Source of the DNA: a virus
IMG/VR virus record: IMGVR_UViG_3300032240_000412
Span: 32,423 to 96,422 of that record
DNA length: 64,000 nucleotides
Direction: 5' to 3' (one strand)
The stretch's first letter is position 1, and each line of letters begins with the position of its first letter. Both the position numbers and the translations under genes were made by a program. Under the pieces are notes generated by a model. It was given only the letters and a program-made list of their open reading frames with translations, did no database searches and was not told the origin of the DNA. Positions 1 to 64,000 of this stretch are shown piece by piece.

Positions 1-2
1 AA

Positions 3-1520
3 CAATTTACATTTTATAACCAAAGAAACCCGTATGCACCTAAGGGACAACCAGAAGGTTGGGTCAAAGAATACAACTATATCTACACTGGCAAAAATAA
101 AGATGTAATTGACTTTGACATTGACTTTGACATGTTGTTCTATACTGCACTAACAGCACAAAAAGCCAAAATGGAATCATTGAGTGGTGCGGCTGAAGCT
201 GATGAGTCAAAACTGGCATCTGCCATGCCTACAGCAAATACCAAAACAGGATCTCCAGTGGTTTATAACTTTGTACCTGGTGATATACACAGTACTTCGT
301 TGGGTGACGGTAACCGAGATAGTCAAACAATTACAGCCACAGACGTAGTTAAAAACATCTATAGTTCTGCACGTGGTGATATGATCAACATTAAAATGAA
401 AATCATTGGAGACCCAGAATTAATCAAGCAAGACGATGTATTTTACAATCCAAGCAATGCTGGGTATGACGAAGATCGCAATCAGTTCACACAAAACCAA
501 AGTATAAAGTTTGATCGAGGCGAAGTACACGCAAAGATTACATTCAACACCCCGGTTGATATTGATGAAGCAACAGGCGGTATTGCTTACTTTGCTGGCG
601 ACAAAGTACAAAGTACATTTAGCGGATTGTACAAATTTACCACTGTGGAAAATGAATTCCAACGCGGCGAGTTTACACAAACTCTATCATTGATTCGACT
701 GCCCAATCAACCGGCATTTGACAACGTTGGGCCACTGGCAGGTAGTGCATCGGAAGGTACAAACAGTAAAATCAATAGACAAGAGTCCGACACAGGAAGC
801 ACACGTGGACTTAAAGGGTCAGGAGATTTAACTGAATTGAGCGGAGAGTTAGACAGCTACCCCGAAGATGATAACACCGACATAGACACAACAGAGGACG
901 AAGACAATACAGCAGTAACTGACGAAGAAGATACAGAATTAGACGATACCAGTGAAGCCGATCAAGAAGATGAAACTGGTGATGAATTTGACAACACCGA
1001 AGATGCAGAACTGCAGGATGTTGGCGACAACGCCGACACTATGGACATATCTGAAGCCCAAGATGAAGAAGGTAATGAAACAATTGAATTGTCGTCACCG
1101 AGCCCAGCAGTAGAAAACATTGTTGATGAAGCAGAAGCAATGGCACAGAGAGAAGCAGACCTACGTGCTCAGTACCCGCAACAGGCCGCTTTTGCAGATA
1201 AACTGGCCGCCGACCTTGACAGTCCAGACCCTAGAGTTAAAAAGGCCGCGGCCAAAACAATGATCGAAAGTGTAGGCAAAGGCGCAGTACAAATAGCAGA
1301 AGCCACAGTTACACTAACTGAGGGATTTATTAAGGCAATTAAAAAAGGTCTTGCAAGCAAAGAATTCCAGACCAAAGCAACTGACCAGGAAAAAGAAACT
1401 GCTAAAGCCTTTTTGGCAGAAATGGAAGCTAATCTACCCGGTTACCGGGAAACAGCAAAAAAAGTAAAAGCCGATTATGCAAAAGGTTTAGCAGAAGCCA
1501 AACGAGACGGATTAATATAA
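3..1520 (+). CDS. Baseplate hub/tail structural protein, 5'-truncated
   Basis: The reading frame is open from base 3, before the first internal ATG at 132, so the gene starts outside the window. The first ~200 visible residues are beta-rich and contain IIGDPELIKQDDVFYNP, which resembles the GNPxLxxGD turn of gpD/gp27-type hub proteins. Then follows a strongly acidic Asp/Glu/Thr linker (nt ~840-1080) and a helical, Lys/Ala-rich C-terminal segment. The gp5-like hub gene follows one base after the stop, which supports a hub or hub-associated role in the baseplate. The hub assignment rests on position and one motif; a different tail structural protein is possible. Confidence 0.6.
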   Translation, partial: QFTFYNQRNPYAPKGQPEGWVKEYNYIYTGKNKDVIDFDIDFDMLFYTALTAQKAKMESLSGAAEADESKLASAMPTANTKTGSPVVYNFVPGDIHSTSLGDGNRDSQTITATDVVKNIYSSARGDMINIKMKIIGDPELIKQDDVFYNPSNAGYDEDRNQFTQNQSIKFDRGEVHAKITFNTPVDIDEATGGIAYFAGDKVQSTFSGLYKFTTVENEFQRGEFTQTLSLIRLPNQPAFDNVGPLAGSASEGTNSKINRQESDTGSTRGLKGSGDLTELSGELDSYPEDDNTDIDTTEDEDNTAVTDEEDTELDDTSEADQEDETGDEFDNTEDAELQDVGDNADTMDISEAQDEEGNETIELSSPSPAVENIVDEAEAMAQREADLRAQYPQQAAFADKLAADLDSPDPRVKKAAAKTMIESVGKGAVQIAEATVTLTEGFIKAIKKGLASKEFQTKATDQEKETAKAFLAEMEANLPGYRETAKKVKADYAKGLAEAKRDGLI

Positions 1521-1521
1521 C

Positions 1522-3723
1522 ATGACAGACAAATATAGATCAAGAAAAATACCGGAATGGGCAAATACCGCAGGAACCAACGCGGCCATTTTGAACCCAG
1601 GCCCATTTGTTGGTATTGTAAAAAACAATTATGATAATACTCGCAGTGGACGTTTACAGGTATGGATTCCAGATCTAGGCGGTGACGAAAATAATCCCAG
1701 TTACTGGACCACAGTCAGCTATGTTAGCCCTTTCATGGGTGTGACATACGAGCCACAGACTAGTAAAAACAATTCCTACAACTATGTGCAACATGCCTAC
1801 GGCATGTGGTTTGCGGCACCAGACATTGGCAATCAGGTATTATGTATATTTGTCAATGGTGCGGCAGACCGCGGTTACTGGTTTGGTGTTACAAATCCCA
1901 ACCTAAGTCATTACATGATGCCGGCTATTGGATCAAGCCCCAACGTTGACTCGTCTGGCATCAGCAAAGAATTAAAAGACAGTCTAATAGAAGGACAAGT
2001 ATATCCTGTTGCTGAATTTAACGAAAACGACCCTGCACTACAAGTACCGGACTTTGCAGACAATAAAAAACCCATACACGAAGCACAATTTGCAACACTA
2101 CTAACGCAAGGACTGGATAGAGATCCTGTTCGTGGCGCCATCAGTTCCAGTAGTCAGCGCGAAAGTCCTAGTAGGGTTTTTGGTATCAGTACCCCCGGAA
2201 GGCCAATCAAAGATCCAACAACAGATCCGCAGTACGCTAAAAAAGTACAGGACGGATCTGTTACAGAGTCCGACATTGCAGTTCGAGGCCGTCGAGGCGG
2301 TCATACTATTGTCATGGACGATGGTGACATCAACAATGTTGACAACTTAATCAGACTGCGTACAGCAGGTGGGCATCAATTGCTAATGAACGATACCGAA
2401 GGAGTTATGTACATTGCTAACTCGGCAGGTAGTGTCTGGTTAGAATTGGCTAAAAATGGTTCTGTACATTTGTTTAGCCACGGTGGAATCAACATTAGAA
2501 GCAAAGGCGATTTGAATTTGCACAGCGATAAAAACATCAATATGCATGCCAAAGGCAAATTGCAAATGTTTAGTGACGGCAGTATAGGATTAGAATCTAA
2601 AACAATCAATGTTAAAAGCACTGATGCAACTACCCTCTACGGCGGAACAGTTAATGTAGGATCCGAAGGCGCAATCAATCTGGCATCCAGTGGCAGTGGT
2701 AGTTGGCAAGCAGGCGGATCATTGAATTTAACTGGCAAACCAATTAATTTAAATTCTGCCGGCGGGCCAAGTGTTGAAGCACCGGCAGGTATGCACCTGT
2801 ATGATCATACCGAAGCATCATTTAATAAAACATCAAAAACCTGGCACCAAGACGGAGCCAGCGTTAGCAGTATATCAGCAATTTTGCCAACACATGAACC
2901 ATGGGACCGATTAACTGGTAAGCCTAAATCAACACCAGCACAACAGTACGCGGCACCAGTACAAGCCAACAAAGCAGTCAATGAAGGCGAAGCTCCTGTT
3001 GAAACTAGCCAAGCACCTGACTGTATTCCAACAACTTCGCCAGTAACAACCGGAACAGGTGGAACCACAAACTTAGTTACACAAAATCAACTAGATCCTG
3101 GAATACAGGCCGCCAAAGGTCGCCCAGTGTCCAAGCCCTGTCCTAAGAATTGGTTGGACCTGGGTGTCGCACCCAATCCATCGGGCGGTATTGGCCCGTT
3201 GGATCAATTTGCAGTCAAATGCTTGATGGGGCAGATTGGTTATACCGAGAGTGGCTGGAAATACGACATCAAAAATCAGTTAAACTACATTGGCAGATAC
3301 CAATTTGGTGCCGCGGCCTGTACCGATGCAGGTTATATTAAACTTAACTACTTTAAACAATACGGTAACAGAGCCTTTAACTATCCTGATGCATGGACAG
3401 CCAAAGACGGAATTTGCAGTATCGACAACTGGTACAGTGCTCGTGCCGTACAAGAAAAAGCCATGTATAACCTTATTGCATCAAACTACAAAACTCTAGT
3501 TAAAATTGGTGGTATCAAGAGTAGTGATTCAATATGCGAAGTTGGCGGTATGCTGGCAGTGGCACAGCTATTGGGTGCAGGCGGTGCAAAAACCTGGCGC
3601 AATACAGGTGGCGGTGCTGATGCCAATGGAACCACTGGAGAAACATACTTTAACCGCGGCAAGTACGCAATTGATGTGCTGGCCAAAGGTGGTGGTAACG
3701 ATGCTCCACCACCAAAAATCTAA
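1522..3723 (+). CDS. 5: gp5-like baseplate hub with OB domain and C-terminal lytic domain
   Basis: The 733-residue protein has an N-terminal OB-fold of the gp5/VgrG kind (around residues 25-140, with GIVKNNYDNTRSGRLQVWIP). A repetitive beta-strand stretch follows (about 290-430, repeats such as NLHSDKNINMHAKGKL) that looks like the triple-stranded needle helix. A C-terminal domain (about 566-725) carries QIGYTESGWKYD and YIGRYQFGAAA, typical of lysozyme/transglycosylase folds with a catalytic Glu. In T4, gp5 forms the central puncturing spike and digests peptidoglycan during injection. Here the lytic domain is C-terminal rather than between OB and helix, as in many marine T4-like phages. It sits between a hub gene and gp25. 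Confidence 0.88.
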   Translation: MTDKYRSRKIPEWANTAGTNAAILNPGPFVGIVKNNYDNTRSGRLQVWIPDLGGDENNPSYWTTVSYVSPFMGVTYEPQTSKNNSYNYVQHAYGMWFAAPDIGNQVLCIFVNGAADRGYWFGVTNPNLSHYMMPAIGSSPNVDSSGISKELKDSLIEGQVYPVAEFNENDPALQVPDFADNKKPIHEAQFATLLTQGLDRDPVRGAISSSSQRESPSRVFGISTPGRPIKDPTTDPQYAKKVQDGSVTESDIAVRGRRGGHTIVMDDGDINNVDNLIRLRTAGGHQLLMNDTEGVMYIANSAGSVWLELAKNGSVHLFSHGGINIRSKGDLNLHSDKNINMHAKGKLQMFSDGSIGLESKTINVKSTDATTLYGGTVNVGSEGAINLASSGSGSWQAGGSLNLTGKPINLNSAGGPSVEAPAGMHLYDHTEASFNKTSKTWHQDGASVSSISAILPTHEPWDRLTGKPKSTPAQQYAAPVQANKAVNEGEAPVETSQAPDCIPTTSPVTTGTGGTTNLVTQNQLDPGIQAAKGRPVSKPCPKNWLDLGVAPNPSGGIGPLDQFAVKCLMGQIGYTESGWKYDIKNQLNYIGRYQFGAAACTDAGYIKLNYFKQYGNRAFNYPDAWTAKDGICSIDNWYSARAVQEKAMYNLIASNYKTLVKIGGIKSSDSICEVGGMLAVAQLLGAGGAKTWRNTGGGADANGTTGETYFNRGKYAIDVLAKGGGNDAPPPKI

Positions 3724-3738
3724 GGTAAATACTAGACT

Positions 3739-4119
3739 ATGGCAACAATGTACCGCGGATTTAGCACCTATAACAGGTTAAAGAAGTTTCGTCTAACAGA
3801 CGCAGACTTAGTCAAGCAAGACCTTTTTAATCACTTTAATATTAAGAAGGGGGAAAAGCTAATGAACCCAAACTTTGGCACAATTATTTGGGGTATGTTG
3901 TTTGAAAACCTAACTACAGAAGCAAAAAAAGCCATAACAGACGATATTAAAACCATTGTAAACTACGATCCTAGAGTAAGTGTACAAAACGTAATTGTCA
4001 ATCAATTTGAACACGGAATACAGGTTGAGCTAGAACTCAAGTATGCCCTGACCAATAAAATTGAAAGTATGAAAATGACTTTTGATAGAGGCGCAACCAG
4101 CTTAAAGATATCCGCCTAA
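3739..4119 (+). CDS. 25: gp25-like baseplate wedge subunit
   Basis: The 126-residue length and the segments MNPNFGTIIWGMLFENL and INYDPRVSVQNV-like (VNYDPRVSVQNV here) match the GPW/gp25 family, a conserved sheath-initiating wedge component of contractile tails that is related to T6SS TssE. It lies between gp5 and gp6 genes, the usual place in T4-like marine phages. The ATG at 3739 is used; an in-frame ATG three codons on (3748) is an alternative because the Shine-Dalgarno is weak. Confidence 0.93.
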   Translation: MATMYRGFSTYNRLKKFRLTDADLVKQDLFNHFNIKKGEKLMNPNFGTIIWGMLFENLTTEAKKAITDDIKTIVNYDPRVSVQNVIVNQFEHGIQVELELKYALTNKIESMKMTFDRGATSLKISA

Positions 4120-4142
4120 TTAAACTAGCTGTTTTTTTACTT

Positions 4143-4150
4143 AATAAATA
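4143..4150 (+). promoter_or_regulatory. T4-type late promoter (AATAAATA)
   Basis: AATAAATA matches the NATAAATA late promoter consensus of T4-like phages and lies 20 bases upstream of the gp6 start codon, giving room for a short leader. It is inside the 51-base gap between gp25 and gp6. The sigma factor (gp55 type) that would read it is not in the window. Confidence 0.6.
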
Positions 4151-4170
4151 TAGAATATAGGTAAAAATTC

Positions 4171-7100
4171 ATGGCTATTACAACACGTCAAACCGGATTA
4201 CTAGTACAGCAGGATTGGAAAAAGCTGTATCAGACATTTAAAGATGCTGACTTTCAAAGTTACGACTTTGAAACGTTACGCAAATCAATGATCGATTACC
4301 TCAGACTATACTACCCTGAGGACTTCAACGACTACATTGAATCATCTGAATTTATTGCGTTACTAGACTTAATTGCCTTTATGGGACAGAGTTTAGCGTT
4401 TCGTACTGATTTAAATGCTCGCGAAAACTTCTTGGATACTGCTGAACGACGTGACAGTATCTTAAAGTTGGCTCGACTAATCAGCTACAACCCCAAGCGT
4501 AATATTGCGGCCAGCGGCCTATTAAAATTTGACAGCGTAACCACAACAGAAAACGTAACAGACAGCAATGGATTGAATTTAAGCAATCTAGTTATTAACT
4601 GGAACGACACTGCCAATGACAACTGGGCAGAACAGTTTAACACAGTTTTAAATGCTTCCTTGATCAGTAGCCAAACTGTTGGCGCTCCAAGTAACAGTCA
4701 AGTTATTAACTCTGTTACCAACGACGAGTATACAATTAACCTATTGCCAAACGTGATTCCAGTTTACAAGTTTGAATCGTCAGTTGACGGCAACAACATG
4801 CGTTTTGAAGCAGTTAGTGTTAGTTCTGCAGGAAAAACGTATCTATACGAAACAGATCCTAAGCCACGTAGCGCATTCAACATCTTATACAGAAATGACA
4901 ATTTAGGAAACAACAGCATCAACACAGGATTCTTTTTCTACTTCAAGCAAGGAGAATTATCTGTCAGCAACTTTACTCTAGCAGATGCGTTGCCAAATCG
5001 TGTGGTCAGTATCAAATCCAACAACATCAATAACTCAGACGTGTGGTTATACAACGTATTAACCAGCGGGCTAGCCGGCGACAAATGGACTCAAGTTCCT
5101 GCTATTTCTGGTGTAAACATTGTTTACAATAATACTGCGGACAAAAACATCTACCAAGTCAACAGCAAGTCTGGAGATCAAATTGATTTGGTATTTGGCG
5201 ACGGATCGTTTGCAACCATTCCACAAGGCAATTACCGTTTATTCAGTCGTGTCAGCAACGGTCTAACATACAAGATTACTCCTACAGAAATGCAAAGTAT
5301 TGTTATTCCTATTAACTATGTAAGTCGTACAGGACGAGTTGAAACGCTGACTATTCGTGCCAGCCTGAACTACACTATTGCAAACAGTGCCGCACGTGAG
5401 TCAATTGAAGATATTAGAACCAAAGCACCCCAACAGTATTATACACAAAATCGTATGATCACTGGTGAAGACTATAATACCTTACCCTATACAAACTATG
5501 CCAATGTACTAAAAGTTAAAGCAGTTAATCGTACCAGCTCAGGCGTAAGTCGTTACCTAGATGTGTTGGATGCCACCGGCAAATACTCTAGTACAAACAT
5601 CTTTGCACAAGACGGAATTATTTACAAAAATCAATTTTTAAAATCTGAATATTTTACATTCCAGAGTGCCAACGACATTAAAAAAGTTCTATATGATGTT
5701 GCTATTCCAATATTGAGTACCAAAGAAGCACAACACTTTTTCTATACTAACTATCCTCGTTTTACTAGCCCAGATATTGTTTGGGTGTCTGACATCAACG
5801 CCGACAGCGGATTGTCGGGCGGATTTAGCCGCGATGGTATCAACTTGGTGACTGTGGGAGCAGGTGTTAGTCCAAATTTAAGTTACTTGACTGAAGGAGC
5901 CATTGTGAAATTTCTAGCTCCAACAGGTTATTTCTTCAATGCTCGAGGTGCATTGGTTGCTGGAACTCCAGTATATGATACAGAGTCAACTAGTTTGTAT
6001 GCCAGCATTATGGTACAAAACAGCTCTGCTGTAACCTTAAACATCAAGGTACCAACAGGTGCCAAATTAGACACCATTATTCCTCGTTTTGAAACCAGTA
6101 TACCTGCTACTTTGGTTAATACAATCATTGGCCTGATTCAGGGTCTTCGTAATTTTGGCATAGGATACGACATTGTTAATAATGTTTACTATATTATTGC
6201 CAGAGAAGACCTAGATTTATCCAGCCCGTTTAATTTAACTTACGCAAAAGATACTTCCGGAACGGCAAAAGATGCCAGTTGGATGATGCACTTTTCGTAC
6301 AGTAACCAGCAATACTCTATTAACTATCGAGGATTAGAATATATTTTTGAAAGTAAACTTGAAACCAAGTTTTATTTTGATCCATCAAGAAAAGTATTTG
6401 ACGCTAAAACTGGTTTAACAATCGTTGACCAAATTAAGGTGTTAAAAATGAATTCTTTACCTGACTCGGCATTGCCACTGTCATACGATGTACGTTTTAA
6501 CATTTATGATAATATTGTTGACAGCGATGGATATGTAAACAATAACAAAGTAAAAGTAACATTTACCGATAGCAATAATGATGGAGTTCCAGACAATCCA
6601 GATATTTTTGATACTGTAGTTGCACCAAATTATAATACTATCAAGAAATATGTATTCTTCAAGCAGTATGTTGACTACGGAAGTTTTATTCGTTTACAGC
6701 CTCTATCTGCAGACATGGTAGAAACAGATCTAGTGACACAGGGGCAAATTCAAGTCAACGTAAACATTTATAATGTAGGACAAGTTTTCTATGCTAGCCA
6801 AGATGATATGTTTTATCAGATTCAATTGGTTGGAACTAGTAGAGTAGTTGTTCCAGTTGACGGTTATGTGTATTATATTGGTCGACAAGACTTGTATTTC
6901 CAATATCGTCACAACAGTCCAAACAGTAGTAGAATTGATCCAAGCCCTAATAACATCATGGACCTGTTTTTATTGACCACACAATATGCTACAGACTATA
7001 CAAACTGGATCCAGGATACCACTGGACTGGTATCTCAGCCAACAGCGCCCACCAACGAAGAATTAAAACAACAATTCAGTGGACTGGAAAATTATAAACC

Positions 7101-7530
7101 ATTGAGTGACACGCTGATCTATAACAGTGCCAAGTTTAAACCAATTATTGGAAGTCTAAGTGCCAGTGCGTTACAGGCAACATTTAAGGTTATTAAAAAT
7201 CCCAATGTGGTAATCAGCAATAATGATGTCAAAGTTGCAGTTATTAGCGCAGTTAATACATATTTTGATCTTACCAATTGGGACTTCGGGGAGACCTTCT
7301 ACTTCAGTGAATTGAGTGCTTATCTACACAAACAACTAGCACCCAATGTGTCATCCATCATCATTGTACCAAAAACAAGCGATTTAAAATTTGGTTCTTT
7401 GTATCAGATCAACGCAGAGCCTAATGAAATTATCGTTAGCTGTGCTACAGTGGCCGACGTTGAGATTATTGATGCTATTTCAGCAACACAAATCAACCAG
7501 GTTTTATTAGGCTTAAATACTATAGTATAA
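4171..7530 (+). CDS. 6: gp6-like baseplate wedge protein
   Basis: The 1119-residue protein begins with the typical gp6/gpJ-like N-terminus, including SSEFIALLDLIAFMGQSLAF and NARENFLDTAERRDSILKLA. In T4, gp6 dimers form the inner ring that ties baseplate wedges together. The protein is longer than T4 gp6 (660 residues), as is common in marine relatives. It follows gp25 and precedes the giant gene in the gp7 position. A late promoter candidate lies just upstream. Confidence 0.9.
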   Translation: MAITTRQTGLLVQQDWKKLYQTFKDADFQSYDFETLRKSMIDYLRLYYPEDFNDYIESSEFIALLDLIAFMGQSLAFRTDLNARENFLDTAERRDSILKLARLISYNPKRNIAASGLLKFDSVTTTENVTDSNGLNLSNLVINWNDTANDNWAEQFNTVLNASLISSQTVGAPSNSQVINSVTNDEYTINLLPNVIPVYKFESSVDGNNMRFEAVSVSSAGKTYLYETDPKPRSAFNILYRNDNLGNNSINTGFFFYFKQGELSVSNFTLADALPNRVVSIKSNNINNSDVWLYNVLTSGLAGDKWTQVPAISGVNIVYNNTADKNIYQVNSKSGDQIDLVFGDGSFATIPQGNYRLFSRVSNGLTYKITPTEMQSIVIPINYVSRTGRVETLTIRASLNYTIANSAARESIEDIRTKAPQQYYTQNRMITGEDYNTLPYTNYANVLKVKAVNRTSSGVSRYLDVLDATGKYSSTNIFAQDGIIYKNQFLKSEYFTFQSANDIKKVLYDVAIPILSTKEAQHFFYTNYPRFTSPDIVWVSDINADSGLSGGFSRDGINLVTVGAGVSPNLSYLTEGAIVKFLAPTGYFFNARGALVAGTPVYDTESTSLYASIMVQNSSAVTLNIKVPTGAKLDTIIPRFETSIPATLVNTIIGLIQGLRNFGIGYDIVNNVYYIIAREDLDLSSPFNLTYAKDTSGTAKDASWMMHFSYSNQQYSINYRGLEYIFESKLETKFYFDPSRKVFDAKTGLTIVDQIKVLKMNSLPDSALPLSYDVRFNIYDNIVDSDGYVNNNKVKVTFTDSNNDGVPDNPDIFDTVVAPNYNTIKKYVFFKQYVDYGSFIRLQPLSADMVETDLVTQGQIQVNVNIYNVGQVFYASQDDMFYQIQLVGTSRVVVPVDGYVYYIGRQDLYFQYRHNSPNSSRIDPSPNNIMDLFLLTTQYATDYTNWIQDTTGLVSQPTAPTNEELKQQFSGLENYKPLSDTLIYNSAKFKPIIGSLSASALQATFKVIKNPNVVISNNDVKVAVISAVNTYFDLTNWDFGETFYFSELSAYLHKQLAPNVSSIIIVPKTSDLKFGSLYQINAEPNEIIVSCATVADVEIIDAISATQINQVLLGLNTIV

Positions 7531-7548
7531 TGTCAACAGGATCATTTA

Positions 7549-10500
7549 ATGGCCGCGGTTAAAACAATTAATTTTTTACCAGAAATTTTTCGCAGTAATG
7601 CAAATACAAAATTTCTAAATGCAACACTAGATCAACTAGTTTCAGAACCTAGTCTGGATAAAATCAACGGCTACGTTGGTCGACAGTTTAGTCCCACATA
7701 CAAAACTTCTGACAACTATATCATTGAACCATCGGCACGCCGACAAGTCTATCAACTTGAACCAACTGTGGTTGTTAACGACCCCAATGGAACTCCACAA
7801 TTCCTGGGCACCTACATTGATTTATTACAAAAACTTGAATACTACGGTGCATATACTGGCAACCAAGACCGATTGTTTGCACAAGAAAATTACAGTTTTA
7901 ATCCGTTAATTGACTTTGATAAGTTCATTAACTTTAGCCAATACTATTGGCTACCCTACGGTCCTAACTTAGTTAGTGTTAGCGCGGCACCAGAAACAGT
8001 GCTAGGTGGTGGAACAGTTACAGCCACAGACTTAATGTATTCCCGTACTGAAAAAGGATTTACTGTTTCTTATAATAATAGTTCAAGTCAAGAAAATCCT
8101 ACTCTTTACCTAGAGCGCGGAATTACCTATACATTTAATCCAATGACTACGGGCACAGAGTTTTGGATTCAGACTGAACCTGGTTTGTCAGGCACTAAAA
8201 AAACACAGCCCGGTGTTTCTACCAGAGATGTACTAGGCGTAAACAACAACGGCGCCACTAACCAAGCAATTACATTCACAGTTCCGTTGGCCACAGCACA
8301 AGACCAGTATGTAAAAATGGCAGTGGCACAACCACTGCCGGGTAAAAATGTTACTTTTGCATGTGAGCTTGCATTTTCTCAAATACACAATCAACTGTTA
8401 AGTCAAATCAATTTAATTGGTGGCATATCTGGAAATACTACTACAAATAAAAATAATATTGATGGCAAGTTTTTGGTATTTTTACCAGTAAACGCAACAA
8501 CACAAGTGTATTCTCCGGATGGCCTGTTTGATTACGATCCAGAGGGATATGATGGCTTCAAGTTTGATGGCGGACGAGCAGTACCCCCTGGCGTACTATC
8601 GGCGTACCAGGTTTTTGATCCATGGGCCATACCAGGAGCTTTTGACAAATATCGATTTGGAGAAGATAATATTGGTTTTGACGAAGGGCTACGCCCAGAC
8701 GTACAGCCCGGTGACGGAGCCGCCGTTGATCCGCAACAACGTTACGGCATATGGAGAATTTCTGCAACACCAACATCAGACGGATTAGACACACTAATAC
8801 AGCTATCCTATGCTGGTGATATCAATTTTAATAACAAAGTTTATATCACCAGTGGTCTATACTCTGGTTTTGAGTTTTACAAAGATTCATCGGGACTACT
8901 GTCAAAAGTTCCTGCAATCACTGCACCGCTAGATACATTTTACTATCAAGACGGTATGAGTGAAATGTTAGCAGGGCAAATTAAAATAATTGATCCACTA
9001 TCGATCAGTCTAGACGTAGAAGAAAAAATACTAGGACAAACAGCCTATACTAGCCCCAACGGTATAGAATTTACCAACGGCATGTTGATTCAATTTGACA
9101 GTACAGTAACTCCTGCCAAATACACCAATGGACTTTTTTATGTTGAGGGTGTTGGTACTGGAATTGTTTTATCTAACTACAATGATTTAGCAACACCAGA
9201 TTCTGGAGTGTTAACTGCCAGTGCGTCGTACGATGCTTCTGCATTTGATGTCACAGGATATGATGCGGCCGCAGGTACAGGTGGCGCACTAGACTATATT
9301 ACAATTAATAGAAGCTCAATTGATGGAAATGCCTGGAGTCGTAGTAATCGCTGGTTCCATATTGATGTTATTAAGAAAACAGCCGAATATAATAAAACAG
9401 TTCCTCTACTAGATCAAGTTAAACGGGCCAACCGACCAATTATTGAATTTAATCCACATGTTCAATTGTTTAACCACGGTCGTCAATTCAAAAGCCCGGT
9501 ACAAATTTTAACAACTACAGTAACAGATGCATTCAACCAAATTGAAAATAAACCAATTGGCACAGAACTGGATGGCACACCTCTAGATGCAGGATTGCGT
9601 ATTATTTTTGCCAATAATGTAGATAAGATCTATAGAAACAAAATTTTTGTTATTAAACAAAAAGAAATTGCTGGCCTCAAAACAATCCACCTGGTACAAG
9701 ATTCAGACAGTGAAATTCTAGAAGGACATCAAGTACTAGTAACTGCCGGCGCAAACATTGGCATGGCCTTTTATTATAATGGAACAGATTGGATAGAAAG
9801 TCAGAAAAAATACGGCGTCAACCAAGCACCACTGTTTGACATGTTTGACCAAGATGGAAATAGTTTTGCTGACGCCAACATCTATTACGGAAGCACCTTT
9901 ACAGGAACTAAAATATTTTCTTATGGTGTAGGATCTGGCACAGTTGACTATAACTTAGGCTTTCCGTTAAAATATAGAAACTTTAATCAAATTGGCGATA
10001 TTGTATTTGACAACAACTACGACATTGACTCATTTACATATCTAGTACAGAACGTGACAGTTCCAGTGAAAATTAATTCTGGATACGCAAAAATCAACAA
10101 CGGACTAGATAAATTTGTCTATAGCAACAACTGGTACACCAACACATACCCAAGTCGTCAATATCAAGTTATTACAAACTTCTATACAGATACAAGATAC
10201 TTTGAAGTTGACATTAATCCAATGTCGGCCACAATGATGATGGGCGGCGGCCATACCAAGGTGTTTGTGAATAACAAATATATTGGAGCAAATTTTACTG
10301 AAACCAATGTCAAGCGAATCAAAACCATTGTTATCAATGACAATGTCACTTTGTCACCCGGTGACAAAATTGATATTTTAATTCACAGTCTTGATGTATC
10401 TAAAATGGGATATTATCAAATACCCGACAACTTGGATTACAATGCCCAGAATCAAAACTTTTCTGAATTGACTTTGGGACAGATGCGAAATCATATCAGT

Positions 10501-13500
10501 ACCAAGGCAACTAATGCATTAACCATTGTTGGGCCAGTTCCTGGTCCAAGCAATTTACGAGATATTGATATTCGTGGTTCCAGCGGCAGTATTTTACAGC
10601 ACTCTAGCAGTATGTTATATCAATCGTTGTTTGTTACCAACAACGATACAAACCTGTTTAACAGCTTAGAGTACGCTGAAAAAGAATACAATAAATTTAA
10701 AAACAAATTTTTAGAATTATCAGTAAAAAACAACTACGATACCACAAATGCCGGCAAGACAGTTGACGCAATCTTGACAGAAATAAACAAGGTCAAAAAC
10801 GCTAGCTATCCGTGGTACTACAGCGACATGGTACCATACGGTGACAACTTTAAGGTAGCAAGACCAACCTATACAATCTACGACAACGGTATTACAGAAA
10901 TTGAAATTAGCAGTATTTTTAACAATTATGTTTCCAGTAATAAAGCCTTGTTGGTTTATTATACCAGTCAGGCTGTTTCTGGCAAAGCCGCGTTCCAGGC
11001 AGGAAGTAATGTTATCGCAGTTGACATTACTTCGTTGTCAAATTACTCACAATTAGCAATACCTACTTATACTCAACGTGCATACATTGGTACTGTTATT
11101 AGTGGTGATGGTATTCCACCTGGTACAACAATTATAGGTGTTGACGTCAATACTTTTACGATAATATTATCTAATCCGGTCACTACAACGGGTGTATTTA
11201 AAATTACTACTACTCCAACCACAAGGCTGTTGGTATTGGGAAATGATTATATATTTAATCAGACTCGTCCTACTATTGTGTTGGACCCCAAGTTTTATTC
11301 ATTGATTGGAGACATGATAGATGTAGTTGAATATACCAGCACAGATGGTAATTACATTCCAGAAACTCCTACTAAATTAGGATTATACCCTAAATTTACT
11401 CCTGGTATTTTCCTAGATGAAACATACCAAACTCCTGTAAAGGTAATTCAAGGTCATGACGGCTCGCTAACTCCAGCATTTGGAGATTTCCGTGACGAAC
11501 TACTGCTAGAATTAGAAACTCGAATCTATAATAATATCAAATTACCATATAGAAGCGACCTATTCAATATTTCAGAATTAACGCCAGGTAAATTCAGAGC
11601 CACTGACTACACGCTAAAAGAATACAATCAAGTATTGACAAGATCATTTTTGCGTTGGGTAGGCGAACAACAAATTGACTTCACTAGCAATAACACATTC
11701 GATGGTGGTAATCCGTGGACTTGGAACTATAGCAAGACCACAGACAGTATAAACGGTGAAAGATTGCCTGGATTCTGGAGGGGTATATTTAAATATTTCT
11801 ACGACACAGATCGTCCGCATACACATCCTTGGGAAATGTTTGGTTTCAGTGAACAACCAGCTTGGTGGTTATATCGTTACGGTGAAGCGCCATACACAGG
11901 AAAAAATTCCCAACTGTGGGAAGATGTGGAAACTGGATTTATTGCAGACCCTGCAAATCCTCGCTACGATATAAAGTTTGCACGTCCGGGCATTTACAAA
12001 AGTATTCATAAAAGCATAAATTTTCTACCGGTTGACGAATTTGGTATTCTAAGACCACCTTCTGGTTTTATATCTGCTGACACAACTGGATTTAATGCCG
12101 GCGGCAGTTTTGCAATTGGCGACTGCGGCCCAGTTGAAGCGGCCTGGCGTCGTAGCAGTAGCTATCCGTATGCAGTACAACGCACAATGGCACTGTTAAA
12201 ACCTGCGGCGTATTTTGGTAAATTAATTAACGTCAACAAATACAGTAATAATAATCCAGTTGGCCAGTTCTTGTTAACAAACACTAATCAACGTATCAAA
12301 TCAACAGACGTAGCAATCAACGGAGAAACAGTCAATGGAACTATCTCTCGAACAGCAGGATACATTAATTATATTTCTGATTATCTAAAAAGTCGCGGCA
12401 TTGATCCATACAACAATACCGGTGTTGGAGTTAGTTTGCGTAACTATCTAGATAATATCACAATTCAGCTTGGATATAAAGTTGGTGGATTCACTGACAA
12501 GAAACTACTAAAAACATTGGCAGAACACAGCAGTCCGAGCAGTACAAACACAAGTATTATTATACCCGACGACAACTATAAGATTATTTTAAACAAATCA
12601 ACGCCAATTAAAAAGTTTGTTTATAGCGCAGTGATAGTTCAAATATCTGAAACAGGATACACAGTCAGCGGGTACAACAGTAAATTTCCGTATTTTACAA
12701 TCATACCAAGTATCACCAATGGCAATGCATATACAATCACTCAGTTGAATGAGTCGGGCATTATCTATAGAGATTATCAGAACTTAAAATTAACAGTTCC
12801 GTATGGCTACGAGTTTAAGACTCGTCAACAGGTTGTTGACTTTTTAGTAAGCTACGGTAGATACTTGACCAGCCAAGGTATAAACTTTGATGACTTTGAT
12901 CCAGAGTTACAACAACGTCCAGACTTTGTTCTAAGCGCAAACGAATTCTTGGCCTGGAGCCAGCAGGGATGGAAAAAAGACAATCTAATTGTTCTTAGCC
13001 CAATTAATAATACTTTGAGTTTAATCACCCGAGATTCTGTTGTTGATGCTATTGATAACTCATTGAACGGTAGTAGACTATTAGACCAACAATTTGGAGT
13101 TATTCGCACAAGCGACTTGTCGGTGGTCAGAGATGACACTAATTTTAGTGTAACAAGCATAAACAAAACACCAATTTGTTTGGCAGAACTAGATTTAGTG
13201 CAGTACGAACACGTACTGTTATTTGATAATACTACAGTGTTCAACGATGTTATCTATTCTCCAGCATTGGGAAATAGACAGTCTCGTCTAAGGCTTGTGG
13301 GATCCAAAACTGCCGACTGGACAGGTAAATTGGCACCACCGGGATTTATTTACAGTAGTGATAAATTCCAAACATGGCAAGTTGGCAGAGACTATCGCAA
13401 AGGCGAACTGGTAGAGTACAAAAATAATTACTATGTTGCATTGGATGATGTAACCGCGACTGACAGATTTAAAGCAACTGAATGGAAATCGTTAGACAAA

Positions 13501-16500
13501 GCGCAAATCAAGTCTGGCTTATTACCTAATTTTGCTACTAATGCTCAACAGTTTGAAAGCTTCTACGATGCCGACGAAAGACCTGTTAGCAGTAGCCTGA
13601 ATAAATTTGGTAGCGGACTAGTAGGGTTCCGTGCAAGAAATTATCTAAGTGATCTAAACATTGATGAAGGAACACAATTAAAATTCTATCAAGGTTTATT
13701 GAAACAAAAAGGTACCAAAAATAGTATTGACGCACTAACAACAGCAACCTTTAGCAATATGCAAGGTGCACTGGATCTCTACGAAGAATGGGCAATACGG
13801 GTTGGCGAATTTGGTGCACTTGACACTAATCAATATTTTGAAGTCAATATAACGCCCGACGTAAGTCAAAAACTTGTTTGGCTCAACAACGATCCTAATC
13901 AAATACAAAAAGATACAGTCATTGTTACAAACGAAACACTGAATAAAAAATCTAATTTGTATCAACCTACATTTTCTAAAAACAGAGATAGAAGTACCTA
14001 TTATCAAGACGATATTGCTACTGCTGGCTTTGTGAATCTGGCCGACATTGATGACACTATTTTTAATCTACAAAATTATAAAAACCTAGATTCTGTTTTG
14101 AGCAAGATGGGATCTGGATATAAAATTTGGACAGCCAAAGACTTTAGTGGAAATTGGAACGTATACCGCGTCAGTGAAACAAATAACTATGTTTCGTCAC
14201 TGAGTTATGCATTAGACAATTTAATGGAATTTGAAACAGTTGCTCCGCATGGACTGACTGTAGGAGAAGTAATTGCTGTTAAAAATCTTGATACAGCATT
14301 TAATGGAGTATACCGAGTAAGTCATGTAACAGACCTAACTCACTTCAATGTATTAACTACAACCGAGCAGGCCAAACAACTTTCTCAATCTGCAATTAAT
14401 GGCAATGGCACATTGTTAAAAATGGAATCAATGAGATTCTCAAACTTGAACGATATCAAAGACTACATCCCAATGAACGGTTGGAAAGCCAAAGATAAGA
14501 TCTGGGTTGAAAATGCAACATCAACAGGCGAGTGGGGAGTGTTTAATAAAACTACTAGTTTCTTGTATAATACCAGTATTGCCAAACGTCGAAGCGACTA
14601 TATCCCACAAGGCAACGAAAACTTTGGTTATGCAGTAGCACTGAATTCTGACAATTCGTTAATGTTTGTTGGTGAACCGGGTAACGCATCTGGCACTGTT
14701 CGTGTTTATTCTAGATCCAAGTCCGGCGACTATGCTTATGCAACAGTATTGTTGCCATCAATTCACGACTTTACTTACTCCGCTACACTAACTCCAAGTT
14801 TGGCTGAGTCTGAAAAATACGGTGCCGCAGTTGCACTAGGACACCTAGTAGGAGTAGTAGGCATTCCAGCGGCCAGCCGAGGCGGTATCCCTGGTATTGG
14901 TGCAGTTGAGATCTATCAACAGGTAGCGGCCAATGTGCTGGCATTGAAACAGACCATTGTTCCTCCAAACTATCGCGGGGACACTAACTATGTGGAATTT
15001 GGTTGGAGTGTGGCAGTCAGTCAAGACGACCGTTGGATATATGTTGGAGCACCTGGCGACAATGCAGTACACTGCTATGGTCTACAGTACGCTGAGGCAA
15101 AAACTGACACACTAGATGTTAATCCCAATCAATCAGTATATACTCTACCTTTTACTCCAGCCAACCCTGACAGTATTACTATCATTAGCAGTCGTCGAGC
15201 ATTGGTTATTAACAATGATTATACATTGAGTGGTAATCGAATCACATTCTTGGTTACTACCTATACAGATACGCTGGTTATTATTCAAAACAGCTACTTT
15301 GCTTATGTAGATTCATTGAAATTAGATGATAACAATTACCAATATAGTCCAACTGACAGATTTGGTCATGTTGTAAAATGCAATGCAGACGGCACTAAGA
15401 TTTTAGTTACTGCGCCTGGAAGAAATGTTTTTAAATCAACCGGCGACGGACTACGTCCTGGTCAAATTGAAAACTCCGACACAGCAGTTGGAGCAGGGCA
15501 AGTCTTTACATTTGATCGTAGTGTTGAAAAATTTGTTGCCAATGGCAAAACAAATGCATTTACACCACGTTATGCAATCCCAACAATTTATTCTGTTAAA
15601 AAGAACGGAGTTACACAACAGGCCGGATTGCAAAATGATTACTACATTGGCAACGGCACAGTATTCTTTTTGAAAACACCCGACAGCGGCGATGTAATTG
15701 AAATTGATACCAATAACTTCAATTTGATTGATGCTATTAGTGCTCCCGAGATCACTCCGTACGCAGAGTTTGGATCAAGTGCAGACATTACAAAAACTGG
15801 AGATAGAATTGTAGTTGGCGCACCTTACTACTCTGAAGGTGCATATAGAAGTGGACTAGCACATACCTATTACGACAGAACAAAAGTTAATGTTATCAAT
15901 GGAATGGTACCTAACCCAGTTTCCTTAGTTGATAGCTCACTTAAAATCAATGGAGCATTTGTTAACTTTCCAATTGGTGCAGATGCATCACGCATGACAA
16001 CATTGATTAATCAAGCACGTATCCCAGGCGTTGTTGCCGCCTTGGTCAATAGAGCTATAACTGTCAACGATTATACTGTTACCAGCAATCACGTCAAAAC
16101 ATCCCCAAGCGCACAGCTTGTTGGCACCTTTGCTAACTTTATACAAATTACCTCAGTATCAGCGTTGGAAGTGTTGCCCGACACCGGTGATGCAATGACT
16201 TGGATAGGTCTACAGTCACATCAATTTGAAAATACACTACTGAAACCTTATACCAGCCAAGAACAAGAGTTCTTTGGAACAGCAGTGGCCATTGCAGAAG
16301 AAACAAATCAAATTTTAGTAAGCAGTGAAGGCGCAACCAATTATTTTGTTGGCAAGTATGATACAGGATTCACTGTTGATCAAGGATCTACAACATTCTT
16401 TGATAGCATAAAAAATAGCGGATCAGTATATTCATACGACTACCTAGAGAATTATAATACCTACTCTGGAGACTATGTGTTTGGCCAACAGCTGATTCCA

Positions 16501-19500
16501 ACAGATCTAATGCCAAATGTGGAATTTGGTAAGAGTGTTGTGGCCAACAAAGGCATGATAATTGTTGGCGCACCAAACGATAGTACCAACGTTGTCAATG
16601 GCGGTATACTGCATAAATTTATTAATTTAGACAACACTAGCAGTTGGCAAAAGATTAGAAGCGAAGAGTCGATAGTCGATGTAAGTAATATTGTTAAGTT
16701 GTTTACATACAAGAACTCAACACAAAAGATACAGTCGTACCTTGACTATATTGATCCTATTAGCGGAAAAATCTTAGGTGTAGCAGAACAAGACCTAGAC
16801 TTTAAAACAGTATTTGACCCAGCGTCTTATAATATTACAACTCGCACAGATGTATCAAATAATGCAGAATACTATTGGACTACCAACTACGTTGGCAAGC
16901 TATGGTGGAATTTGGATTTAATCAAGTATATTGACTATCGACAAGGTGAGTTATTGTACAGAGCGCAAAACTGGGCAAGACCGTTTCCTGGTTCAACAAT
17001 ACAAATTAACGAATGGGTACAGTCAGATGTGCTACCAAGCAAATGGGTATCGAGCGGAAAAGACGGTATTCCATTACATGCCGATGACAGCGCATACGTA
17101 CAAGATGTTTATGTAGATCGTACCACAGGAGTAATTACAACCAAATATTATTTCTGGGTATCTAATAGAACCACTGTGGCAACCGGTAGCAATAAAATTA
17201 ATAGTGCATCCGCGGTTCAAAGTTTAATTGAATCTCCAAGAACACAAGGCATTAATTATGCGGCGTTCTTACGCAACGATGCGTTTAAATTATTTGGTTT
17301 AGAAAATACCACAGACACAGACATTATTCTGCACGTTGACTATTCAATTCAGAATACTGAAAATTTAATTCACACTGAATATAATTTGGTGCAAGAAGGC
17401 AATCCACTGAGTGCTATTCCTCCTAAGATTTATTCCAAGATGGTTGACAGTATCACTGGATTCGATGAGGCAGGCCGAGTAGTACCAGACCCAACATTGT
17501 TGGCGTCAGACAAAATTGGTACAAGTATTCGCCCAAGGCAGACACTAATCAAAGACAATATTGCGGCAACAGAAAACTTTATTAGATATATTAATTCTGT
17601 GTTTATTAAAAATCCAATAGTTGAAAGATTTGATATTGGGCAATTCTTGTCAGAAGAACCTGTGCCAATGGCACCGATTACAGACGATCGTGGATTATTG
17701 GTTGGTGAATGGCACAAACAAGTTGCAGTATACGAGGATTTGAGTTACCTTGACTTAGCTACAATTCCCTACAGTGGTAATCAAATACGAGTACTAGTAA
17801 CAACAGTGACAGCACAAGACAATCTATGGGCAATATATTCATACGATTCGGATACTGCATCTTGGAACTTGTATAGAATACAAGCATACAAAACACCATT
17901 GACATGGGAGTACGCAGATTGGTACGATTCAACGTACAATCCTACTGTGCAACCCACGCATGTTGTTGCAACATACAAAGACGTTAAAACAATCAAAGTG
18001 TCAGTCAATGATACTATTAAAGTAAACAACGACGGCAAAGGTAAGTTTGTTATCTATCGTGTTAACTCTGACTATCGACTTGATCTAGTAGGATACGAAA
18101 ATGCTACTATACAACTTGGATCTTTGTTTTACGATATTGCTACAGCTAAAACAGGATTTGATGGCGCAAACTTTGATACATTACGGTTTGATCACAATAC
18201 CAGTGTTGAGTTGCGTAATATCATGAAAGGTATTCAAGATAATATATTTGTTGGATATCTAGCAAATGAATTTAGTAATTTATTCTTTGTATTGGTCAAT
18301 TATATTTTAAGCGAACAAAACAGCGTTGACTGGATATTTAAAACCAGCTTTATTAGTGTAGTTCATAAACTAAGAAAACTAGCACAATATCCTAGTTATA
18401 TCAGCGATAATCAAACTTACTACGAAGATTACATTAACGAAGTTAAGCCGTATAGAACAAAAATTAGAGAATATCTGTTGAACTACAGCGGAACAGACGT
18501 AGTACCAAACGATATAACTGACTACGATCCTTTGGTAAAATATAATTTTAACACTGGACATTTTTACAAACCAGAGTTGCCAACGGGAGTAGCAGAAGCC
18601 GCAAAATTCAGTATTGCGGAACTACAAATTGCTAAAGCTGGCACAGGATATTCATCAGAACCAGTGATTACAATATCTGCTCCAGGCGGACTTGGTAAGC
18701 AAGCAAAAGCTCGCGTGGTCATTGACTATGTGACAGGAAAGATTATTGATACCATCATAATAGATGCAGGATCAGGATACACTACCACTCCAGTGGTCAC
18801 TGTGGATGGTAATGGTTCGGGTGCAATACTGTATGCCCAATTGGGAAATAGCCCAGTTCGTAGTATGCTGACACATATCAAGTTTGACAGAATTTCTTAT
18901 AACAGCCCAGTCAAACGTTGGCCAGGCACAGGAGAGACTACCACATACCATAATGGAGATATTGTAAGTGCAGAAGGAACTGCTTATCAAGCATACAGTA
19001 CTGTTACAGTTAGCAACAAAGTCTTTAATCCGTCGTTGTTTACCAAAGTTGACGCCAGCACGTTTACAAATGCCAATGACCGAATAACTTCATACTATTA
19101 TAGTTCATTGGGACAACCCGATTTGGATCTAAAACGTTTGGTCTCTGGCGTTGACTACCCTGGTAACTATATCACCGGCTTGAAGTTCTTAGAAAACAAA
19201 GGTGAAATTGAAGTCAACCTTAGTGTCAGATCAGACTCTGTATCTGGTTCCAGAAACTTTGAGTGGTGGGCAGGCAATGCCACAATTACCAATGTTAGTT
19301 TTACAGCAGACGGTACTCAAGCACCAAACTTGCCAACTAAAACATATGGCTCTGGTGACTTGACATTGGTTGCTACACCTAATTTAGGGTATAGAAATCA
19401 AGTTGTGTGGGCGCCATTGACTGGTTATCTTAAAGACCAAGTAGTACGTTTTGAAGGCAAGTACTATACTGCTCGACCTAAATATCCTCCTTATGTTAGT

Positions 19501-20358
19501 CTCTACACAGATAACACCTGTACTACATTCTCTCAGTGTGCAGACGAATTTGTTGAGATATCTTTGTATCCAAATGCTGGAAGCTATCTAGTTGACAGCA
19601 TCAGTAATACTGGTATCACTTTGTTGAACGCCAGCATTAACCAACAGCTAGTTGGTACCAGTCAGACTGATGGTCCTGGATATTTCTTAAAATTAGTCTA
19701 CAATATTCCAGCACCGTATCTAGATCAAGAAGATACTTATATTGATGGTGCTAAGTTCACCGATGGAGAACCAGAAGTAACAGACGTTATTCTAGATGGT
19801 GGCAAGTTTTACGATACCTATAGCAGTCATGCACCAGAAGAACTAATTCCGGGAGTCACATACGACTCGTTGGTGATGAAGGTGTTTACACAAACGCAAA
19901 ACGAAATTCGTTTAACAACCGGTATTGTGATTCCGGCTGGTACATTGCTGGGCTATGTACAAACAATTGACCATGCTGGAAACTTTAAGTTTACTAGAAT
20001 TCGACAATCTAACACTACAACACTAGCGCAAGATTTAAATGCGTTAGATACCAGTATGGTTGTGACTGATGCCACTGTGTTGCCAAATCCGGATACAGTA
20101 TCAGGTAGACCGGGCATAGTATGTGTCAATGGCGAAATTATCAAGTATTTGGAATTAGACAGAGAAACCAATACAATATCACGTTTAATTCGTGGTGCTA
20201 ACAAAACAGGCTGGCAAACAACTGTTACAGCTGGTACAGTAATTACTGATATTGGTGATAATAGACTACTGTTAGATGATAAAAATCTATTTTGGTCAGC
20301 TTTCCAATTGCAGTCTGATCCGGATCCCAGTTATGATCCAGGAACAGCACACATATGA
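7549..20358 (+). CDS. Giant baseplate/tail structural protein (gp7 position)
   Basis: A single uninterrupted frame of 4269 residues, a fifth of the window. The N-terminus (FLPEIFRSNANTKFLNATLD, then FINFSQYYWLPYGP) resembles large structural proteins encoded after gp6 in marine myoviruses. Residues ~2355-3010 hold about six FG-GAP-like blades (FGYAVALNSDNSLMFVGEPG, FGWSVAVSQDDRWIYVGAPG, FGSSADITKTGDRIVVGAPY, FGKSVVANKGMIIVGAPN), so an integrin-type beta-propeller is likely. Residues ~3697-3770 contain two GxGYxxxPxVT motifs. The position matches T4 gene 7, whose product (about 1000 residues) is the large wedge protein. A Shine-Dalgarno CAGGA lies 8 bases before ATG. The structural role is well supported by context; gp7 homology is inferred. 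Confidence 0.8.
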   Translation: MAAVKTINFLPEIFRSNANTKFLNATLDQLVSEPSLDKINGYVGRQFSPTYKTSDNYIIEPSARRQVYQLEPTVVVNDPNGTPQFLGTYIDLLQKLEYYGAYTGNQDRLFAQENYSFNPLIDFDKFINFSQYYWLPYGPNLVSVSAAPETVLGGGTVTATDLMYSRTEKGFTVSYNNSSSQENPTLYLERGITYTFNPMTTGTEFWIQTEPGLSGTKKTQPGVSTRDVLGVNNNGATNQAITFTVPLATAQDQYVKMAVAQPLPGKNVTFACELAFSQIHNQLLSQINLIGGISGNTTTNKNNIDGKFLVFLPVNATTQVYSPDGLFDYDPEGYDGFKFDGGRAVPPGVLSAYQVFDPWAIPGAFDKYRFGEDNIGFDEGLRPDVQPGDGAAVDPQQRYGIWRISATPTSDGLDTLIQLSYAGDINFNNKVYITSGLYSGFEFYKDSSGLLSKVPAITAPLDTFYYQDGMSEMLAGQIKIIDPLSISLDVEEKILGQTAYTSPNGIEFTNGMLIQFDSTVTPAKYTNGLFYVEGVGTGIVLSNYNDLATPDSGVLTASASYDASAFDVTGYDAAAGTGGALDYITINRSSIDGNAWSRSNRWFHIDVIKKTAEYNKTVPLLDQVKRANRPIIEFNPHVQLFNHGRQFKSPVQILTTTVTDAFNQIENKPIGTELDGTPLDAGLRIIFANNVDKIYRNKIFVIKQKEIAGLKTIHLVQDSDSEILEGHQVLVTAGANIGMAFYYNGTDWIESQKKYGVNQAPLFDMFDQDGNSFADANIYYGSTFTGTKIFSYGVGSGTVDYNLGFPLKYRNFNQIGDIVFDNNYDIDSFTYLVQNVTVPVKINSGYAKINNGLDKFVYSNNWYTNTYPSRQYQVITNFYTDTRYFEVDINPMSATMMMGGGHTKVFVNNKYIGANFTETNVKRIKTIVINDNVTLSPGDKIDILIHSLDVSKMGYYQIPDNLDYNAQNQNFSELTLGQMRNHISTKATNALTIVGPVPGPSNLRDIDIRGSSGSILQHSSSMLYQSLFVTNNDTNLFNSLEYAEKEYNKFKNKFLELSVKNNYDTTNAGKTVDAILTEINKVKNASYPWYYSDMVPYGDNFKVARPTYTIYDNGITEIEISSIFNNYVSSNKALLVYYTSQAVSGKAAFQAGSNVIAVDITSLSNYSQLAIPTYTQRAYIGTVISGDGIPPGTTIIGVDVNTFTIILSNPVTTTGVFKITTTPTTRLLVLGNDYIFNQTRPTIVLDPKFYSLIGDMIDVVEYTSTDGNYIPETPTKLGLYPKFTPGIFLDETYQTPVKVIQGHDGSLTPAFGDFRDELLLELETRIYNNIKLPYRSDLFNISELTPGKFRATDYTLKEYNQVLTRSFLRWVGEQQIDFTSNNTFDGGNPWTWNYSKTTDSINGERLPGFWRGIFKYFYDTDRPHTHPWEMFGFSEQPAWWLYRYGEAPYTGKNSQLWEDVETGFIADPANPRYDIKFARPGIYKSIHKSINFLPVDEFGILRPPSGFISADTTGFNAGGSFAIGDCGPVEAAWRRSSSYPYAVQRTMALLKPAAYFGKLINVNKYSNNNPVGQFLLTNTNQRIKSTDVAINGETVNGTISRTAGYINYISDYLKSRGIDPYNNTGVGVSLRNYLDNITIQLGYKVGGFTDKKLLKTLAEHSSPSSTNTSIIIPDDNYKIILNKSTPIKKFVYSAVIVQISETGYTVSGYNSKFPYFTIIPSITNGNAYTITQLNESGIIYRDYQNLKLTVPYGYEFKTRQQVVDFLVSYGRYLTSQGINFDDFDPELQQRPDFVLSANEFLAWSQQGWKKDNLIVLSPINNTLSLITRDSVVDAIDNSLNGSRLLDQQFGVIRTSDLSVVRDDTNFSVTSINKTPICLAELDLVQYEHVLLFDNTTVFNDVIYSPALGNRQSRLRLVGSKTADWTGKLAPPGFIYSSDKFQTWQVGRDYRKGELVEYKNNYYVALDDVTATDRFKATEWKSLDKAQIKSGLLPNFATNAQQFESFYDADERPVSSSLNKFGSGLVGFRARNYLSDLNIDEGTQLKFYQGLLKQKGTKNSIDALTTATFSNMQGALDLYEEWAIRVGEFGALDTNQYFEVNITPDVSQKLVWLNNDPNQIQKDTVIVTNETLNKKSNLYQPTFSKNRDRSTYYQDDIATAGFVNLADIDDTIFNLQNYKNLDSVLSKMGSGYKIWTAKDFSGNWNVYRVSETNNYVSSLSYALDNLMEFETVAPHGLTVGEVIAVKNLDTAFNGVYRVSHVTDLTHFNVLTTTEQAKQLSQSAINGNGTLLKMESMRFSNLNDIKDYIPMNGWKAKDKIWVENATSTGEWGVFNKTTSFLYNTSIAKRRSDYIPQGNENFGYAVALNSDNSLMFVGEPGNASGTVRVYSRSKSGDYAYATVLLPSIHDFTYSATLTPSLAESEKYGAAVALGHLVGVVGIPAASRGGIPGIGAVEIYQQVAANVLALKQTIVPPNYRGDTNYVEFGWSVAVSQDDRWIYVGAPGDNAVHCYGLQYAEAKTDTLDVNPNQSVYTLPFTPANPDSITIISSRRALVINNDYTLSGNRITFLVTTYTDTLVIIQNSYFAYVDSLKLDDNNYQYSPTDRFGHVVKCNADGTKILVTAPGRNVFKSTGDGLRPGQIENSDTAVGAGQVFTFDRSVEKFVANGKTNAFTPRYAIPTIYSVKKNGVTQQAGLQNDYYIGNGTVFFLKTPDSGDVIEIDTNNFNLIDAISAPEITPYAEFGSSADITKTGDRIVVGAPYYSEGAYRSGLAHTYYDRTKVNVINGMVPNPVSLVDSSLKINGAFVNFPIGADASRMTTLINQARIPGVVAALVNRAITVNDYTVTSNHVKTSPSAQLVGTFANFIQITSVSALEVLPDTGDAMTWIGLQSHQFENTLLKPYTSQEQEFFGTAVAIAEETNQILVSSEGATNYFVGKYDTGFTVDQGSTTFFDSIKNSGSVYSYDYLENYNTYSGDYVFGQQLIPTDLMPNVEFGKSVVANKGMIIVGAPNDSTNVVNGGILHKFINLDNTSSWQKIRSEESIVDVSNIVKLFTYKNSTQKIQSYLDYIDPISGKILGVAEQDLDFKTVFDPASYNITTRTDVSNNAEYYWTTNYVGKLWWNLDLIKYIDYRQGELLYRAQNWARPFPGSTIQINEWVQSDVLPSKWVSSGKDGIPLHADDSAYVQDVYVDRTTGVITTKYYFWVSNRTTVATGSNKINSASAVQSLIESPRTQGINYAAFLRNDAFKLFGLENTTDTDIILHVDYSIQNTENLIHTEYNLVQEGNPLSAIPPKIYSKMVDSITGFDEAGRVVPDPTLLASDKIGTSIRPRQTLIKDNIAATENFIRYINSVFIKNPIVERFDIGQFLSEEPVPMAPITDDRGLLVGEWHKQVAVYEDLSYLDLATIPYSGNQIRVLVTTVTAQDNLWAIYSYDSDTASWNLYRIQAYKTPLTWEYADWYDSTYNPTVQPTHVVATYKDVKTIKVSVNDTIKVNNDGKGKFVIYRVNSDYRLDLVGYENATIQLGSLFYDIATAKTGFDGANFDTLRFDHNTSVELRNIMKGIQDNIFVGYLANEFSNLFFVLVNYILSEQNSVDWIFKTSFISVVHKLRKLAQYPSYISDNQTYYEDYINEVKPYRTKIREYLLNYSGTDVVPNDITDYDPLVKYNFNTGHFYKPELPTGVAEAAKFSIAELQIAKAGTGYSSEPVITISAPGGLGKQAKARVVIDYVTGKIIDTIIIDAGSGYTTTPVVTVDGNGSGAILYAQLGNSPVRSMLTHIKFDRISYNSPVKRWPGTGETTTYHNGDIVSAEGTAYQAYSTVTVSNKVFNPSLFTKVDASTFTNANDRITSYYYSSLGQPDLDLKRLVSGVDYPGNYITGLKFLENKGEIEVNLSVRSDSVSGSRNFEWWAGNATITNVSFTADGTQAPNLPTKTYGSGDLTLVATPNLGYRNQVVWAPLTGYLKDQVVRFEGKYYTARPKYPPYVSLYTDNTCTTFSQCADEFVEISLYPNAGSYLVDSISNTGITLLNASINQQLVGTSQTDGPGYFLKLVYNIPAPYLDQEDTYIDGAKFTDGEPEVTDVILDGGKFYDTYSSHAPEELIPGVTYDSLVMKVFTQTQNEIRLTTGIVIPAGTLLGYVQTIDHAGNFKFTRIRQSNTTTLAQDLNALDTSMVVTDATVLPNPDTVSGRPGIVCVNGEIIKYLELDRETNTISRLIRGANKTGWQTTVTAGTVITDIGDNRLLLDDKNLFWSAFQLQSDPDPSYDPGTAHI

Positions 20359-20378
20359 TCCTGAGGGGGTAAATTCGT

Positions 20379-20386
20379 GATAAATA
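20379..20386 (+). promoter_or_regulatory. T4-type late promoter (GATAAATA)
   Basis: GATAAATA fits NATAAATA. It overlaps the GTG at 20377, the longest possible start of the next gene. If it is used, transcription starts near 20392, so translation must begin at the in-frame ATG at 20419. Confidence 0.6.
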
Positions 20387-20418
20387 ACCATATAGATAAT
20401 AAAGAGCTCGAACCCGAA

Positions 20419-21093
20419 ATGACCAACGAAAATACACCTATAAAAAAGAAACCAGACGAAATGCCTGGTATCTATGTACGTGGACACATTAAAATATTTG
20501 ACCCAGAAAACGGCGAAGTATTTGTTGATAAAACTAATGCGATCCACTACGAAAACATTTCAGAAGCTATTGCCCAAACTTTGTCAAATAAAGGTACAAA
20601 CTTTATCGCTGAAATGGTATTTGGCAACGGTGGAACCAACGTTGACCCTACAGGGGTTATTAACTATTTGCCGTCAAATACGTCAACACAGAACGCTGAC
20701 TTGTACAGTCCAGTATTTTTTAAAAACGTAGACGACACTAGTACATTAAACGTTGACCCAGCAAGAAATAAAATGACAATTAATCACACTCCTGGTCAGC
20801 TATACTCTGACATTGTTGTTAGTTGTCTGTTGGACTACGGTGAACCAAACGTAAATAGCCCTGGTAACCTTTTGGGCGTTAATCAGTCTGCATTTGACAG
20901 CAGTGTTTACAATAACGGCGGCTTTGTATTTGACGAGTTGGGACTCAAAGGATTTAGCGCCGCAGGACAAGGTATGGGCAAATTGCTAACCCATGTGGTT
21001 TTTCACCCGGTGCAAAAATCACTAAATCGACTAATTCAAATTGATTATACTGTAAGAATTCAAACACTAACTAACCTTAGTGCAATAGGATAA
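20419..21093 (+). CDS. Virion structural protein, gp8-position
   Basis: A product of 224 residues from the ATG at 20419 (238 from the upstream GTG at 20377). Features include GIYVRGHIKIFDPENGEVFV and a C-terminus ending IQIDYTVRIQTL. It resembles conserved structural proteins encoded between the large wedge gene and tail fibres in marine T4-like phages; I cannot name a fold. I prefer the 20419 ATG because a late promoter motif overlaps the GTG, although a good GAGGGG Shine-Dalgarno precedes that GTG. The next gene starts 4 bases after its stop. Confidence 0.65.
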   Translation: MTNENTPIKKKPDEMPGIYVRGHIKIFDPENGEVFVDKTNAIHYENISEAIAQTLSNKGTNFIAEMVFGNGGTNVDPTGVINYLPSNTSTQNADLYSPVFFKNVDDTSTLNVDPARNKMTINHTPGQLYSDIVVSCLLDYGEPNVNSPGNLLGVNQSAFDSSVYNNGGFVFDELGLKGFSAAGQGMGKLLTHVVFHPVQKSLNRLIQIDYTVRIQTLTNLSAIG

Positions 21094-21097
21094 TAAA

Positions 21098-23056
21098 ATG
21101 GCCGTAGTAATTAATAAAACAAACGGTACCCAGCTAACATCAGTTCCTGATGGTACAGTAAACGGCCCTGGCCTAACCCAGACCAGCTCAAGTTTATTCT
21201 TGTTGGGCAGAAACTATACCAATTATGGTGAGTTAGTAAATGAAAACTTTGTTAGGTTACTAGAAAATTTTGCATCAGATAACCCACCTGTTGTTCCCAC
21301 AGCATTACTGACAGGTCAACTTTGGTACGATACTGCTAACTCACAACTAAAACTGTATGGAGGCAATGGGTGGAAAACTATTGGTACAGTACAGACTGGT
21401 GGCACACAGCCAACATTGCCAGTTCCACAAGATGGAGACATGTGGTATGATACTGTAAATGCACAGTTAAAGATCTACGGTCTATTAGCACAAACATCTT
21501 CTGGAGTCAAAGGATGGAAAACAGTTGGGCCAGCTTATACATACAGTCAGAGTCAAACTGGGTCTTTTGCAGAAAACATTCAAGATACCAATGGTACAGA
21601 TAGAACCTGTATTGTTTTCAGAGTTAATAATACTCCAATCAGCGTTTTTAGTAAACAAGCATTTACAATATACAATGCAGTTAGACCTCAATATCCGGGT
21701 ATTGGTCCTGGTATTGTTCCGGGACTTAATTTTGTACATAACAACACTATTCCAGGATTTACACTAGCGGCTGACGGACTTGATGCAGTTTCAATTGGCG
21801 GAGTAAGTCTAAACAATTTATTACGCAAAGACCAAAGCGGTACAGTCAACGGCAGTTTGACACTTAATAACAATAACGGATTGATTATTGGAACTGTTGG
21901 TAATGTACAGTTGTCAACTGATGTTCCGGGCGCATTTAATATAAGTAATTCTAACCCCGGTACTTCAATAAATTTGAAAACAACAGGTACAACAGGGTCC
22001 ACGATTACGTTACTTGAAGCTTCCGGTCTTACAACCACAGTCAATATCAACGGAAGTTTAAATGTAGCAGGCAATATCAGTGGCGGCGGCGCAGGTGGTG
22101 CTGGACTAGCAGTCGAGTCAGTTAATACTAGTATGGTCAAAGCATTAAATGGACAAACAACAATCATTGATGCAACCGACAATAACGATGTAATGTTATA
22201 CGGTACCTTTGTTGGTAATGTAGTTGGAAACTTGACTAGTGCATTGGCAACTATCAGTGGCAATGTTGAAATTGGCGGATTGACCACAATAGCTGGCATG
22301 TTATATGCCACGGGCGGTGCTGAAATCAACGGTGGCGTGTTTAATAGCGGTAGATTCGAAGACCCAATCATGCACCACGCTAACATAAATGCGTCAACGT
22401 TAAACAGTCCAACACTAACAGGGACACCAGTTGCACCGACTCAGGATGTGGGAAATAACAGTACAGCAATAGCAACAACGGCATTTGTAAAGACATTTGC
22501 ACAAAACTTATTACCAACTGGTGCTATTATTATGTGGTCTGGTAGCGTAAGCAGTATTCCAGGCGGTTGGTTGCTGTGTGACGGCTCTCAAGGAACCCCA
22601 AATTTGGTTGATAGATTTGTAATTGGTGCTGGTGGTCTTGGTAAAACTCAACCAGCCTCTACCGGTGGATCAAAAGGCATTTCTACAAATACTGGTGCCG
22701 CCGGTGCACACTCGCATAATATCACATTAAACCCACATGCTTTAACTGTTGACGAATTACCACCACATACTCATAATGTGGACCAGCTGTTTGGACAGCT
22801 TGATGACGTGGGCGGCGGCGCGGCAATTGATCGTAACGGAGCCAGTTTCCAGTATTATAACAGCTATGGAAACGACGGTGATAACGATACTGGTGGTCAA
22901 TTGTATTTTTATACCCGTACTTTGTCCCAAGGTGCTGGACAAGCACACTCGCACACTGGACAAGCAAGCTATGCGCCAGATCACAGTCATGCACTAAACA
23001 TAACAGATTCTAGGCCACCGTTTTATGCTTTGTGCTTTATTATGAAGTCAAATTAA
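21098..23056 (+). CDS. Tail fibre protein with phage tail collar domain
   Basis: 652 residues. The N-terminal module (SSSLFLLGRNYTNYGELVNE, NFVRLLENF) is followed by two GQLWYDTxNxQLKxYG-type repeats. It is shared with the next gene, so the two are tandem paralogues at their N-termini. The middle is low-complexity beta-helical fibre. At ~470-535 is a tail collar domain (LPTGAIIMWSGS, PGGWLLCDGS, NLVDRFVIGAG). The C-terminus is rich in HSHxxT motifs and ends RPPFYALCFIMKSN, as in gp12/gp37-type and other fibre tips that trimerise around metal-bound histidines. It is likely a receptor-binding or short fibre attached to the baseplate. TAGGA precedes the start by 8-9 bases. Confidence 0.85.
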   Translation: MAVVINKTNGTQLTSVPDGTVNGPGLTQTSSSLFLLGRNYTNYGELVNENFVRLLENFASDNPPVVPTALLTGQLWYDTANSQLKLYGGNGWKTIGTVQTGGTQPTLPVPQDGDMWYDTVNAQLKIYGLLAQTSSGVKGWKTVGPAYTYSQSQTGSFAENIQDTNGTDRTCIVFRVNNTPISVFSKQAFTIYNAVRPQYPGIGPGIVPGLNFVHNNTIPGFTLAADGLDAVSIGGVSLNNLLRKDQSGTVNGSLTLNNNNGLIIGTVGNVQLSTDVPGAFNISNSNPGTSINLKTTGTTGSTITLLEASGLTTTVNINGSLNVAGNISGGGAGGAGLAVESVNTSMVKALNGQTTIIDATDNNDVMLYGTFVGNVVGNLTSALATISGNVEIGGLTTIAGMLYATGGAEINGGVFNSGRFEDPIMHHANINASTLNSPTLTGTPVAPTQDVGNNSTAIATTAFVKTFAQNLLPTGAIIMWSGSVSSIPGGWLLCDGSQGTPNLVDRFVIGAGGLGKTQPASTGGSKGISTNTGAAGAHSHNITLNPHALTVDELPPHTHNVDQLFGQLDDVGGGAAIDRNGASFQYYNSYGNDGDNDTGGQLYFYTRTLSQGAGQAHSHTGQASYAPDHSHALNITDSRPPFYALCFIMKSN

Positions 23057-23089
23057 AGGTGTATAAGGATATAACTAGTTTTAAACTAT

Positions 23090-23097
23090 GATAAATA
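23090..23097 (+). promoter_or_regulatory. T4-type late promoter (GATAAATA)
   Basis: GATAAATA in the 62-base gap before the second fibre gene, 21 bases upstream of its ATG at 23119. It has the same form and spacing as the site before gp6. Confidence 0.6.
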
Positions 23098-23118
23098 AAA
23101 CATAATGGAGTCAAGAGA

Positions 23119-24639
23119 ATGGCATATAATTTAGTCACAACAGCCGGAACAGCACTAGCTACTATTGCTGACGGTACCACAAATACAACCAGCACAAGTA
23201 TCACCTTAATTGGTAAAAACTTTGCGGGCTACGGTGCATTTTTAAACGAAAACTTCGTTAAATTGCTAGAGAATTTTTCTAACAGTTCTGCACCAGCCAA
23301 TCCAATCGAGGGTCAACTTTGGTGGAACAATGCTACTAAAATTTTACAAGTACGCTCTGGTTCAGGAACTGGCGGTATTTGGAAAACAGTTTCAAGTAGC
23401 TCAACTGGTCCAACAACAAATCCTCCAGCAAATCCGGTTGTAGGCGATTTGTGGTGGGATACTACCCTAAGTCAATTGAAAGTTTACCCAGGCGGCGTTG
23501 GCTCCACATGGGTTACAGTAGGCCCAGCATTTAGCGTTGCAACAGGACAGTCCGGTGCATTGGCTGAAACTATTACAGATAGCCAGTCTAGTCCAGTAGA
23601 TCATACTGTGATTAAGTTTTATATTGCTAACACCCTAGTAGGTATCTTTAGCAAGGACTTGACATTTACTCCAAACCCTTCAATTCCAGGCTTCAGCACA
23701 ATTAAGCCAGGTTTGAACTTGTCATCAGCAAACAGCCCAAGTTTAAATTACTGGGGCGATGCCAATAACGCATTGAACTTAGGCGGTATTTCTGCATCCA
23801 ACTACCTACGTGCAGATACCAGCGGCACATTAAACGGTACACTAACAATTAGTCAAAACACAGCATTGGTTGCTGGTGCATCTGGCCAGATCACACTAGG
23901 TGTTGCGGCAGGCGCAGTACAATTTGTTAACACAGCAACTGGTACAAACACCGAAATGTATACTACAGTAAGCGGTGTCAAAACCAAAGTATTGACATTA
24001 TCTGGTGCAGATGGTTCAGTGAGCGTTGCGGCCGATCCAACAACCAACTTGGGCGTTGCTACAAAAGCCTATGTTGATAACCAATTGAGTGGTTCTATTA
24101 CTTCTGTTGTTTTACGTCGTGATGGCACCAACAGCGTAACCGGTGACATGTTGCCAGACACAAACAACACACGTTCGTTCGGTTCTGTGAGCTTGAAATA
24201 TAAATCAGTATACGCAACAACATTCTACGGAACAGCCGTTACAGCACAATACGCTGACTTGGCAGAACGATTTGAAGCCGACTCAGTTTACCAACCTGGT
24301 ACAGTGGTTGAATTGGGTGGCGTAAAAGAAATTACACAAGCCGCAGATGATTTGTCTGAGAATGTATATGGCGTCATAAGTACTAATGCGGCCTTCTTAA
24401 TGAACGGCGGCGCAGGCAACGATAAGACACACCCACCAGTAGCAGTCCAAGGTCGTGTACCAGTTCGAGTAATTGGTAAAATTAAAAAGGGCGATCGTTT
24501 GGTAAGTGCCGGTAACGGCATGGCACGTGCGGCGGCCAAGTCAGAAATTACTCCATGGAACGTGATTGGACGAGCTTTAGCAAGTAAAAATGATTCTGGC
24601 ATTGGCGAAGTTGAAGCTATCGTTAAGCTAAATTCTTAA
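23119..24639 (+). CDS. Tail fibre protein with C-terminal chaperone-like domain
   Basis: 506 residues. The N-terminal module (SITLIGKNFAGYGAFLNENF, VKLLENF, then GQLWW and GDLWWD repeats) is paralogous to the preceding fibre. The C-terminal ~130 residues (from AQYADLAERFEADSVYQPGT, about 378 onward) resemble the ADLAE.. domains at the ends of many fibre proteins. Those include Peptidase_G2-like intramolecular chaperones that cleave themselves off after trimerisation; the match is by eye and cleavage is not shown. The Shine-Dalgarno is GGAG or AGAGA before the ATG. A late promoter candidate precedes it. Confidence 0.75.
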   Translation: MAYNLVTTAGTALATIADGTTNTTSTSITLIGKNFAGYGAFLNENFVKLLENFSNSSAPANPIEGQLWWNNATKILQVRSGSGTGGIWKTVSSSSTGPTTNPPANPVVGDLWWDTTLSQLKVYPGGVGSTWVTVGPAFSVATGQSGALAETITDSQSSPVDHTVIKFYIANTLVGIFSKDLTFTPNPSIPGFSTIKPGLNLSSANSPSLNYWGDANNALNLGGISASNYLRADTSGTLNGTLTISQNTALVAGASGQITLGVAAGAVQFVNTATGTNTEMYTTVSGVKTKVLTLSGADGSVSVAADPTTNLGVATKAYVDNQLSGSITSVVLRRDGTNSVTGDMLPDTNNTRSFGSVSLKYKSVYATTFYGTAVTAQYADLAERFEADSVYQPGTVVELGGVKEITQAADDLSENVYGVISTNAAFLMNGGAGNDKTHPPVAVQGRVPVRVIGKIKKGDRLVSAGNGMARAAAKSEITPWNVIGRALASKNDSGIGEVEAIVKLNS

Positions 24640-24656
24640 TATTGGATTAACAAAAT

Positions 24657-25649
24657 ATGACATACGCACAAAGCTCAGTAATTGTAGGAACAGACTATAA
24701 CACTTTTGTACAAGGTGGTGATACAGTTAATCACAACGTTGCAAACATTAACAGTGTTTGGGGTGTTGGCAACGGTAACAAAGGTTATGGTCAAAGTACT
24801 ACACTAGCATCAGTTGCTAGCACAAATACTATTACTGCTACACAGTGGTCAAATTTGATCGCTCGTTTAAACAGTATTTTAACACACCAAGCCGGTTCTG
24901 GATCAGGCATTAGTGCTCCTACTTCTGGTACAACTATTGCATATCTAAGTGCGTTGTCTGGCAGTATCACGACCGGTTACAACAATCGTTTAACAGCGGC
25001 AACAAACGGTACAGATATTACAAACACCACACTAACAACAGCATGGAATACAGCTACTCCAACTACATTTACAGTTACTCGTACTGCGACATTTGCATCA
25101 GCTGATGCCGCACGTTATTTCTTTAATGCTGGTGGCAAATTAATCATCAACTTGAGCGGAACAGATAACCTAAGCAACAGCAAGGGCACTGACTGGGTCA
25201 GCTTGTTGGGTACAAAGTTTGCTAGCTTGACATTTGGTGCAACCACAAACGGACGCAACGGTAGCGGTGGTACAGTAAGTTCAAGTAATACATCATTGGG
25301 CTACTGGAATTTAACCACAAGCGATCAAGCTATTTTAACTCTGACATCTGCGTCAGGAACCGCTGACTACAGTAGCAACAACATTGTAGTCAACGTTAAA
25401 TCAAACGGTGTTCAAGGTTCTAACGGTGACGTTGGTAGCGTTATCACTTTCACTATCACCTTAAACGATCCAGCCGCTGATACTAACACAGCACCTCCTG
25501 GGATTCCAGCTTACACACCAGCTGGTACAGCACCATCACAAGGTAACTTTAACGATGCAATTAACTTAACTGTTAGCTCTTCGATCACAGTTCGCCCACC
25601 TGAATCAACCAACATAACAAACACCTGGGGTACAGTTACTCAAGGTTAA
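24657..25649 (+). CDS. Virion-associated protein, Ser/Thr/Asn-rich
   Basis: 330 residues, almost free of Cys, very rich in Thr, Ser, Asn and Gly. The N-terminus (SSVIVGTDYNTFVQGGDTVN) is followed by a helical part and then beta-sandwich-like repeats ending in SSSITVRPPESTNITNTWG. The composition and place at the end of the fibre block suggest a fibre-tip, decoration or adhesin protein. No characterised family is recognised. It is the last gene before the sigma70 promoter of the accessory island. Confidence 0.6.
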   Translation: MTYAQSSVIVGTDYNTFVQGGDTVNHNVANINSVWGVGNGNKGYGQSTTLASVASTNTITATQWSNLIARLNSILTHQAGSGSGISAPTSGTTIAYLSALSGSITTGYNNRLTAATNGTDITNTTLTTAWNTATPTTFTVTRTATFASADAARYFFNAGGKLIINLSGTDNLSNSKGTDWVSLLGTKFASLTFGATTNGRNGSGGTVSSSNTSLGYWNLTTSDQAILTLTSASGTADYSSNNIVVNVKSNGVQGSNGDVGSVITFTITLNDPAADTNTAPPGIPAYTPAGTAPSQGNFNDAINLTVSSSITVRPPESTNITNTWGTVTQG

Positions 25650-25655
25650 TATTTC

Positions 25656-25684
25656 TTGACATTTGGCAGTAGAGCATATATAAT
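25656..25684 (+). promoter_or_regulatory. Consensus sigma70 promoter of the modification island
   Basis: TTGACA at 25656-25661 and TATAAT at 25679-25684 are separated by exactly 17 bp, so both hexamers and spacing are consensus. The expected start of transcription (about 7 bases after the -10) coincides with the ATG at 25691. It is the only such promoter I found on the + strand and it drives into the accessory island, which could therefore be expressed early with host polymerase, unlike the late tail genes. Confidence 0.85.
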
Positions 25685-25704
25685 GTTTATATGTCTACTG
25701 CCAA
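25663..25704 (+). promoter_or_regulatory. 11-bp perfect inverted repeat flanking the -10 box (operator-like)
   Basis: TTGGCAGTAGA (25663-25673) and its exact reverse complement TCTACTGCCAA (25694-25704) are separated by 20 bases that contain the -10 box and the ATG. The arm centres are 31 bp apart, about three helical turns. Only the right arm is in the transcript from this promoter. In read-through mRNA from the tail genes both arms are present and the start codon would sit in or beside a hairpin loop. Confidence 0.7.
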
Positions 25705-26005
25705 TCAACTTGTCGAGCAAATAAAACTCTCAACCGATTTCCAACTAAACAAAAAACGGTTAAAGGAAAAGATCCTAACCGATTTGCACATTCCGTACAA
25801 TAACGGATTGTTCTTGGTTGATCGATCACTTATAGCCTTCCTTAATTCTTGGGAAGATGAAATAATTTATATTGAAGATGTATATCAAAATCCTGTTCAG
25901 GTTAATAGGATTGAATTGTTGACATTGGCCAAACAGCATTATCAACTAGTTATGAATCAATGGCATCAAGAATATGACCAACTTCGTCGAGTTAGAAAAA
26001 TCTAA
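25691..26005 (+). CDS. Conserved hypothetical phage protein, probably leaderless mRNA
   Basis: 104 residues, Leu/Lys-rich N-terminus, acidic middle with LIAFLNSWEDEIIYIEDVYQ and a helical Gln/Arg C-terminus (MNQWHQEYDQLRRVRK). Similar small proteins follow tail-fibre genes in marine T4-like phages, to my recollection, but no function is known to me. The ATG coincides with the predicted transcription start of the consensus promoter, and no other in-frame start exists before residue ~88, so a leaderless transcript is implied. The next gene begins inside its last 32 bases. Confidence 0.65.
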   Translation: MSTANQLVEQIKLSTDFQLNKKRLKEKILTDLHIPYNNGLFLVDRSLIAFLNSWEDEIIYIEDVYQNPVQVNRIELLTLAKQHYQLVMNQWHQEYDQLRRVRKI

Positions 26006-26798
26006 AGGTGTATTGTATTTTGTATTTGATACTAAAGAATTTAAGTATTCTGAGATTGCCAAAACAAATGTACAATTAATTAACCATTTTTTAAAACTGC
26101 CTGTTACTGTGGTAACGGACAGCGAAACACCAATTGATTTTGCAGTCGATCGAGTGATACGACTAGATACAAGCAACGAAGTCATAAACACCAGATACTC
26201 CAGTACACACAGGACAAGAACACAGTGGCGCAATGGATTTAGACATCAAAGCTATCAGCTGAGTCCTTATACTGAAACATACGTAATTGATGTTGACTAC
26301 GTGGTGCTCAATGACAACTTGCTAAAACTTCCTGTACAGGACTATTGCCTTTACAAGAGTAATGTTTACTTAAACAATAGTGATGCTCATGAAACAATGG
26401 GTATATACAGTTTACCATTTCTTTGGGCCACTGTGTTATTTTTTAAAAAATGTCCTAGAACAGAGTTGATGTTTGGGTTAGTAGAACGCATACAGAGTAA
26501 CTATAATTATTATCGTGCCCTGTACAACATACCAGACCCAGCATTTAGAAATGACTATGCATTTGCCATAGCCGATAACATAGTTGAAGGCTACGCCGAT
26601 AGCGTAAAGCATATACCTTGGTCGTTGACCACAGTAGATAACACCGTCAGTTCTATAGAAGTTAAAGGCAGTAAAGTTTATGTCAAGCAACACAACACAG
26701 CCCATGTGTTGCCAATGATGGATCTACATATATTAGACAAAGTGTATTTGCAGTCAACTCAGCACAAAGATTTTGTAACATCTATTTTAAATGCGTAA
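25974..26798 (+). CDS. Glycosyltransferase-like protein (GT-A type, DVD motif)
   Basis: 274 residues. The N-terminal alpha/beta part (GVLYFVFDTKEFKYSEIAKT, PVTVVTDSETPIDFAVDRVI) leads to YVIDVDYVVLND, which looks like the DxD metal/nucleotide-sugar site of GT-A enzymes. The layout (watching a mobile position, then target with DxD, then a Trp/Phe-rich part) parallels the next gene, so the two are probably diverged paralogues. A role in transferring a sugar in this island is inferred; catalysis is not shown. Confidence 0.55.
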   Translation: MTNFVELEKSKGVLYFVFDTKEFKYSEIAKTNVQLINHFLKLPVTVVTDSETPIDFAVDRVIRLDTSNEVINTRYSSTHRTRTQWRNGFRHQSYQLSPYTETYVIDVDYVVLNDNLLKLPVQDYCLYKSNVYLNNSDAHETMGIYSLPFLWATVLFFKKCPRTELMFGLVERIQSNYNYYRALYNIPDPAFRNDYAFAIADNIVEGYADSVKHIPWSLTTVDNTVSSIEVKGSKVYVKQHNTAHVLPMMDLHILDKVYLQSTQHKDFVTSILNA

Positions 26799-27654
26799 AC
26801 ATCCACATCAAGCACAGCAAGGCTTTTTTACTTTTGCTCAGAACAATACTACAACAGATTATCTAGCAATGGCCTACGTGCAAGCAATGAGCGTTAAGTT
26901 AGCCATGCCCGGATCGTTGTATGCAGTAGCGGTAGATAAAGATACATTGTCGTTGATAACAGATCAACACCGACAAGTATTTGATTATGTAATTGAAATT
27001 GATGAAGACTATGCCAAGGATGACGAATGGAAGCTGGCCAACGAGTGGCAGGCTTTTTGGCTGACTCCTTTTAAAGAAACCATCAAACTAGAAGCAGATT
27101 TACTAATACCTGCAGATATATCACATTGGTGGAATGGTTTTAGACTGCGTGATGTAGTATTAAGCACAAACTGCCAAACATATATGGGCACTACTGTTAC
27201 AAGTGACACGCTACATAGAAAAATTTTCATTGACAACAACTTGCCCAATGTCTATAACGGACTAATGTATTTTAGATATAGTCAAATATCCAATTACTTT
27301 TTTAGTGTGGCGAGAGACATATATCAAGATTGGGACAGCGTTAGAAATACGTTAAAGAATTTACACAATATCAAACCGTCTACAGATCTAGTATATGCCA
27401 TCACTGCCATGTTTGTAGGACCAGAGTTTGTTACTCTACCCACCTTGAACTTTATTAACTTTGTTCACATGAAGCCGTCATTGCAAGGATGGAAGCAAGA
27501 TGACGATTGGACTGACTCGGTCATGACAGAATTTGATTTACCAATAATACGAATCAACAACAGGAATCAATATCATCCAATACACTACCATCAGAAAAAT
27601 TTTATAAAAAAGGAGGTTGTAGATGAATACCAACGAAGACTTGGCATTAGCTGA
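26791..27654 (+). CDS. Glycosyltransferase-like protein, paralogue of the preceding gene
   Basis: 287 residues, overlapping the previous gene by 8 bases. It starts with QQGFFTFAQNNTTTDYLAMA and has KETIKLEADLLIP in the place of the DxD strand, the pattern of phage GT-A/GT8-like proteins that handle a moving acceptor and an activated sugar. NVYNGLMYFRYSQ and the C-terminal HPIHYHQKN tract could contribute metal or donor binding. The donor and acceptor are unknown. Confidence 0.55.
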   Translation: MRKHPHQAQQGFFTFAQNNTTTDYLAMAYVQAMSVKLAMPGSLYAVAVDKDTLSLITDQHRQVFDYVIEIDEDYAKDDEWKLANEWQAFWLTPFKETIKLEADLLIPADISHWWNGFRLRDVVLSTNCQTYMGTTVTSDTLHRKIFIDNNLPNVYNGLMYFRYSQISNYFFSVARDIYQDWDSVRNTLKNLHNIKPSTDLVYAITAMFVGPEFVTLPTLNFINFVHMKPSLQGWKQDDDWTDSVMTEFDLPIIRINNRNQYHPIHYHQKNFIKKEVVDEYQRRLGIS

Positions 27655-27988
27655 AGCATTTGCCAGCATAGTCCCACAGCCAGAGTACAAAATAGAATAT
27701 AGACTCTACTATGACAACGCAGGCAAGCCCACTTGCATGAGTTCAAATAATCATCCAGAGGGTCAATATGTCATAATAGACAAAGCCACATACGATCGAG
27801 CAATATATAATAATCTCAAAGTGGTAAACGGAACACTAATTACCATTGACACTAGCTCCCAACATCGTGTACAATTACAAAAGGTGGAGTCTGGGCCTTT
27901 TCGCACAGCAAAGAATAACGCTGGCATATTACTAACCAAAGACGAACAAGTAGAACAAACAGATTACTATGACCACAGAAATAATTGA
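27623..27988 (+). CDS. Conserved hypothetical protein, possible island accessory or substrate
   Basis: 121 residues, starting inside the upstream gene but behind an excellent Shine-Dalgarno (AAGGAGG, 7 bases before ATG). Motifs: YKIEYRLYYDNAGKPTCMSS and EGQYVIIDKATYDRAIYNNL, ending in a polar Gln/Asp/Tyr tail (DEQVEQTDYYDHRNN). Proteins of this look are found in marine phages without assigned role. As one of the few small proteins beside six radical-SAM genes it is worth considering as a modification target; that is speculation. Confidence 0.6.
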   Translation: MNTNEDLALAEAFASIVPQPEYKIEYRLYYDNAGKPTCMSSNNHPEGQYVIIDKATYDRAIYNNLKVVNGTLITIDTSSQHRVQLQKVESGPFRTAKNNAGILLTKDEQVEQTDYYDHRNN

Positions 27989-28865
27989 TGTAGCAGACTT
28001 AGACTGCATATACTTAACATATGATGAACCTAAGAAAGAAGAGTTTTGGATCAAGATTCAAAACATGGTGCCATGGGCCAAGCGAGTTGATGGAGTCAAG
28101 GGCAGTGATGCCGCACACAAAGCCGCGGCTGATGCTAGTGATACTGATAGATTTGTTCTTATTGATGGCGATAACATTCCTGATGCTGAATTTTTTAATC
28201 TACAACTATCCCTGGATGATCACAATCGTGATTGTGTATTTCGTTGGCGAGCACGTAATGTGGTTAATGGACTAATGTATGGCAACGGAGGTATGAGTTG
28301 TTGGACCAAGGACTTTGTACACGATATGAAAACTCATGAATCCAGCGACGGATCATCTGCCAATGATGTGGAGTTTTGTTTCTACCCCAACTACTGGGCA
28401 ATGAATGACTGCTACAGCACTACATATCCCAATGGTAGCCCACTACATGCTTGGCGTGCCGGCTTCCGCGAAGGAGTTAAGATGTGTTTGGACAGAGGAG
28501 TTAAGCCCACTGTTGCAGAGTTTGAAAGTCGTGTTAACAATCGTAATTACGATAATCTATGTATTTGGCAAACTGTTGGAGCCGATTCTGATAATGGGTT
28601 TTGGTCAATTTATGGAGCACGTCTCGGCACATACCTTACCATGATCGAAGGGTGGGATTATAAAAAAGTACAAGACTTTGACGAGTTAAAAGCATTGTGG
28701 ACACAATATGAAAATCATGATGCTGACCACTGCACAGAAATTGGACAAGTATTACGTACAAGACTAGGTTTGCCGATTGTGGATATGGATCCAGACGAAA
28801 GCCGGTTTTTCAAACATCATTATCGTAGCAACTTTAAAAATAAAGGACCAATGATTTGTGAGTAA
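27969..28865 (+). CDS. Glycosyltransferase-like protein with DGDN motif
   Basis: 298 residues. GSDAAHKAAADASDTDRFVL is followed by IDGDNIPDAEFF, the layout of GT-A enzymes in which DGDN would bind metal and nucleotide sugar. The C-terminal part (GMSCWTKDFVHDM, then AWRAGFREGVKMCL) matches the end of the 739-residue repeat protein at 42762-44981 (TWRTAFREVVKL), so both carry the same domain pair. It overlaps its neighbours by 20 and 8 bases, which suggests translational coupling. Confidence 0.6.
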   Translation: MTTEIIDVADLDCIYLTYDEPKKEEFWIKIQNMVPWAKRVDGVKGSDAAHKAAADASDTDRFVLIDGDNIPDAEFFNLQLSLDDHNRDCVFRWRARNVVNGLMYGNGGMSCWTKDFVHDMKTHESSDGSSANDVEFCFYPNYWAMNDCYSTTYPNGSPLHAWRAGFREGVKMCLDRGVKPTVAEFESRVNNRNYDNLCIWQTVGADSDNGFWSIYGARLGTYLTMIEGWDYKKVQDFDELKALWTQYENHDADHCTEIGQVLRTRLGLPIVDMDPDESRFFKHHYRSNFKNKGPMICE

Positions 28866-30243
28866 ATCAGATTTCATGACCGATGCTGAAAACATGCGAG
28901 ACCTATTGGGTCCTGCTCTTTGTTTGGCCAAATGGAAACAACTAAGCCTGCATTTACCAACTGGTTTAAACAATAGCTGTTACCACCCGCCGTTGCACTC
29001 AATAGACCCAGACGAAGTAAAAATCAATCCTGGCGCACTACATAATACAGCACATAAAAAAGAACAGCGTAAGATTATGTTACGCAACGAAAAACCCAGC
29101 GAATGCAGTTATTGTTGGAACATGGAAGCCAATGGTCAATTAAGTGATCGACACTATCGCAGTGGTGAGCCTTGGGCCTCTGAAGACTATGAAAAAATTA
29201 AAAATTCAACAGGAGATGAAAATGAAGTTGTTCCGTCCTACGTCGAGGTTAACTTTAACCATGCGTGTAATCTCAAATGTAGTTATTGCAGTCCTCAGTT
29301 TAGTAGCACTTGGGGTCAAGAAGTTGACAAGTTTGGCGGATTCCCAACAACGCCTATTCACAACGATCCTAGCCATTTTACTGGTCGCAATCGTCCTATA
29401 CCACATTCCCACGATAATCCTTATGTTGATGCATTCTGGCAATGGTGGCCAAGTCTTTATCCGCATCTAAAACATTTCCGCATGACCGGTGGTGAGCCAC
29501 TAATGGATCGGAATACATATAAAGTGTTTGACTATGTACTAGCGTTACCTAAGCCAGACCTGCACTTGAATGTGACCAGCAACTTCAGCGTAGAGCCGCA
29601 ATTATGGAACAAGTACTTTGACTATGTAAAAAAATTATGTAATACCAATATTGAGCATTTCATGCAGTATGTTAGTCTTGACACTGGTATTCCCGAACAG
29701 GCCGAGTATGTTCGTAGTGGCATGAACTACCATAGAGTTATGAGTCGTGTCAATCATTACCTAACAGACATTCCTTATAGGAATAGTCTGACGTTTATCA
29801 TTACAATGAATAACCTCAGTGTACTTGGCCTACAAAGATTACTGGATAGAATCTTGGAATTACGTAAAGCACATAGCACTACATACCAAAGAGTTTGGTT
29901 TGATACACCAGTGCTACGTAAACCAGAATGGCAAAGTCTACAGATACTTCCATCGGTATACAGCGAGCATTTAGAACGTATTGCAGACTGGATGGAACTA
30001 AATTTAGAAACACCAGAACGCCCATTCCAGGGATTTAAGGATTACGAAGTACAACGTCTAAGAAGAGACATTGCCTGGATGAAAAAAGGCAGTGAATTGG
30101 ACCCTGAATATGTTAAACTGCAACGTGCTAACTTTTACAGGTTCTTTAACGAGCACGATAAACGACGTGGAACCAACTTTGAAAAGACATTCCCACAGAT
30201 GATTGAATTTTGGAAAGAATGTAGATACTATGCACAGCAATAA
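28858..30243 (+). CDS. Radical SAM protein 1 (N-terminal SPASM/twitch-like, subfamily A)
   Basis: 461 residues from a GTG (AAGGA about 10 bases upstream; ATG 28876 is an alternative). The radical-SAM core has CNLKCSYC (~137) for the [4Fe-4S] cluster that cleaves SAM, and TGGEPL (~210) for SAM binding. Before the core is a cysteine module CLAKW ... NNSCYHP ... ECSYCW, which I read as an auxiliary-cluster (SPASM/twitch-like) domain placed N-terminally. The CYHP form and GAxHNT segment are shared with radical SAM 3, so these two are close paralogues. First of six consecutive radical-SAM genes. Substrate unknown. Confidence 0.85.
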   Translation: MSKSDFMTDAENMRDLLGPALCLAKWKQLSLHLPTGLNNSCYHPPLHSIDPDEVKINPGALHNTAHKKEQRKIMLRNEKPSECSYCWNMEANGQLSDRHYRSGEPWASEDYEKIKNSTGDENEVVPSYVEVNFNHACNLKCSYCSPQFSSTWGQEVDKFGGFPTTPIHNDPSHFTGRNRPIPHSHDNPYVDAFWQWWPSLYPHLKHFRMTGGEPLMDRNTYKVFDYVLALPKPDLHLNVTSNFSVEPQLWNKYFDYVKKLCNTNIEHFMQYVSLDTGIPEQAEYVRSGMNYHRVMSRVNHYLTDIPYRNSLTFIITMNNLSVLGLQRLLDRILELRKAHSTTYQRVWFDTPVLRKPEWQSLQILPSVYSEHLERIADWMELNLETPERPFQGFKDYEVQRLRRDIAWMKKGSELDPEYVKLQRANFYRFFNEHDKRRGTNFEKTFPQMIEFWKECRYYAQQ

Positions 30244-31390
30244 CTGTCCGTTGTATAGCAAAGGCTTGTATGTTGAAAAAATAAACAGCACAGAATCACG
30301 AGTGAGTATGTGCTGTTATCAATCAATGAGTCCGCAAGTATATACCAACATAGATTTTGATAACAATGACTATCTGATTAAGTTACGCAACGATGCAGAG
30401 TCTGGAGAGAAAATTCCCGAGTGCCAGGGTTGTTGGACAGCAGAAAAGTTTGGTATTAAAAGCTATAGACAAGGACAGATCGAATCTTTTAATTTTCAAA
30501 ACATCCCCGTTGATAAAACTGTAGAATTAATTAGCTTGTTATACAACTGTGAAAATACCTGTAATTTGAAATGTATCACATGCGGTCCACGTTACAGTTC
30601 GGCCTGGAGACAAGAGTACCAAAAATTAAATAAACTTGGTGAGTGGGACATTGTATCATCTAAGCAGACTTCTTTAAAAAATGATATTAGTTGTACATTG
30701 GATTTATCTAAAACAAAACTAATACATTTTCAAGGCGGCGAGCCATTACTAACCAAGGATCACGAAGCGGTATTACAGCAGGCATTAGATCAACACAATC
30801 TAACAGAAACTATTGTTAGCTACAACACCAATGGCACAGTATTCCCTAGTGCTAATACACAACAGCTTTGGAAAAATGCAAAGCTGGTAAAATTATACTT
30901 TAGTATTGATGCCATTAAAGATCAATTTGAATATGTTAGATACCCAGGCAACTGGCAAGCAGTTGAGGAAAATTTACTAAAGATTAAAAACACTATTCCC
31001 AATGTTTGGATTGAAATAGGTGTAACAGTGGGACTTGCTAACATATTCTATTTAAAAGATATTTTAGATTGGAGAGAAGCTAATTTTAATACTACCTTGT
31101 CTGGAGATCCAATCGGAATATACTTTAATCTGGTCAGTGATATAGAACCTGGAACAAGCGGACTAATGAAATTAGAAAATGCCAGTGGTAAAATCAAGGA
31201 TCAAGCATTGGAGTATATTGATTCGTTAAGATCATACAGTAATGTCACAGGCATAAACGAAATGAAGAATGCGCTAATTGATGCAACAGAAAACAACAAG
31301 TGGATTGACTTTTTAAACCAATTGGATAAAATTAGGAACACCAATTGGAATAAATCGTTGAGTAAATTACATAGATGTGTTACAATATAA
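30230..31390 (+). CDS. Radical SAM protein 2 (N-terminal twitch-like)
   Basis: 386 residues from ATG 30230; a TTG at 30203 would add nine residues. Auxiliary-type cysteines MCCYQS and IPECQGCW precede the core. The core CNLKCITC is at ~110, and QGGEPLL follows. YNTNGT and LYFSIDAIKDQFEYVR are typical of the barrel strands in SPASM/twitch enzymes. The C-terminal region is lysine- and asparagine-rich and this gene is more AT-rich than its neighbours. Overlaps radical SAM 1 by 14 bases; 6 bases separate it from the next. Substrate unknown. Confidence 0.83.
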   Translation: MHSNNCPLYSKGLYVEKINSTESRVSMCCYQSMSPQVYTNIDFDNNDYLIKLRNDAESGEKIPECQGCWTAEKFGIKSYRQGQIESFNFQNIPVDKTVELISLLYNCENTCNLKCITCGPRYSSAWRQEYQKLNKLGEWDIVSSKQTSLKNDISCTLDLSKTKLIHFQGGEPLLTKDHEAVLQQALDQHNLTETIVSYNTNGTVFPSANTQQLWKNAKLVKLYFSIDAIKDQFEYVRYPGNWQAVEENLLKIKNTIPNVWIEIGVTVGLANIFYLKDILDWREANFNTTLSGDPIGIYFNLVSDIEPGTSGLMKLENASGKIKDQALEYIDSLRSYSNVTGINEMKNALIDATENNKWIDFLNQLDKIRNTNWNKSLSKLHRCVTI

Positions 31391-31396
31391 AATATT

Positions 31397-32746
31397 ATGC
31401 CCAAATTTAACAACGAAACAGATTTAGAATATAAGCGCAGAGTAATTGACATCAAGTCAAGTAGCTTCTGCGGAGCAAAATGGTATAACGCTACTATTTG
31501 GTTAGGTAGCGGTATGACCACAAGTTGTCATCATCCGTTGCCACACAAGGTTGATGTTGATGACGTAATACGAAACCCTAAAGCATTGCACAACACGCAA
31601 AAGAAAAAAATGGAGCGTGAACAGATGCAGAAAGGAGAACGCCCAGCAGGTTGTGAGTATTGCTGGAAGATCGAAGATATTGGCAGAGACAATATCTCAG
31701 ACAGAGTCTACAAAACAGTTATATACACAGATGAGGAACTAAAACATGCCCATGCTAGGCCATCACGCGATGATGTGGATTTACGAACGCTTGAAATTGC
31801 TTTTGATCGTACATGTAATTTTGGGTGTAGTTACTGTAACCCTGCTTTCAGTAGCACTTGGGTTAGGGATATCGACACTAGAGGTCCTTATACCGGCCTC
31901 ACTTCAGACGGTAGGAATCATTTTACTCATAATCATGGAAGCAGTCAGTTGTACCGTTTTGGTGAACACAATCCGTATGTTGAAGCGTTCTTTAAGTGGT
32001 GGGACACGTCTTTAAGTAAAACCTTAACCGAGTTACGACTCACCGGCGGCGAGCCATTGATGTCAGGCGATACCTGGAAACTGTTAGAATGGTTCAAGAC
32101 ACACGATACAGACATGAAGTTTGCCATGAACAGCAATCTTGGTGCCAAGGACGAGCTAATAGATCGATTGATTGACGCTAGTCATAGTATCAAACATTTT
32201 CATCTGTATACCAGCAATGAATCAGTAAGTCAGCAAAGCGAGTATATTCGAGATGGACTAGTTTGGGATGACTGGGCCAATAATGTAGAGAAAGTATTGT
32301 CTAACGGAAACTTAGAAGGTTTTCATATGATGTGTACTATCAATGCATTATGTTTAGACTCCCTGGATAGTCTATTAGACTGTTGCCTAAACTGGAAACG
32401 CGAGTACGGAAAAGACTTTCCTACATTTTCACTAAATATATTGCGCTTTCCAAGTTTTCAATCACCTCTGGTCCTGCCAGACAACATACGCAATACCTAC
32501 AAACTTAAACTACAAGCATGGTTTGATGCAAACAAGGACGATCCTATGTTACATCAATTTGAGTTAAATCAATTGCAACGACTTATTGATTATTTGGACG
32601 TAGTTAAAACTCCGCATGTTGGTGCGGCAGAGCAAACAGTATTACAGCAAGACTTTAAAAAGTTCTACACACAATACGACGAGCGTAGAGGTAAAAACTT
32701 TACAGAAACGTTCCCTACACTAGCAGAATGGTATAACACACTATGA
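31397..32746 (+). CDS. Radical SAM protein 3 (subfamily A)
   Basis: 449 residues. N-terminal module CGAKW ... TTSCHHP ... GCEYCWKIED, core CNFGCSYC (~139), LTGGEPLM (~216). It matches radical SAM 1 along most of its length (NPYVEAFFKWWD versus NPYVDAFWQWWP; C-terminal YDERRGKNFTETFP versus HDKRRGTNFEKTFP), so one arose from the other by duplication with radical SAM 2 between them. Its stop overlaps the next start (ATGA). Confidence 0.85.
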   Translation: MPKFNNETDLEYKRRVIDIKSSSFCGAKWYNATIWLGSGMTTSCHHPLPHKVDVDDVIRNPKALHNTQKKKMEREQMQKGERPAGCEYCWKIEDIGRDNISDRVYKTVIYTDEELKHAHARPSRDDVDLRTLEIAFDRTCNFGCSYCNPAFSSTWVRDIDTRGPYTGLTSDGRNHFTHNHGSSQLYRFGEHNPYVEAFFKWWDTSLSKTLTELRLTGGEPLMSGDTWKLLEWFKTHDTDMKFAMNSNLGAKDELIDRLIDASHSIKHFHLYTSNESVSQQSEYIRDGLVWDDWANNVEKVLSNGNLEGFHMMCTINALCLDSLDSLLDCCLNWKREYGKDFPTFSLNILRFPSFQSPLVLPDNIRNTYKLKLQAWFDANKDDPMLHQFELNQLQRLIDYLDVVKTPHVGAAEQTVLQQDFKKFYTQYDERRGKNFTETFPTLAEWYNTL

Positions 32747-34077
32747 CAGACAAATTAGAAAACTATTACGAGAACTATGACTATGGTGCTCGTAAACCTG
32801 TATACATTAAACAAGAAGATTTAAGACCAGATCAATTTGATAGGTTAATTAAAAGCGATAAATTCTGCATGTTGCCGTGGACGCACATGCATGCCTTTCC
32901 AGATGGTCGCGCATATAGTTGCTGTTTGTCAGAGATTGATCAATCAATTGGCAACTTAAAGAATAACACGCTACGTGAAATATGGAACGGCAAAGAATAC
33001 AAGACCATGCGCCTTAATATGCTGAATGAACAATCCAGTGCCGCATGTGAACGTTGTTACGAGCAAGAATCCAACGGGTTCTTTAGTATGCGTAATAGTG
33101 CAAATAAAAACTTTGGTCACCATATTGGACTAGTAGATGACACCAAAGAAGACGGTACCTACGAAGATTTCAAACTACGTTACTACGACATTCGATTCAG
33201 TAACCTATGTAACTTCAGTTGTCGTACTTGCGGCAGTATTTTTAGCAGTAACTGGTACAAGGACGAAGTTAAAGCAGGCTGGAAACCAAATCATCCTCAG
33301 ATCATGTACGCTGGCAAAAACGAAGACGACATGTGGGAGCAGATGCAAGAACATATTCCTCACCTGGAACAAATTTACTTTGCCGGCGGCGAACCACTTA
33401 TCATGAAAGAACACTGGAACGTACTGGACGAATTGGTTAAACGAGAAATGTTTCATGTACGATTGATCTACAACACTAACTTCTCAGAAATGAAGTTTAA
33501 AGGCCGTGACGTATTTGAAATGTGGAAACTGTTTGATTGTGTTAGCGTTGGCGCCAGCTTAGATGGCAGTTATGAGCGCGGCGAATACATTCGTAAAGGA
33601 CAGGATTGGCGACAAACAGTTGAAAATCGTGAACGTATGTTGCAAGTATGTCCTAATGTGGACTTTTATGTTAGCAGTACACTAAGTCTTTACAATGCAT
33701 TGCATATTACAGACTTCCATCGAGAATGGACAGACTTGGGGCTGGTTCGCCCACAAGATTGGAATATTAACATTTTACAAGATCCTCCTAGAGATCGTAT
33801 TGATGCGTTACCTTATCAGCTCAAACTCAGAGTTAAAGAAAAATTTGAAAAACATCTAGAGTGGTTAGAGCCGTTGGACACTTTGTCGAGGGCAACTCAA
33901 GGTTATAAGAGCGCCATTAATTTTATGATGCAAAACGATGGCACAGATGAGTTGGCTAACTTCTTTAGAACTAACAACAGACTTGACAAGATCCGCAACG
34001 AAGACTTTTTTGCAATTTTCCCAGAGTTGGCAGATTTACAAACCAATTGGAAAACATTAAATGAGCGACCTGCCTAA
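32743..34077 (+). CDS. Radical SAM protein 4 (N-terminal SPASM-like)
   Basis: 444 residues. This copy shows the SPASM pattern most clearly, N-terminal to the core: CMLPWTHMHAFPDGRAYSCC, then IGNLKNNTLREIWNG and ACERCYEQE. Core CNFSCRTC (~155), FAGGEPLI (~215), YNTNFS and SLDGSYERGEYIRKG. In canonical SPASM enzymes this cysteine module is C-terminal and binds one or two auxiliary [4Fe-4S] clusters near the substrate; here the order is swapped. Four-base ATGA overlap with radical SAM 3. Confidence 0.87.
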   Translation: MTDKLENYYENYDYGARKPVYIKQEDLRPDQFDRLIKSDKFCMLPWTHMHAFPDGRAYSCCLSEIDQSIGNLKNNTLREIWNGKEYKTMRLNMLNEQSSAACERCYEQESNGFFSMRNSANKNFGHHIGLVDDTKEDGTYEDFKLRYYDIRFSNLCNFSCRTCGSIFSSNWYKDEVKAGWKPNHPQIMYAGKNEDDMWEQMQEHIPHLEQIYFAGGEPLIMKEHWNVLDELVKREMFHVRLIYNTNFSEMKFKGRDVFEMWKLFDCVSVGASLDGSYERGEYIRKGQDWRQTVENRERMLQVCPNVDFYVSSTLSLYNALHITDFHREWTDLGLVRPQDWNINILQDPPRDRIDALPYQLKLRVKEKFEKHLEWLEPLDTLSRATQGYKSAINFMMQNDGTDELANFFRTNNRLDKIRNEDFFAIFPELADLQTNWKTLNERPA

Positions 34078-35278
34078 GACGATTTGTATGCTTCCTTGGA
34101 TTAGTATCGAAACTAGTCCAATCGGAAATGCAAGACCCTGTTGTCTTGCACATGACGAAATTAAAAAACCTGATGGCACAATGTACGACTTGAATGTTGA
34201 TACTTTGAGTACCATGTACCGCAGTGAGTATATGCAAGACTTACGTAGGCAATTTCGTGCAGGGGAAAAACCTGCAACCTGTAGTCGTTGTTGGGAAGAA
34301 GAAGATGCTGGACGTACAAGTAAACGCATGAATACTCGTGTGCGTTTTAAACACGAGTTTGATAAAGTGGACTTTGATAACGACATACCAGATCAACTTT
34401 GGTTTGTTGATCTTAAGTTGGGTAACATCTGTAATCTTAAATGTCGTATTTGCGGTTCCTGGTCTAGTAGCCAATGGGCGCAAGAAGAAATGGCCTACAT
34501 CAAAGGGCGTGCCAAACCCAAGACACACATTGCCTATCAATGGTTAAAACAAGGACAATGGCCACGCAACGACAACAGTGGGACATTTTGGAACGACATG
34601 CGAGAGTTGTTGCCACATATCAAGTACTTTGAGTTCACTGGTGGTGAACCATTTATGATTCCTGAACACTTTGAATTACTACAATATGCCGTAGATCAAG
34701 GCCACAGTCAGAACATAGAAATACACTACAACACCAATGGCACACAGTACCCAGAAAAGTACATACACCTTTGGAAATCTTTTAAGTATGTTGAGATTGC
34801 ATTTAGTATCGACAACGTAGGTCAACGCTTTGAATACGAACGTTACGGTGCCAAATGGAACGAAGTAGAAGCAAACATTGCTAAATTTAAAGAACTAAGA
34901 CAAGCAAACAATAATATCACATTGCAAGTTTGTATGACTATCAATGCACAAAACGTTTACTATCTAGAAGACCTATGCAACTGGGTAAGTCAACAAGGAT
35001 TCAATTATGAATACTTTAATATGTTACATGATCCAAAGTATCACAACATTGGGCACATGACACCTGCCGCACAGCGACTTGTCATTGAACGTCTTGAATC
35101 AGGAACTTTTAGTACCAAGCACAGACAAGAAATTGATAAACTGATACAATTTATAAAAAATGGCCCTGGCAGTGACGGCAGTAGATTCTTGTTTGAAATG
35201 AAACAAACTGATGCCTATCGTAAACAGAATTTTGCAGAAACTCACCCGGAAATAGCAAAGGCCATGGGCTATGAGTAA
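34061..35278 (+). CDS. Radical SAM protein 5 (N-terminal SPASM-like)
   Basis: 405 residues. CMLPWISIETSPIGNARPCC, TLSTMYRSEYMQDLRRQF and TCSRCWEEED form the N-terminal cysteine module. The core is CNLKCRIC (~123), followed by FTGGEPFMI (~193), YNTNGTQYPE and FSIDNVGQRFEYERYG. The start lies 17 bases inside radical SAM 4. Its barrel strands resemble radical SAM 2 (FSID..FEY.RY) more than 1 and 3. Confidence 0.87.
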   Translation: MSDLPKTICMLPWISIETSPIGNARPCCLAHDEIKKPDGTMYDLNVDTLSTMYRSEYMQDLRRQFRAGEKPATCSRCWEEEDAGRTSKRMNTRVRFKHEFDKVDFDNDIPDQLWFVDLKLGNICNLKCRICGSWSSSQWAQEEMAYIKGRAKPKTHIAYQWLKQGQWPRNDNSGTFWNDMRELLPHIKYFEFTGGEPFMIPEHFELLQYAVDQGHSQNIEIHYNTNGTQYPEKYIHLWKSFKYVEIAFSIDNVGQRFEYERYGAKWNEVEANIAKFKELRQANNNITLQVCMTINAQNVYYLEDLCNWVSQQGFNYEYFNMLHDPKYHNIGHMTPAAQRLVIERLESGTFSTKHRQEIDKLIQFIKNGPGSDGSRFLFEMKQTDAYRKQNFAETHPEIAKAMGYE

Positions 35279-36590
35279 ACCCGCTACACTATGCATGGCT
35301 CCTTGGGTACACACATACCTAAGTCCGCAGACCGAGCGCAGAATGTGTTGCGCCAGTAGAGAGCCTGCACAAAACTTTCAGCAGTATATCGACACCAGCG
35401 CCGGTTCTGGCAAGTATATACCTATCACCTTGGACGAACATTGGAACGGTGACCACATGCGCTCTGTGCGAAAACGCATGATGTCCGGCGAAACACTACC
35501 CGAGTGCGAAGTATGTAATGATCGACTGCTGAATACTTCTGTTTACCGTAGTTATTTTAACAGCCTGTTTGGTCATAAGTACAATGACGCTATGTCAGCC
35601 ACAGACGACACAGGTTTTACAACGCTAAAGCCTGTTTCATGGGATTATAGATTTAGCAATCTTTGTAATTTCAAATGTCGTATGTGCGGAGATATGTTGT
35701 CTAGTGCTTGGGAAAGTGAGCAACGGCAACATAATATGATTAATTGGCAGGATCCAAAAAATAATTGGATGGACCCTGATATCAAAAAACAAATTGAACA
35801 ATTCCAATCTCAACAAATCGAACAAGAGTTCTCTCTTGCTGTTGAAGAGCACCGTGTTGAAGAAGTGTATTGGGTAGGCGGCGAGCCACTAATGTACGAA
35901 CAACACTGGCGCTATATGAAGCGCATTATTGAATTGGGAGACGGACAGAATGTTTATGCTAGGTACAATACAAATCTCAGTAGGGTCGATTATAGGGGTA
36001 TTAATCTCTATAGCGATATTCTTAACAGGCTACGCGACTGGCAAATATGTGCGAGCCTGGACGGTACAGGACCAATTGGTGAATACATTAGAACTGGCCT
36101 TAAATACGATGAGTGGCATGAGAACTTCAATCAAGCGGTTGCAATCAGACGTCACGCACGTCAAGTCAGAATTGACTTTACGCTCACTTTGCCCGGAATG
36201 TTCGAAGTTACACGTATTGAACAACTCGCAAGACGATTCGGAGTCGACGTTCTTGCAAAAGTAATTTTTAGTTTTAGCCCGGACATAGTTATGAGCCCGT
36301 TAGCACTACCCAGAGATGTGTTACATCCTTGGATAGATGAAATATTGGGTGACACCCCAGGGGGTATTAACCATGTACCTGATAACAGTCCTCTACGAGA
36401 CATACTTGTCCAGCTAAAAACTAGACCTACTTTTGAAGAACAATGGCCCACAGAATATCAATCAGCCATTGCTCGCGGTAAAGCCCGTGTGCTAAAATTA
36501 GAACAAATCCGTACTCAAGCTGTCACTATGACAGACATATTGAGTGAGCGTCCGGATGTATTGAAATGGTGGATGTCAATTGAAAGTTAA
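35271..36590 (+). CDS. Radical SAM protein 6 (N-terminal SPASM-like)
   Basis: 439 residues. CMAPWVHTYLSPQTERRMCC and LPECEVCND form the N-terminal module. The core is CNFKCRMC (~131), followed by WVGGEPLMYEQHW (~203), YNTNLS and SLDGTGPIGEYIRTG. Closest to radical SAM 4 in the second half. Between ~35960 and 36040 it uses four AGG arginine codons within about 25 codons, unlike the rest of the gene, exactly where a second reading frame (35950-36264) could be overprinted. Overlaps the genes on both sides by 8 and 11 bases. Confidence 0.87.
   Translation: MSKPATLCMAPWVHTYLSPQTERRMCCASREPAQNFQQYIDTSAGSGKYIPITLDEHWNGDHMRSVRKRMMSGETLPECEVCNDRLLNTSVYRSYFNSLFGHKYNDAMSATDDTGFTTLKPVSWDYRFSNLCNFKCRMCGDMLSSAWESEQRQHNMINWQDPKNNWMDPDIKKQIEQFQSQQIEQEFSLAVEEHRVEEVYWVGGEPLMYEQHWRYMKRIIELGDGQNVYARYNTNLSRVDYRGINLYSDILNRLRDWQICASLDGTGPIGEYIRTGLKYDEWHENFNQAVAIRRHARQVRIDFTLTLPGMFEVTRIEQLARRFGVDVLAKVIFSFSPDIVMSPLALPRDVLHPWIDEILGDTPGGINHVPDNSPLRDILVQLKTRPTFEEQWPTEYQSAIARGKARVLKLEQIRTQAVTMTDILSERPDVLKWWMSIES
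35950..36264 (+). CDS. Candidate overprinted membrane protein inside radical SAM 6
   Basis: A +1-frame ORF of 104 residues, preceded by GGGAG about 10 bases upstream of ATG 35950 (an upstream ATG at 35929 exists). It predicts one membrane helix (about residues 4-27, SVGSIIGVLISIAIFLTG), then a heptad-like helical stretch (VQDQLVNTLELALNTM ... IKRLQSDVTHVKSELTL) and a CPEC motif. This layout resembles small phage inner-membrane or spanin-like proteins. The host frame shows AGG and CTC codons unusual for it, consistent with dual coding. Caveat: +1 frames over T-ending codons often look hydrophobic by chance. Confidence 0.35.
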   Translation: MFMLGTIQISVGSIIGVLISIAIFLTGYATGKYVRAWTVQDQLVNTLELALNTMSGMRTSIKRLQSDVTHVKSELTLRSLCPECSKLHVLNNSQDDSESTFLQK

Positions 36591-37716
36591 AGTAATATTA
36601 CGCAACCCGTTAGATAAAAAAGATCTAGTAGACTACAACATAGAGTCAACAGATTCTGCATTGTCACGTGACTGGGTACAAGCATTAAAGTTGACTCTGC
36701 AACATGGTAATTTAATAGAAAAAAACTTTTGCTTCATGGGCTTTCCACGTACAGCAAGAAATCTTGCTTACTTGTGCAACGAACTCAATGCTAATATCTA
36801 CAAAATTAATCTGTTTAATAGAACACAAGAGTGGCAACGGGCTGGACTTAAATCTTATGTGATTGAAGAATATTTTACACCCGACGTTGTTAGGTTTGGT
36901 GACGAGTATCCATTGGGTTATGATGATAGTAACTTGGGACTTGGGTTGAAGCACGAAGTAATGAACAAGTTACACAATCACTTTGAAATTCTTCAAGGCA
37001 CAGTTTGGGGACTAAGCGACTACTATAAGATTGCTGACTACGAAACCAAATATGCTATTCGTCAGTTAAACAACTTATGCCATGAAATGGAGAATCTTGT
37101 ACTAAGTCAACGCAAGCAAATCATTGCACCCGAGTGGACACGCCCTAGTCAAATTACAACATTCCTACACGCAGAACGTCACGAGTTAACAATGGAACAC
37201 CGGCAAGGATTTAGTACCAACGGATATGATCGCAAGTTTGGTCACGTCTATATGCATTGGACACAAATTGGCAAAACCTTGTATGAAGTATTCCGGGACG
37301 AAAACGCACCTAAGTTAACAGACACAGTATGCGAAGCAATCAACGAACTTAAATTCTACAGCGGAGAGTTTGATGTAGAATGGGGCAGAGATCTAACACA
37401 CGGTGGCGACAATCAATGGTACACTGATATGATGGATGGCTTTTATGCTTGGCTAGAACGCAACGGCAAAGATCGTAACGACCCAATGCTGAGTCTGGGA
37501 CATTTAGAGCTAGGCTACATTCCCCTTAAAGAAAACTTTGGTGCAGTCGAGCACGATACTGTTTGGAATATACTAAGCAATCACTTAGACATCTTCAAGA
37601 TTGAAGTAGATGGTGTTAGCAACACATTTGAATATTGCTGGAATGACCTAGACTACAAACAAAAACAAATTGACATGATGAGGCCCGGATATGATTACAG
37701 TAGCAGGCGGCGATAG
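36580..37716 (+). CDS. Conserved hypothetical island protein, His/Glu-rich
   Basis: 378 residues from a TTG start (GGTGGA 6 bases upstream; overlap of 11 bases with radical SAM 6). Not recognised. Visible features: an N-terminal beta/alpha part, a central HAERHELTMEHRQGF tract and GHVYMHWTQIG, and a C-terminal acidic/aromatic part (LTHGGDNQWYTDMMDGFYAW). The clustered His and Glu residues could bind metal. Strict co-linearity with the radical-SAM genes and a 26-base overlap with the next gene suggest a shared pathway. Confidence 0.6.
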   Translation: MKVKVILRNPLDKKDLVDYNIESTDSALSRDWVQALKLTLQHGNLIEKNFCFMGFPRTARNLAYLCNELNANIYKINLFNRTQEWQRAGLKSYVIEEYFTPDVVRFGDEYPLGYDDSNLGLGLKHEVMNKLHNHFEILQGTVWGLSDYYKIADYETKYAIRQLNNLCHEMENLVLSQRKQIIAPEWTRPSQITTFLHAERHELTMEHRQGFSTNGYDRKFGHVYMHWTQIGKTLYEVFRDENAPKLTDTVCEAINELKFYSGEFDVEWGRDLTHGGDNQWYTDMMDGFYAWLERNGKDRNDPMLSLGHLELGYIPLKENFGAVEHDTVWNILSNHLDIFKIEVDGVSNTFEYCWNDLDYKQKQIDMMRPGYDYSSRRR

Positions 37717-38494
37717 TTTTGTTTTTGGCAGTGAGCTACACGACTGTGGTCCACACTGGAGTAGCAGTACTTTTCCTGCACTGCTAGCAAATGATGGCTA
37801 CTTGTGTGTGGCATGGCCCGGATATGGCAATGACTCTATAGCACGTTCTATAATACACACCTGCGAGCGTTTACGTAACGAAGAAAAAATGGTAATAGTA
37901 TCGTGGACTTTTCCTGGGAGGTACGAGTTTAGATTTGCTTACGACACAGGACAAAAAACAAGTCCCTGGTATACAATTAATTCTTGGACTATAGAAGAAG
38001 ATTCGTCAGTGATAGAAAAAGAATTTATCACAAAAAATGACAGTATTCTAAAGCACCAACTTGACACAATAGAAAAAGCCAAGTCTACTGGTGTGCAAGA
38101 TTTTGCCAAAACATTTTATCGACATGTAGGCTCAACAGAGTACTGGGAAATTTACAGCAGTCTTAAAGAAATTGTCTACCTGCAAAACTATCTTAAAGTA
38201 AACAATATTCCTTATATGTTTACCTGTGCCGACAATATACTATTTGAAAACCATACTGTAAGAAAAGCCGACGGAACCATATCAAGTCTTGTTAACCAAA
38301 TTGATCAAGACAATTGGTTTTGGTTTCCAGCTGGTACTAGCAAATTCGACACACGAAAACCAAGAGGTTTTTATCAATGGGCAGTGGAAAATAAATACCC
38401 TATAGGAACCACACATCCCTTAGAGCAAGCCCATGCTGATGCGGCACAATTAATGAAAGACAAATTCAATGAACTGGTTAAAAAATCTGTATAA
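37691..38494 (+). CDS. SGNH/GDSL-hydrolase-like protein 1
   Basis: 267 residues. ITVAGGDSFVFG gives the block-I GDS motif with the nucleophile Ser, GYGNDSIARSI may be the Gly/Asn oxyanion block, and TTHPLEQAHADAAQLM near the C-terminus provides the HPLxxAH-type catalytic His. SGNH proteins remove or transfer acyl groups on sugars, among other things. The same motif layout recurs in the gene at 38567, so these are paralogues. It overlaps the preceding gene by 26 bases. Confidence 0.6.
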   Translation: MITVAGGDSFVFGSELHDCGPHWSSSTFPALLANDGYLCVAWPGYGNDSIARSIIHTCERLRNEEKMVIVSWTFPGRYEFRFAYDTGQKTSPWYTINSWTIEEDSSVIEKEFITKNDSILKHQLDTIEKAKSTGVQDFAKTFYRHVGSTEYWEIYSSLKEIVYLQNYLKVNNIPYMFTCADNILFENHTVRKADGTISSLVNQIDQDNWFWFPAGTSKFDTRKPRGFYQWAVENKYPIGTTHPLEQAHADAAQLMKDKFNELVKKSV

Positions 38495-38501
38495 TCGTAT
38501 C

Positions 38502-38570
38502 ATGTTAGAAATACGTTACCGCAAGAAACTCAAAGAACTACGCAAACGCGACCCGTTTATCTACAAATGA
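38502..38570 (+). CDS. Micro-ORF, 22-residue basic peptide
   Basis: ATG 38502 to TGA 38570; the product begins MLEIRYRKKLKELRKRD and ends PFIYK, with about nine Lys/Arg in 22 residues. Its TGA overlaps the ATG of the second SGNH gene (ATGA), the same coupling used throughout the phage, and otherwise this 72-base gap would be an exception in a tightly packed operon. There is no convincing Shine-Dalgarno. A coding role is plausible but unproven. Confidence 0.45.
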   Translation: MLEIRYRKKLKELRKRDPFIYK

Positions 38571-39100
38571 TATTTGTAAACGGTGATAGTTTTACTTTTG
38601 GTGAAGAGTCATCTGTAGCATGGCCTAGTATTTTGCCAACGACAGTAAACATTGCTGTGCCTGGAGCAAGCAATGATTATATTGTACGTAGTACCGTCGA
38701 GTATCTTGAAAATAATGTTATAGACAAAGCAATAATAGCGTGGACTACACCCGATAGGATTGAACTAGGAAAAAAACATTTAACACCAACTAGTCAAGGG
38801 CGTTATGGAGCGATCTGCGATCAAGTATTCGGAGACTGGGACAATGATTGGGCAGTAGCAAAATTCCATGCTCAAGAAACGATGCTACATGGTTACTTGT
38901 CTAGCAAAGGAATACAGCACATATTTGTAAAAACATTTAACGTACCCAGCGTTGATAAAGAATATTGGATAATGAGTAGCATGGTAGAATGGATGGGCGA
39001 TTGCCCCAAGGGCCCAGGCGGACATCCGCTAGAACTAGGGCATCAAAGAATAGCAAAGAAGATCAATGAACATATTAGGCATCTCGGCTGGATTTCATGA
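38567..39100 (+). CDS. SGNH/GDSL-hydrolase-like protein 2
   Basis: 177 residues, shorter paralogue of the 37691 gene. IFVNGDSFTFGEESS (block I), NIAVPGASNDYIVRST (Gly/Asn block) and GGHPLELGHQRIAKKI (catalytic His near the end) are in the expected order. It could be an O-acyl esterase or acyltransferase-like tailoring enzyme. The carbamoyltransferase gene starts inside its last 35 bases. Confidence 0.6.
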   Translation: MIFVNGDSFTFGEESSVAWPSILPTTVNIAVPGASNDYIVRSTVEYLENNVIDKAIIAWTTPDRIELGKKHLTPTSQGRYGAICDQVFGDWDNDWAVAKFHAQETMLHGYLSSKGIQHIFVKTFNVPSVDKEYWIMSSMVEWMGDCPKGPGGHPLELGHQRIAKKINEHIRHLGWIS

Positions 39101-40565
39101 TGCGGCCGTTACAGTAATCAAAGACAATGAAATAGTCTTTGCTGGACACGCAGAACGATACAGTAAAATAAAAAACGATCCTCACATTAATGATAAATTA
39201 ATTGGAGAGGCATTGGAATTTGGCAAACCAGATGTGGTGGCGTATTACGAACGACCCTGGGTGAAAAAACTACAACAACTATATTCCGGACAATACAATG
39301 AAGCGTTCAGTGTTACTAATTATACTTTGGGTCAGTATCTGCGTCAACATATATCTAATCCTGTTTATCTCAAGCAATTACTACGATGCCCTCGAAAATA
39401 TATGTCCCATCATCATAGTCACGCCGCAGGAGGATTCCAGACCAGCCCCTACACGAGAGCCACTGTGGTTGTAATTGATGCTATTGGAGAACTAGACACT
39501 ATATCAATCTGGGGTGCAGAATACGTAAATGGTCAAGCCAAGTATACAAAACTGTGGGGACAACGCTACCCACACAGTATTGGATTGTTTTACAGCGCAA
39601 TGACCAAACGTGTGGGACTCAGGCCCTTGGACGAAGAATACATAATGATGGGCATGGCGGCCTATGGTGAATCGGGATTTGGTGATCTACTGTTGAAAGA
39701 TTTTGTATCCAACGAATCAGAAATTGAGTTTAAAGACAATTTGCATTTGGGTGTTGCGCCTGGATATTTAGATTATGTATCAGATATGGATTTGGCCGCA
39801 GGCGCACAAGATGTCTGCGAACAGTTGGTATATAATGTAATGAAACGTGCCAGAGACTTTAAATGGAGCAACAACTTAGTTTATATGGGCGGTGTGGCAC
39901 TTAATTGTTTAGCCAATAGACGTTTAGGAGAATATTTTGAAAACATTTGGATTATGCCTAATCCTGGCGATGCTGGTAGTAGCCTTGGGTCTGCCGCTTT
40001 GGTTCATGGAGGTAGAATTAACTGGACAAGTGCTTATCTCGGTACTGACATTCCTGGTGATTACCCCGTTATGGATATTGTGGATCAGTTACTTGCTACA
40101 CAAATTGTTGGAGTGGCATCCGGACGAGCCGAATTTGGCCCAAGAGCTTTGGGCAACCGCAGTCTCTTGGCGGACCCGAGAGGAAAAGAAATAAAGGATC
40201 GAGTAAATGAAATCAAACGAAGACAACAATTCAGACCATTTGCGCCAGTCATTCTGGAGGAGCATGTTAGCGATTATTTTGTTATGCCTAACGGCTTCAG
40301 TGACAGCGGGTATATGCAAGTCGTCGGTGATTGTAGGTATCCTGACTTATTTCCTGCTATCGTTCACGCTGATGGGACTAGTCGTATACAGACAGTTGCA
40401 AAAAATGGATCAGGAATAAGACAACTATTAGAAGCATGGTATAGCAAAACAGGCTGTCCAATGTTATTGAACACTTCATTAAACATTAGAGGAGAGCCAA
40501 TGGTAAATGATCGTAGCGATGCAGATCGTTTTGAGCAGTTGTATAAAATAAAGGTAATGTCATGA
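39066..40565 (+). CDS. NodU/TobZ-family O-carbamoyltransferase
   Basis: 499 residues, near full length. N-terminal Kae1-like domain: MNILGISAGFHDAAVTVI, MSHHHSHAAGGF (metal-binding histidines), LDEEYIMMGMAAYGE, YMGGVALNCLANRRL and PNPGDAGSSLG. C-terminal YrdC-like domain: VASGRAEFGPRALGNRSLLA, RPFAPVILEE and CPMLLNTSLNIRGEPMV. The family makes carbamoyl-adenylate from carbamoyl phosphate and ATP and transfers the carbamoyl group to a hydroxyl on a sugar or similar small molecule (Nod factor, tobramycin). A phage copy beside SGNH, GT and aminotransferase genes suggests decoration of a sugar. Confidence 0.92.
   Translation: MNILGISAGFHDAAVTVIKDNEIVFAGHAERYSKIKNDPHINDKLIGEALEFGKPDVVAYYERPWVKKLQQLYSGQYNEAFSVTNYTLGQYLRQHISNPVYLKQLLRCPRKYMSHHHSHAAGGFQTSPYTRATVVVIDAIGELDTISIWGAEYVNGQAKYTKLWGQRYPHSIGLFYSAMTKRVGLRPLDEEYIMMGMAAYGESGFGDLLLKDFVSNESEIEFKDNLHLGVAPGYLDYVSDMDLAAGAQDVCEQLVYNVMKRARDFKWSNNLVYMGGVALNCLANRRLGEYFENIWIMPNPGDAGSSLGSAALVHGGRINWTSAYLGTDIPGDYPVMDIVDQLLATQIVGVASGRAEFGPRALGNRSLLADPRGKEIKDRVNEIKRRQQFRPFAPVILEEHVSDYFVMPNGFSDSGYMQVVGDCRYPDLFPAIVHADGTSRIQTVAKNGSGIRQLLEAWYSKTGCPMLLNTSLNIRGEPMVNDRSDADRFEQLYKIKVMS
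40207..40419 (+). CDS. Candidate overprinted holin-like membrane protein inside the carbamoyltransferase
   Basis: A +1-frame ORF of 70 residues with AAAGGA 8 bases upstream of its ATG. The predicted protein has a polar N-terminus (MKSNEDNNSDHLRQS), two membrane helices (about residues 20-36 and 40-61) separated by a short CKSS turn, and a charged tail (RQLQKMDQE), the topology of class II holins. The host frame here uses GGG twice and AGG once, which are otherwise scarce. Hydrophobic +1 shadows occur by chance over this coding style, so confidence is low. Confidence 0.25.
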   Translation: MKSNEDNNSDHLRQSFWRSMLAIILLCLTASVTAGICKSSVIVGILTYFLLSFTLMGLVVYRQLQKMDQE

Positions 40566-41422
40566 CACAAAGAATTTTAATTATGGGCCTACCAGGTTCA
40601 GGTAAAACCACACTAGCAGGCGCACTTAAACGCTATTTAGAAGAACACGGCGATTTAGAAAAAATTAATCCTCAGCGAATACTAAACTACGAAGGAATCG
40701 CAGGGCCTGATTTTTATAAGGTAGGAGTAGATTGGTTCAATGCCGATGATGTACGTAGAAAATTCAATGATTGGGACTTTAGTAAAGAAGGTCGCATACG
40801 TCAAAGTTTACGTATGTTGCAATTTGCAATTGAATGTTCTGGCGAGTTTGTAATCTGCGACTTTGTCGCGCCCCTAGTTGAAATGCGTAACAACTTCAAA
40901 GCAGACTGGACCATATGGGTAGACACTATTCGTGAAGGTCGCTATGCTGATACCAACGCGGCCTTTGTTGAACCTGAGGTGTATGACTTCCGTGTAACAG
41001 AACAAGATTGTGAAAAATGGGCTGAATTTATTGGCAACCACATTATTGAAAATCGTAGACGCCCTGTATTTGATTGGAAGCGAGAAACAGTACAGATGTT
41101 GGGTCGTTGGCAACCTTGGCATGATGGACACCGTGCCTTGTTTGAACGCTTAATACAACGTACAGGGCAGGTAGTTATTCAGATACGCGATGTTCAAGGT
41201 TGGCAAGGATCAAATCCGTTTGAAGTAGAAAAAGTTAAGAAGTTTATTCGACGCGATTTAGATCCTATCTATCAAGGACAGTATGAAATACAAGTAGTGC
41301 CTAATATTGTACACATTGGTTGGGGTCGTGGTGTAGGTTATACTAGCGGTGAAGAAACGTTTGATGAAACAATTACTGATATCAGTGCTACCAAGATTAG
41401 AAAAAGCCTAGGGTTAAAATAA
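40562..41422 (+). CDS. APS-kinase-like / nucleotidyltransferase fusion
   Basis: 286 residues. The N-terminal P-loop LIMGLPGSGKTTLAGAL with later WVDTIREGRYADTN resembles adenylylsulfate kinase (CysC) and related small-molecule kinases. The C-terminal domain starts with LGRWQPWHDGHRALFERLI (HxGH motif) and ends ISATKIRKSL (ISxTxxR), the cytidylyl/adenylyltransferase signature. The two activities would phosphorylate a small molecule and activate it as a nucleotide derivative. It overlaps the carbamoyltransferase by 4 bases and the next gene by 1. Substrate unknown. Confidence 0.78.
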   Translation: MTQRILIMGLPGSGKTTLAGALKRYLEEHGDLEKINPQRILNYEGIAGPDFYKVGVDWFNADDVRRKFNDWDFSKEGRIRQSLRMLQFAIECSGEFVICDFVAPLVEMRNNFKADWTIWVDTIREGRYADTNAAFVEPEVYDFRVTEQDCEKWAEFIGNHIIENRRRPVFDWKRETVQMLGRWQPWHDGHRALFERLIQRTGQVVIQIRDVQGWQGSNPFEVEKVKKFIRRDLDPIYQGQYEIQVVPNIVHIGWGRGVGYTSGEETFDETITDISATKIRKSLGLK

Positions 41423-41643
41423 TGGAAGAGATTATAATTAGATTCAATACCAAGTTTGCAGACACACAGACATATTGGCGTGTGATTGTTAACGGTCAAG
41501 AGCACCTGGCTGAGGATCTAATTATATATGCCAGTCCTGTTTATACAAAAGAAACAATGGAAAATGGTTTTCCTAAGTGGAACATTGCTTGCCGCGGCAG
41601 AGTAGAATGGCAAGATCGTGTGGCTATAATACACAGCTCTTGA
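41422..41643 (+). CDS. Small conserved hypothetical protein
   Basis: 73 residues with EEIIIRFNTKFADTQTYWRV and CRGRVEWQDRVAIIHSS. The beta-rich look and length recall small proteins of marine T4-like phages with no assigned function. It starts on the last base of the upstream stop codon, and its 3' end overlaps the convergent gene at 41624 by 20 bases, so no terminator separates them. Confidence 0.6.
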   Translation: MEEIIIRFNTKFADTQTYWRVIVNGQEHLAEDLIIYASPVYTKETMENGFPKWNIACRGRVEWQDRVAIIHSS

Positions 41644-42763
41644 GTTTGACCTGCAACTCATTCCAACAATATTCCAGAAATGACGGATCTTTAAATCTAT
41701 TGTAGTTGTGTTGTAACACATGATCCATCTTGGCTTGCATGAGCAATAGTTCTCCTTTGTTTAGAGAACATATATATTTCAATTGCTTAACTACTGCTTG
41801 TATACGTAGTACAGGATCTTCTATAGTGTCATAGCTTTCGTCCCAGAAGTTGCTGAATGTTTTAAATCCGTAACTTTGCAGATATTCTAAGTTATGAGCA
41901 CAACCTACCAGCATAAAAGGTTGTTTGAGCAGTATAGGTTTAAAAATCTTTTCAGTTAAGTGTTTCTTTTGTTCCCAGAAGCAGGTTTCTGTTACTACTT
42001 GCAAGAAGCTTTCTTGACATTGTACTATTGGTTCTAGACTAAAACTCTGATTGGGAATTTCGTCAGGAAAGTCTATTCTAAACGAATGTGTACAAGATTC
42101 AATATTGGCCACCGCTTCATCTGCCAACTGCCTTGATACCAAATTGGGTTCTGCGTACAAGTTTGCTCTAAGGTCCGAGTTGTTGATACAGTTCTTGTTG
42201 TAACTTATGTGCCCTTCGTCTAACAAGTTGTTTTTGATTAGCTCGTTTACAAACAGAGTTCTATAGACTCTAGGGCCACTGGTAATTCTATTAAATGTAA
42301 TAAACTTTTTGTTGATAGGGCGTAGGTTAGGTTCTATCTGTTGACTGTTAAACTCGGCGCCTCTAAACCAATCGTGTGCCGCAAATGCATGATGGAAGTA
42401 GTCAATAACAGGCCAGCCATAGCGTTCTTTGAGTGCCTGTACTGGTAGACTATCTTGTTCGGTTGTTACAATAGCATAAGGGCCTAGGAAGTTGTCTCGT
42501 ATGTGATCAAAGAACTTGTAATTAAATTCTCCGTAGATGGGCTCTTGGTCATAAAATATAAAAAGAGTTCCTTCTTTTATTGTGGCCGGGTCAATCAGCT
42601 TGCGATAACATTCTTGGTGCAGTTTATCTAGGTTGTCCGAAATAGTTTCAATGTTTTTTGGTTGAGTTGATCCATAAGGCAGTAGATAAAGTAGACGCCG
42701 ATGTGCTACAATACGTTTCAAGGAGTGAAATATATTTTCGTAATGAAGATGGATATTATACAT
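41624..42763 (-). CDS. Glycosyltransferase-like protein (GT10/exostosin-like C-terminus)
   Basis: 379 residues. An N-terminal Rossmann-like half (FIFYDQEPIYGEFNYKFFD, AIVTTEQDSLP) is followed by a C-terminal half with TETCFWEQKKHLTEKIFKP and LKQPFMLVGC. The latter resembles the SEKTFKPIxxxxPFxxxG donor-site signature of fucosyltransferase-like (GT-B) enzymes. It lies alone on the - strand among + genes and its start codon overlaps that of the divergent gene by two bases. Donor and acceptor unknown. Confidence 0.65.
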   Translation of the reverse strand: MYNIHLHYENIFHSLKRIVAHRRLLYLLPYGSTQPKNIETISDNLDKLHQECYRKLIDPATIKEGTLFIFYDQEPIYGEFNYKFFDHIRDNFLGPYAIVTTEQDSLPVQALKERYGWPVIDYFHHAFAAHDWFRGAEFNSQQIEPNLRPINKKFITFNRITSGPRVYRTLFVNELIKNNLLDEGHISYNKNCINNSDLRANLYAEPNLVSRQLADEAVANIESCTHSFRIDFPDEIPNQSFSLEPIVQCQESFLQVVTETCFWEQKKHLTEKIFKPILLKQPFMLVGCAHNLEYLQSYGFKTFSNFWDESYDTIEDPVLRIQAVVKQLKYICSLNKGELLLMQAKMDHVLQHNYNRFKDPSFLEYCWNELQVKLKSCVL

Positions 42764-44981
42764 GTTTGATGTTTTTTACTTTGGACCCAAGCCAGGACTG
42801 TTTGCATTTGAACAACATGCTGACAGTATTGAGTCAGCGGCCGAGCAAAGTAGAACTCGACACTTCTGGTATATTTATGGTGGCAATGACTACACTGGTT
42901 TTGATTTTAGTTGTAAGCCGGTACCGTGGGAAGCACACCAAATACATGTATGGCCTAGCCAATGGCAAAAAGACGGCGGGGTGTATCTAGCACCTAAACA
43001 GTTTACAGAAAAGATCTGGAACTTTCATAACAACAGTCCTGTGCGTAGACTGCCCAATCAAGCCAATTGGGTAGTGCCAGCAGAGTTTGATGCTGACTTT
43101 GATTTTAGTTGGCATCCAGACCCACACAGTCCCGCTTACGAATATCATTTCAGTAGCCAGTGGCAACGTAGCAGTGGTATCAAGTATATGTTGCCCAACA
43201 GTCAAGGTATCAAGTTTGTTGACGACTTTAAGATTGCTACCAATAGTTTAGCAGATATCTTTTTTATTGACTATGGTAACGCATTGTCGGACACCAGATT
43301 TGAACAGATAAAGCAACGCTACCCACATGTAAAGAGAACACGCTTTGTGGGCGACACCTACTCGGTGATGAAACGTTGTGCAACCAAGTCACGTGGGCGC
43401 TTTTGGTTCATCAGCAGTCGCATAGACTACACAGACTTTGATTTTGATTGGCATAGCGAAAGTTGGCAAACACAAATGATTCATGTGTTTGGCAGTCGCT
43501 GGCAAAAGTGGACAGATACATTCTTAGTCAGTGTGCCCACATTCCTACATCATGCCACATGGTGCACGGATCTCAAAGACTTTCCAGACTTGAATTATGT
43601 CACAGATCAAACTGTTTCTGTTGACCAAACAGAAATATATCTAATAGATCATTTATGTGGTCTAGATGCTGTTGACGAGATACGTCAGCAAGTTCCTACT
43701 GTAAAGGTAACTCGTTTTGTAGAAAGCTACCTTGAAACTTTTAAAAGAATTTTGAATACTGTTGAAACAGATTATATCTGGATTATCAGTAGTGTATGCG
43801 AATACAAAGATTTTGACTTTAGTTGGCATCCGGAGCCATGGCAACGAGAAATGATACATGTATTTCCTAACTATACCAACAAGTACGGTGATACGTTTTA
43901 CATACATGTAGAATCTTTTAAAAAGCAAATGTACGATTTAGAGTTGCTTGATTGGTTTAACGTCATTAACTATTGTACCGACCAATATGTAACACGTAGA
44001 CCTATGCCAGTGCATTACTACAATTCAGACGATTTAATAACCGAGATCAAGAACTATCAATTTACTGCACCATATGCAATCTTTACCAATCAATCAGATT
44101 GTAATTTACGTTGTTACCCAACACTATGGTCGCCCAAGGATCGTACAGTTTCGCGATTTAGCAGGTCAGGTGCTACTACGCTAGTACCTCGTGAAATCAA
44201 GGCACATTTGAACCAACAAATATACGATTATCCCTATCTTGAGACCTCGAAAACACAGATTCATGACTGTTATTTGCACAAAAATTTTCCAATACTTGAC
44301 ATCATTTACATAAGCAATGGAGAACCAGATGAGGAACGCTGGTACAATCATTTGTGCCAAATGAGCAACAGTAGTCCACAGAATATTCCTTGGGTACGTG
44401 GCATAAACGGACGTACCGCGGCATACCAAGAAGCCGCACGACGCAGTGAAACTCCATGGTTCTTTGCAGTGTTTGCCAAATTGGAAGTTGTTGATTTTGA
44501 TTGGCGTTGGATGCCAGATTATTGGCAAGGCCCTAAACACTACATCTTTAATAGTCGTAATCCTGTTAACGGATTGGAATACGGGCACCAAGGTATGATT
44601 GCTTACAATAAACAATTGGTATTGGAAAACAACACTCCCGGAATTGACTTTACACTGAGTCAACCACACGAAGCAGTGCCTATCTTAAGTGGCATCGCTC
44701 ACTTTAATCAAAGTGCTTGGATGACCTGGCGTACTGCTTTCCGCGAAGTAGTTAAGCTAAAACACTTTATGGCTACACAGCCCACACTAGAAACCAGTCA
44801 TAGACTAGCAACTTGGTGTGAAGTTGCTGAAGGTGAATTTGCAGAATATTGTTTGGCCGGAGCCCGTGATGCGGTATTGTACTACAATCAAGTTGGGGGA
44901 GATTACGAAAAGCTAAAACTCAGCTTTGATTGGGCTTGGCTAAAAGAATATTATGATAATAAATATTCTTATGAACCCTGA
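42762..44981 (+). CDS. Repeat-built glycosyltransferase-like protein
   Basis: 739 residues made from about five copies of one unit. Each has a Rossmann-type half ending in FWxISSxxxYxDFDFxWHP and then WQxxxIHVFxSxWQK (copies near residues 33, 101, 213, 338 and 565). The last copy with INGRTAAYQEAARRSETPWF and TWRTAFREVVKL matches the single-unit protein at 27969-28865, where DGDN occupies the same spot. The repeats may be tandem GT-A-like nucleotide-sugar or glycan-binding units, mostly without a clear DxD. It begins divergently from the GT10-like gene in a CATG. Function unknown. Confidence 0.6.
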   Translation: MFDVFYFGPKPGLFAFEQHADSIESAAEQSRTRHFWYIYGGNDYTGFDFSCKPVPWEAHQIHVWPSQWQKDGGVYLAPKQFTEKIWNFHNNSPVRRLPNQANWVVPAEFDADFDFSWHPDPHSPAYEYHFSSQWQRSSGIKYMLPNSQGIKFVDDFKIATNSLADIFFIDYGNALSDTRFEQIKQRYPHVKRTRFVGDTYSVMKRCATKSRGRFWFISSRIDYTDFDFDWHSESWQTQMIHVFGSRWQKWTDTFLVSVPTFLHHATWCTDLKDFPDLNYVTDQTVSVDQTEIYLIDHLCGLDAVDEIRQQVPTVKVTRFVESYLETFKRILNTVETDYIWIISSVCEYKDFDFSWHPEPWQREMIHVFPNYTNKYGDTFYIHVESFKKQMYDLELLDWFNVINYCTDQYVTRRPMPVHYYNSDDLITEIKNYQFTAPYAIFTNQSDCNLRCYPTLWSPKDRTVSRFSRSGATTLVPREIKAHLNQQIYDYPYLETSKTQIHDCYLHKNFPILDIIYISNGEPDEERWYNHLCQMSNSSPQNIPWVRGINGRTAAYQEAARRSETPWFFAVFAKLEVVDFDWRWMPDYWQGPKHYIFNSRNPVNGLEYGHQGMIAYNKQLVLENNTPGIDFTLSQPHEAVPILSGIAHFNQSAWMTWRTAFREVVKLKHFMATQPTLETSHRLATWCEVAEGEFAEYCLAGARDAVLYYNQVGGDYEKLKLSFDWAWLKEYYDNKYSYEP

Positions 44982-45048
44982 TCAATACCCAGTATATCCT
45001 GAGGATGATGGTTACGATAGATTTCGTAACCCTTACAGTCCTGTTTAA
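44971..45048 (+). CDS. Possible micro-ORF, 25-residue Tyr/Pro-rich peptide
   Basis: ATG 44971 to TAA 45048, product MNPDQYPVYPEDDGYDRFRN then PYSPV. It sits in the 63-base gap between convergent genes, its stop overlapping the stop of the aminotransferase. NATAAATA-like AATAAATA at 44958-44965 would place a transcript start near this ATG. No Shine-Dalgarno is visible, and a hairpin lies inside it, so it may be terminator sequence rather than a gene. Confidence 0.2.
   Translation: MNPDQYPVYPEDDGYDRFRNPYSPV
45010..45031. terminator. Stem-loop between convergent genes
   Basis: GGTTACG (45010-45016) and CGTAACC (45025-45031) form a perfect 7-bp stem with an 8-base loop between the convergent stops of the repeat GT-like gene and the aminotransferase. 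There is no U-tract on either strand, so efficient intrinsic termination is doubtful. Confidence 0.4.
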
Positions 45049-46169
45049 TAGTTTAAAGAGCCATTGCGGCAAAATCCTTGTACTGCACTGGCAATACGTT
45101 CTACTTCTTCGTCTGACAATTCGGGATATATTGGTAAACTAAGCGCAGTACGACTGAGAGTCTCTGAATTACTTACATCGGTTAGTTTAGGAGTATGATG
45201 ATTTCCTGCCACTGGATAATCGTACAACGGATGTTCGTAGTGTATTTTTGTTTCTATGCCAGATGCTTCTAACCATTGTTGGCAGTGATTACGATCATCA
45301 AGTTTGATAACATACTTGTGCCAGGCATGTTCTACATCTTTATCTACCCACGGAGTAGTAGCAAAGTCAGACAGTTCAGTTGTGTAGTATTTGGCTATTT
45401 CAGTTCTACGTCTTTGCCATGCATCAAAATGATCTAGCTTTACTAGCATTTGAGCACAGTCGCTTTCGCTCATTTTACTGTTGGTACCAGTTTCATAATG
45501 ATCCAATGCTTTACCGTTGTTGCGTAAACTGAGCAATCTTGTATATACATCAAAGTCATCAGTTAGTATCATACCGCCTGACCCATAGTTGGGCAAGTTC
45601 TTTGTAGGATCAAAACTCAGCAAACTGATGTCACCAAAACTGCCACTAGGGCGACCTTTATACCGTGCGCCAAAACTCTGTGCCGCATCTTCAATTACGC
45701 AAAGGCCAGAATTCCAAAAATCCACAACAAGAGAAAATCTATCGTAGTTGATCATGTTACCGTACAAGTTAACATACATGACAGCATCAACCATGTCATC
45801 AAGTTTACCGTAGACTGTTTCTACATCTAGAATATTGTTGTCGGGATTGATGTCGCAGAATATAGGATTGTTGCCAGAGCGCAATACACTATTCAACGTG
45901 GCAATAAAGCTCTGTCCAGGAATCAAGATATTGCTTTGCGTTAGTTCCAATGCTTCTAAAGCAAATATCAATCCCTGTGTGCAACTATTAACAGCAACAG
46001 CATATTTGCGTTGACACCGATGTGCAATTTGACGTTCAAATTCGCGAGTGTACTCGCCATCTAACACCTGTCCACTTTGATAGACAGTGTCAGCGGCGTT
46101 GAGAAGTTCTTCTCTGAGATCGTTATACTGTCTTGGTAGACCAGTAAACGGAATTTTTAAGCCACTCAT
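45045..46169 (-). CDS. DegT/DnrJ/EryC1/StrS-family PLP aminotransferase
   Basis: 374 residues, normal family length. PFTGLPRQYNDLREELLNA, YAVAVNSCTQGLIFALEAL, VIEDAAQSFGARYKG and LLSFDPTKNLPNYGSGGMI with the PLP-binding Lys (TKN) are all present. These enzymes transaminate keto-sugars bound to a nucleotide (or act as dehydratases in rare cases). The 47-base overlap with the epimerase gene upstream supports one operon and a nucleotide-sugar pathway for the island. Confidence 0.9.
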   Translation of the reverse strand: MSGLKIPFTGLPRQYNDLREELLNAADTVYQSGQVLDGEYTREFERQIAHRCQRKYAVAVNSCTQGLIFALEALELTQSNILIPGQSFIATLNSVLRSGNNPIFCDINPDNNILDVETVYGKLDDMVDAVMYVNLYGNMINYDRFSLVVDFWNSGLCVIEDAAQSFGARYKGRPSGSFGDISLLSFDPTKNLPNYGSGGMILTDDFDVYTRLLSLRNNGKALDHYETGTNSKMSESDCAQMLVKLDHFDAWQRRRTEIAKYYTTELSDFATTPWVDKDVEHAWHKYVIKLDDRNHCQQWLEASGIETKIHYEHPLYDYPVAGNHHTPKLTDVSNSETLSRTALSLPIYPELSDEEVERIASAVQGFCRNGSLNY

Positions 46170-47094
46170 AATAAATTTGGAATCCTTCTTCTACATCAAC
46201 TTTAGGGTCATACCCAAAATCTCTACGTGCCGCATCAATGTTCAATGCACCACGACTAGGGAAGTCTTTGTCTTTGTCTTTGACTACCAATGTTCCGCCA
46301 CCTGCCAGCTTCAGCGCCAGTTGTGCGGCTTCTAACAATGTACGACTATGGCTCTTGGTAATATTGTATGTTTTGTTTTTGGTATTGTCGCTTAATGCGG
46401 CGGCAACAATGCCATCTGCGGCATCATCTACATAAGTAAAGTCTAATGTTTCGTCTGCACCATTAACATTCAATGTGCCGCCCCGCATTGCTGTTAACAT
46501 AAACTTGGCAATCACACGATCCTCAACATCAAGTGGTCCATATACAGCACTGGGTCGAATGATGGTGTGAACAAGTTTGGACTTGCGTGAATAATCTTTA
46601 ACTAACCATTCGCCGGCCAGTTTCATAATACCATATTGTCCTTGTGGTTTGCAAACAGCATCTTCAGTTACATCGTCAGTGAAGTCACCGTACACCATCG
46701 AACTACTGATATAGATAAACTTCTTAACATCATACTTGTTGCTAGCTTCTAGTAAATTGAGCAATCCTTCGCTCATAACACGACTTCCCCAGGCAGGATC
46801 TGCGTTAACTACTTTTTGCCTTGGGAAGCTGGCCATATGTATAACAATCTCGGGCTGTTCTACATTGAACACATAATCAACTGATTTACTATCACTGATA
46901 TCACGTTCATGAACATAACTATCTACTGCAATTTTCTTCCTACGTTCGGTCATTAGGTAATCAACTTCTGCTTGAGGAATGATTCCGTAGTTTGTTTTAA
47001 TATCCATAATAGATACTAGATGGCCCTGATCTTGCAATCTCTTAACTATGTTGTGACCAATTAAACCTAGGCCACCTGTTACTAAAATTCTCAT
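46123..47094 (-). CDS. NAD-dependent epimerase/dehydratase (SDR)
   Basis: 323 residues. MRILVTGGLGLIGHNIVKRL is the dinucleotide-binding GxxGxxG. SSSMVYGD and YGIMKLAGE provide the catalytic Ser/Tyr-x3-Lys. IIRPSAVYGP is typical of extended SDR nucleotide-sugar epimerases/dehydratases. It pairs with the DegT enzyme, giving a keto-sugar to amino-sugar route. The ATGA overlap with the upstream 80-residue gene puts it at the end of the thyA-folA transcript. Confidence 0.9.
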   Translation of the reverse strand: MRILVTGGLGLIGHNIVKRLQDQGHLVSIMDIKTNYGIIPQAEVDYLMTERRKKIAVDSYVHERDISDSKSVDYVFNVEQPEIVIHMASFPRQKVVNADPAWGSRVMSEGLLNLLEASNKYDVKKFIYISSSMVYGDFTDDVTEDAVCKPQGQYGIMKLAGEWLVKDYSRKSKLVHTIIRPSAVYGPLDVEDRVIAKFMLTAMRGGTLNVNGADETLDFTYVDDAADGIVAAALSDNTKNKTYNITKSHSRTLLEAAQLALKLAGGGTLVVKDKDKDFPSRGALNIDAARRDFGYDPKVDVEEGFQIYYEWLKNSVYWSTKTV

Positions 47095-47333
47095 TTAAAA
47101 TCACTCCACTTTAATTTAAAATATGTTAGATCTGATCCTTCAAGTTTACCGTAGACGTCAACTCTATACCCATACGTTAGAGGGTCAGATGTTATACGAA
47201 AACTAGGGGTCTCTATGGCATGCTCCATTACCCACTTGCCGGCTTCGGTTTGTTGCCATTCCCATATGGGATGTGCCGCATAGATTTCAGGATCTTCGCA
47301 GTCTCCTAGTAGGAAAGATTTAAAAACAATCAT
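47091..47333 (-). CDS. Small conserved hypothetical protein
   Basis: 80 residues, Trp/Tyr-rich: HPIWEWQQTEAGKWVMEHA and YGYRVDVYGKLEGSDLTYFK. It overlaps thyA and the epimerase gene by 4 bases each (ATGA coupling). Not recognised; the position between thyA and nucleotide-sugar genes does not fix a role. Confidence 0.6.
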   Translation of the reverse strand: MIVFKSFLLGDCEDPEIYAAHPIWEWQQTEAGKWVMEHAIETPSFRITSDPLTYGYRVDVYGKLEGSDLTYFKLKWSDFK

Positions 47334-48241
47334 ACCGCCATTTCGGCTTGAATAGGATCGTGATGTGTATAGTCGTCAAGCCTAATGTCAGACATAGTAA
47401 ACTTGTCAATTTCTGTAACATCAGGATTAAGCCAAAGAGTTGCGGCAGGTAATGGTTCACGAGTTAATTGTTCTTTTACCTGTTCAACATGATTTAGGTA
47501 GATGTGTGCATCGCCGAGTACATGAACAAACTCACCAACCGCTAGGCCGCACACTTGAGCTATCATCGCCGTTAGAAGGGAGTAGCTTGCGATATTAAAT
47601 GGGACTCCTAAAAACATGTCACAACTTCTTTGATACATCTGACAACTTAGTCGGCCATCTGCAACATAAAACTGGGCCAAGGTATGACACGGTGGGAGAG
47701 CCATGGCATCTAATTCGCCAGGGTTCCATGCTGATAATATATGACGTCGTCCGTGTGGGTCCTTTTTAATGCCCGCAATTAAATCTTTTAATTGATCTGT
47801 TTCTTTGAAATGAACATAGCCATCGCGTTGGTACCAACTACCGCAGTCGTCTTTGTATGTTTCTGCTTTGTGTTCTACAGGAGTGCGCCACTTGCGCCAC
47901 TGTACGCCGTAGACACGACCAAGGTCACCTTTGAACTTAGCTTTCGGCGCCCAGTAAGGTGCTGTGGCATTGGCAGTCCAAATGGTACTCTTTTCAGAGT
48001 CCCTACTACCATATAATATCTCTCGTAGGCGCTTTTCATCACCTGAACCTTCAATGAACCATAGCAGTTCTGAGACTACGCTTTTCCAGGCCAGCTTCTT
48101 TGTAGTTACAGCAGGAAACCCATCTGCTAAGTTATATCTTTGTTGCATACCAAACAAGCTGATAGTGCCTGTGCCTGTTCGGTCATCTCGTGTGGTGCCT
48201 TGTTCAAGGACTTGTTGGAGGGCGTTTAAATATGGCTTCAT
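47330..48241 (-). CDS. thyA: Thymidylate synthase
   Basis: 303 residues. DDRTGTGTISLFGMQQRYNL, FPAVTTKKLAWKSVVSELLW, GRVYGVQWRKW, the catalytic-Cys segment LPPCHTLAQFY and CQMYQRSCDMFLGVPFNIAS are diagnostic of the folate-dependent ThyA family. It converts dUMP to dTMP with methylene-tetrahydrofolate, giving dihydrofolate that the adjacent DHFR regenerates. Its 5' end overlaps folA by 38 bases. Confidence 0.97.
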   Translation of the reverse strand: MKPYLNALQQVLEQGTTRDDRTGTGTISLFGMQQRYNLADGFPAVTTKKLAWKSVVSELLWFIEGSGDEKRLREILYGSRDSEKSTIWTANATAPYWAPKAKFKGDLGRVYGVQWRKWRTPVEHKAETYKDDCGSWYQRDGYVHFKETDQLKDLIAGIKKDPHGRRHILSAWNPGELDAMALPPCHTLAQFYVADGRLSCQMYQRSCDMFLGVPFNIASYSLLTAMIAQVCGLAVGEFVHVLGDAHIYLNHVEQVKEQLTREPLPAATLWLNPDVTEIDKFTMSDIRLDDYTHHDPIQAEMAV

Positions 48242-48719
48242 ATCTTACAAATGTACATGATTTGCCTGAGCTAGCATATCGTTCAGTAAATCCGCTCAGG
48301 AAGTTTTTTAAATGGATTCTAGTATCTATTCTATAGTTTCCACGTAGATAAGTCAAATAGACTTTATCCAAAATTCCTTTGCAGTCTTCAAGTATTTGTT
48401 TGCCACCTATTACAAACACATCTTGTCCTGGATTTGCATCGTGTAGTTTAACTATCTGATCCACATAGTCACCTCCGCCAATTACTTGAGTCTGGTAATA
48501 ATTACCTCCTAGCGGTGAATTGCTAACTACATAATTTTTTCTGCCAAATAGTGGTTTGGGCATTTTTGGATCGTCCCAGGTACGTCGACCCATGACTACA
48601 ATATGCCCAGAAGTCATGCGCTGAAATTGCGCCATGTCCTCTGAATTATGTGGCCAGGGTAGGGTACCTTCGAATCCTAAACCACCGTTTAAGTCGGTGG
48701 CGAATATAGCATTAATCAT
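48204..48719 (-). CDS. folA: Dihydrofolate reductase
   Basis: 171 residues. MINAIFATDLNGGLGFEGTL with PWPHNSEDM, HIVVMGRRTWDDPKMPKPL and VFVIGGKQIL are the substrate and NADPH-binding segments of DHFR. It recycles dihydrofolate made by ThyA. The start shares ATGA with the stop of the upstream gene, and it runs into thyA. The pairing is the same as td/frd in T4. Confidence 0.95.
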   Translation of the reverse strand: MINAIFATDLNGGLGFEGTLPWPHNSEDMAQFQRMTSGHIVVMGRRTWDDPKMPKPLFGRKNYVVSNSPLGGNYYQTQVIGGGDYVDQIVKLHDANPGQDVFVIGGKQILEDCKGILDKVYLTYLRGNYRIDTRIHLKNFLSGFTERYASSGKSCTFVRYEAIFKRPPTSP

Positions 48720-49057
48720 AAGTTTTTTAATAATGCATCAGTGATGGGCTGTACAGTACTAGCTACTTGTTCAATGTTGATATAAAAATCAACATCTTCG
48801 ATATAATTGTCAAGGTTGTCTAATTTTTCAGTTAACTCTTTTTGCAAGTCACCTGGATCATATCCCTCGGCTAGTAACTGCTTAATGTTCACTTCAACTT
48901 TAGTACTGTCTTTGAGGTTAACTACTACACAATCAAGTACAGTAATTGGAACATCATTTTTTTCAACAGTCTTTAGAATTTTTTCCCATTGAGCCCTAAC
49001 ACTAACATTAAGCCGCTTGCTTCTTCGCGGCGGTCTTTTTGGTTTTTGTTGTGACAT
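48716..49057 (-). CDS. Conserved hypothetical protein, basic N-terminus
   Basis: 113 residues from ATG 49057 (an ATG at 49075 without a Shine-Dalgarno would add six). The N-terminus is very basic and proline-rich (SQQKPKRPPRRSKRL), the rest is acidic and helical (EVNIKQLLAEGYDPGDLQKE). A DNA- or RNA-binding N-terminus with a helical body is possible. It overlaps the next upstream gene's 3' end by 50 bases. Confidence 0.55.
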   Translation of the reverse strand: MSQQKPKRPPRRSKRLNVSVRAQWEKILKTVEKNDVPITVLDCVVVNLKDSTKVEVNIKQLLAEGYDPGDLQKELTEKLDNLDNYIEDVDFYINIEQVASTVQPITDALLKNL

Positions 49058-49703
49058 TTTTCTTAGAGCCCGCATCTAATGTTTGTGCCTCGTCTTCAAG
49101 ACGTTTAGCTTCTGCTAACAGTTGTTCGGCTTGTTGTTTAAAAGTTTTTGCTTGTGCCAGTCTAGAGATAGCAATATCAGAATCTGTCAGGATAGTGTTT
49201 GCCACATATTCTTCAGCACTGGTGTTGCCTTGAACTCCGGCATTTGCTCTACTGTTATTAGGAGCACCAACTTCACGAGCCTCGGGTAAACGAGTTTTCT
49301 TCTTGTTCATGCCACGACTGCTGTCCATATCGGCCAAACGTCGAACAGCTTCCTCGCCTTGTTCCATTTGCTTTAAAATGTCGTTTAGTTCGTCTAACCG
49401 CACACTTGAACCTTGCTTGGGTGTTACCAAGACTTGGTTGGCTGGAACTTTTTTAATGAATCCGTTAACATGCAAACTGTGCAATGCATTATTTCCGTCG
49501 GCCATTGTTTGTCTAAACAAAGCGTCGGAAAACTCTTTGGCATTCTGTCCAATTGGACTTTCTAGGCAGTGCATGAGCTCGTCATGAATCATTCTAGGCA
49601 ATGTCTCGGTATAGGTTACCAAACACATGTGCTCGTCATCAGGAACAGTACGGTAAAGAATAACTACTTTTTTGTTGTTGTGTCGTCCAACGTGTTTAAT
49701 CAT
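49008..49703 (-). CDS. Conserved T4-like phage protein with Lys/Ala tail
   Basis: 231 residues. MIKHVGRHNNKKVVILYRTV, PRMIHDELMHCLESP and SSVRLDELNDILKQMEQGEE resemble a protein widely conserved in marine T4-like phages, of unknown function to me. The C-terminal third is a coiled-coil-like Ala/Glu/Gln helix (residues ~175-205) followed by a Lys/Thr/Ala-rich tail. It is the second gene of the unit that begins at 49988 and likely shares the GGAGAAAAAAA-type Shine-Dalgarno seen before its ATG. Confidence 0.65.
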   Translation of the reverse strand: MIKHVGRHNNKKVVILYRTVPDDEHMCLVTYTETLPRMIHDELMHCLESPIGQNAKEFSDALFRQTMADGNNALHSLHVNGFIKKVPANQVLVTPKQGSSVRLDELNDILKQMEQGEEAVRRLADMDSSRGMNKKKTRLPEAREVGAPNNSRANAGVQGNTSAEEYVANTILTDSDIAISRLAQAKTFKQQAEQLLAEAKRLEDEAQTLDAGSKKNVTTKTKKTAAKKQAA

Positions 49704-49718
49704 TTTTTTTCTCCTTGA

Positions 49719-49988
49719 TTAACCTTGCTGATCAGCTTCTGAGCTGTCTGCAGGTTCTTGTGTTTGCGGTACTGGCGCAATGGCACCCGTGGTCTTTAAG
49801 AACGCAATTAAACGATCATAGAGGCCGCCAATTTGCGACATTTCTTCTGCTTTGAAAGCACCGCGTGATGCAGATAATTGTACAGCGTGTACTAGACCCA
49901 CTAGGTCTTGTAACTGTAGGTTACCAGCCGCTGGCGCTTGAGCTGGTACTGTAGTTTCTGCTGTATTTTCGGTATTAGTAATAGACAT
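49719..49988 (-). CDS. Small conserved hypothetical protein
   Basis: 89 residues, Ala/Pro/Thr-rich ends around a helical core (LQDLVGLVHAVQLSASRGAF, KAEEMSQIGGLYDRLIAFL). The flanks look disordered. CGGAG precedes the ATG by about 7 bases. It heads a two- or more-gene unit and is preceded by an inverted repeat. Confidence 0.6.
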   Translation of the reverse strand: MSITNTENTAETTVPAQAPAAGNLQLQDLVGLVHAVQLSASRGAFKAEEMSQIGGLYDRLIAFLKTTGAIAPVPQTQEPADSSEADQQG

Positions 49989-50012
49989 TTAATTCTCCGT
50001 TAAAATGTACAA

Positions 50013-50046
50013 AGTATTTACTCGAGTTAACTACCCAGTAAATATT
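50013..50046. repeat. Imperfect inverted repeat upstream of the 49988 gene
   Basis: AGTATTTACT (50013-50022) and AGTAAATATT (50037-50046) pair in 9 of 10 positions around a 14-base centre that itself contains GTTAAC. It lies where a promoter or operator for the 49988 gene is expected; on the + strand a T-run follows, but no + gene ends here. Confidence 0.4.
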
Positions 50047-50067
50047 TTTTTAACAGAGAAATCGAAA

Positions 50068-50364
50068 CTACCAAGAAGCTTCGCTCTTGTTGATTTCTTG
50101 AAGCTGTAGTGTAAAGTAGCTGGCTTCGTGTGCTGTTTCAAAAGCCACACACTTGCTCATTTCGTTTTTATTTGTGGTTGGATTTTTATGATACCAGTCA
50201 CCGTAGTAAAAACGACCTTCTAGGTTTTCAAAGATCCAATCGGATACGTTTTTCTCTTGTGTACGTAAATCAAAAACCACAGTCGTGAAATGCGGAGGGC
50301 AAAACTCCAGCCTCCGCAGTCCATGCACATTAAGTGGATTAACAATTTTGTGATGTAAACTCAT
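50068..50364 (-). CDS. Small conserved hypothetical protein
   Basis: 98 residues: NVHGLRRLEFCPPHFTTVVF, WIFENLEGRFYYGDWY and FETAHEASYFTLQL. The last part looks like a beta-alpha-beta unit. Coupled to the upstream gene by ATGA. Not recognised. Confidence 0.6.
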   Translation of the reverse strand: MSLHHKIVNPLNVHGLRRLEFCPPHFTTVVFDLRTQEKNVSDWIFENLEGRFYYGDWYHKNPTTNKNEMSKCVAFETAHEASYFTLQLQEINKSEASW

Positions 50365-50618
50365 TCGTAAATTCGAATCTTCATATCAACAGGTTCTTTT
50401 TCGGCAATGCGAAGTTTATCTTCCATTGCTTCCTGTACCTGTATTACCTGTTCTTTTCCATATGGTGTATCGGAAGTGGCATGAATGATTTCAATTGCAT
50501 ACAACAAGTCATCACAGCATTGTTCAACTCGTGCAAGACGAGTTTGAAGTGTTGCAACCAGCTCACGTGCCTGCTTGGGCTTTAGAGCTGTAATTTCTTC
50601 TGCGGTAAGAATAATCAT
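50361..50618 (-). CDS. Small coiled-coil hypothetical protein
   Basis: 85 residues, helical: TALKPKQARELVATLQTRLA, then CCDDLLYAIEIIHA. Coupled at both ends by ATGA overlaps with the VWA gene and the 98-residue gene, so it is made from the same message as the MoxR partner protein. Confidence 0.6.
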   Translation of the reverse strand: MIILTAEEITALKPKQARELVATLQTRLARVEQCCDDLLYAIEIIHATSDTPYGKEQVIQVQEAMEDKLRIAEKEPVDMKIRIYE

Positions 50619-51886
50619 TTTGCAACCTCGTCATAATTGGCCCATACACCAAACTCAGGTTCGGCATCACGATTGTTTTTAATAATCCAAACAGTCTCAC
50701 AGTAGTCGCGTACACGGTCGGGTTCCCAACCAAAGAAGCAATAGTCAGTGAACATAATCAGCTTCTTGGGTTCCATACCTTTGTCTTGCAAGTATTCCCA
50801 AACACAATGTGGATCTGTTCCGCCGCCACCCATAGGTTGGTAACTGGCAATGTCTTCCATGTTGTCGCTAGTAAAGTCTTGTGGATTATATGTGTCAGTA
50901 TCCCAACATAGTACATGAATTTTGTACTCATCGTAGGATTCCATGATACCTTTAACTTCACTCAAGAATATTTTACTGTCCTCGTCACTGATACTGCCGG
51001 ACATGTCAATGGCAACAACAACATCAATTTGTTGTCCTGGAACCATGCCAGGAAAGACTGCATCCATGTGCCAACTACGACGGCTTGGACGCATCCAAGT
51101 AAAGTCGCTTTTAACTGTACTTTGGATTTGTTGTTGCAACAGTTCTCGCCAGTCCATAACAGGAGCAGTAAGGTCTTTGACCATACGTTTGACATTACCA
51201 GGCAAGTCTCCGGCACCGGCAGTCTGAGCCGCAGTAATAACAGCCTGTTTAATTTCATCACGGATTTGCTGTTTCTCTGCATCAGTCAAACGTGGTCGGC
51301 CATTGCCTTCTTTGTTGCCATCACCATTGCTGTCGCCTTCGCTGTCGCCTTCGTCACCGTCCAAGTGTTCGTCCAACAGTTGTTTGGCCAACTTGTCGAT
51401 ATCAATTTTTTCTGCGTTCTTGTACAGTAAGTCGTAGACTTCTTCTGCACTCATGCCTTTATACTTTGGATCGTACAAACAGCCAACCTTGGTAATCTTC
51501 TCACCAATTTTGTGTTCAATTAAGTCTGCGTTAACACAATAGTCGTCGGCAATGTTCCACAAACGTGGCTCACGATCACCACGGCGACCCATGTGGTCGT
51601 AAATGGCATGTAGCACTTCGTGTCCAAACAAGAACTCTACTTCACGCAAGCTCAACCTGTCTACAAATGCACTATTGTAATAGAAATGGCGTCCATCTGT
51701 CGCCGCAGTAGGGCACCAGTCGTCGGCATTTAGAATTTTAAAACGAGTAGCCATGTTGCCAAAGAACGGAGCCTTAAGCAACAGAGCAACACGAGCAGTG
51801 ATCAATTTATCACGTACACGGGCATCTACCTTGGGATCAGTTACAGTAACAACTTTGCTTTTTTCGGCTAGTGTAGTATCAGACAT
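50615..51886 (-). CDS. Metallopeptidase-like / VWA domain protein (MoxR partner)
   Basis: 423 residues. The N-terminal half carries FLFGHEVLHAIYDHMGRRGD with an HExxH zinc motif and IADDYCVNADLIE. A central acidic Asp/Gly/Asn linker (about 190-215) follows. The C-terminal VWA domain has a MIDAS motif (VVVAIDMSGSISDEDSKIF) and GGGGTDP. This domain pair is typical of partners of MoxR-type AAA+ ATPases, which use ATP to remodel or insert metals into a target. It is transcribed from its own promoter (51910-51938) behind the MoxR gene. AAGGAG lies 5-6 bases before the ATG. Confidence 0.85.
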   Translation of the reverse strand: MSDTTLAEKSKVVTVTDPKVDARVRDKLITARVALLLKAPFFGNMATRFKILNADDWCPTAATDGRHFYYNSAFVDRLSLREVEFLFGHEVLHAIYDHMGRRGDREPRLWNIADDYCVNADLIEHKIGEKITKVGCLYDPKYKGMSAEEVYDLLYKNAEKIDIDKLAKQLLDEHLDGDEGDSEGDSNGDGNKEGNGRPRLTDAEKQQIRDEIKQAVITAAQTAGAGDLPGNVKRMVKDLTAPVMDWRELLQQQIQSTVKSDFTWMRPSRRSWHMDAVFPGMVPGQQIDVVVAIDMSGSISDEDSKIFLSEVKGIMESYDEYKIHVLCWDTDTYNPQDFTSDNMEDIASYQPMGGGGTDPHCVWEYLQDKGMEPKKLIMFTDYCFFGWEPDRVRDYCETVWIIKNNRDAEPEFGVWANYDEVAK

Positions 51887-51909
51887 TTGAGCTCCTTATT
51901 AATATATGT

Positions 51910-51938
51910 ATTGTATATTTTAATGAATTAACAGTCAA
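51910..51938 (-). promoter_or_regulatory. Early promoter P1 (TTGACT, 17 bp, TACAAT)
   Basis: -35 TTGACT at 51938-51933 and -10 TACAAT at 51915-51910 on the - strand. The spacer contains AATTC at positions 4-8. It directs the VWA gene. Confidence 0.7.
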
Positions 51939-51943
51939 TAAAA

Positions 51944-51971
51944 AGAGGACTTACGGATTGCTCCTGCCTCT
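51944..51971 (-). terminator. Possible weak terminator between MoxR and VWA genes
   Basis: On the - strand AGAGG (51971-51967) can pair with CCTCT (51948-51944), followed by a run of five T. The 18-base loop allows a small inner GGA/TCC stem. The region is GC-rich compared with its surroundings, so it is structured, but the stem is short. Confidence 0.3.
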
Positions 51972-51992
51972 GCCCGTGACTAGCGGAACCTT

Positions 51993-53096
51993 TTACTTAG
52001 CCGCCGCGGCAATTACATACTTGCCAAAACGTTTGTGGAACTCTTCAAAGCTGGGCAGTTTGCCTGGCAACAGTTTCAAATTGTAAGTGGTCAATGCAAC
52101 ACGAGCACCCATAACTACCAATTCTGTGGTAAAATTATCCATCATAAAGCGCAAGAAGTTCTCGCATTGGGCATGCCACGGATCCATTTTATTAGATGCA
52201 GTTGCAGTCTTGAACGAGTCCTGAAGCTCGTAGCACATACTAACAGTAAGCGAGTACATGGCAGAGATGTCCTTGGTCTTGAGCTCCTTGACCTTGCCTG
52301 CCAAAATATCTTCTGGCTTGGGCATCTGTCCGGCAACCTTGCGGTGAGCCATGAACTTGACAGCAAGACCTTCTCCCACTGTACCTGCAATAAGATCGGT
52401 AAGTGTGTCGTCTGCAATGGTATCGTCCTCAAGGAAGCGACTGACAAAGGTCCATGAACGTGGAGTAGCAAAACTACGTGAGCTCGAACGTGGGTCAAAG
52501 TCAAACAAGTCTTGTTTGGCAAAACTAATATAACCTACCACGTCTTTGTGTACACGGTTAGTAACAGCCCACTTTTCCCACGATGGAAAGTCCACACGCA
52601 TCTCTTGGTGAATGAAACGATTGCTCAGCGGAGTGGGCATACGATAGGTAACACCTTTGTCACTCTCGCGATTACCTGCGGCAACGATCACCACATTGTC
52701 TGGCAGTTTATATTTGCCTACACGACGGTTCAAAATAAGTTGATAACCTGACGCCTGTACAGCCGGAGCGGCCGCATTCATTTCGTCCAGGAACAAGACC
52801 ACAATAGGATACTGGCTGGCAGTTTCCTCGTCGGGCAAGTCAATTGGCGGTGCCCAATCCATAATGTTTTTCTCTTTGTGGTAGAACGGAATACCACGCA
52901 AGTCGGTTGGCTCCAACAAAGGCATACGCAGGTCGATCATCAAGCCACCAAGTTCTTCGGTAATGCCTGCTACCAATTCTGATTTACCAATACCAGGAGG
53001 ACCCCAAAGGAACACTGGCAGTTTGGCATTGAAGCATCGCAAAATGCTATTACGGGCGGATGTAGCAGTAACACTACGATTCTCAGTCACGGACAT
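51993..53096 (-). CDS. MoxR/CobS-like AAA+ ATPase
   Basis: 367 residues. Walker A LWGPPGIGKSELV, Walker B VVLFLDEMNAA, sensor-type VIVAAGNRES and TPLSNRFIHQEM with the arginine of the second region of homology. LEPTDLRGIPFYHKE is typical of the MoxR class. These hexameric ATPases act with a VWA/metallopeptidase partner, encoded next. Cyanophage cobS-type ATPases are relatives, so the label MoxR or CobS is not settled. The function in phage is not known. AAAGGAG precedes the ATG. Confidence 0.88.
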   Translation of the reverse strand: MSVTENRSVTATSARNSILRCFNAKLPVFLWGPPGIGKSELVAGITEELGGLMIDLRMPLLEPTDLRGIPFYHKEKNIMDWAPPIDLPDEETASQYPIVVLFLDEMNAAAPAVQASGYQLILNRRVGKYKLPDNVVIVAAGNRESDKGVTYRMPTPLSNRFIHQEMRVDFPSWEKWAVTNRVHKDVVGYISFAKQDLFDFDPRSSSRSFATPRSWTFVSRFLEDDTIADDTLTDLIAGTVGEGLAVKFMAHRKVAGQMPKPEDILAGKVKELKTKDISAMYSLTVSMCYELQDSFKTATASNKMDPWHAQCENFLRFMMDNFTTELVVMGARVALTTYNLKLLPGKLPSFEEFHKRFGKYVIAAAAK

Positions 53097-53125
53097 AAAA
53101 ACTCCTTTAGTTAATTTGAATATGT

Positions 53126-53154
53126 ATTATAAAATTAATTGAATTGTTCAGCAA
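53126..53154 (-). promoter_or_regulatory. Early promoter P2 (TTGCTG, 17 bp, TATAAT)
   Basis: A perfect -10 at 53131-53126 with a poor -35 (TTGCTG, 53154-53149) whose spacer still has AATTC at positions 4-8 like the other members. The -35 overlaps the 3' end of the 53135 gene. It directs the MoxR gene. Confidence 0.55.
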
Positions 53155-53608
53155 GTTCTTTTTCGAGCACTTGGCTCAAACGAACCAGACGACCTTTGAA
53201 CTCGCCATAAGTACTGCCAACAAACCATTCGCCATCTTCCATGACATAGTAGTAGTCAGCACCACAGTTGTCGCATTGTTCCAAGAACTCGTCGAACGTC
53301 TGTGCTACTTTCCACTCAGTCTCGGTTTCACCACGGTCACGGCCGTAAAACGTGCATGAATCTCCATGGTCCAACTCGTATTGCTCACGCTCTTCTTCGG
53401 AGATGTCCAAAGAGCTGAAGGCATGTTTTTCTCCGATGTTTTTGCGAAGGCTACTGAGGTCCCCAAGGGCCACGAGCTGGTTTGCTTTGGTGCTGTCATA
53501 AAACTTCTCCAAGATTTCGCCATTGTGTGCAATATAACCATCCCAGTGGCAATACACAGATTTGCATTTGTCACCGTGCATAACGCCAATTCTTGAACGA
53601 GTACCCAT
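53135..53608 (-). CDS. Conserved phage protein, MGTRSRIG family
   Basis: 157 residues beginning MGTRSRIGVMHGDKCKSVYC followed by HWDGY, with DSCTFYGRDRGETETEW, CDNCGADYYYVMED and FVGSTYGEF. The Gly-Thr-Arg-Ser start and the HWDGY motif are shared by a widespread family in phages and some bacteria with no known role. Acidic, with a possible Cys pair (CDNC). Single-gene unit behind promoter P3. Confidence 0.7.
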   Translation of the reverse strand: MGTRSRIGVMHGDKCKSVYCHWDGYIAHNGEILEKFYDSTKANQLVALGDLSSLRKNIGEKHAFSSLDISEEEREQYELDHGDSCTFYGRDRGETETEWKVAQTFDEFLEQCDNCGADYYYVMEDGEWFVGSTYGEFKGRLVRLSQVLEKELAEQFN

Positions 53609-53639
53609 TTGCTGATTCCTTTTTAATTACAATAAAAGT

Positions 53640-53668
53640 ATTATACAATAATTCGAATTAATGGTCAA
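53640..53668 (-). promoter_or_regulatory. Early promoter P3 (TTGACC, 17 bp, TATAAT)
   Basis: -35 at 53668-53663 and -10 at 53645-53640; spacer with AATTCG at positions 4-9. It directs the MGTRSRIG-family gene. Confidence 0.75.
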
Positions 53669-53669
53669 A

Positions 53670-53951
53670 TTACATTGACCAGTAAGTTTCGCTAGCAGGG
53701 TTACAGCACCATGGAGTATCTGCGTCAATGGTTACGTCTTTGCCTGTCATCAAGTTCTTGACAGTGACCTTGGGAGCCGTGTAAGTGTCACGAGCAACAA
53801 TGCTCAGTTCACCAGCACTCCAACCTGCTTTTTTGCAAAGACGGGTACGAGTAGCACGAGCGGCACCATAAGTTTTGTATGCACGGCTCTTGTTAGGACC
53901 GTCTGTGACAATTAAACCTGTACCTTTTGCAACGATTACATATGATGACAT
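53670..53951 (-). CDS. Small hypothetical protein, basic
   Basis: 93 residues from ATG 53951: SSYVIVAKGTGLIVTDGPNK then SRAYKTYGAARATRTRLC and KVTVKNLMTGKDVTIDAD. The in-frame ATG at 53990 overlaps the -10 box of promoter P4 and cannot be used by that transcript; GGAG 7 bases before 53951 supports the shorter form. Function not recognised. Confidence 0.65.
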   Translation of the reverse strand: MSSYVIVAKGTGLIVTDGPNKSRAYKTYGAARATRTRLCKKAGWSAGELSIVARDTYTAPKVTVKNLMTGKDVTIDADTPWCCNPASETYWSM

Positions 53952-53981
53952 TTTCTGGCTCCGTTTTGTTACTGTTCTTAT

Positions 53982-54010
53982 AGTATACATTAAACGGAAT
54001 TATGGGTCAA
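53982..54010 (-). promoter_or_regulatory. Early promoter P4 (TTGACC, 17 bp, TATACT)
   Basis: -35 at 54010-54005, -10 at 53987-53982. The spacer has AATTC at 4-8 and TTTAATG directly before the -10. It decides the start of the 53670-53951 gene. Confidence 0.75.
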
Positions 54011-54037
54011 CCGAAAGATTCTGCCTGTTTTTTAAGC

Positions 54038-54065
54038 AAAAAAGCCCTATTTTTGGGGCTTTTTT
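54038..54065 (-). terminator. Intrinsic terminator (possibly bidirectional)
   Basis: AAAAAAGCCC (54038-54047) pairs with GGGCTTTTTT (54056-54065) around an 8-base loop. Both strands end in a T-run. It lies 20 bases past the stop of the 54085 gene and before promoter P4, closing the cluster of small coupled genes. Confidence 0.85.
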
Positions 54066-54084
54066 CTGTTGTTTTTAAGCAACA

Positions 54085-54318
54085 TTATCCATAGAAATGC
54101 TTGTAGGACATACCACCAACATAAATGGATAGCAGTACAGCATTAGACGTGATCATGGAAGGATGTCGCATTTGCAGACTTACTATTAGCCACAATCCAG
54201 TTTCTAAGAAACACATAATGGCACCAAGAGGATAGTAGTCCAATGATACACATACAGCTCCGGCGATAGAAATCGCTGAAGCAGTCCATTCAATTATTGC
54301 TTGTTTATCAAACTTCAT
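54085..54318 (-). CDS. Small membrane protein
   Basis: 77 residues with two or three hydrophobic segments (TASAISIAGAVCVSLDYYPL, GAIMCFLETGLWLIVSL, NAVLLSIYVGGM). The spacing resembles a piece of a multi-pass transporter such as PnuC but is too short for one. ATGA-coupled to the 54315 gene; last gene before the terminator. Confidence 0.6.
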   Translation of the reverse strand: MKFDKQAIIEWTASAISIAGAVCVSLDYYPLGAIMCFLETGLWLIVSLQMRHPSMITSNAVLLSIYVGGMSYKHFYG

Positions 54319-54557
54319 TCACGCCCAACATCAGGAAAATGACTAATAATTAAATCTAATGCTTCGATAGTTCGTATATTTCCTGCTACATCTTCGGGGT
54401 GTAACCAGTAACCATCTGGATTGGAATCTGTCTTAGGATTCTTCTTCCATTGTTTTAATTCTTTCTTTAGATACGCACGATAGTCTTTTAAGTTAAGACT
54501 GGTAATGCGATCCGCAGTTTCACTGTCAATGGTTAATGGCCCAATTCGTTTGTTCAT
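54315..54557 (-). CDS. Small hypothetical protein
   Basis: 80 residues, highly charged: SLNLKDYRAYLKKELKQWKK and NPDGYWLHPEDVAGNIRTIE. ATGA overlaps at both ends. Not recognised. Confidence 0.55.
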   Translation of the reverse strand: MNKRIGPLTIDSETADRITSLNLKDYRAYLKKELKQWKKNPKTDSNPDGYWLHPEDVAGNIRTIEALDLIISHFPDVGRE

Positions 54558-54787
54558 TCTTCAACTCCAAATCCTAAGTTAGTTGCATATTCTCGAATGG
54601 TGGGTGCGCCGTTCAGGCCATCTTCATCCGTGAACACAGGGTTGTTGGTATGAGTATACCCATCATAAAACGAGATGAACCAAGCGGGTCGACCATAACT
54701 CACACAAGGTGTGGCCTGCCCTACCCGCCGGCCATTCACATAAGGTGGTCGATCAATGCTGATCAGATACTGACTGATCTGGTTCAT
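54554..54787 (-). CDS. Small hypothetical protein
   Basis: 77 residues, aromatic and Gly-rich: YVNGRRVGQATPCVSYGRPA and WFISFYDGYTHTNNPVF. ATGA overlaps at both ends. Not recognised. Confidence 0.55.
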   Translation of the reverse strand: MNQISQYLISIDRPPYVNGRRVGQATPCVSYGRPAWFISFYDGYTHTNNPVFTDEDGLNGAPTIREYATNLGFGVEE

Positions 54788-54987
54788 TCCGCAACTCCAA
54801 AATGTTTTAGCAAATCATCGCAATGTTCGCCTTGTCTTGATTCCCAATAGTCTATTCTTTTAGCACATTCCCGAACAATCAACTCGGCGAACTTTGTGTG
54901 ATAAACTTCAAGCCATTGTTCTGGTGCTAGCCCAGTTGGCACACTTTGCTTTGCCTGTTCAACAAGAGTTTGAATTTGTTGTTTCAT
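54784..54987 (-). CDS. Small helical hypothetical protein
   Basis: 67 residues from ATG 54987, whose ATGA overlaps the stop of the upstream gene; the ATG at 55005 is less likely for that reason. KFAELIVRECAKRIDYWESR and a final DLLKHFGV look like an amphipathic helical protein common in phage early regions. Function unknown. Confidence 0.6.
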   Translation of the reverse strand: MKQQIQTLVEQAKQSVPTGLAPEQWLEVYHTKFAELIVRECAKRIDYWESRQGEHCDDLLKHFGVAE

Positions 54988-55217
54988 ATTTTTAATGTTT
55001 CCCAAAACAGAGTAGGGTCATTCTTAGGAACCGTAGCCACAGTCTCTATCCATCCGCACTCAATTGCTTTAATAAGTTGTTTGGCAACATGCTCTGGACA
55101 ACTGCTATTGATCTGCACTCCTGCGCGATCTGCCACTACCATAGTTCCCTGCAATTGGAAACTTGGGTCTCCTTTGCGTAAAGTAACCCAAGGACTTTCT
55201 TGTACAGTAAAAGACAT
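54984..55217 (-). CDS. Small hypothetical protein
   Basis: 77 residues: SPWVTLRKGDPSFQLQGTMV then VADRAGVQINSSCPEHVAKQ. The N-terminal half is beta-like, the second half helical. Stop overlaps the next start (ATGA). Not recognised. Confidence 0.55.
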   Translation of the reverse strand: MSFTVQESPWVTLRKGDPSFQLQGTMVVADRAGVQINSSCPEHVAKQLIKAIECGWIETVATVPKNDPTLFWETLKI

Positions 55218-55219
55218 GC

Positions 55220-55420
55220 TTAGTCAGTATCAATAGGCATGCACCGTGTGGGGAATATCAATCCATACTGTACATACATGTTTTCTTTTTTGTCTTTTGT
55301 CATCACAACACCATCAAGGCACACTTTGGCTACGGGCGGTTCAGTGATCAGCTGAAACAGGCCCACAACAATACAAGCCCACAAAAGGCCTGTAAGTACT
55401 ATATACGTCCATTTACTCAT
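55220..55420 (-). CDS. Small single-pass membrane protein
   Basis: 66 residues from ATG 55420 (GTGGAG about 7 bases upstream; a 55438 ATG is further inside the upstream gene). One N-terminal membrane helix (YIVLTGLLWACIVVGLFQLI), then a short polar domain with two Cys (KVCLDG, PTRCMP). An N-in/C-out topology with an oxidised Cys pair is possible. Function unknown. Confidence 0.55.
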   Translation of the reverse strand: MSKWTYIVLTGLLWACIVVGLFQLITEPPVAKVCLDGVVMTKDKKENMYVQYGLIFPTRCMPIDTD

Positions 55421-55619
55421 TGCAATCTCCACAATCAATTCTCCACGGACAACGAACCAGTATCATTGTACTGCAATCGTCATGTCCCCAACACGCCGGG
55501 GCCTCAGTTCCTCTTAGGTTCTTGATGTCTTTCAGGATGCTCAGTCTTTCGGGACTGTTCAGTTGTCCAGCATTGCCCAACATAGCTTCTTTGTCTAAGA
55601 GGTCTTGAATTAAGTTCAT
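55413..55619 (-). CDS. Small Cys-containing hypothetical protein
   Basis: 68 residues, helical N-terminus (NLIQDLLDKEAMLGNAGQLN, LSILKDIKNLRG) and a Cys-rich end (APACWGHDDC, RCPWRIDCGDC) that could hold a zinc. Overlaps the next gene by 8 bases. Confidence 0.55.
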   Translation of the reverse strand: MNLIQDLLDKEAMLGNAGQLNSPERLSILKDIKNLRGTEAPACWGHDDCSTMILVRCPWRIDCGDCNE

Positions 55620-55633
55620 ACTGCATTATAGCA

Positions 55634-55852
55634 TTAAGCTGATAATTTATCAAGCAGATATCCGTGGATGATATCCATCTCACTCTGCTCAACATAGAAG
55701 TCTGTGGTTGGATCATAGTACTGGCCCGCCTTGTTGTCATAATACAACACACGGCCAGAAAAGTTAAAAGGCCCTTCTAGGCCCCGGCGTGGACCATACT
55801 TGACACGCATCTGGTCCATTTGATTCTTGTCTGCTAGTACAGCATATCCCAT
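55634..55852 (-). CDS. Small hypothetical protein
   Basis: 72 residues: MGYAVLADKNQMDQMRVKYG then FSGRVLYYDNKAGQYYDPTT and DFYVEQSEMDIIHGYLL. AAGAGG lies 7-8 bases before the ATG. It follows the 45-residue gene after 11 bases. Not recognised. Confidence 0.6.
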   Translation of the reverse strand: MGYAVLADKNQMDQMRVKYGPRRGLEGPFNFSGRVLYYDNKAGQYYDPTTDFYVEQSEMDIIHGYLLDKLSA

Positions 55853-55863
55853 GTTGTTGCCTC

Positions 55864-56001
55864 TTAGAAATGTAAAGGGTTACGTCGGCGCAAGTGTGCC
55901 AATGCAGATTCTTTGGTGTCAAAGCGACCTGAGATTGGTGTTTGATGTGCGCCACGCACAATGTACCATCCACCCAATAGACCGTTGTATACGACTTTCA
56001 T
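55864..56001 (-). CDS. Very small conserved phage protein (45 residues)
   Basis: ATG 56001 to TAA 55864. The product is MKVVYNGLLGGWYIVRGAHQ then TPISGRFDTKESALAHLRRR and NPLHF. AAGGAG sits 5 bases before the ATG. The pattern GWYIVRGxHxTPISGxFxTKxxA is that of a short beta-beta-alpha protein seen in many phages. It fills an otherwise empty 158-base gap in a packed operon. Confidence 0.75.
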   Translation of the reverse strand: MKVVYNGLLGGWYIVRGAHQTPISGRFDTKESALAHLRRRNPLHF

Positions 56002-56010
56002 AATGACTCC

Positions 56011-56286
56011 TTAGACCAGATCAACTTGAACTTGAAATTTGCCTTCTGTGCATCCTAGGCCAGTTTCTAGATTGCGCTGACCTGCTTTCTTAGAAATGTG
56101 ACGAATGGCGCTAAGACGTTCTAATGCATTCCAAACAGCGGTGCGAGCGTTAACAGTGGCCATGGATTCTGACATCTGCTTGATAGTCATGTACATGCCA
56201 ACATCGTATTCGGAGCCACCCTGTTTAAAGATAACACGAAATTTTTGGCTGTTCTTAAAGCCTGGGATAATTGTTTTCATACGCAT
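56011..56286 (-). CDS. Small hypothetical protein
   Basis: 91 residues from ATG 56286 (GGAGG 7 bases upstream, TAATG overlap with the preceding stop). QKFRVIFKQGGSEYDVGMYM then NARTAVWNALERLSAIRHIS. A beta-hairpin followed by a helix is likely. Shares promoter P5 with the gene before it. Not recognised. Confidence 0.6.
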   Translation of the reverse strand: MRMKTIIPGFKNSQKFRVIFKQGGSEYDVGMYMTIKQMSESMATVNARTAVWNALERLSAIRHISKKAGQRNLETGLGCTEGKFQVQVDLV

Positions 56287-56570
56287 TATACAGCCTCCAG
56301 CATGTTAGCAGGCACATTGTACCGACCTTGTGGAGTGTTCACAAGTACATATTTGATCTTGACTTTGTCAACTGTACCGGTGTAGGTCATGCCGTTGCGG
56401 TTGCTGGTAAACTTCACAGTGTCACCAACTCGCAGGGCACGAGCTTGTTGCTTGGTCATTTGAGCTCTAGCAAATTTCACAGCATCAATCACGCTGGCCA
56501 GCTCGGTATTAGTCAAATTACCAAACATGATGGTAGAATTGATTTGTTGGATGGTGCTAAGTCGTTCCAT
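56286..56570 (-). CDS. Small protein with SH3/KOW-like segment
   Basis: 94 residues from ATG 56570. An upstream ATG (56594) lies at the expected transcription start of P5 and lacks a Shine-Dalgarno, while AGGAA precedes 56570. The N-terminal helix is FGNLTNTELASVIDAVKFAR; the C-terminal part RVGDTVKFTSNRNGMTYTGT and VDKVKIKYVLVNT looks like a small SH3/KOW-type barrel. A nucleic-acid or protein contact role is possible. Confidence 0.6.
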   Translation of the reverse strand: MERLSTIQQINSTIMFGNLTNTELASVIDAVKFARAQMTKQQARALRVGDTVKFTSNRNGMTYTGTVDKVKIKYVLVNTPQGRYNVPANMLEAV

Positions 56571-56601
56571 TTCAAGTTCCTTTTTAAGTTTCAATACAAG
56601 T

Positions 56602-56630
56602 ATTGTACATTAATTCGAATTACTGGTCAA
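56602..56630 (-). promoter_or_regulatory. Early promoter P5 (TTGACC, 17 bp, TACAAT)
   Basis: -35 at 56630-56625 (overlapping the stop of the 56627 gene) and -10 at 56607-56602. Spacer with AATTCGAATTAATG, almost the same as P3. Confidence 0.75.
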
Positions 56631-57019
56631 ATGCCTGCCAGACTTTTCATAAATTTAGCACGTTCCTCTGCTGGCGTTAGTACTTTCTTAGTACGTTTAA
56701 CCAACATGGAAGTGGGCCTAATCACAGGCTTCTTGACAGTAACCTTGACAGTTTTCTTGGGGGTAGCAAACGGATTTTCGTCCTTGACCATTGCAGTCAG
56801 TAAAGCCTCGGCTTCTTTGGTATCAACTTGAAAACGTCCCAGGTTAGTGAGCACATACTTAATCGCTTCATTCTTGAACATTGGAATAGGCAATTTATCC
56901 ATGTCAACTTCAGTGTCACCCAGCTTCTCAAGTTGAGTAGCACGATTCTTGTTGGTGGCAACGCGAAATTTCAGTACGCCATTGACACGGCTAAAGCCGG
57001 CAAAAGTAATCAAAGCCAT
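56627..57019 (-). CDS. Conserved hypothetical protein, basic C-terminus
   Basis: 130 residues. LITFAGFSRVNGVLKFRVAT and KYVLTNLGRFQVDTKEAEAL form the N-terminal part; the C-terminal third is Lys/Pro/Thr/Val-rich (TPKKTVKVTVKKPVIRPTS) and probably disordered. Follows the 57030 gene after 10 bases with GGAG before the ATG. Not recognised. Confidence 0.6.
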   Translation of the reverse strand: MALITFAGFSRVNGVLKFRVATNKNRATQLEKLGDTEVDMDKLPIPMFKNEAIKYVLTNLGRFQVDTKEAEALLTAMVKDENPFATPKKTVKVTVKKPVIRPTSMLVKRTKKVLTPAEERAKFMKSLAGI

Positions 57020-57029
57020 TTTTATCTCC

Positions 57030-57347
57030 TTAAACTGTATAAGAGTGACCAGTTAACACATTCACCACCTTGGCGCCCGGACCAAATGCGGCTCGCATTT
57101 CAAACAATTCTTCTTCGCTTGGGCCTTTGTAGTTTCGAGCATAAGCCTCAAGAGCAATACGGTCTTCAATTTTGCGTTGAGCCAAACTGTTAGAAAGTTC
57201 TTGGTTTCCAATCCAACCAGCGGTTACAAATTCTTGCAACATGTCTTCAAAAGGAATACGATCGTTGCTGTTCCAACGAACCACTGGGCCAGACTCGCTG
57301 TTGGTTTCATCAATGTAAAACTGGGTTTTGTATTTTGCATCTACCAT
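57030..57347 (-). CDS. Conserved hypothetical protein
   Basis: 105 residues: VDAKYKTQFYIDETNSESGP, RIPFEDMLQEFVTAGWIGNQ and EELFEMRAAFGPGAKVVNVL. Proteins of this look are common in early regions of marine T4-like phages, without a role known to me. First gene of the P6 transcript; AGGAG lies 5-6 bases before the ATG. Confidence 0.65.
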   Translation of the reverse strand: MVDAKYKTQFYIDETNSESGPVVRWNSNDRIPFEDMLQEFVTAGWIGNQELSNSLAQRKIEDRIALEAYARNYKGPSEEELFEMRAAFGPGAKVVNVLTGHSYTV

Positions 57348-57377
57348 TTTCTGCTCCTGTTTGCTTACTGTTCTTAT

Positions 57378-57406
57378 AGTATAGATTAAATGGATTTTTG
57401 TGTCAA
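57378..57406 (-). promoter_or_regulatory. Early promoter P6 (TTGACA, 17 bp, TATACT)
   Basis: -35 at 57406-57401, -10 at 57383-57378. Spacer ends TTTAATC before the -10, like P4 and P7. It directs 57347-56627. Confidence 0.75.
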
Positions 57407-57429
57407 GTTTTGGGCTAAAAAGCTCAAAA

Positions 57430-57459
57430 AAAAAGTGTTGCTAAAAAACAACACTTTTT
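57430..57459 (-). terminator. Intrinsic terminator, 11-bp stem
   Basis: AAAAAGTGTTG (57430-57440) pairs with CAACACTTTTT (57449-57459) around an 8-base loop; on the - strand the stem runs into a T-run. It ends the transcript of the 57512 gene ahead of P6. Confidence 0.85.
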
Positions 57460-57470
57460 AGGGTAAAATC

Positions 57471-57509
57471 TGCTTAATTTTTAAGCAATTTTTGCTTGAT
57501 TTTTAAGCA
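57471..57509. repeat. Two near-identical 17-base hairpins
   Basis: TGCTTAATTTTTAAGCA (57471-57487) and TGCTTGATTTTTAAGCA (57493-57509) differ by one base and each can fold back with a 6-7 bp stem. They lie between the stop of the 57512 gene and the terminator. Half of the motif (TTTTTAAGCA) also flanks the terminator at 54038-54065. Confidence 0.6.
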
Positions 57510-57511
57510 GG

Positions 57512-58345
57512 TTAAGTCCAAAGCCCGTGGCGTATCTTGATAAGGCGGATCATCATAGCCTCGTCTTCTTTTTCATAATTTGCTTCGATCTTTTGAAGTG
57601 ACTTGAGGGCTTTGTCGCTCATCTTCTTAAGCTCGGGACTTTTGTCATTGCCCCAGCTTAGTCGACCATTATTGGCAATACGACTGGCTTCACAGTAGGC
57701 ACTCCATCCACTGGCTTCGTGAGGGTCTGGTCGGTTACGATATGTAGTGGTCCACCATGTGTACAAATCTAGTATTTCTTGTGCCTTGACTGCCTGTGGA
57801 GTCAGTTCGCCGAGACCTTCAAAGTCTGCACCAACTTCATCTTCTTTCCAACGAAGATTACGTTGCCATTCCAAGTTGTCAAGACCAGCTTGTGGACAGC
57901 GCCATGTACGGATACGCCACCAGCCCACAGCCCACCAAGGCATATTGTATTTGGACCTTTCTTCTTCGTTCCAGGCAAGGTGCCACCAGGCTAGTTCCAC
58001 TTCAACAAAATCCACAAGTTCATTAAAAAGACAGGGAAGAAAACGATTTCCCACATCACACCATTCACCACGAGCAATGTCCCGAGGATGGGCAGTAAGA
58101 GCATGTGTGCGAGTAACCCAGCGGTTGTTAAGGTAGTATTTGATAGCATAGATTTTATCTGGAATATAGTATACAAAGTTTTGAACATAATCAAGTCCTT
58201 CTTCGGCTAGCCAATAACGTACAGGATTGTAACGTTTTGCTTTATCTTCCCACTCGTTCCAGCCTTCGCCAGTTTTAGCACCACCCTTGGCAGTACCGCG
58301 AAGCCAGTCGGCAAATTTACTGCAACTCCAGTAATGATTTCTCAT
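57512..58345 (-). CDS. Conserved Trp-rich phage protein
   Basis: 277 residues, unusually rich in Trp, Tyr and Arg: ELAWWHLAWNEEERSKYNMP, WWAVGWWRIRTWRCPQAG and LDLYTWWTTTYRNRPDPHEA. A family of this look occurs in many large phages and I know no function. ATGA-coupled to the membrane protein gene upstream; followed by hairpins and a terminator. Confidence 0.7.
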   Translation of the reverse strand: MRNHYWSCSKFADWLRGTAKGGAKTGEGWNEWEDKAKRYNPVRYWLAEEGLDYVQNFVYYIPDKIYAIKYYLNNRWVTRTHALTAHPRDIARGEWCDVGNRFLPCLFNELVDFVEVELAWWHLAWNEEERSKYNMPWWAVGWWRIRTWRCPQAGLDNLEWQRNLRWKEDEVGADFEGLGELTPQAVKAQEILDLYTWWTTTYRNRPDPHEASGWSAYCEASRIANNGRLSWGNDKSPELKKMSDKALKSLQKIEANYEKEDEAMMIRLIKIRHGLWT

Positions 58346-58668
58346 GATGTAAATTCCTTAATTGATAAATGGTCGGGATTGTTAGAAATTGGCGTTACCA
58401 GCAATCCTGTATTTTCAGGAAATCGCTCTTTGAACATAGAGCACATTTCTTCTAGTGTGTTACCATGTGCTAGATAATTGCCTTTTTTAGCATTATAGGC
58501 AAATAGTCCAGCTTCATTTCGCTCAATCACAATCCAGATGTATTTTGGGTCTGTGTGTACTGCGGGAGCATCTAACTTTAGTTCTTTGTCTTTGTTAGGC
58601 CAAACAACACGAGACGCCCACCAAAGACATCCCACTAATAATACCAAGTCCCAAAAATCAAAACTCAT
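58342..58668 (-). CDS. Membrane-anchored hypothetical protein
   Basis: 108 residues from ATG 58668 (GGAG 6 bases upstream; ATG 58680 is at most ~5 bases from the P7 transcription start). One N-terminal membrane helix (FWDLVLLVGCLWWASRVVW), then a cytoplasmic-type domain (IWIVIERNEAGLFAYNAKKG, EEMCSMFKERFPENT). Function unknown. Confidence 0.6.
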   Translation of the reverse strand: MSFDFWDLVLLVGCLWWASRVVWPNKDKELKLDAPAVHTDPKYIWIVIERNEAGLFAYNAKKGNYLAHGNTLEEMCSMFKERFPENTGLLVTPISNNPDHLSIKEFTS

Positions 58669-58669
58669 T

Positions 58670-59431
58670 TTATGCTCCAAGCAAAACTTTATTGTACATT
58701 AAACGGCTTACTAGGTCAACACGTTGCTTGATCGAACGAGCGCCTAATACCACTACACTATATAGGTGATTGTTCTTTTCAACCAACAAGGTAACACAGT
58801 ATCCGGCAGGATTGGTAAATCCTGTCTTGCCCAACACAATGTTATCAAATTTTTCCAACAACACATGGTTAGTACTGTTAAGAGTAATAACCTGAGACTT
58901 TTTCTTTCGCTTGCTGACAACTTGAAAATTCTTTTTGGTACTGGTAGTACGTATAAAATTATATCCATAGGCGGCAAGAGCCAGTATACCAACTTCTCTC
59001 GCAGTTGATTTATTTTCAATGTTCAATCCAGAAGCATCTGCAAACGTGGAATTATACATACCAATGGTACGAGCCTTGATATTCATTAATAACATAAAAG
59101 TATCTCTACCACCAGGGAATGTGTCAGCCAAGGTCTCTGCCGCACCATTATCGCTTTTGACAAGCATGGCCGTTAGCAGTTCTTCTACAGTATAAGTCTT
59201 ACTGGGCAATTGACTGCCCAGTTTGGTTTTGTATTCTATGGGTTTAGTCAAGTCACTGTAGTGATCCAACACAACCATAGCAGTCATTAATTTTGTAATG
59301 CTTGCAATGCTTCTTACTTCATCGGCATTCTGTTCTACCACAGTAGAGTGTTGATTTTGATCATACACTAACACAGTTTCTGCAAAAGCCGATGACACCA
59401 CAAACATCATCAGTATGATTAAATAGCGCAT
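58670..59431 (-). CDS. Secreted D-Ala-D-Ala carboxypeptidase/endopeptidase (peptidase S11)
   Basis: 253 residues with a clear signal peptide (MRYLIILMMFVVSSAFA). The three PBP motifs are present: S44-I-T-K47, S93-D-N95 and K202-T-G204. The length covers only the catalytic domain, as in PBP7/PbpG-type endopeptidases, and lacks the C-terminal anchor domain of DacA. It would act in the periplasm on peptide stems or cross-links of peptidoglycan, either helping lysis or adjusting the wall during infection. Serine PBP genes are uncommon in phages, whose endolysins usually belong to other families. Confidence 0.88.
   Translation of the reverse strand: MRYLIILMMFVVSSAFAETVLVYDQNQHSTVVEQNADEVRSIASITKLMTAMVVLDHYSDLTKPIEYKTKLGSQLPSKTYTVEELLTAMLVKSDNGAAETLADTFPGGRDTFMLLMNIKARTIGMYNSTFADASGLNIENKSTAREVGILALAAYGYNFIRTTSTKKNFQVVSKRKKKSQVITLNSTNHVLLEKFDNIVLGKTGFTNPAGYCVTLLVEKNNHLYSVVVLGARSIKQRVDLVSRLMYNKVLLGA
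58691..58719 (-). promoter_or_regulatory. Early promoter P7 (TTGACC, 17 bp, TACAAT)
   Basis: -35 at 58719-58714 and -10 at 58696-58691, inside the 3' end of the D,D-peptidase gene. TTTAATG precedes the -10 as in P4. It directs the membrane protein and the Trp-rich protein. Confidence 0.7.
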
Positions 59432-59438
59432 TTACTAT

Positions 59439-59951
59439 TTATTCGTTCATTCCCATCTCAATGCGTAGGATTTTCTCCACATATTTGTTCAAAGTCATGT
59501 CGTTTTCGTGTGCCAACAGCATCAATTGGTGCAGAGATTCCTTGTCAAGGTTTAGCGGTACACTGATGCTTGTATCGTAATCTTCGCCATCACGGATAGC
59601 AAGACACTTTTGGATAAAGTCATCGTCGACTTCTAAATCCGTATAGTTGACACCATCCCAGGCTTCGTTTAAATCAACATTACGCAAAAACGATTCTTCA
59701 CTGTGCTTTTTACGCTTGTTTTCGACGATCATGCGATAGGCACGATCGTTGGTATAATCACTTACTGTAACTTCGTAGACCTTTTGAGTCTTGGTACTAA
59801 ACACAATGCTAAAACTGTATCCACCTTTACCATGGACACCATTCCATGAGTCTAAGCAATAGGCATTAGCGCCATAACATTGCCAACCATAGTCACCGCC
59901 TTCGGTGATCTTGTAGTCAACCAATTCCATCCATTCTTTCATTGAGATCAT
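59439..59951 (-). CDS. Conserved phage protein with ribbon-helix-helix-like C-terminus
   Basis: 170 residues from ATG 59951 (AAAGG 6 bases upstream); earlier in-frame ATGs run into the preceding gene. N-terminal domain: EGGDYGWQCYGANAYCLDSW and TKTQKVYEVTVSDYTNDRAY. The C-terminus ISVPLNLDKESLHQLMLLAH with NDMTLNKYVEKILR has the strand-helix-helix form of HicB/Arc-like DNA-binding tails. A regulatory role is possible. Confidence 0.6.
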   Translation of the reverse strand: MISMKEWMELVDYKITEGGDYGWQCYGANAYCLDSWNGVHGKGGYSFSIVFSTKTQKVYEVTVSDYTNDRAYRMIVENKRKKHSEESFLRNVDLNEAWDGVNYTDLEVDDDFIQKCLAIRDGEDYDTSISVPLNLDKESLHQLMLLAHENDMTLNKYVEKILRIEMGMNE

Positions 59952-59968
59952 TTTATACCTTTCGAAGA

Positions 59969-60214
59969 TTAATAACCACGCTTCATACGTTCGCTTGCTT
60001 CTTGACAGAAGATGCATAATTCGCATCCTTTAACGGCCAATTGTCGTGCTTCAGGAATGTCCTCGCCGCATTCCACACAATGACTCAAGCTCGGTCCAGT
60101 CTTTATTTTAGCACGAACTGCTTCAAGTGCGCGATCGTTAAAGATCATTACGGACATCTGTGCCTGTTCTGTTTCTTCGGATGTTTCACGTTGGATGTTG
60201 ACTATTTCGTTCAT
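59969..60214 (-). CDS. TraR/DksA-type zinc finger protein
   Basis: 81 residues from ATG 60214, a length close to TraR. The C-terminal motif SHCVECGEDIPEARQLAVKG followed by CELCIFCQEASER has the C-x2-C ... C-x2-C arrangement of DksA/TraR zinc fingers. TraR-like proteins bind the RNA polymerase secondary channel and mimic DksA plus ppGpp, which would let the phage redirect host transcription. An ATG at 60304 would add 30 residues overlapping the previous gene and is less likely. Confidence 0.78.
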   Translation of the reverse strand: MNEIVNIQRETSEETEQAQMSVMIFNDRALEAVRAKIKTGPSLSHCVECGEDIPEARQLAVKGCELCIFCQEASERMKRGY

Positions 60215-60255
60215 ATTGATACTTTCAAAAAATACTGAGTTATTTACCAATTCGT

Positions 60256-60813
60256 TTACAAAACCAGGTGCTTGAAGTACGTGTAATGTTTTTCCAATGT
60301 CCAAGTCTTTGGATCAATTACAGTACCGTCATGTGTTTGATACTGGGCCGCAAACACATTGGTGTAACGTTCAAACGGCAACCACATATTAGGAGTCTTA
60401 CTAGCCCAGCCTGCATCCTTAAGAGCCATGTGTTTAGCACGGCTCAGGCGCACAGTAGGAGTGTTAAGTGCCTGCTCTACAGAGATCTTGCCTGCTAACA
60501 ACAAATCACGAATACGACTTGCAGGAATTAGGTGCTCAAAGTCGCATTCTTCATCTGCCCCAACTTCGTGGTAGTGTGCTAACATACCGTCACGTTGTTG
60601 GATACAGTACTCGTGATATCGACGCAGGTAGTAATCAATGTCGTTACGAATCTCTCGCAACAACTGTTGGTCATTACGTACAGCCGCATACTCTGCAACT
60701 AAACGAGTTAGGTTGCGAGTACAGTAACTGGCTACAGTTTGATAAGTCTCGGCAGTACGCTTGGTCTTACCATAAACTGGAGCCGTAAATTGTTCGAGAG
60801 ATTCTTTTAACAT
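60256..60813 (-). CDS. Conserved phage protein, possibly HNH-like
   Basis: 185 residues. The N-terminal half is helical (NLTRLVAEYAAVRNDQQLLR). The middle CDFEHLIPASRIRDLLLAG and SRAKHMALKDAGW, PNMWLPFERY recall an HNH-type nuclease core (EHxIP as the first histidine), but the metal ligands are not convincing. It starts 1 base after the ParB-like gene stop, so they are co-translated. Confidence 0.5.
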   Translation of the reverse strand: MLKESLEQFTAPVYGKTKRTAETYQTVASYCTRNLTRLVAEYAAVRNDQQLLREIRNDIDYYLRRYHEYCIQQRDGMLAHYHEVGADEECDFEHLIPASRIRDLLLAGKISVEQALNTPTVRLSRAKHMALKDAGWASKTPNMWLPFERYTNVFAAQYQTHDGTVIDPKTWTLEKHYTYFKHLVL

Positions 60814-60814
60814 A

Positions 60815-61873
60815 TTATGCCTCTACGGTAGGAAACAAACCTTTTGCTACATTGCCTTCTTCAATGCCCATTTTGCTACCTTCACCGTGATATGGCAGTT
60901 TCAATGTACCGCCACTGATGATGTGCAGTTCGCGCATGAAGTTAGCCATAGCGTCCGGAGCAGACCAGCTGGCACCCGGGCGTACATGCGCCCATTGTGT
61001 TTTACATTTGGCGTGAACTAGCGAGCTAGACTTATAGCAGTTATCCTTGATACTCTTAAGTAAAGTTTTCATCCACCCTGCAGGTAACTTGTCTGCTGGA
61101 TTTGTACTAGAGATGCGATGCAACTCATACAATCCAATAAACACACCTTGATCAATTTCTTCTTGCAACGGAAATACAGTTTGTATGGCATCTAAGATAG
61201 CATACAAGGTATTTCCTGTGTCATCAACTTCAATTGCCTTCTGTGCATACTTAAAGTGACTAAAGAATCGGTCGTTGTCGCCACGCAGATTGTCGCTATT
61301 GCGTGAGTTCTTATCTTGAAGGTCAATGCCAGCGGCATCAAACTTGTCCTGCATTGTCTTGGCACGAACTACCTTGACATCACGACTACCATTCTTGTAG
61401 CGTACCAGAGCATTACGGTGCAAGTCACCAGGAGTCAGTCGTTTAACACCAGTGTCATTCAGCAGTTCAAACGCATAGCTGGCAAAGTTAGGATCATCGG
61501 TTTCTACCACAGCACAAGGCACTTCAGTAAAACCTAATAGGCCAGCCGCAATGGTACGGTGTTGTGCGTCATACAAATAAATTGTAGGCTTGCTAAGAAC
61601 ACGACAAGCACTACCGGTACTGCAAATACGTGGATCCCATTTTGACATGATATTGATAATATGCTTGTGAATCACATCACGTTGCACTTCGTAGTCAATC
61701 CAAAGATCTTCAATCTTGATCATTGAACTGTTAGGGAATTTATGTGATAGAGCCCGAGCACGAGCTCGCCATGCATCAAGGTGTTGTTGTGTCACACCAT
61801 AGTGTGCTTTGAGTTGTTTCTCGACTTCTGTAATAACATCAGTCAGTTTTCGTGTAAGGCGTTTTGCGGCCAT
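60815..61873 (-). CDS. ParB/Srx-fold domain protein
   Basis: 352 residues. Residues ~50-130 carry IKIEDLWIDYEVQRDVIHKH, YLYDAQHRTIAAGLLGFTEV and PCAVVE, the ParB/sulfiredoxin-like fold with the DxQHR motif. ParB-type domains bind CTP or ATP and act as DNA-binding clamps or nucleases. The rest (NSDNLRGDNDRFFSHFKYAQ, VFIGLYELHRISSTNPADKL) is phage-specific. It has its own consensus promoter and an unusually long structured leader, then a near-fused partner gene, so expression is probably controlled. Confidence 0.75.
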   Translation of the reverse strand: MAAKRLTRKLTDVITEVEKQLKAHYGVTQQHLDAWRARARALSHKFPNSSMIKIEDLWIDYEVQRDVIHKHIINIMSKWDPRICSTGSACRVLSKPTIYLYDAQHRTIAAGLLGFTEVPCAVVETDDPNFASYAFELLNDTGVKRLTPGDLHRNALVRYKNGSRDVKVVRAKTMQDKFDAAGIDLQDKNSRNSDNLRGDNDRFFSHFKYAQKAIEVDDTGNTLYAILDAIQTVFPLQEEIDQGVFIGLYELHRISSTNPADKLPAGWMKTLLKSIKDNCYKSSSLVHAKCKTQWAHVRPGASWSAPDAMANFMRELHIISGGTLKLPYHGEGSKMGIEEGNVAKGLFPTVEA

Positions 61874-61898
61874 AAAGTTTCTCCTTGGGGTTAAGACA

Positions 61899-61946
61899 GA
61901 GCACTATGCTCCTACCGCTAATTGAACTAATGTTGCACTATGCAAC
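61899..61946 (-). promoter_or_regulatory. Twin-hairpin leader of the ParB-like gene
   Basis: The ~93-base leader has two hairpins built on the same core GCACTATGC (+ strand, 61901-61909 and 61935-61943). GAGCACTATGCTC has a 5-bp stem and GTTGCACTATGCAAC a 6-bp stem, centres 34 bp apart. The stretch between them on the - strand resembles a tRNA D-arm, but no other tRNA part follows. It could be a protein-binding RNA element or a DNA operator. Confidence 0.6.
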
Positions 61947-61971
61947 CGGTGTTCGCCTAGCAAGTATATGG

Positions 61972-62000
61972 ATTATACAGGATAATTTGTTTATTGTCAA
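61972..62000 (-). promoter_or_regulatory. Early promoter P8, consensus (TTGACA, 17 bp, TATAAT)
   Basis: -35 TTGACA at 62000-61995 and -10 TATAAT at 61977-61972 with a 17-bp spacer. Both boxes are perfect, but the spacer lacks the AATTC motif of the other early promoters. It directs the ParB-like gene. Confidence 0.85.
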
Positions 62001-62015
62001 CCTAATACACAAGTA

Positions 62016-62375
62016 CTACATTTGGTTGTTTAGGTACTGTACAAGATTGCCTGCATGTAACTGAATCATTACAGCATCGCGGTCGTCAAATACTTCTAGT
62101 GTTTTGAGATTTTGAATAAAGTATGGACTGGCAAAGCATCGTTCCAGTTGAAGTAATTGCTTTGGCAGTATCTTGGCATCAAGCGCCACTGTCCAATAAG
62201 GTAGTTTGGAATTTTTATGTGCGTGATCAAACCCACGCTGAGTTAATCTTAAGCTTCGTGGATTTAAGGGATTGTACCACCAAACATGTTCTACACCTGG
62301 CCAATCGGCGCCAGGCTGAACAGCATCAATCATCAGCTGTTGCCAGTATGCTTGACTATGGGTAGATTCGGTCAC
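62016..62375 (-). CDS. Conserved hypothetical protein
   Basis: 119 residues: VEHVWWYNPLNPRSLRLTQR, LPYWTVALDAKILPKQLLQL and FASPYFIQNLKTLEVFDDRD. The WWYNPxNPxSLRLTxxGF motif is common in phage early proteins of unknown function. It overlaps the upstream gene by 20 bases. Confidence 0.6.
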   Translation of the reverse strand: MTESTHSQAYWQQLMIDAVQPGADWPGVEHVWWYNPLNPRSLRLTQRGFDHAHKNSKLPYWTVALDAKILPKQLLQLERCFASPYFIQNLKTLEVFDDRDAVMIQLHAGNLVQYLNNQM

Positions 62376-62643
62376 CTTGTTTTAGTAACACCACAGTAAA
62401 CTTGTCTGTCTTGAATAAGACATTTAATTTTTTAGCTAGATTGATAGCATGGCCAGGATTACTAAAGCTGACCTTCTTGTACTTTGGCCCAGGGTATGCA
62501 ACCAATATATTATGTGACTTTAAGTTAATGGGTTGGTTGTCGTAGAAGACTGCCCAGATACCTTCACTACTAAGAACTTGGTCGCTCTTATAGTTGTTTT
62601 TGTTTACATACTCTAATAGAACATTTGGTTTTGGTCTTGACAT
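62356..62643 (-). CDS. Conserved hypothetical protein
   Basis: 95 residues: GIWAVFYDNQPINLKSHNIL, GPKYKKVSFSNPGHAINLAK and FTVVLLKQGDRIYP. Beta-rich with a central helix. A late-promoter-like CATAAATA lies 24 bases upstream on the same strand, and AAGGAAA precedes the ATG. Not recognised. Confidence 0.6.
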   Translation of the reverse strand: MSRPKPNVLLEYVNKNNYKSDQVLSSEGIWAVFYDNQPINLKSHNILVAYPGPKYKKVSFSNPGHAINLAKKLNVLFKTDKFTVVLLKQGDRIYP

Positions 62644-62666
62644 ATCAACTATTTCCTTACGTCTTT

Positions 62667-62674
62667 TATTTATG
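62667..62674 (-). promoter_or_regulatory. Possible late promoter (CATAAATA)
   Basis: CATAAATA on the - strand fits NATAAATA and lies in the 50-base gap upstream of the 62643 start, leaving a leader of about 18 bases. It would be the only late promoter in this early strand, so a chance match is possible. Confidence 0.35.
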
Positions 62675-62693
62675 ACGTAATATACGTAGTTTA

Positions 62694-62900
62694 TTAAAAA
62701 TTTCCACCATCTAAACTTGAAGGAGTTTCTACTGTAGGCGATGTAACCGCTTGATTTGTAAGCATGGCCAACAGTTGAAATATTTCTGCATGAAGATTTC
62801 TTGCTTCTTCTGCTTGCAAAACCAAGGTTCTACTATTGGTTTGATTCATTACACGTACTCGATCATTGAAATTTTTTACATGCAGACTGATGTTACTCAT
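62694..62900 (-). CDS. Small conserved phage protein
   Basis: 68 residues: NDRVRVMNQTNSRTLVLQAE then EARNLHAEIFQLLAMLTNQA, with a polar Ser/Thr/Pro tail. A beta-strand plus helix protein like many small T4-like early products; no function known. Overlaps the upstream gene by 8 bases. Confidence 0.6.
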   Translation of the reverse strand: MSNISLHVKNFNDRVRVMNQTNSRTLVLQAEEARNLHAEIFQLLAMLTNQAVTSPTVETPSSLDGGNF

Positions 62901-63378
62901 TTTCTAAATCCTTTAAGTGCGCTACCATTTCTTCTTTTGAAGTAAATGGACCACGGTATTCGTAACGTTGTAGTGTAATTAGTTTGGGGCATACTGCCTT
63001 GGTCCAGCAGTTAGAAAACTTTACCAGGTAATGACCAGCACAGAAATAACTTTTACTTTTTGCAGTTTTGGTAAAAATAGGCAGTTTCTTTTTTACATCG
63101 TACAGCTTGTTATGTGTCCTAAAGTTACTAGGATAGCCATAGACATCGTAAGTATCTTCGGATGCAGATTTTGTCTTTTTAAACTTATCAAAAACAATGT
63201 TATGCTTTTGTCCAAGTACCTTGACACTAGGAAAAAAAGACCTAGCATTGTCTTCAACATAGACCACACCGCCTGTTTCGTCAATGGTCTGAATAGTAGC
63301 AACTTTGTTGCCGTCTTGTTCAACAATCCAAAATTTATTTTTTACTACAGGTTTTGCCAGTAAGTTAGTCATAATCAT
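62893..63378 (-). CDS. Conserved phage protein
   Basis: 161 residues (ATG 63378 shares ATGA with the upstream stop; ATG 63372 has the better AAAGAG spacing). FWIVEQDGNKVATIQTIDET, GGVVYVEDNARSFFPS and YFCAGHYLVKFSNCWTKAVC. Beta-rich and basic; similar proteins are seen in marine T4-like phages. Function not recognised. Confidence 0.6.
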   Translation of the reverse strand: MIMTNLLAKPVVKNKFWIVEQDGNKVATIQTIDETGGVVYVEDNARSFFPSVKVLGQKHNIVFDKFKKTKSASEDTYDVYGYPSNFRTHNKLYDVKKKLPIFTKTAKSKSYFCAGHYLVKFSNCWTKAVCPKLITLQRYEYRGPFTSKEEMVAHLKDLENE

Positions 63379-63584
63379 TCTCTTTCGTCCACCTTATCTA
63401 AAGTTATTTTGGCATGCCACCCCATCCGACCGTCAGAGTCCATGCGTTGTATATCTTCTAATGCAGTACGCATAATTTCGTTTTGATCTTTAAGAATATA
63501 CATTTGATTGCGTAAATTAGTGGCTTGTAGCCAACTGAGTATGGTTCCAAACAGTCTGGCAAATAATAGCCCCCAGTTTATCAT
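63375..63584 (-). CDS. Small coiled-coil protein
   Basis: 69 residues: a hydrophobic N-terminal stretch (INWGLLFARLFGTILSWL) that may touch membrane, then a helical NQMYILKDQNEIMRTALEDI. TAATG overlap with the nuclease stop and ATGA overlap with the next gene. Function unknown. Confidence 0.55.
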   Translation of the reverse strand: MINWGLLFARLFGTILSWLQATNLRNQMYILKDQNEIMRTALEDIQRMDSDGRMGWHAKITLDKVDERE

Positions 63585-64000
63585 TATTTGGCATCAGGAT
63601 AGCTTGCGGTTAAAAATTCTACATAGCTCTGTGCATGATCACTGATACGAGTCAGTTCATACTTGCCACAGAACTTTAGAAACTTGGTACCAACTTGGCT
63701 AACAGACTTGGGAACCGATCCAGTGGCAATAGTTTCAGCAATCTTGACCTTGACGTCTTCGGGCTGTGCTGTCAAGTCAACCAAGGTAACATTACGATTG
63801 TAATCGTCTAACACACGATGCTCGGCACCATTATGGTCGGTCCAACGCTGAAGCATGAGATTGTTCCACGCGAAGCCTTTTTTATTGCGGTCTTCAAATG
63901 CTTCTTCAAGGCCTACTTTGTTCTTGGTGCCTTTGGTACGCACACCCGGATAGGCCGAGAACACATTGTCGCTGGGATCGCCACGCATACACTTCTCAAA
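63584..64000 (-). CDS. rnh: T4 RNase H-like 5'-3' exonuclease, C-terminal part
   Basis: The frame stays open to the window edge (FEKC precedes the first internal Met at 63988), so the gene is cut. RGDPSDNVFSAYPGVRTKGT is the helix-3-turn-helix DNA-binding motif of the FEN/T4 RNase H family, and the C-terminal DDYNRNVTLVDLTAQPEDVK aligns with the end of T4 RNase H. The enzyme removes RNA primers and trims 5' flaps during lagging-strand synthesis. Confidence 0.88.
   Translation of the reverse strand, partial: FEKCMRGDPSDNVFSAYPGVRTKGTKNKVGLEEAFEDRNKKGFAWNNLMLQRWTDHNGAEHRVLDDYNRNVTLVDLTAQPEDVKVKIAETIATGSVPKSVSQVGTKFLKFCGKYELTRISDHAQSYVEFLTASYPDAK

Follow-up and report, generated by a model that had tools for sequence, protein, structure and literature searches.

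The early promoters (Pe) of bacteriophage T4 are strong UP/-35/TGn/-10 promoters with an additional consensus (PMC2988021). For T4-like phages, composite promoter-terminator cassettes, the PeSLs (Arbiol 2010; Comeau 2014), are described in PMC4503421. Positions -18/-17 of a promoter are known as the "Z-element" and positions -15/-14 as the extended -10 (PMC5101437).

The promoter family described here resembles the T4 early promoters in its sigma70-type boxes at 17 bp, in a conserved spacer next to -35 and -10, and in its many copies, mostly on one strand, with the extra consensus common to numerous promoters within one genome. The sequence itself is different, with TTTACTTT...ATGTGGTATAAT in T4 versus GG-TTGACC-AAAWnCC-TTTTGC/TTTAATG here, and a conserved leader is an addition over the T4 early promoters. 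The likeness would be that of a promoter which works like the T4 early class, not of a sequence member. Like the PeSLs, the sites are intergenic, repeated in the genome and placed before small variable genes; the cassette recurs before unrelated genes of one genome. A stem-loop beside the early-type promoter, as in the PeSLs, is enriched here but present at a minority of sites (27%), and a conserved leader is added. The T4 middle promoters (MotA box and -10) also carry extra conserved DNA around -35 to -21; here, however, the -35 is kept, the MotA box is absent, and no MotA domain or AsiA was found above the cut-off in a search that did detect AsiA and the C-terminal domain of MotA in the T4 control. 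Promoters of PA5oct found by the same pattern showed no such motif by eye. A T4-late element in the spacer was considered and rejected, as TCTAAATA was not consistently enriched and TTGAC lay upstream in only 7/78. The sites probably correspond to the early promoters of T4 and to the PeSL cassettes, with the same layout, a sequence other than that of T4, and an added standard leader. An earlier description of the motif was not found in the open literature searched and may exist elsewhere. With a probability of roughly two in three, we consider them a clade-specific extended core promoter of the strong sigma70 type, which spans -37 to +1 and is read by the host RNA polymerase.

The Window and Its Relatives

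The window, i.e., the whole stretch of 64,000 nucleotides analyzed here, corresponds to bases 32423-96422 of a virus record that is 96,422 bases long, about two thirds of the record. The record is a fragment from an uncultured tailed phage, probably of jumbo size. Comparison with 50,697 phage records gave no match to the window at the DNA level. The window encodes an AAA ATPase and a baseplate hub/tail lysozyme-like protein, which place it with the large myoviruses, the nearest cultured ATPase relatives being PA5oct-like Pseudomonas phages (49% identity). As relatives, 80 IMG/VR loci with closer ATPases (best 92% identity) were used; the compared genomes are mostly fragments, and promoter classes were set by sequence. 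A different phage of 356,865 bases (G011) was the source of a spacer-only profile. The window also contains a single open reading frame of 4,269 amino acids (7549-20358, +) and a phage-carried D-alanyl-D-alanine carboxypeptidase (58670-59431, -; Peptidase S11, E 2.7e-39). A DksA/TraR-type zinc-finger protein (59969-60304, -; Pfam PF01258, E 1.6e-11; PHROG 54) is encoded in the same region as the promoters and is a possible polymerase modulator.

Promoter Sites and Their Spacer Motif

In the window, 9 minus-strand sites with exact 17-bp spacers were found (Table 1). The preliminary description had counted eight; its exact spacers and its single weak -35 (TTGCTG at 53154) were recovered, its count was not. 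As it had reported, AATTC occupies spacer positions 4-8 at five sites (56630, 54010, 53668, 53154, 51938), and C is present at position 8 in seven, namely these five, 58719 and 57406. The TTTAATG said to adjoin several -10 boxes is exact only at 58719 and 54010, with the variants TTAATG at 56630 and TTTAATC at 57406. The sites 62000 (-) and 25656 (+) indeed combine a perfect consensus with the lack of the spacer motif, and 55653 (-) likewise lacks it. The leader ATAAGAACAGTAA is common to promoters 54010 and 57406.

Table 1. Promoters and terminator-like hairpins in the window. Sites are named in the text by the first base of the -35; spacer ranks are those of the G011 spacer-only profile.
Feature	Position	Strand	Remarks
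Perfect-consensus motif-less promoter, other class	61972..62000	-	first gene 60815-61873
Partial-motif promoter TTGACC-tagtaagccgtttaatg-TACAAT	58691..58719	-	ATG at 58668; marginal spacer score, p = 0.005
Terminator-like hairpin, 12-bp stem and T-run	57430..57459	-	23 nt upstream of promoter 57406
Motif promoter TTGACA-caaaaatccatttaatc-TATACT	57378..57406	-	AGGAG leader, ATG at 57347; spacer rank 1/192,812
Motif promoter TTGACC-agtaattcgaattaatg-TACAAT	56602..56630	-	AAGGA leader, ATG at 56570; spacer rank 10
Motif-less promoter TTGATA-aattatcagcttaatgc-TATAAT	55625..55653	-	ATG at 55619, 5 nt past -10; leaderless-type start
Terminator-like hairpin	54040..54063	-	29 nt upstream of promoter 54010
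Motif promoter GG-TTGACC-cataattccgtttaatg-TATACT	53982..54010	-	ATG at 53951; spacer rank 2
Motif promoter TTGACC-attaattcgaattattg-TATAAT	53640..53668	-	ATG at 53608; spacer rank 7
Weak -35 motif promoter TTGCTG-aacaattcaattaattt-TATAAT	53126..53154	-	before AAA ATPase gene 51993-53096; spacer rank 97
Motif promoter TTGACT-gttaattcattaaaata-TACAAT	51910..51938	-	before DUF2201 metallopeptidase/VWA-like gene 50615-51886; spacer rank 23
Perfect-consensus motif-less promoter, other class	25656..25684	+	

At a frequency of 0.00145 per position for AATTC, the probability of finding it in at least 5 of 9 sites is 8e-13; allowing for every pentamer and every position raises this to 1e-8. Using the spacer-only profile of G011, six of the sites came out between rank 1 and rank 97 among 192,812 positions (Table 1), while 62000 (-), 55653 (-), and 25656 (+) did not match. 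Between 48 and 64 kb, a scan for -35/-10 pairs in general yielded no enrichment (38 found versus 32.5 expected). The signal is carried by the spacer and its constant length of 17 bp, not by generic -35/-10 boxes. In 1.10 Mb of loci outside the training set, 49 further sites were found versus 0 in the control. Absence of the motif from other promoters, or its commonness off promoters, had been named beforehand as speaking against it, and neither was observed.

Anatomy of the Extended Promoter

In the relatives the full unit reads GG-TTGACC-n-AAAWnCC-(n)-TTTTGC/TTTAATG-TATAAT and is usually followed by a leader of about 24 nt, AUAGUAAnnAAAAAGGAG-AUG, with a terminator hairpin ahead in some cases. 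Placing the -10 at -12 to -7, so that spacer position i corresponds to -30+i, GG lies at -37,-36, TTGACC at -35 to -30, AAAW at -28 to -25, CC at -22,-21, and TT at -18,-17, followed by either TGC (-15 to -13) or an ATG that adjoins the -10, then Y at -1 and A at +1. In G011, TTGAC-TATAAT-like sites at 17 bp were counted 34 times on one strand and 0 times on the other, with 0-8 at other spacings. Iterated profiles converged on the class with GG-TTGACC and the conserved spacer, which is also present in G003, G008, G007, G001, and G010 and hardly in G004 and G013. In a spacer-blind test, 66 sites with a -35 ending in C contained 6.5 bits of spacer information versus about 1 bit for 97 others (2,000 label permutations: mean 2.48, sd 0.38, max 4.24), with some orthologous promoters common to several genomes and the sites thus not fully independent. 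GG, C6, AA4-5, and C8 occur together (Fisher p 2e-7 to 0.02). Using a score above 18, the left half was matched 43 times; 42 of these matches were followed by a -10 at a spacing of precisely 17 bp, and spacings of 13-16, 18, and 19 bp gave none. As it occurs at one phase to the -10 only, the left half behaves like a portion of the core promoter rather than like a free operator.

A total of 94 distinct cassettes was gathered by pattern from viral contigs, and the columns outside the pattern were read. They showed A at +1, the predicted start, in 89% and a pyrimidine at -1 in 96%. The flank upstream of GG was near random (0.01-0.5 bits), and the leader was conserved up to the Shine-Dalgarno sequence and near random past it. 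In most cases the start codon follows the -10 at 29-32 nt. Terminator-like hairpins with T-runs were found at most 75 nt upstream of 18/66 motif sites versus 5/62 of the remaining promoters and 14/420 places taken at random. In G011, the spacer motif is retained at some sites lacking the leader, which makes promoter and leader separable.

Spacer conservation was almost nil in the other 17-bp sigma70-like sites of the same phages, in agreement with the earlier suggestion that the motif-less promoters form another class. These data support the view that the extended element, one of the contacts proposed at the outset, is a conserved unit marking a class distinct from the motif-less sigma70-like promoters of the same genomes.

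Several other observations were made on 17-bp promoters. Many carry an ATG exactly 6 nt past the -10 (18/97 with a non-C -35, 6/70 with C), such as window 55619-55625 (-) and G011 168296, 92143, 55123, 118476, and others; with the A of this ATG as the expected transcription start, leaderless mRNAs are predicted. TCTAAATA-like sequences are found in TTGACA spacers (G003:126533, 135315; G004:97804; G008:117221, 125637; G011:611, 13798). Another subgroup, L030-L058, has a different recurrent spacer, TTGACAAATGGTCATTTTGGTGC-TATAAT, upstream of the ATPase gene, and G013 holds two TTGACTTTTGGTTA sites. Given these variants, spacer signatures may differ from lineage to lineage.

Many small proteins with no homologue in the set of genomes compared are encoded behind motif promoters, as are, in several genomes, the AAA ATPase and the DUF2201 metallopeptidase/VWA-like protein. 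The genes served fit, but do not prove, pre-replicative expression. A protein of 724-728 amino acids behind a motif promoter in G003 and G008 looks T4 RIIA-like by eye only.

Recognition of the Unit

The 3' half of the unit falls on documented polymerase positions, where T12,T13 coincide with -18/-17 and, in the TTTTGC form, T15 G16 with -15/-14; together with the T4 early-promoter model, this favours reading by the host polymerase. The holoenzyme would recognize the whole unit, with sigma region 4 on the -35, the beta'-zipper/sigma3 at -18/-17, sigma3 at the extended -10, and sigma2 at the -10. The unit, its leader of about 24 nt with a strong Shine-Dalgarno sequence and, in some cases, the terminator ahead would form a portable cassette, from which small genes and those of the AAA/metallopeptidase pair would be expressed strongly and probably before replication. 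The statement that sigma70 does not need spacer identity was overstated, since T4 early promoters have a consensus beyond the boxes and the 3' half lies on polymerase contacts. DNA shape, another contact proposed earlier, fits poorly by itself: C is found in 66% versus G in 6% at position 8, and A in 78% versus T in 18% at position 4. Base identity is tied to the strand in this way, which makes shape alone unlikely. The Z-element and extended -10 do not explain AAAW, CC, GG, and C(-30), and the TTTAATG form is one base off TGn.

Alternative Explanations

We know of no polymerase contact for GG (-37,-36), AAAW (-28 to -25), and CC (-22,-21). The sigma70 optimum at -30 is A, and the C found there is a mark of the class though off this optimum. 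For these two reasons a phage factor was kept as the main rival, although we regard it as unlikely. Under this reading, a DNA-binding protein encoded by the phage or brought in with the virion, either an activator or an early shut-off repressor, would contact -37 to -21, i.e., GG, C(-30), AAAW, and CC, working only beside the sigma-bound polymerase and marking the class together with it, in the way MotA uses its box in the middle promoters of T4. Such a factor would be in line with the strand-specific base identity, with the -35 changes tolerated at motif sites (TAGACC, TTGTCC, TTGCCC, CTGACC), and with other strong-looking promoters in the same genomes that lack GG, C(-30), AAAW, and CC. It is opposed by the negative MotA/AsiA search, by the half element occurring at no other phase to a -10, and by the T4 early promoters, where an extended consensus exists in the absence of such a factor. 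Neither the window proteins nor presence/absence profiling yielded a candidate regulator: 11 proteins were present in G003 and G011 but missing from both G004 and G013, and by eye none could be recognized as DNA-binding. An operator dyad was also considered and rejected; the palindrome TAATTCGAATTA occurs in two window spacers, but no dyad is consistent across genomes, the covariation centres, from a set mixing motif and non-motif sites, being 14.5 (best) in G003, none clear in G008, and 19 in G011. If a phage factor were involved, the promoter class would be assigned by a regulatory principle separate from MotA/AsiA.

It is improbable that the cassette was recently duplicated or gene-converted within each genome, by PeSL-type shuffling, with the spacer having no function of its own. 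Near-identical copies do exist (four in G001; G003 41699, 47857, 59190; G008 25586, 34094), and spacer identity is higher within genomes (0.59) than between them (0.47). However, conservation ends sharply at GG and past the Shine-Dalgarno sequence with flanks at chance (0.26-0.28), the motif persists where the leader is another one or is missing (G011 168296, 92143, 55123), and it is kept between genomes whose common proteins are about 50% identical.

Very improbable is a motif representing the host's own strong-promoter consensus. The layout is of the sigma70 type, but the strict pattern occurred 0 times in 84,980 cellular genomes versus at least 120 matches in viral contigs, a looser pattern gave 10 scattered cellular matches in several unrelated phyla, and the same phages contain motif-less promoters. 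Chance or AT-rich composition, with which the unenriched generic scan would agree, is practically negligible in view of the spacer ranks from an independent genome and the sites found outside training.

Implications

Within the extended core promoter favoured here, one segment (-37/-36, -30, -28 to -21) stands out as strongly conserved and without an assigned polymerase contact. The signature of the promoter lets promoters, start sites, and likely early genes be called from metagenomes for uncultured, apparently common large phages.
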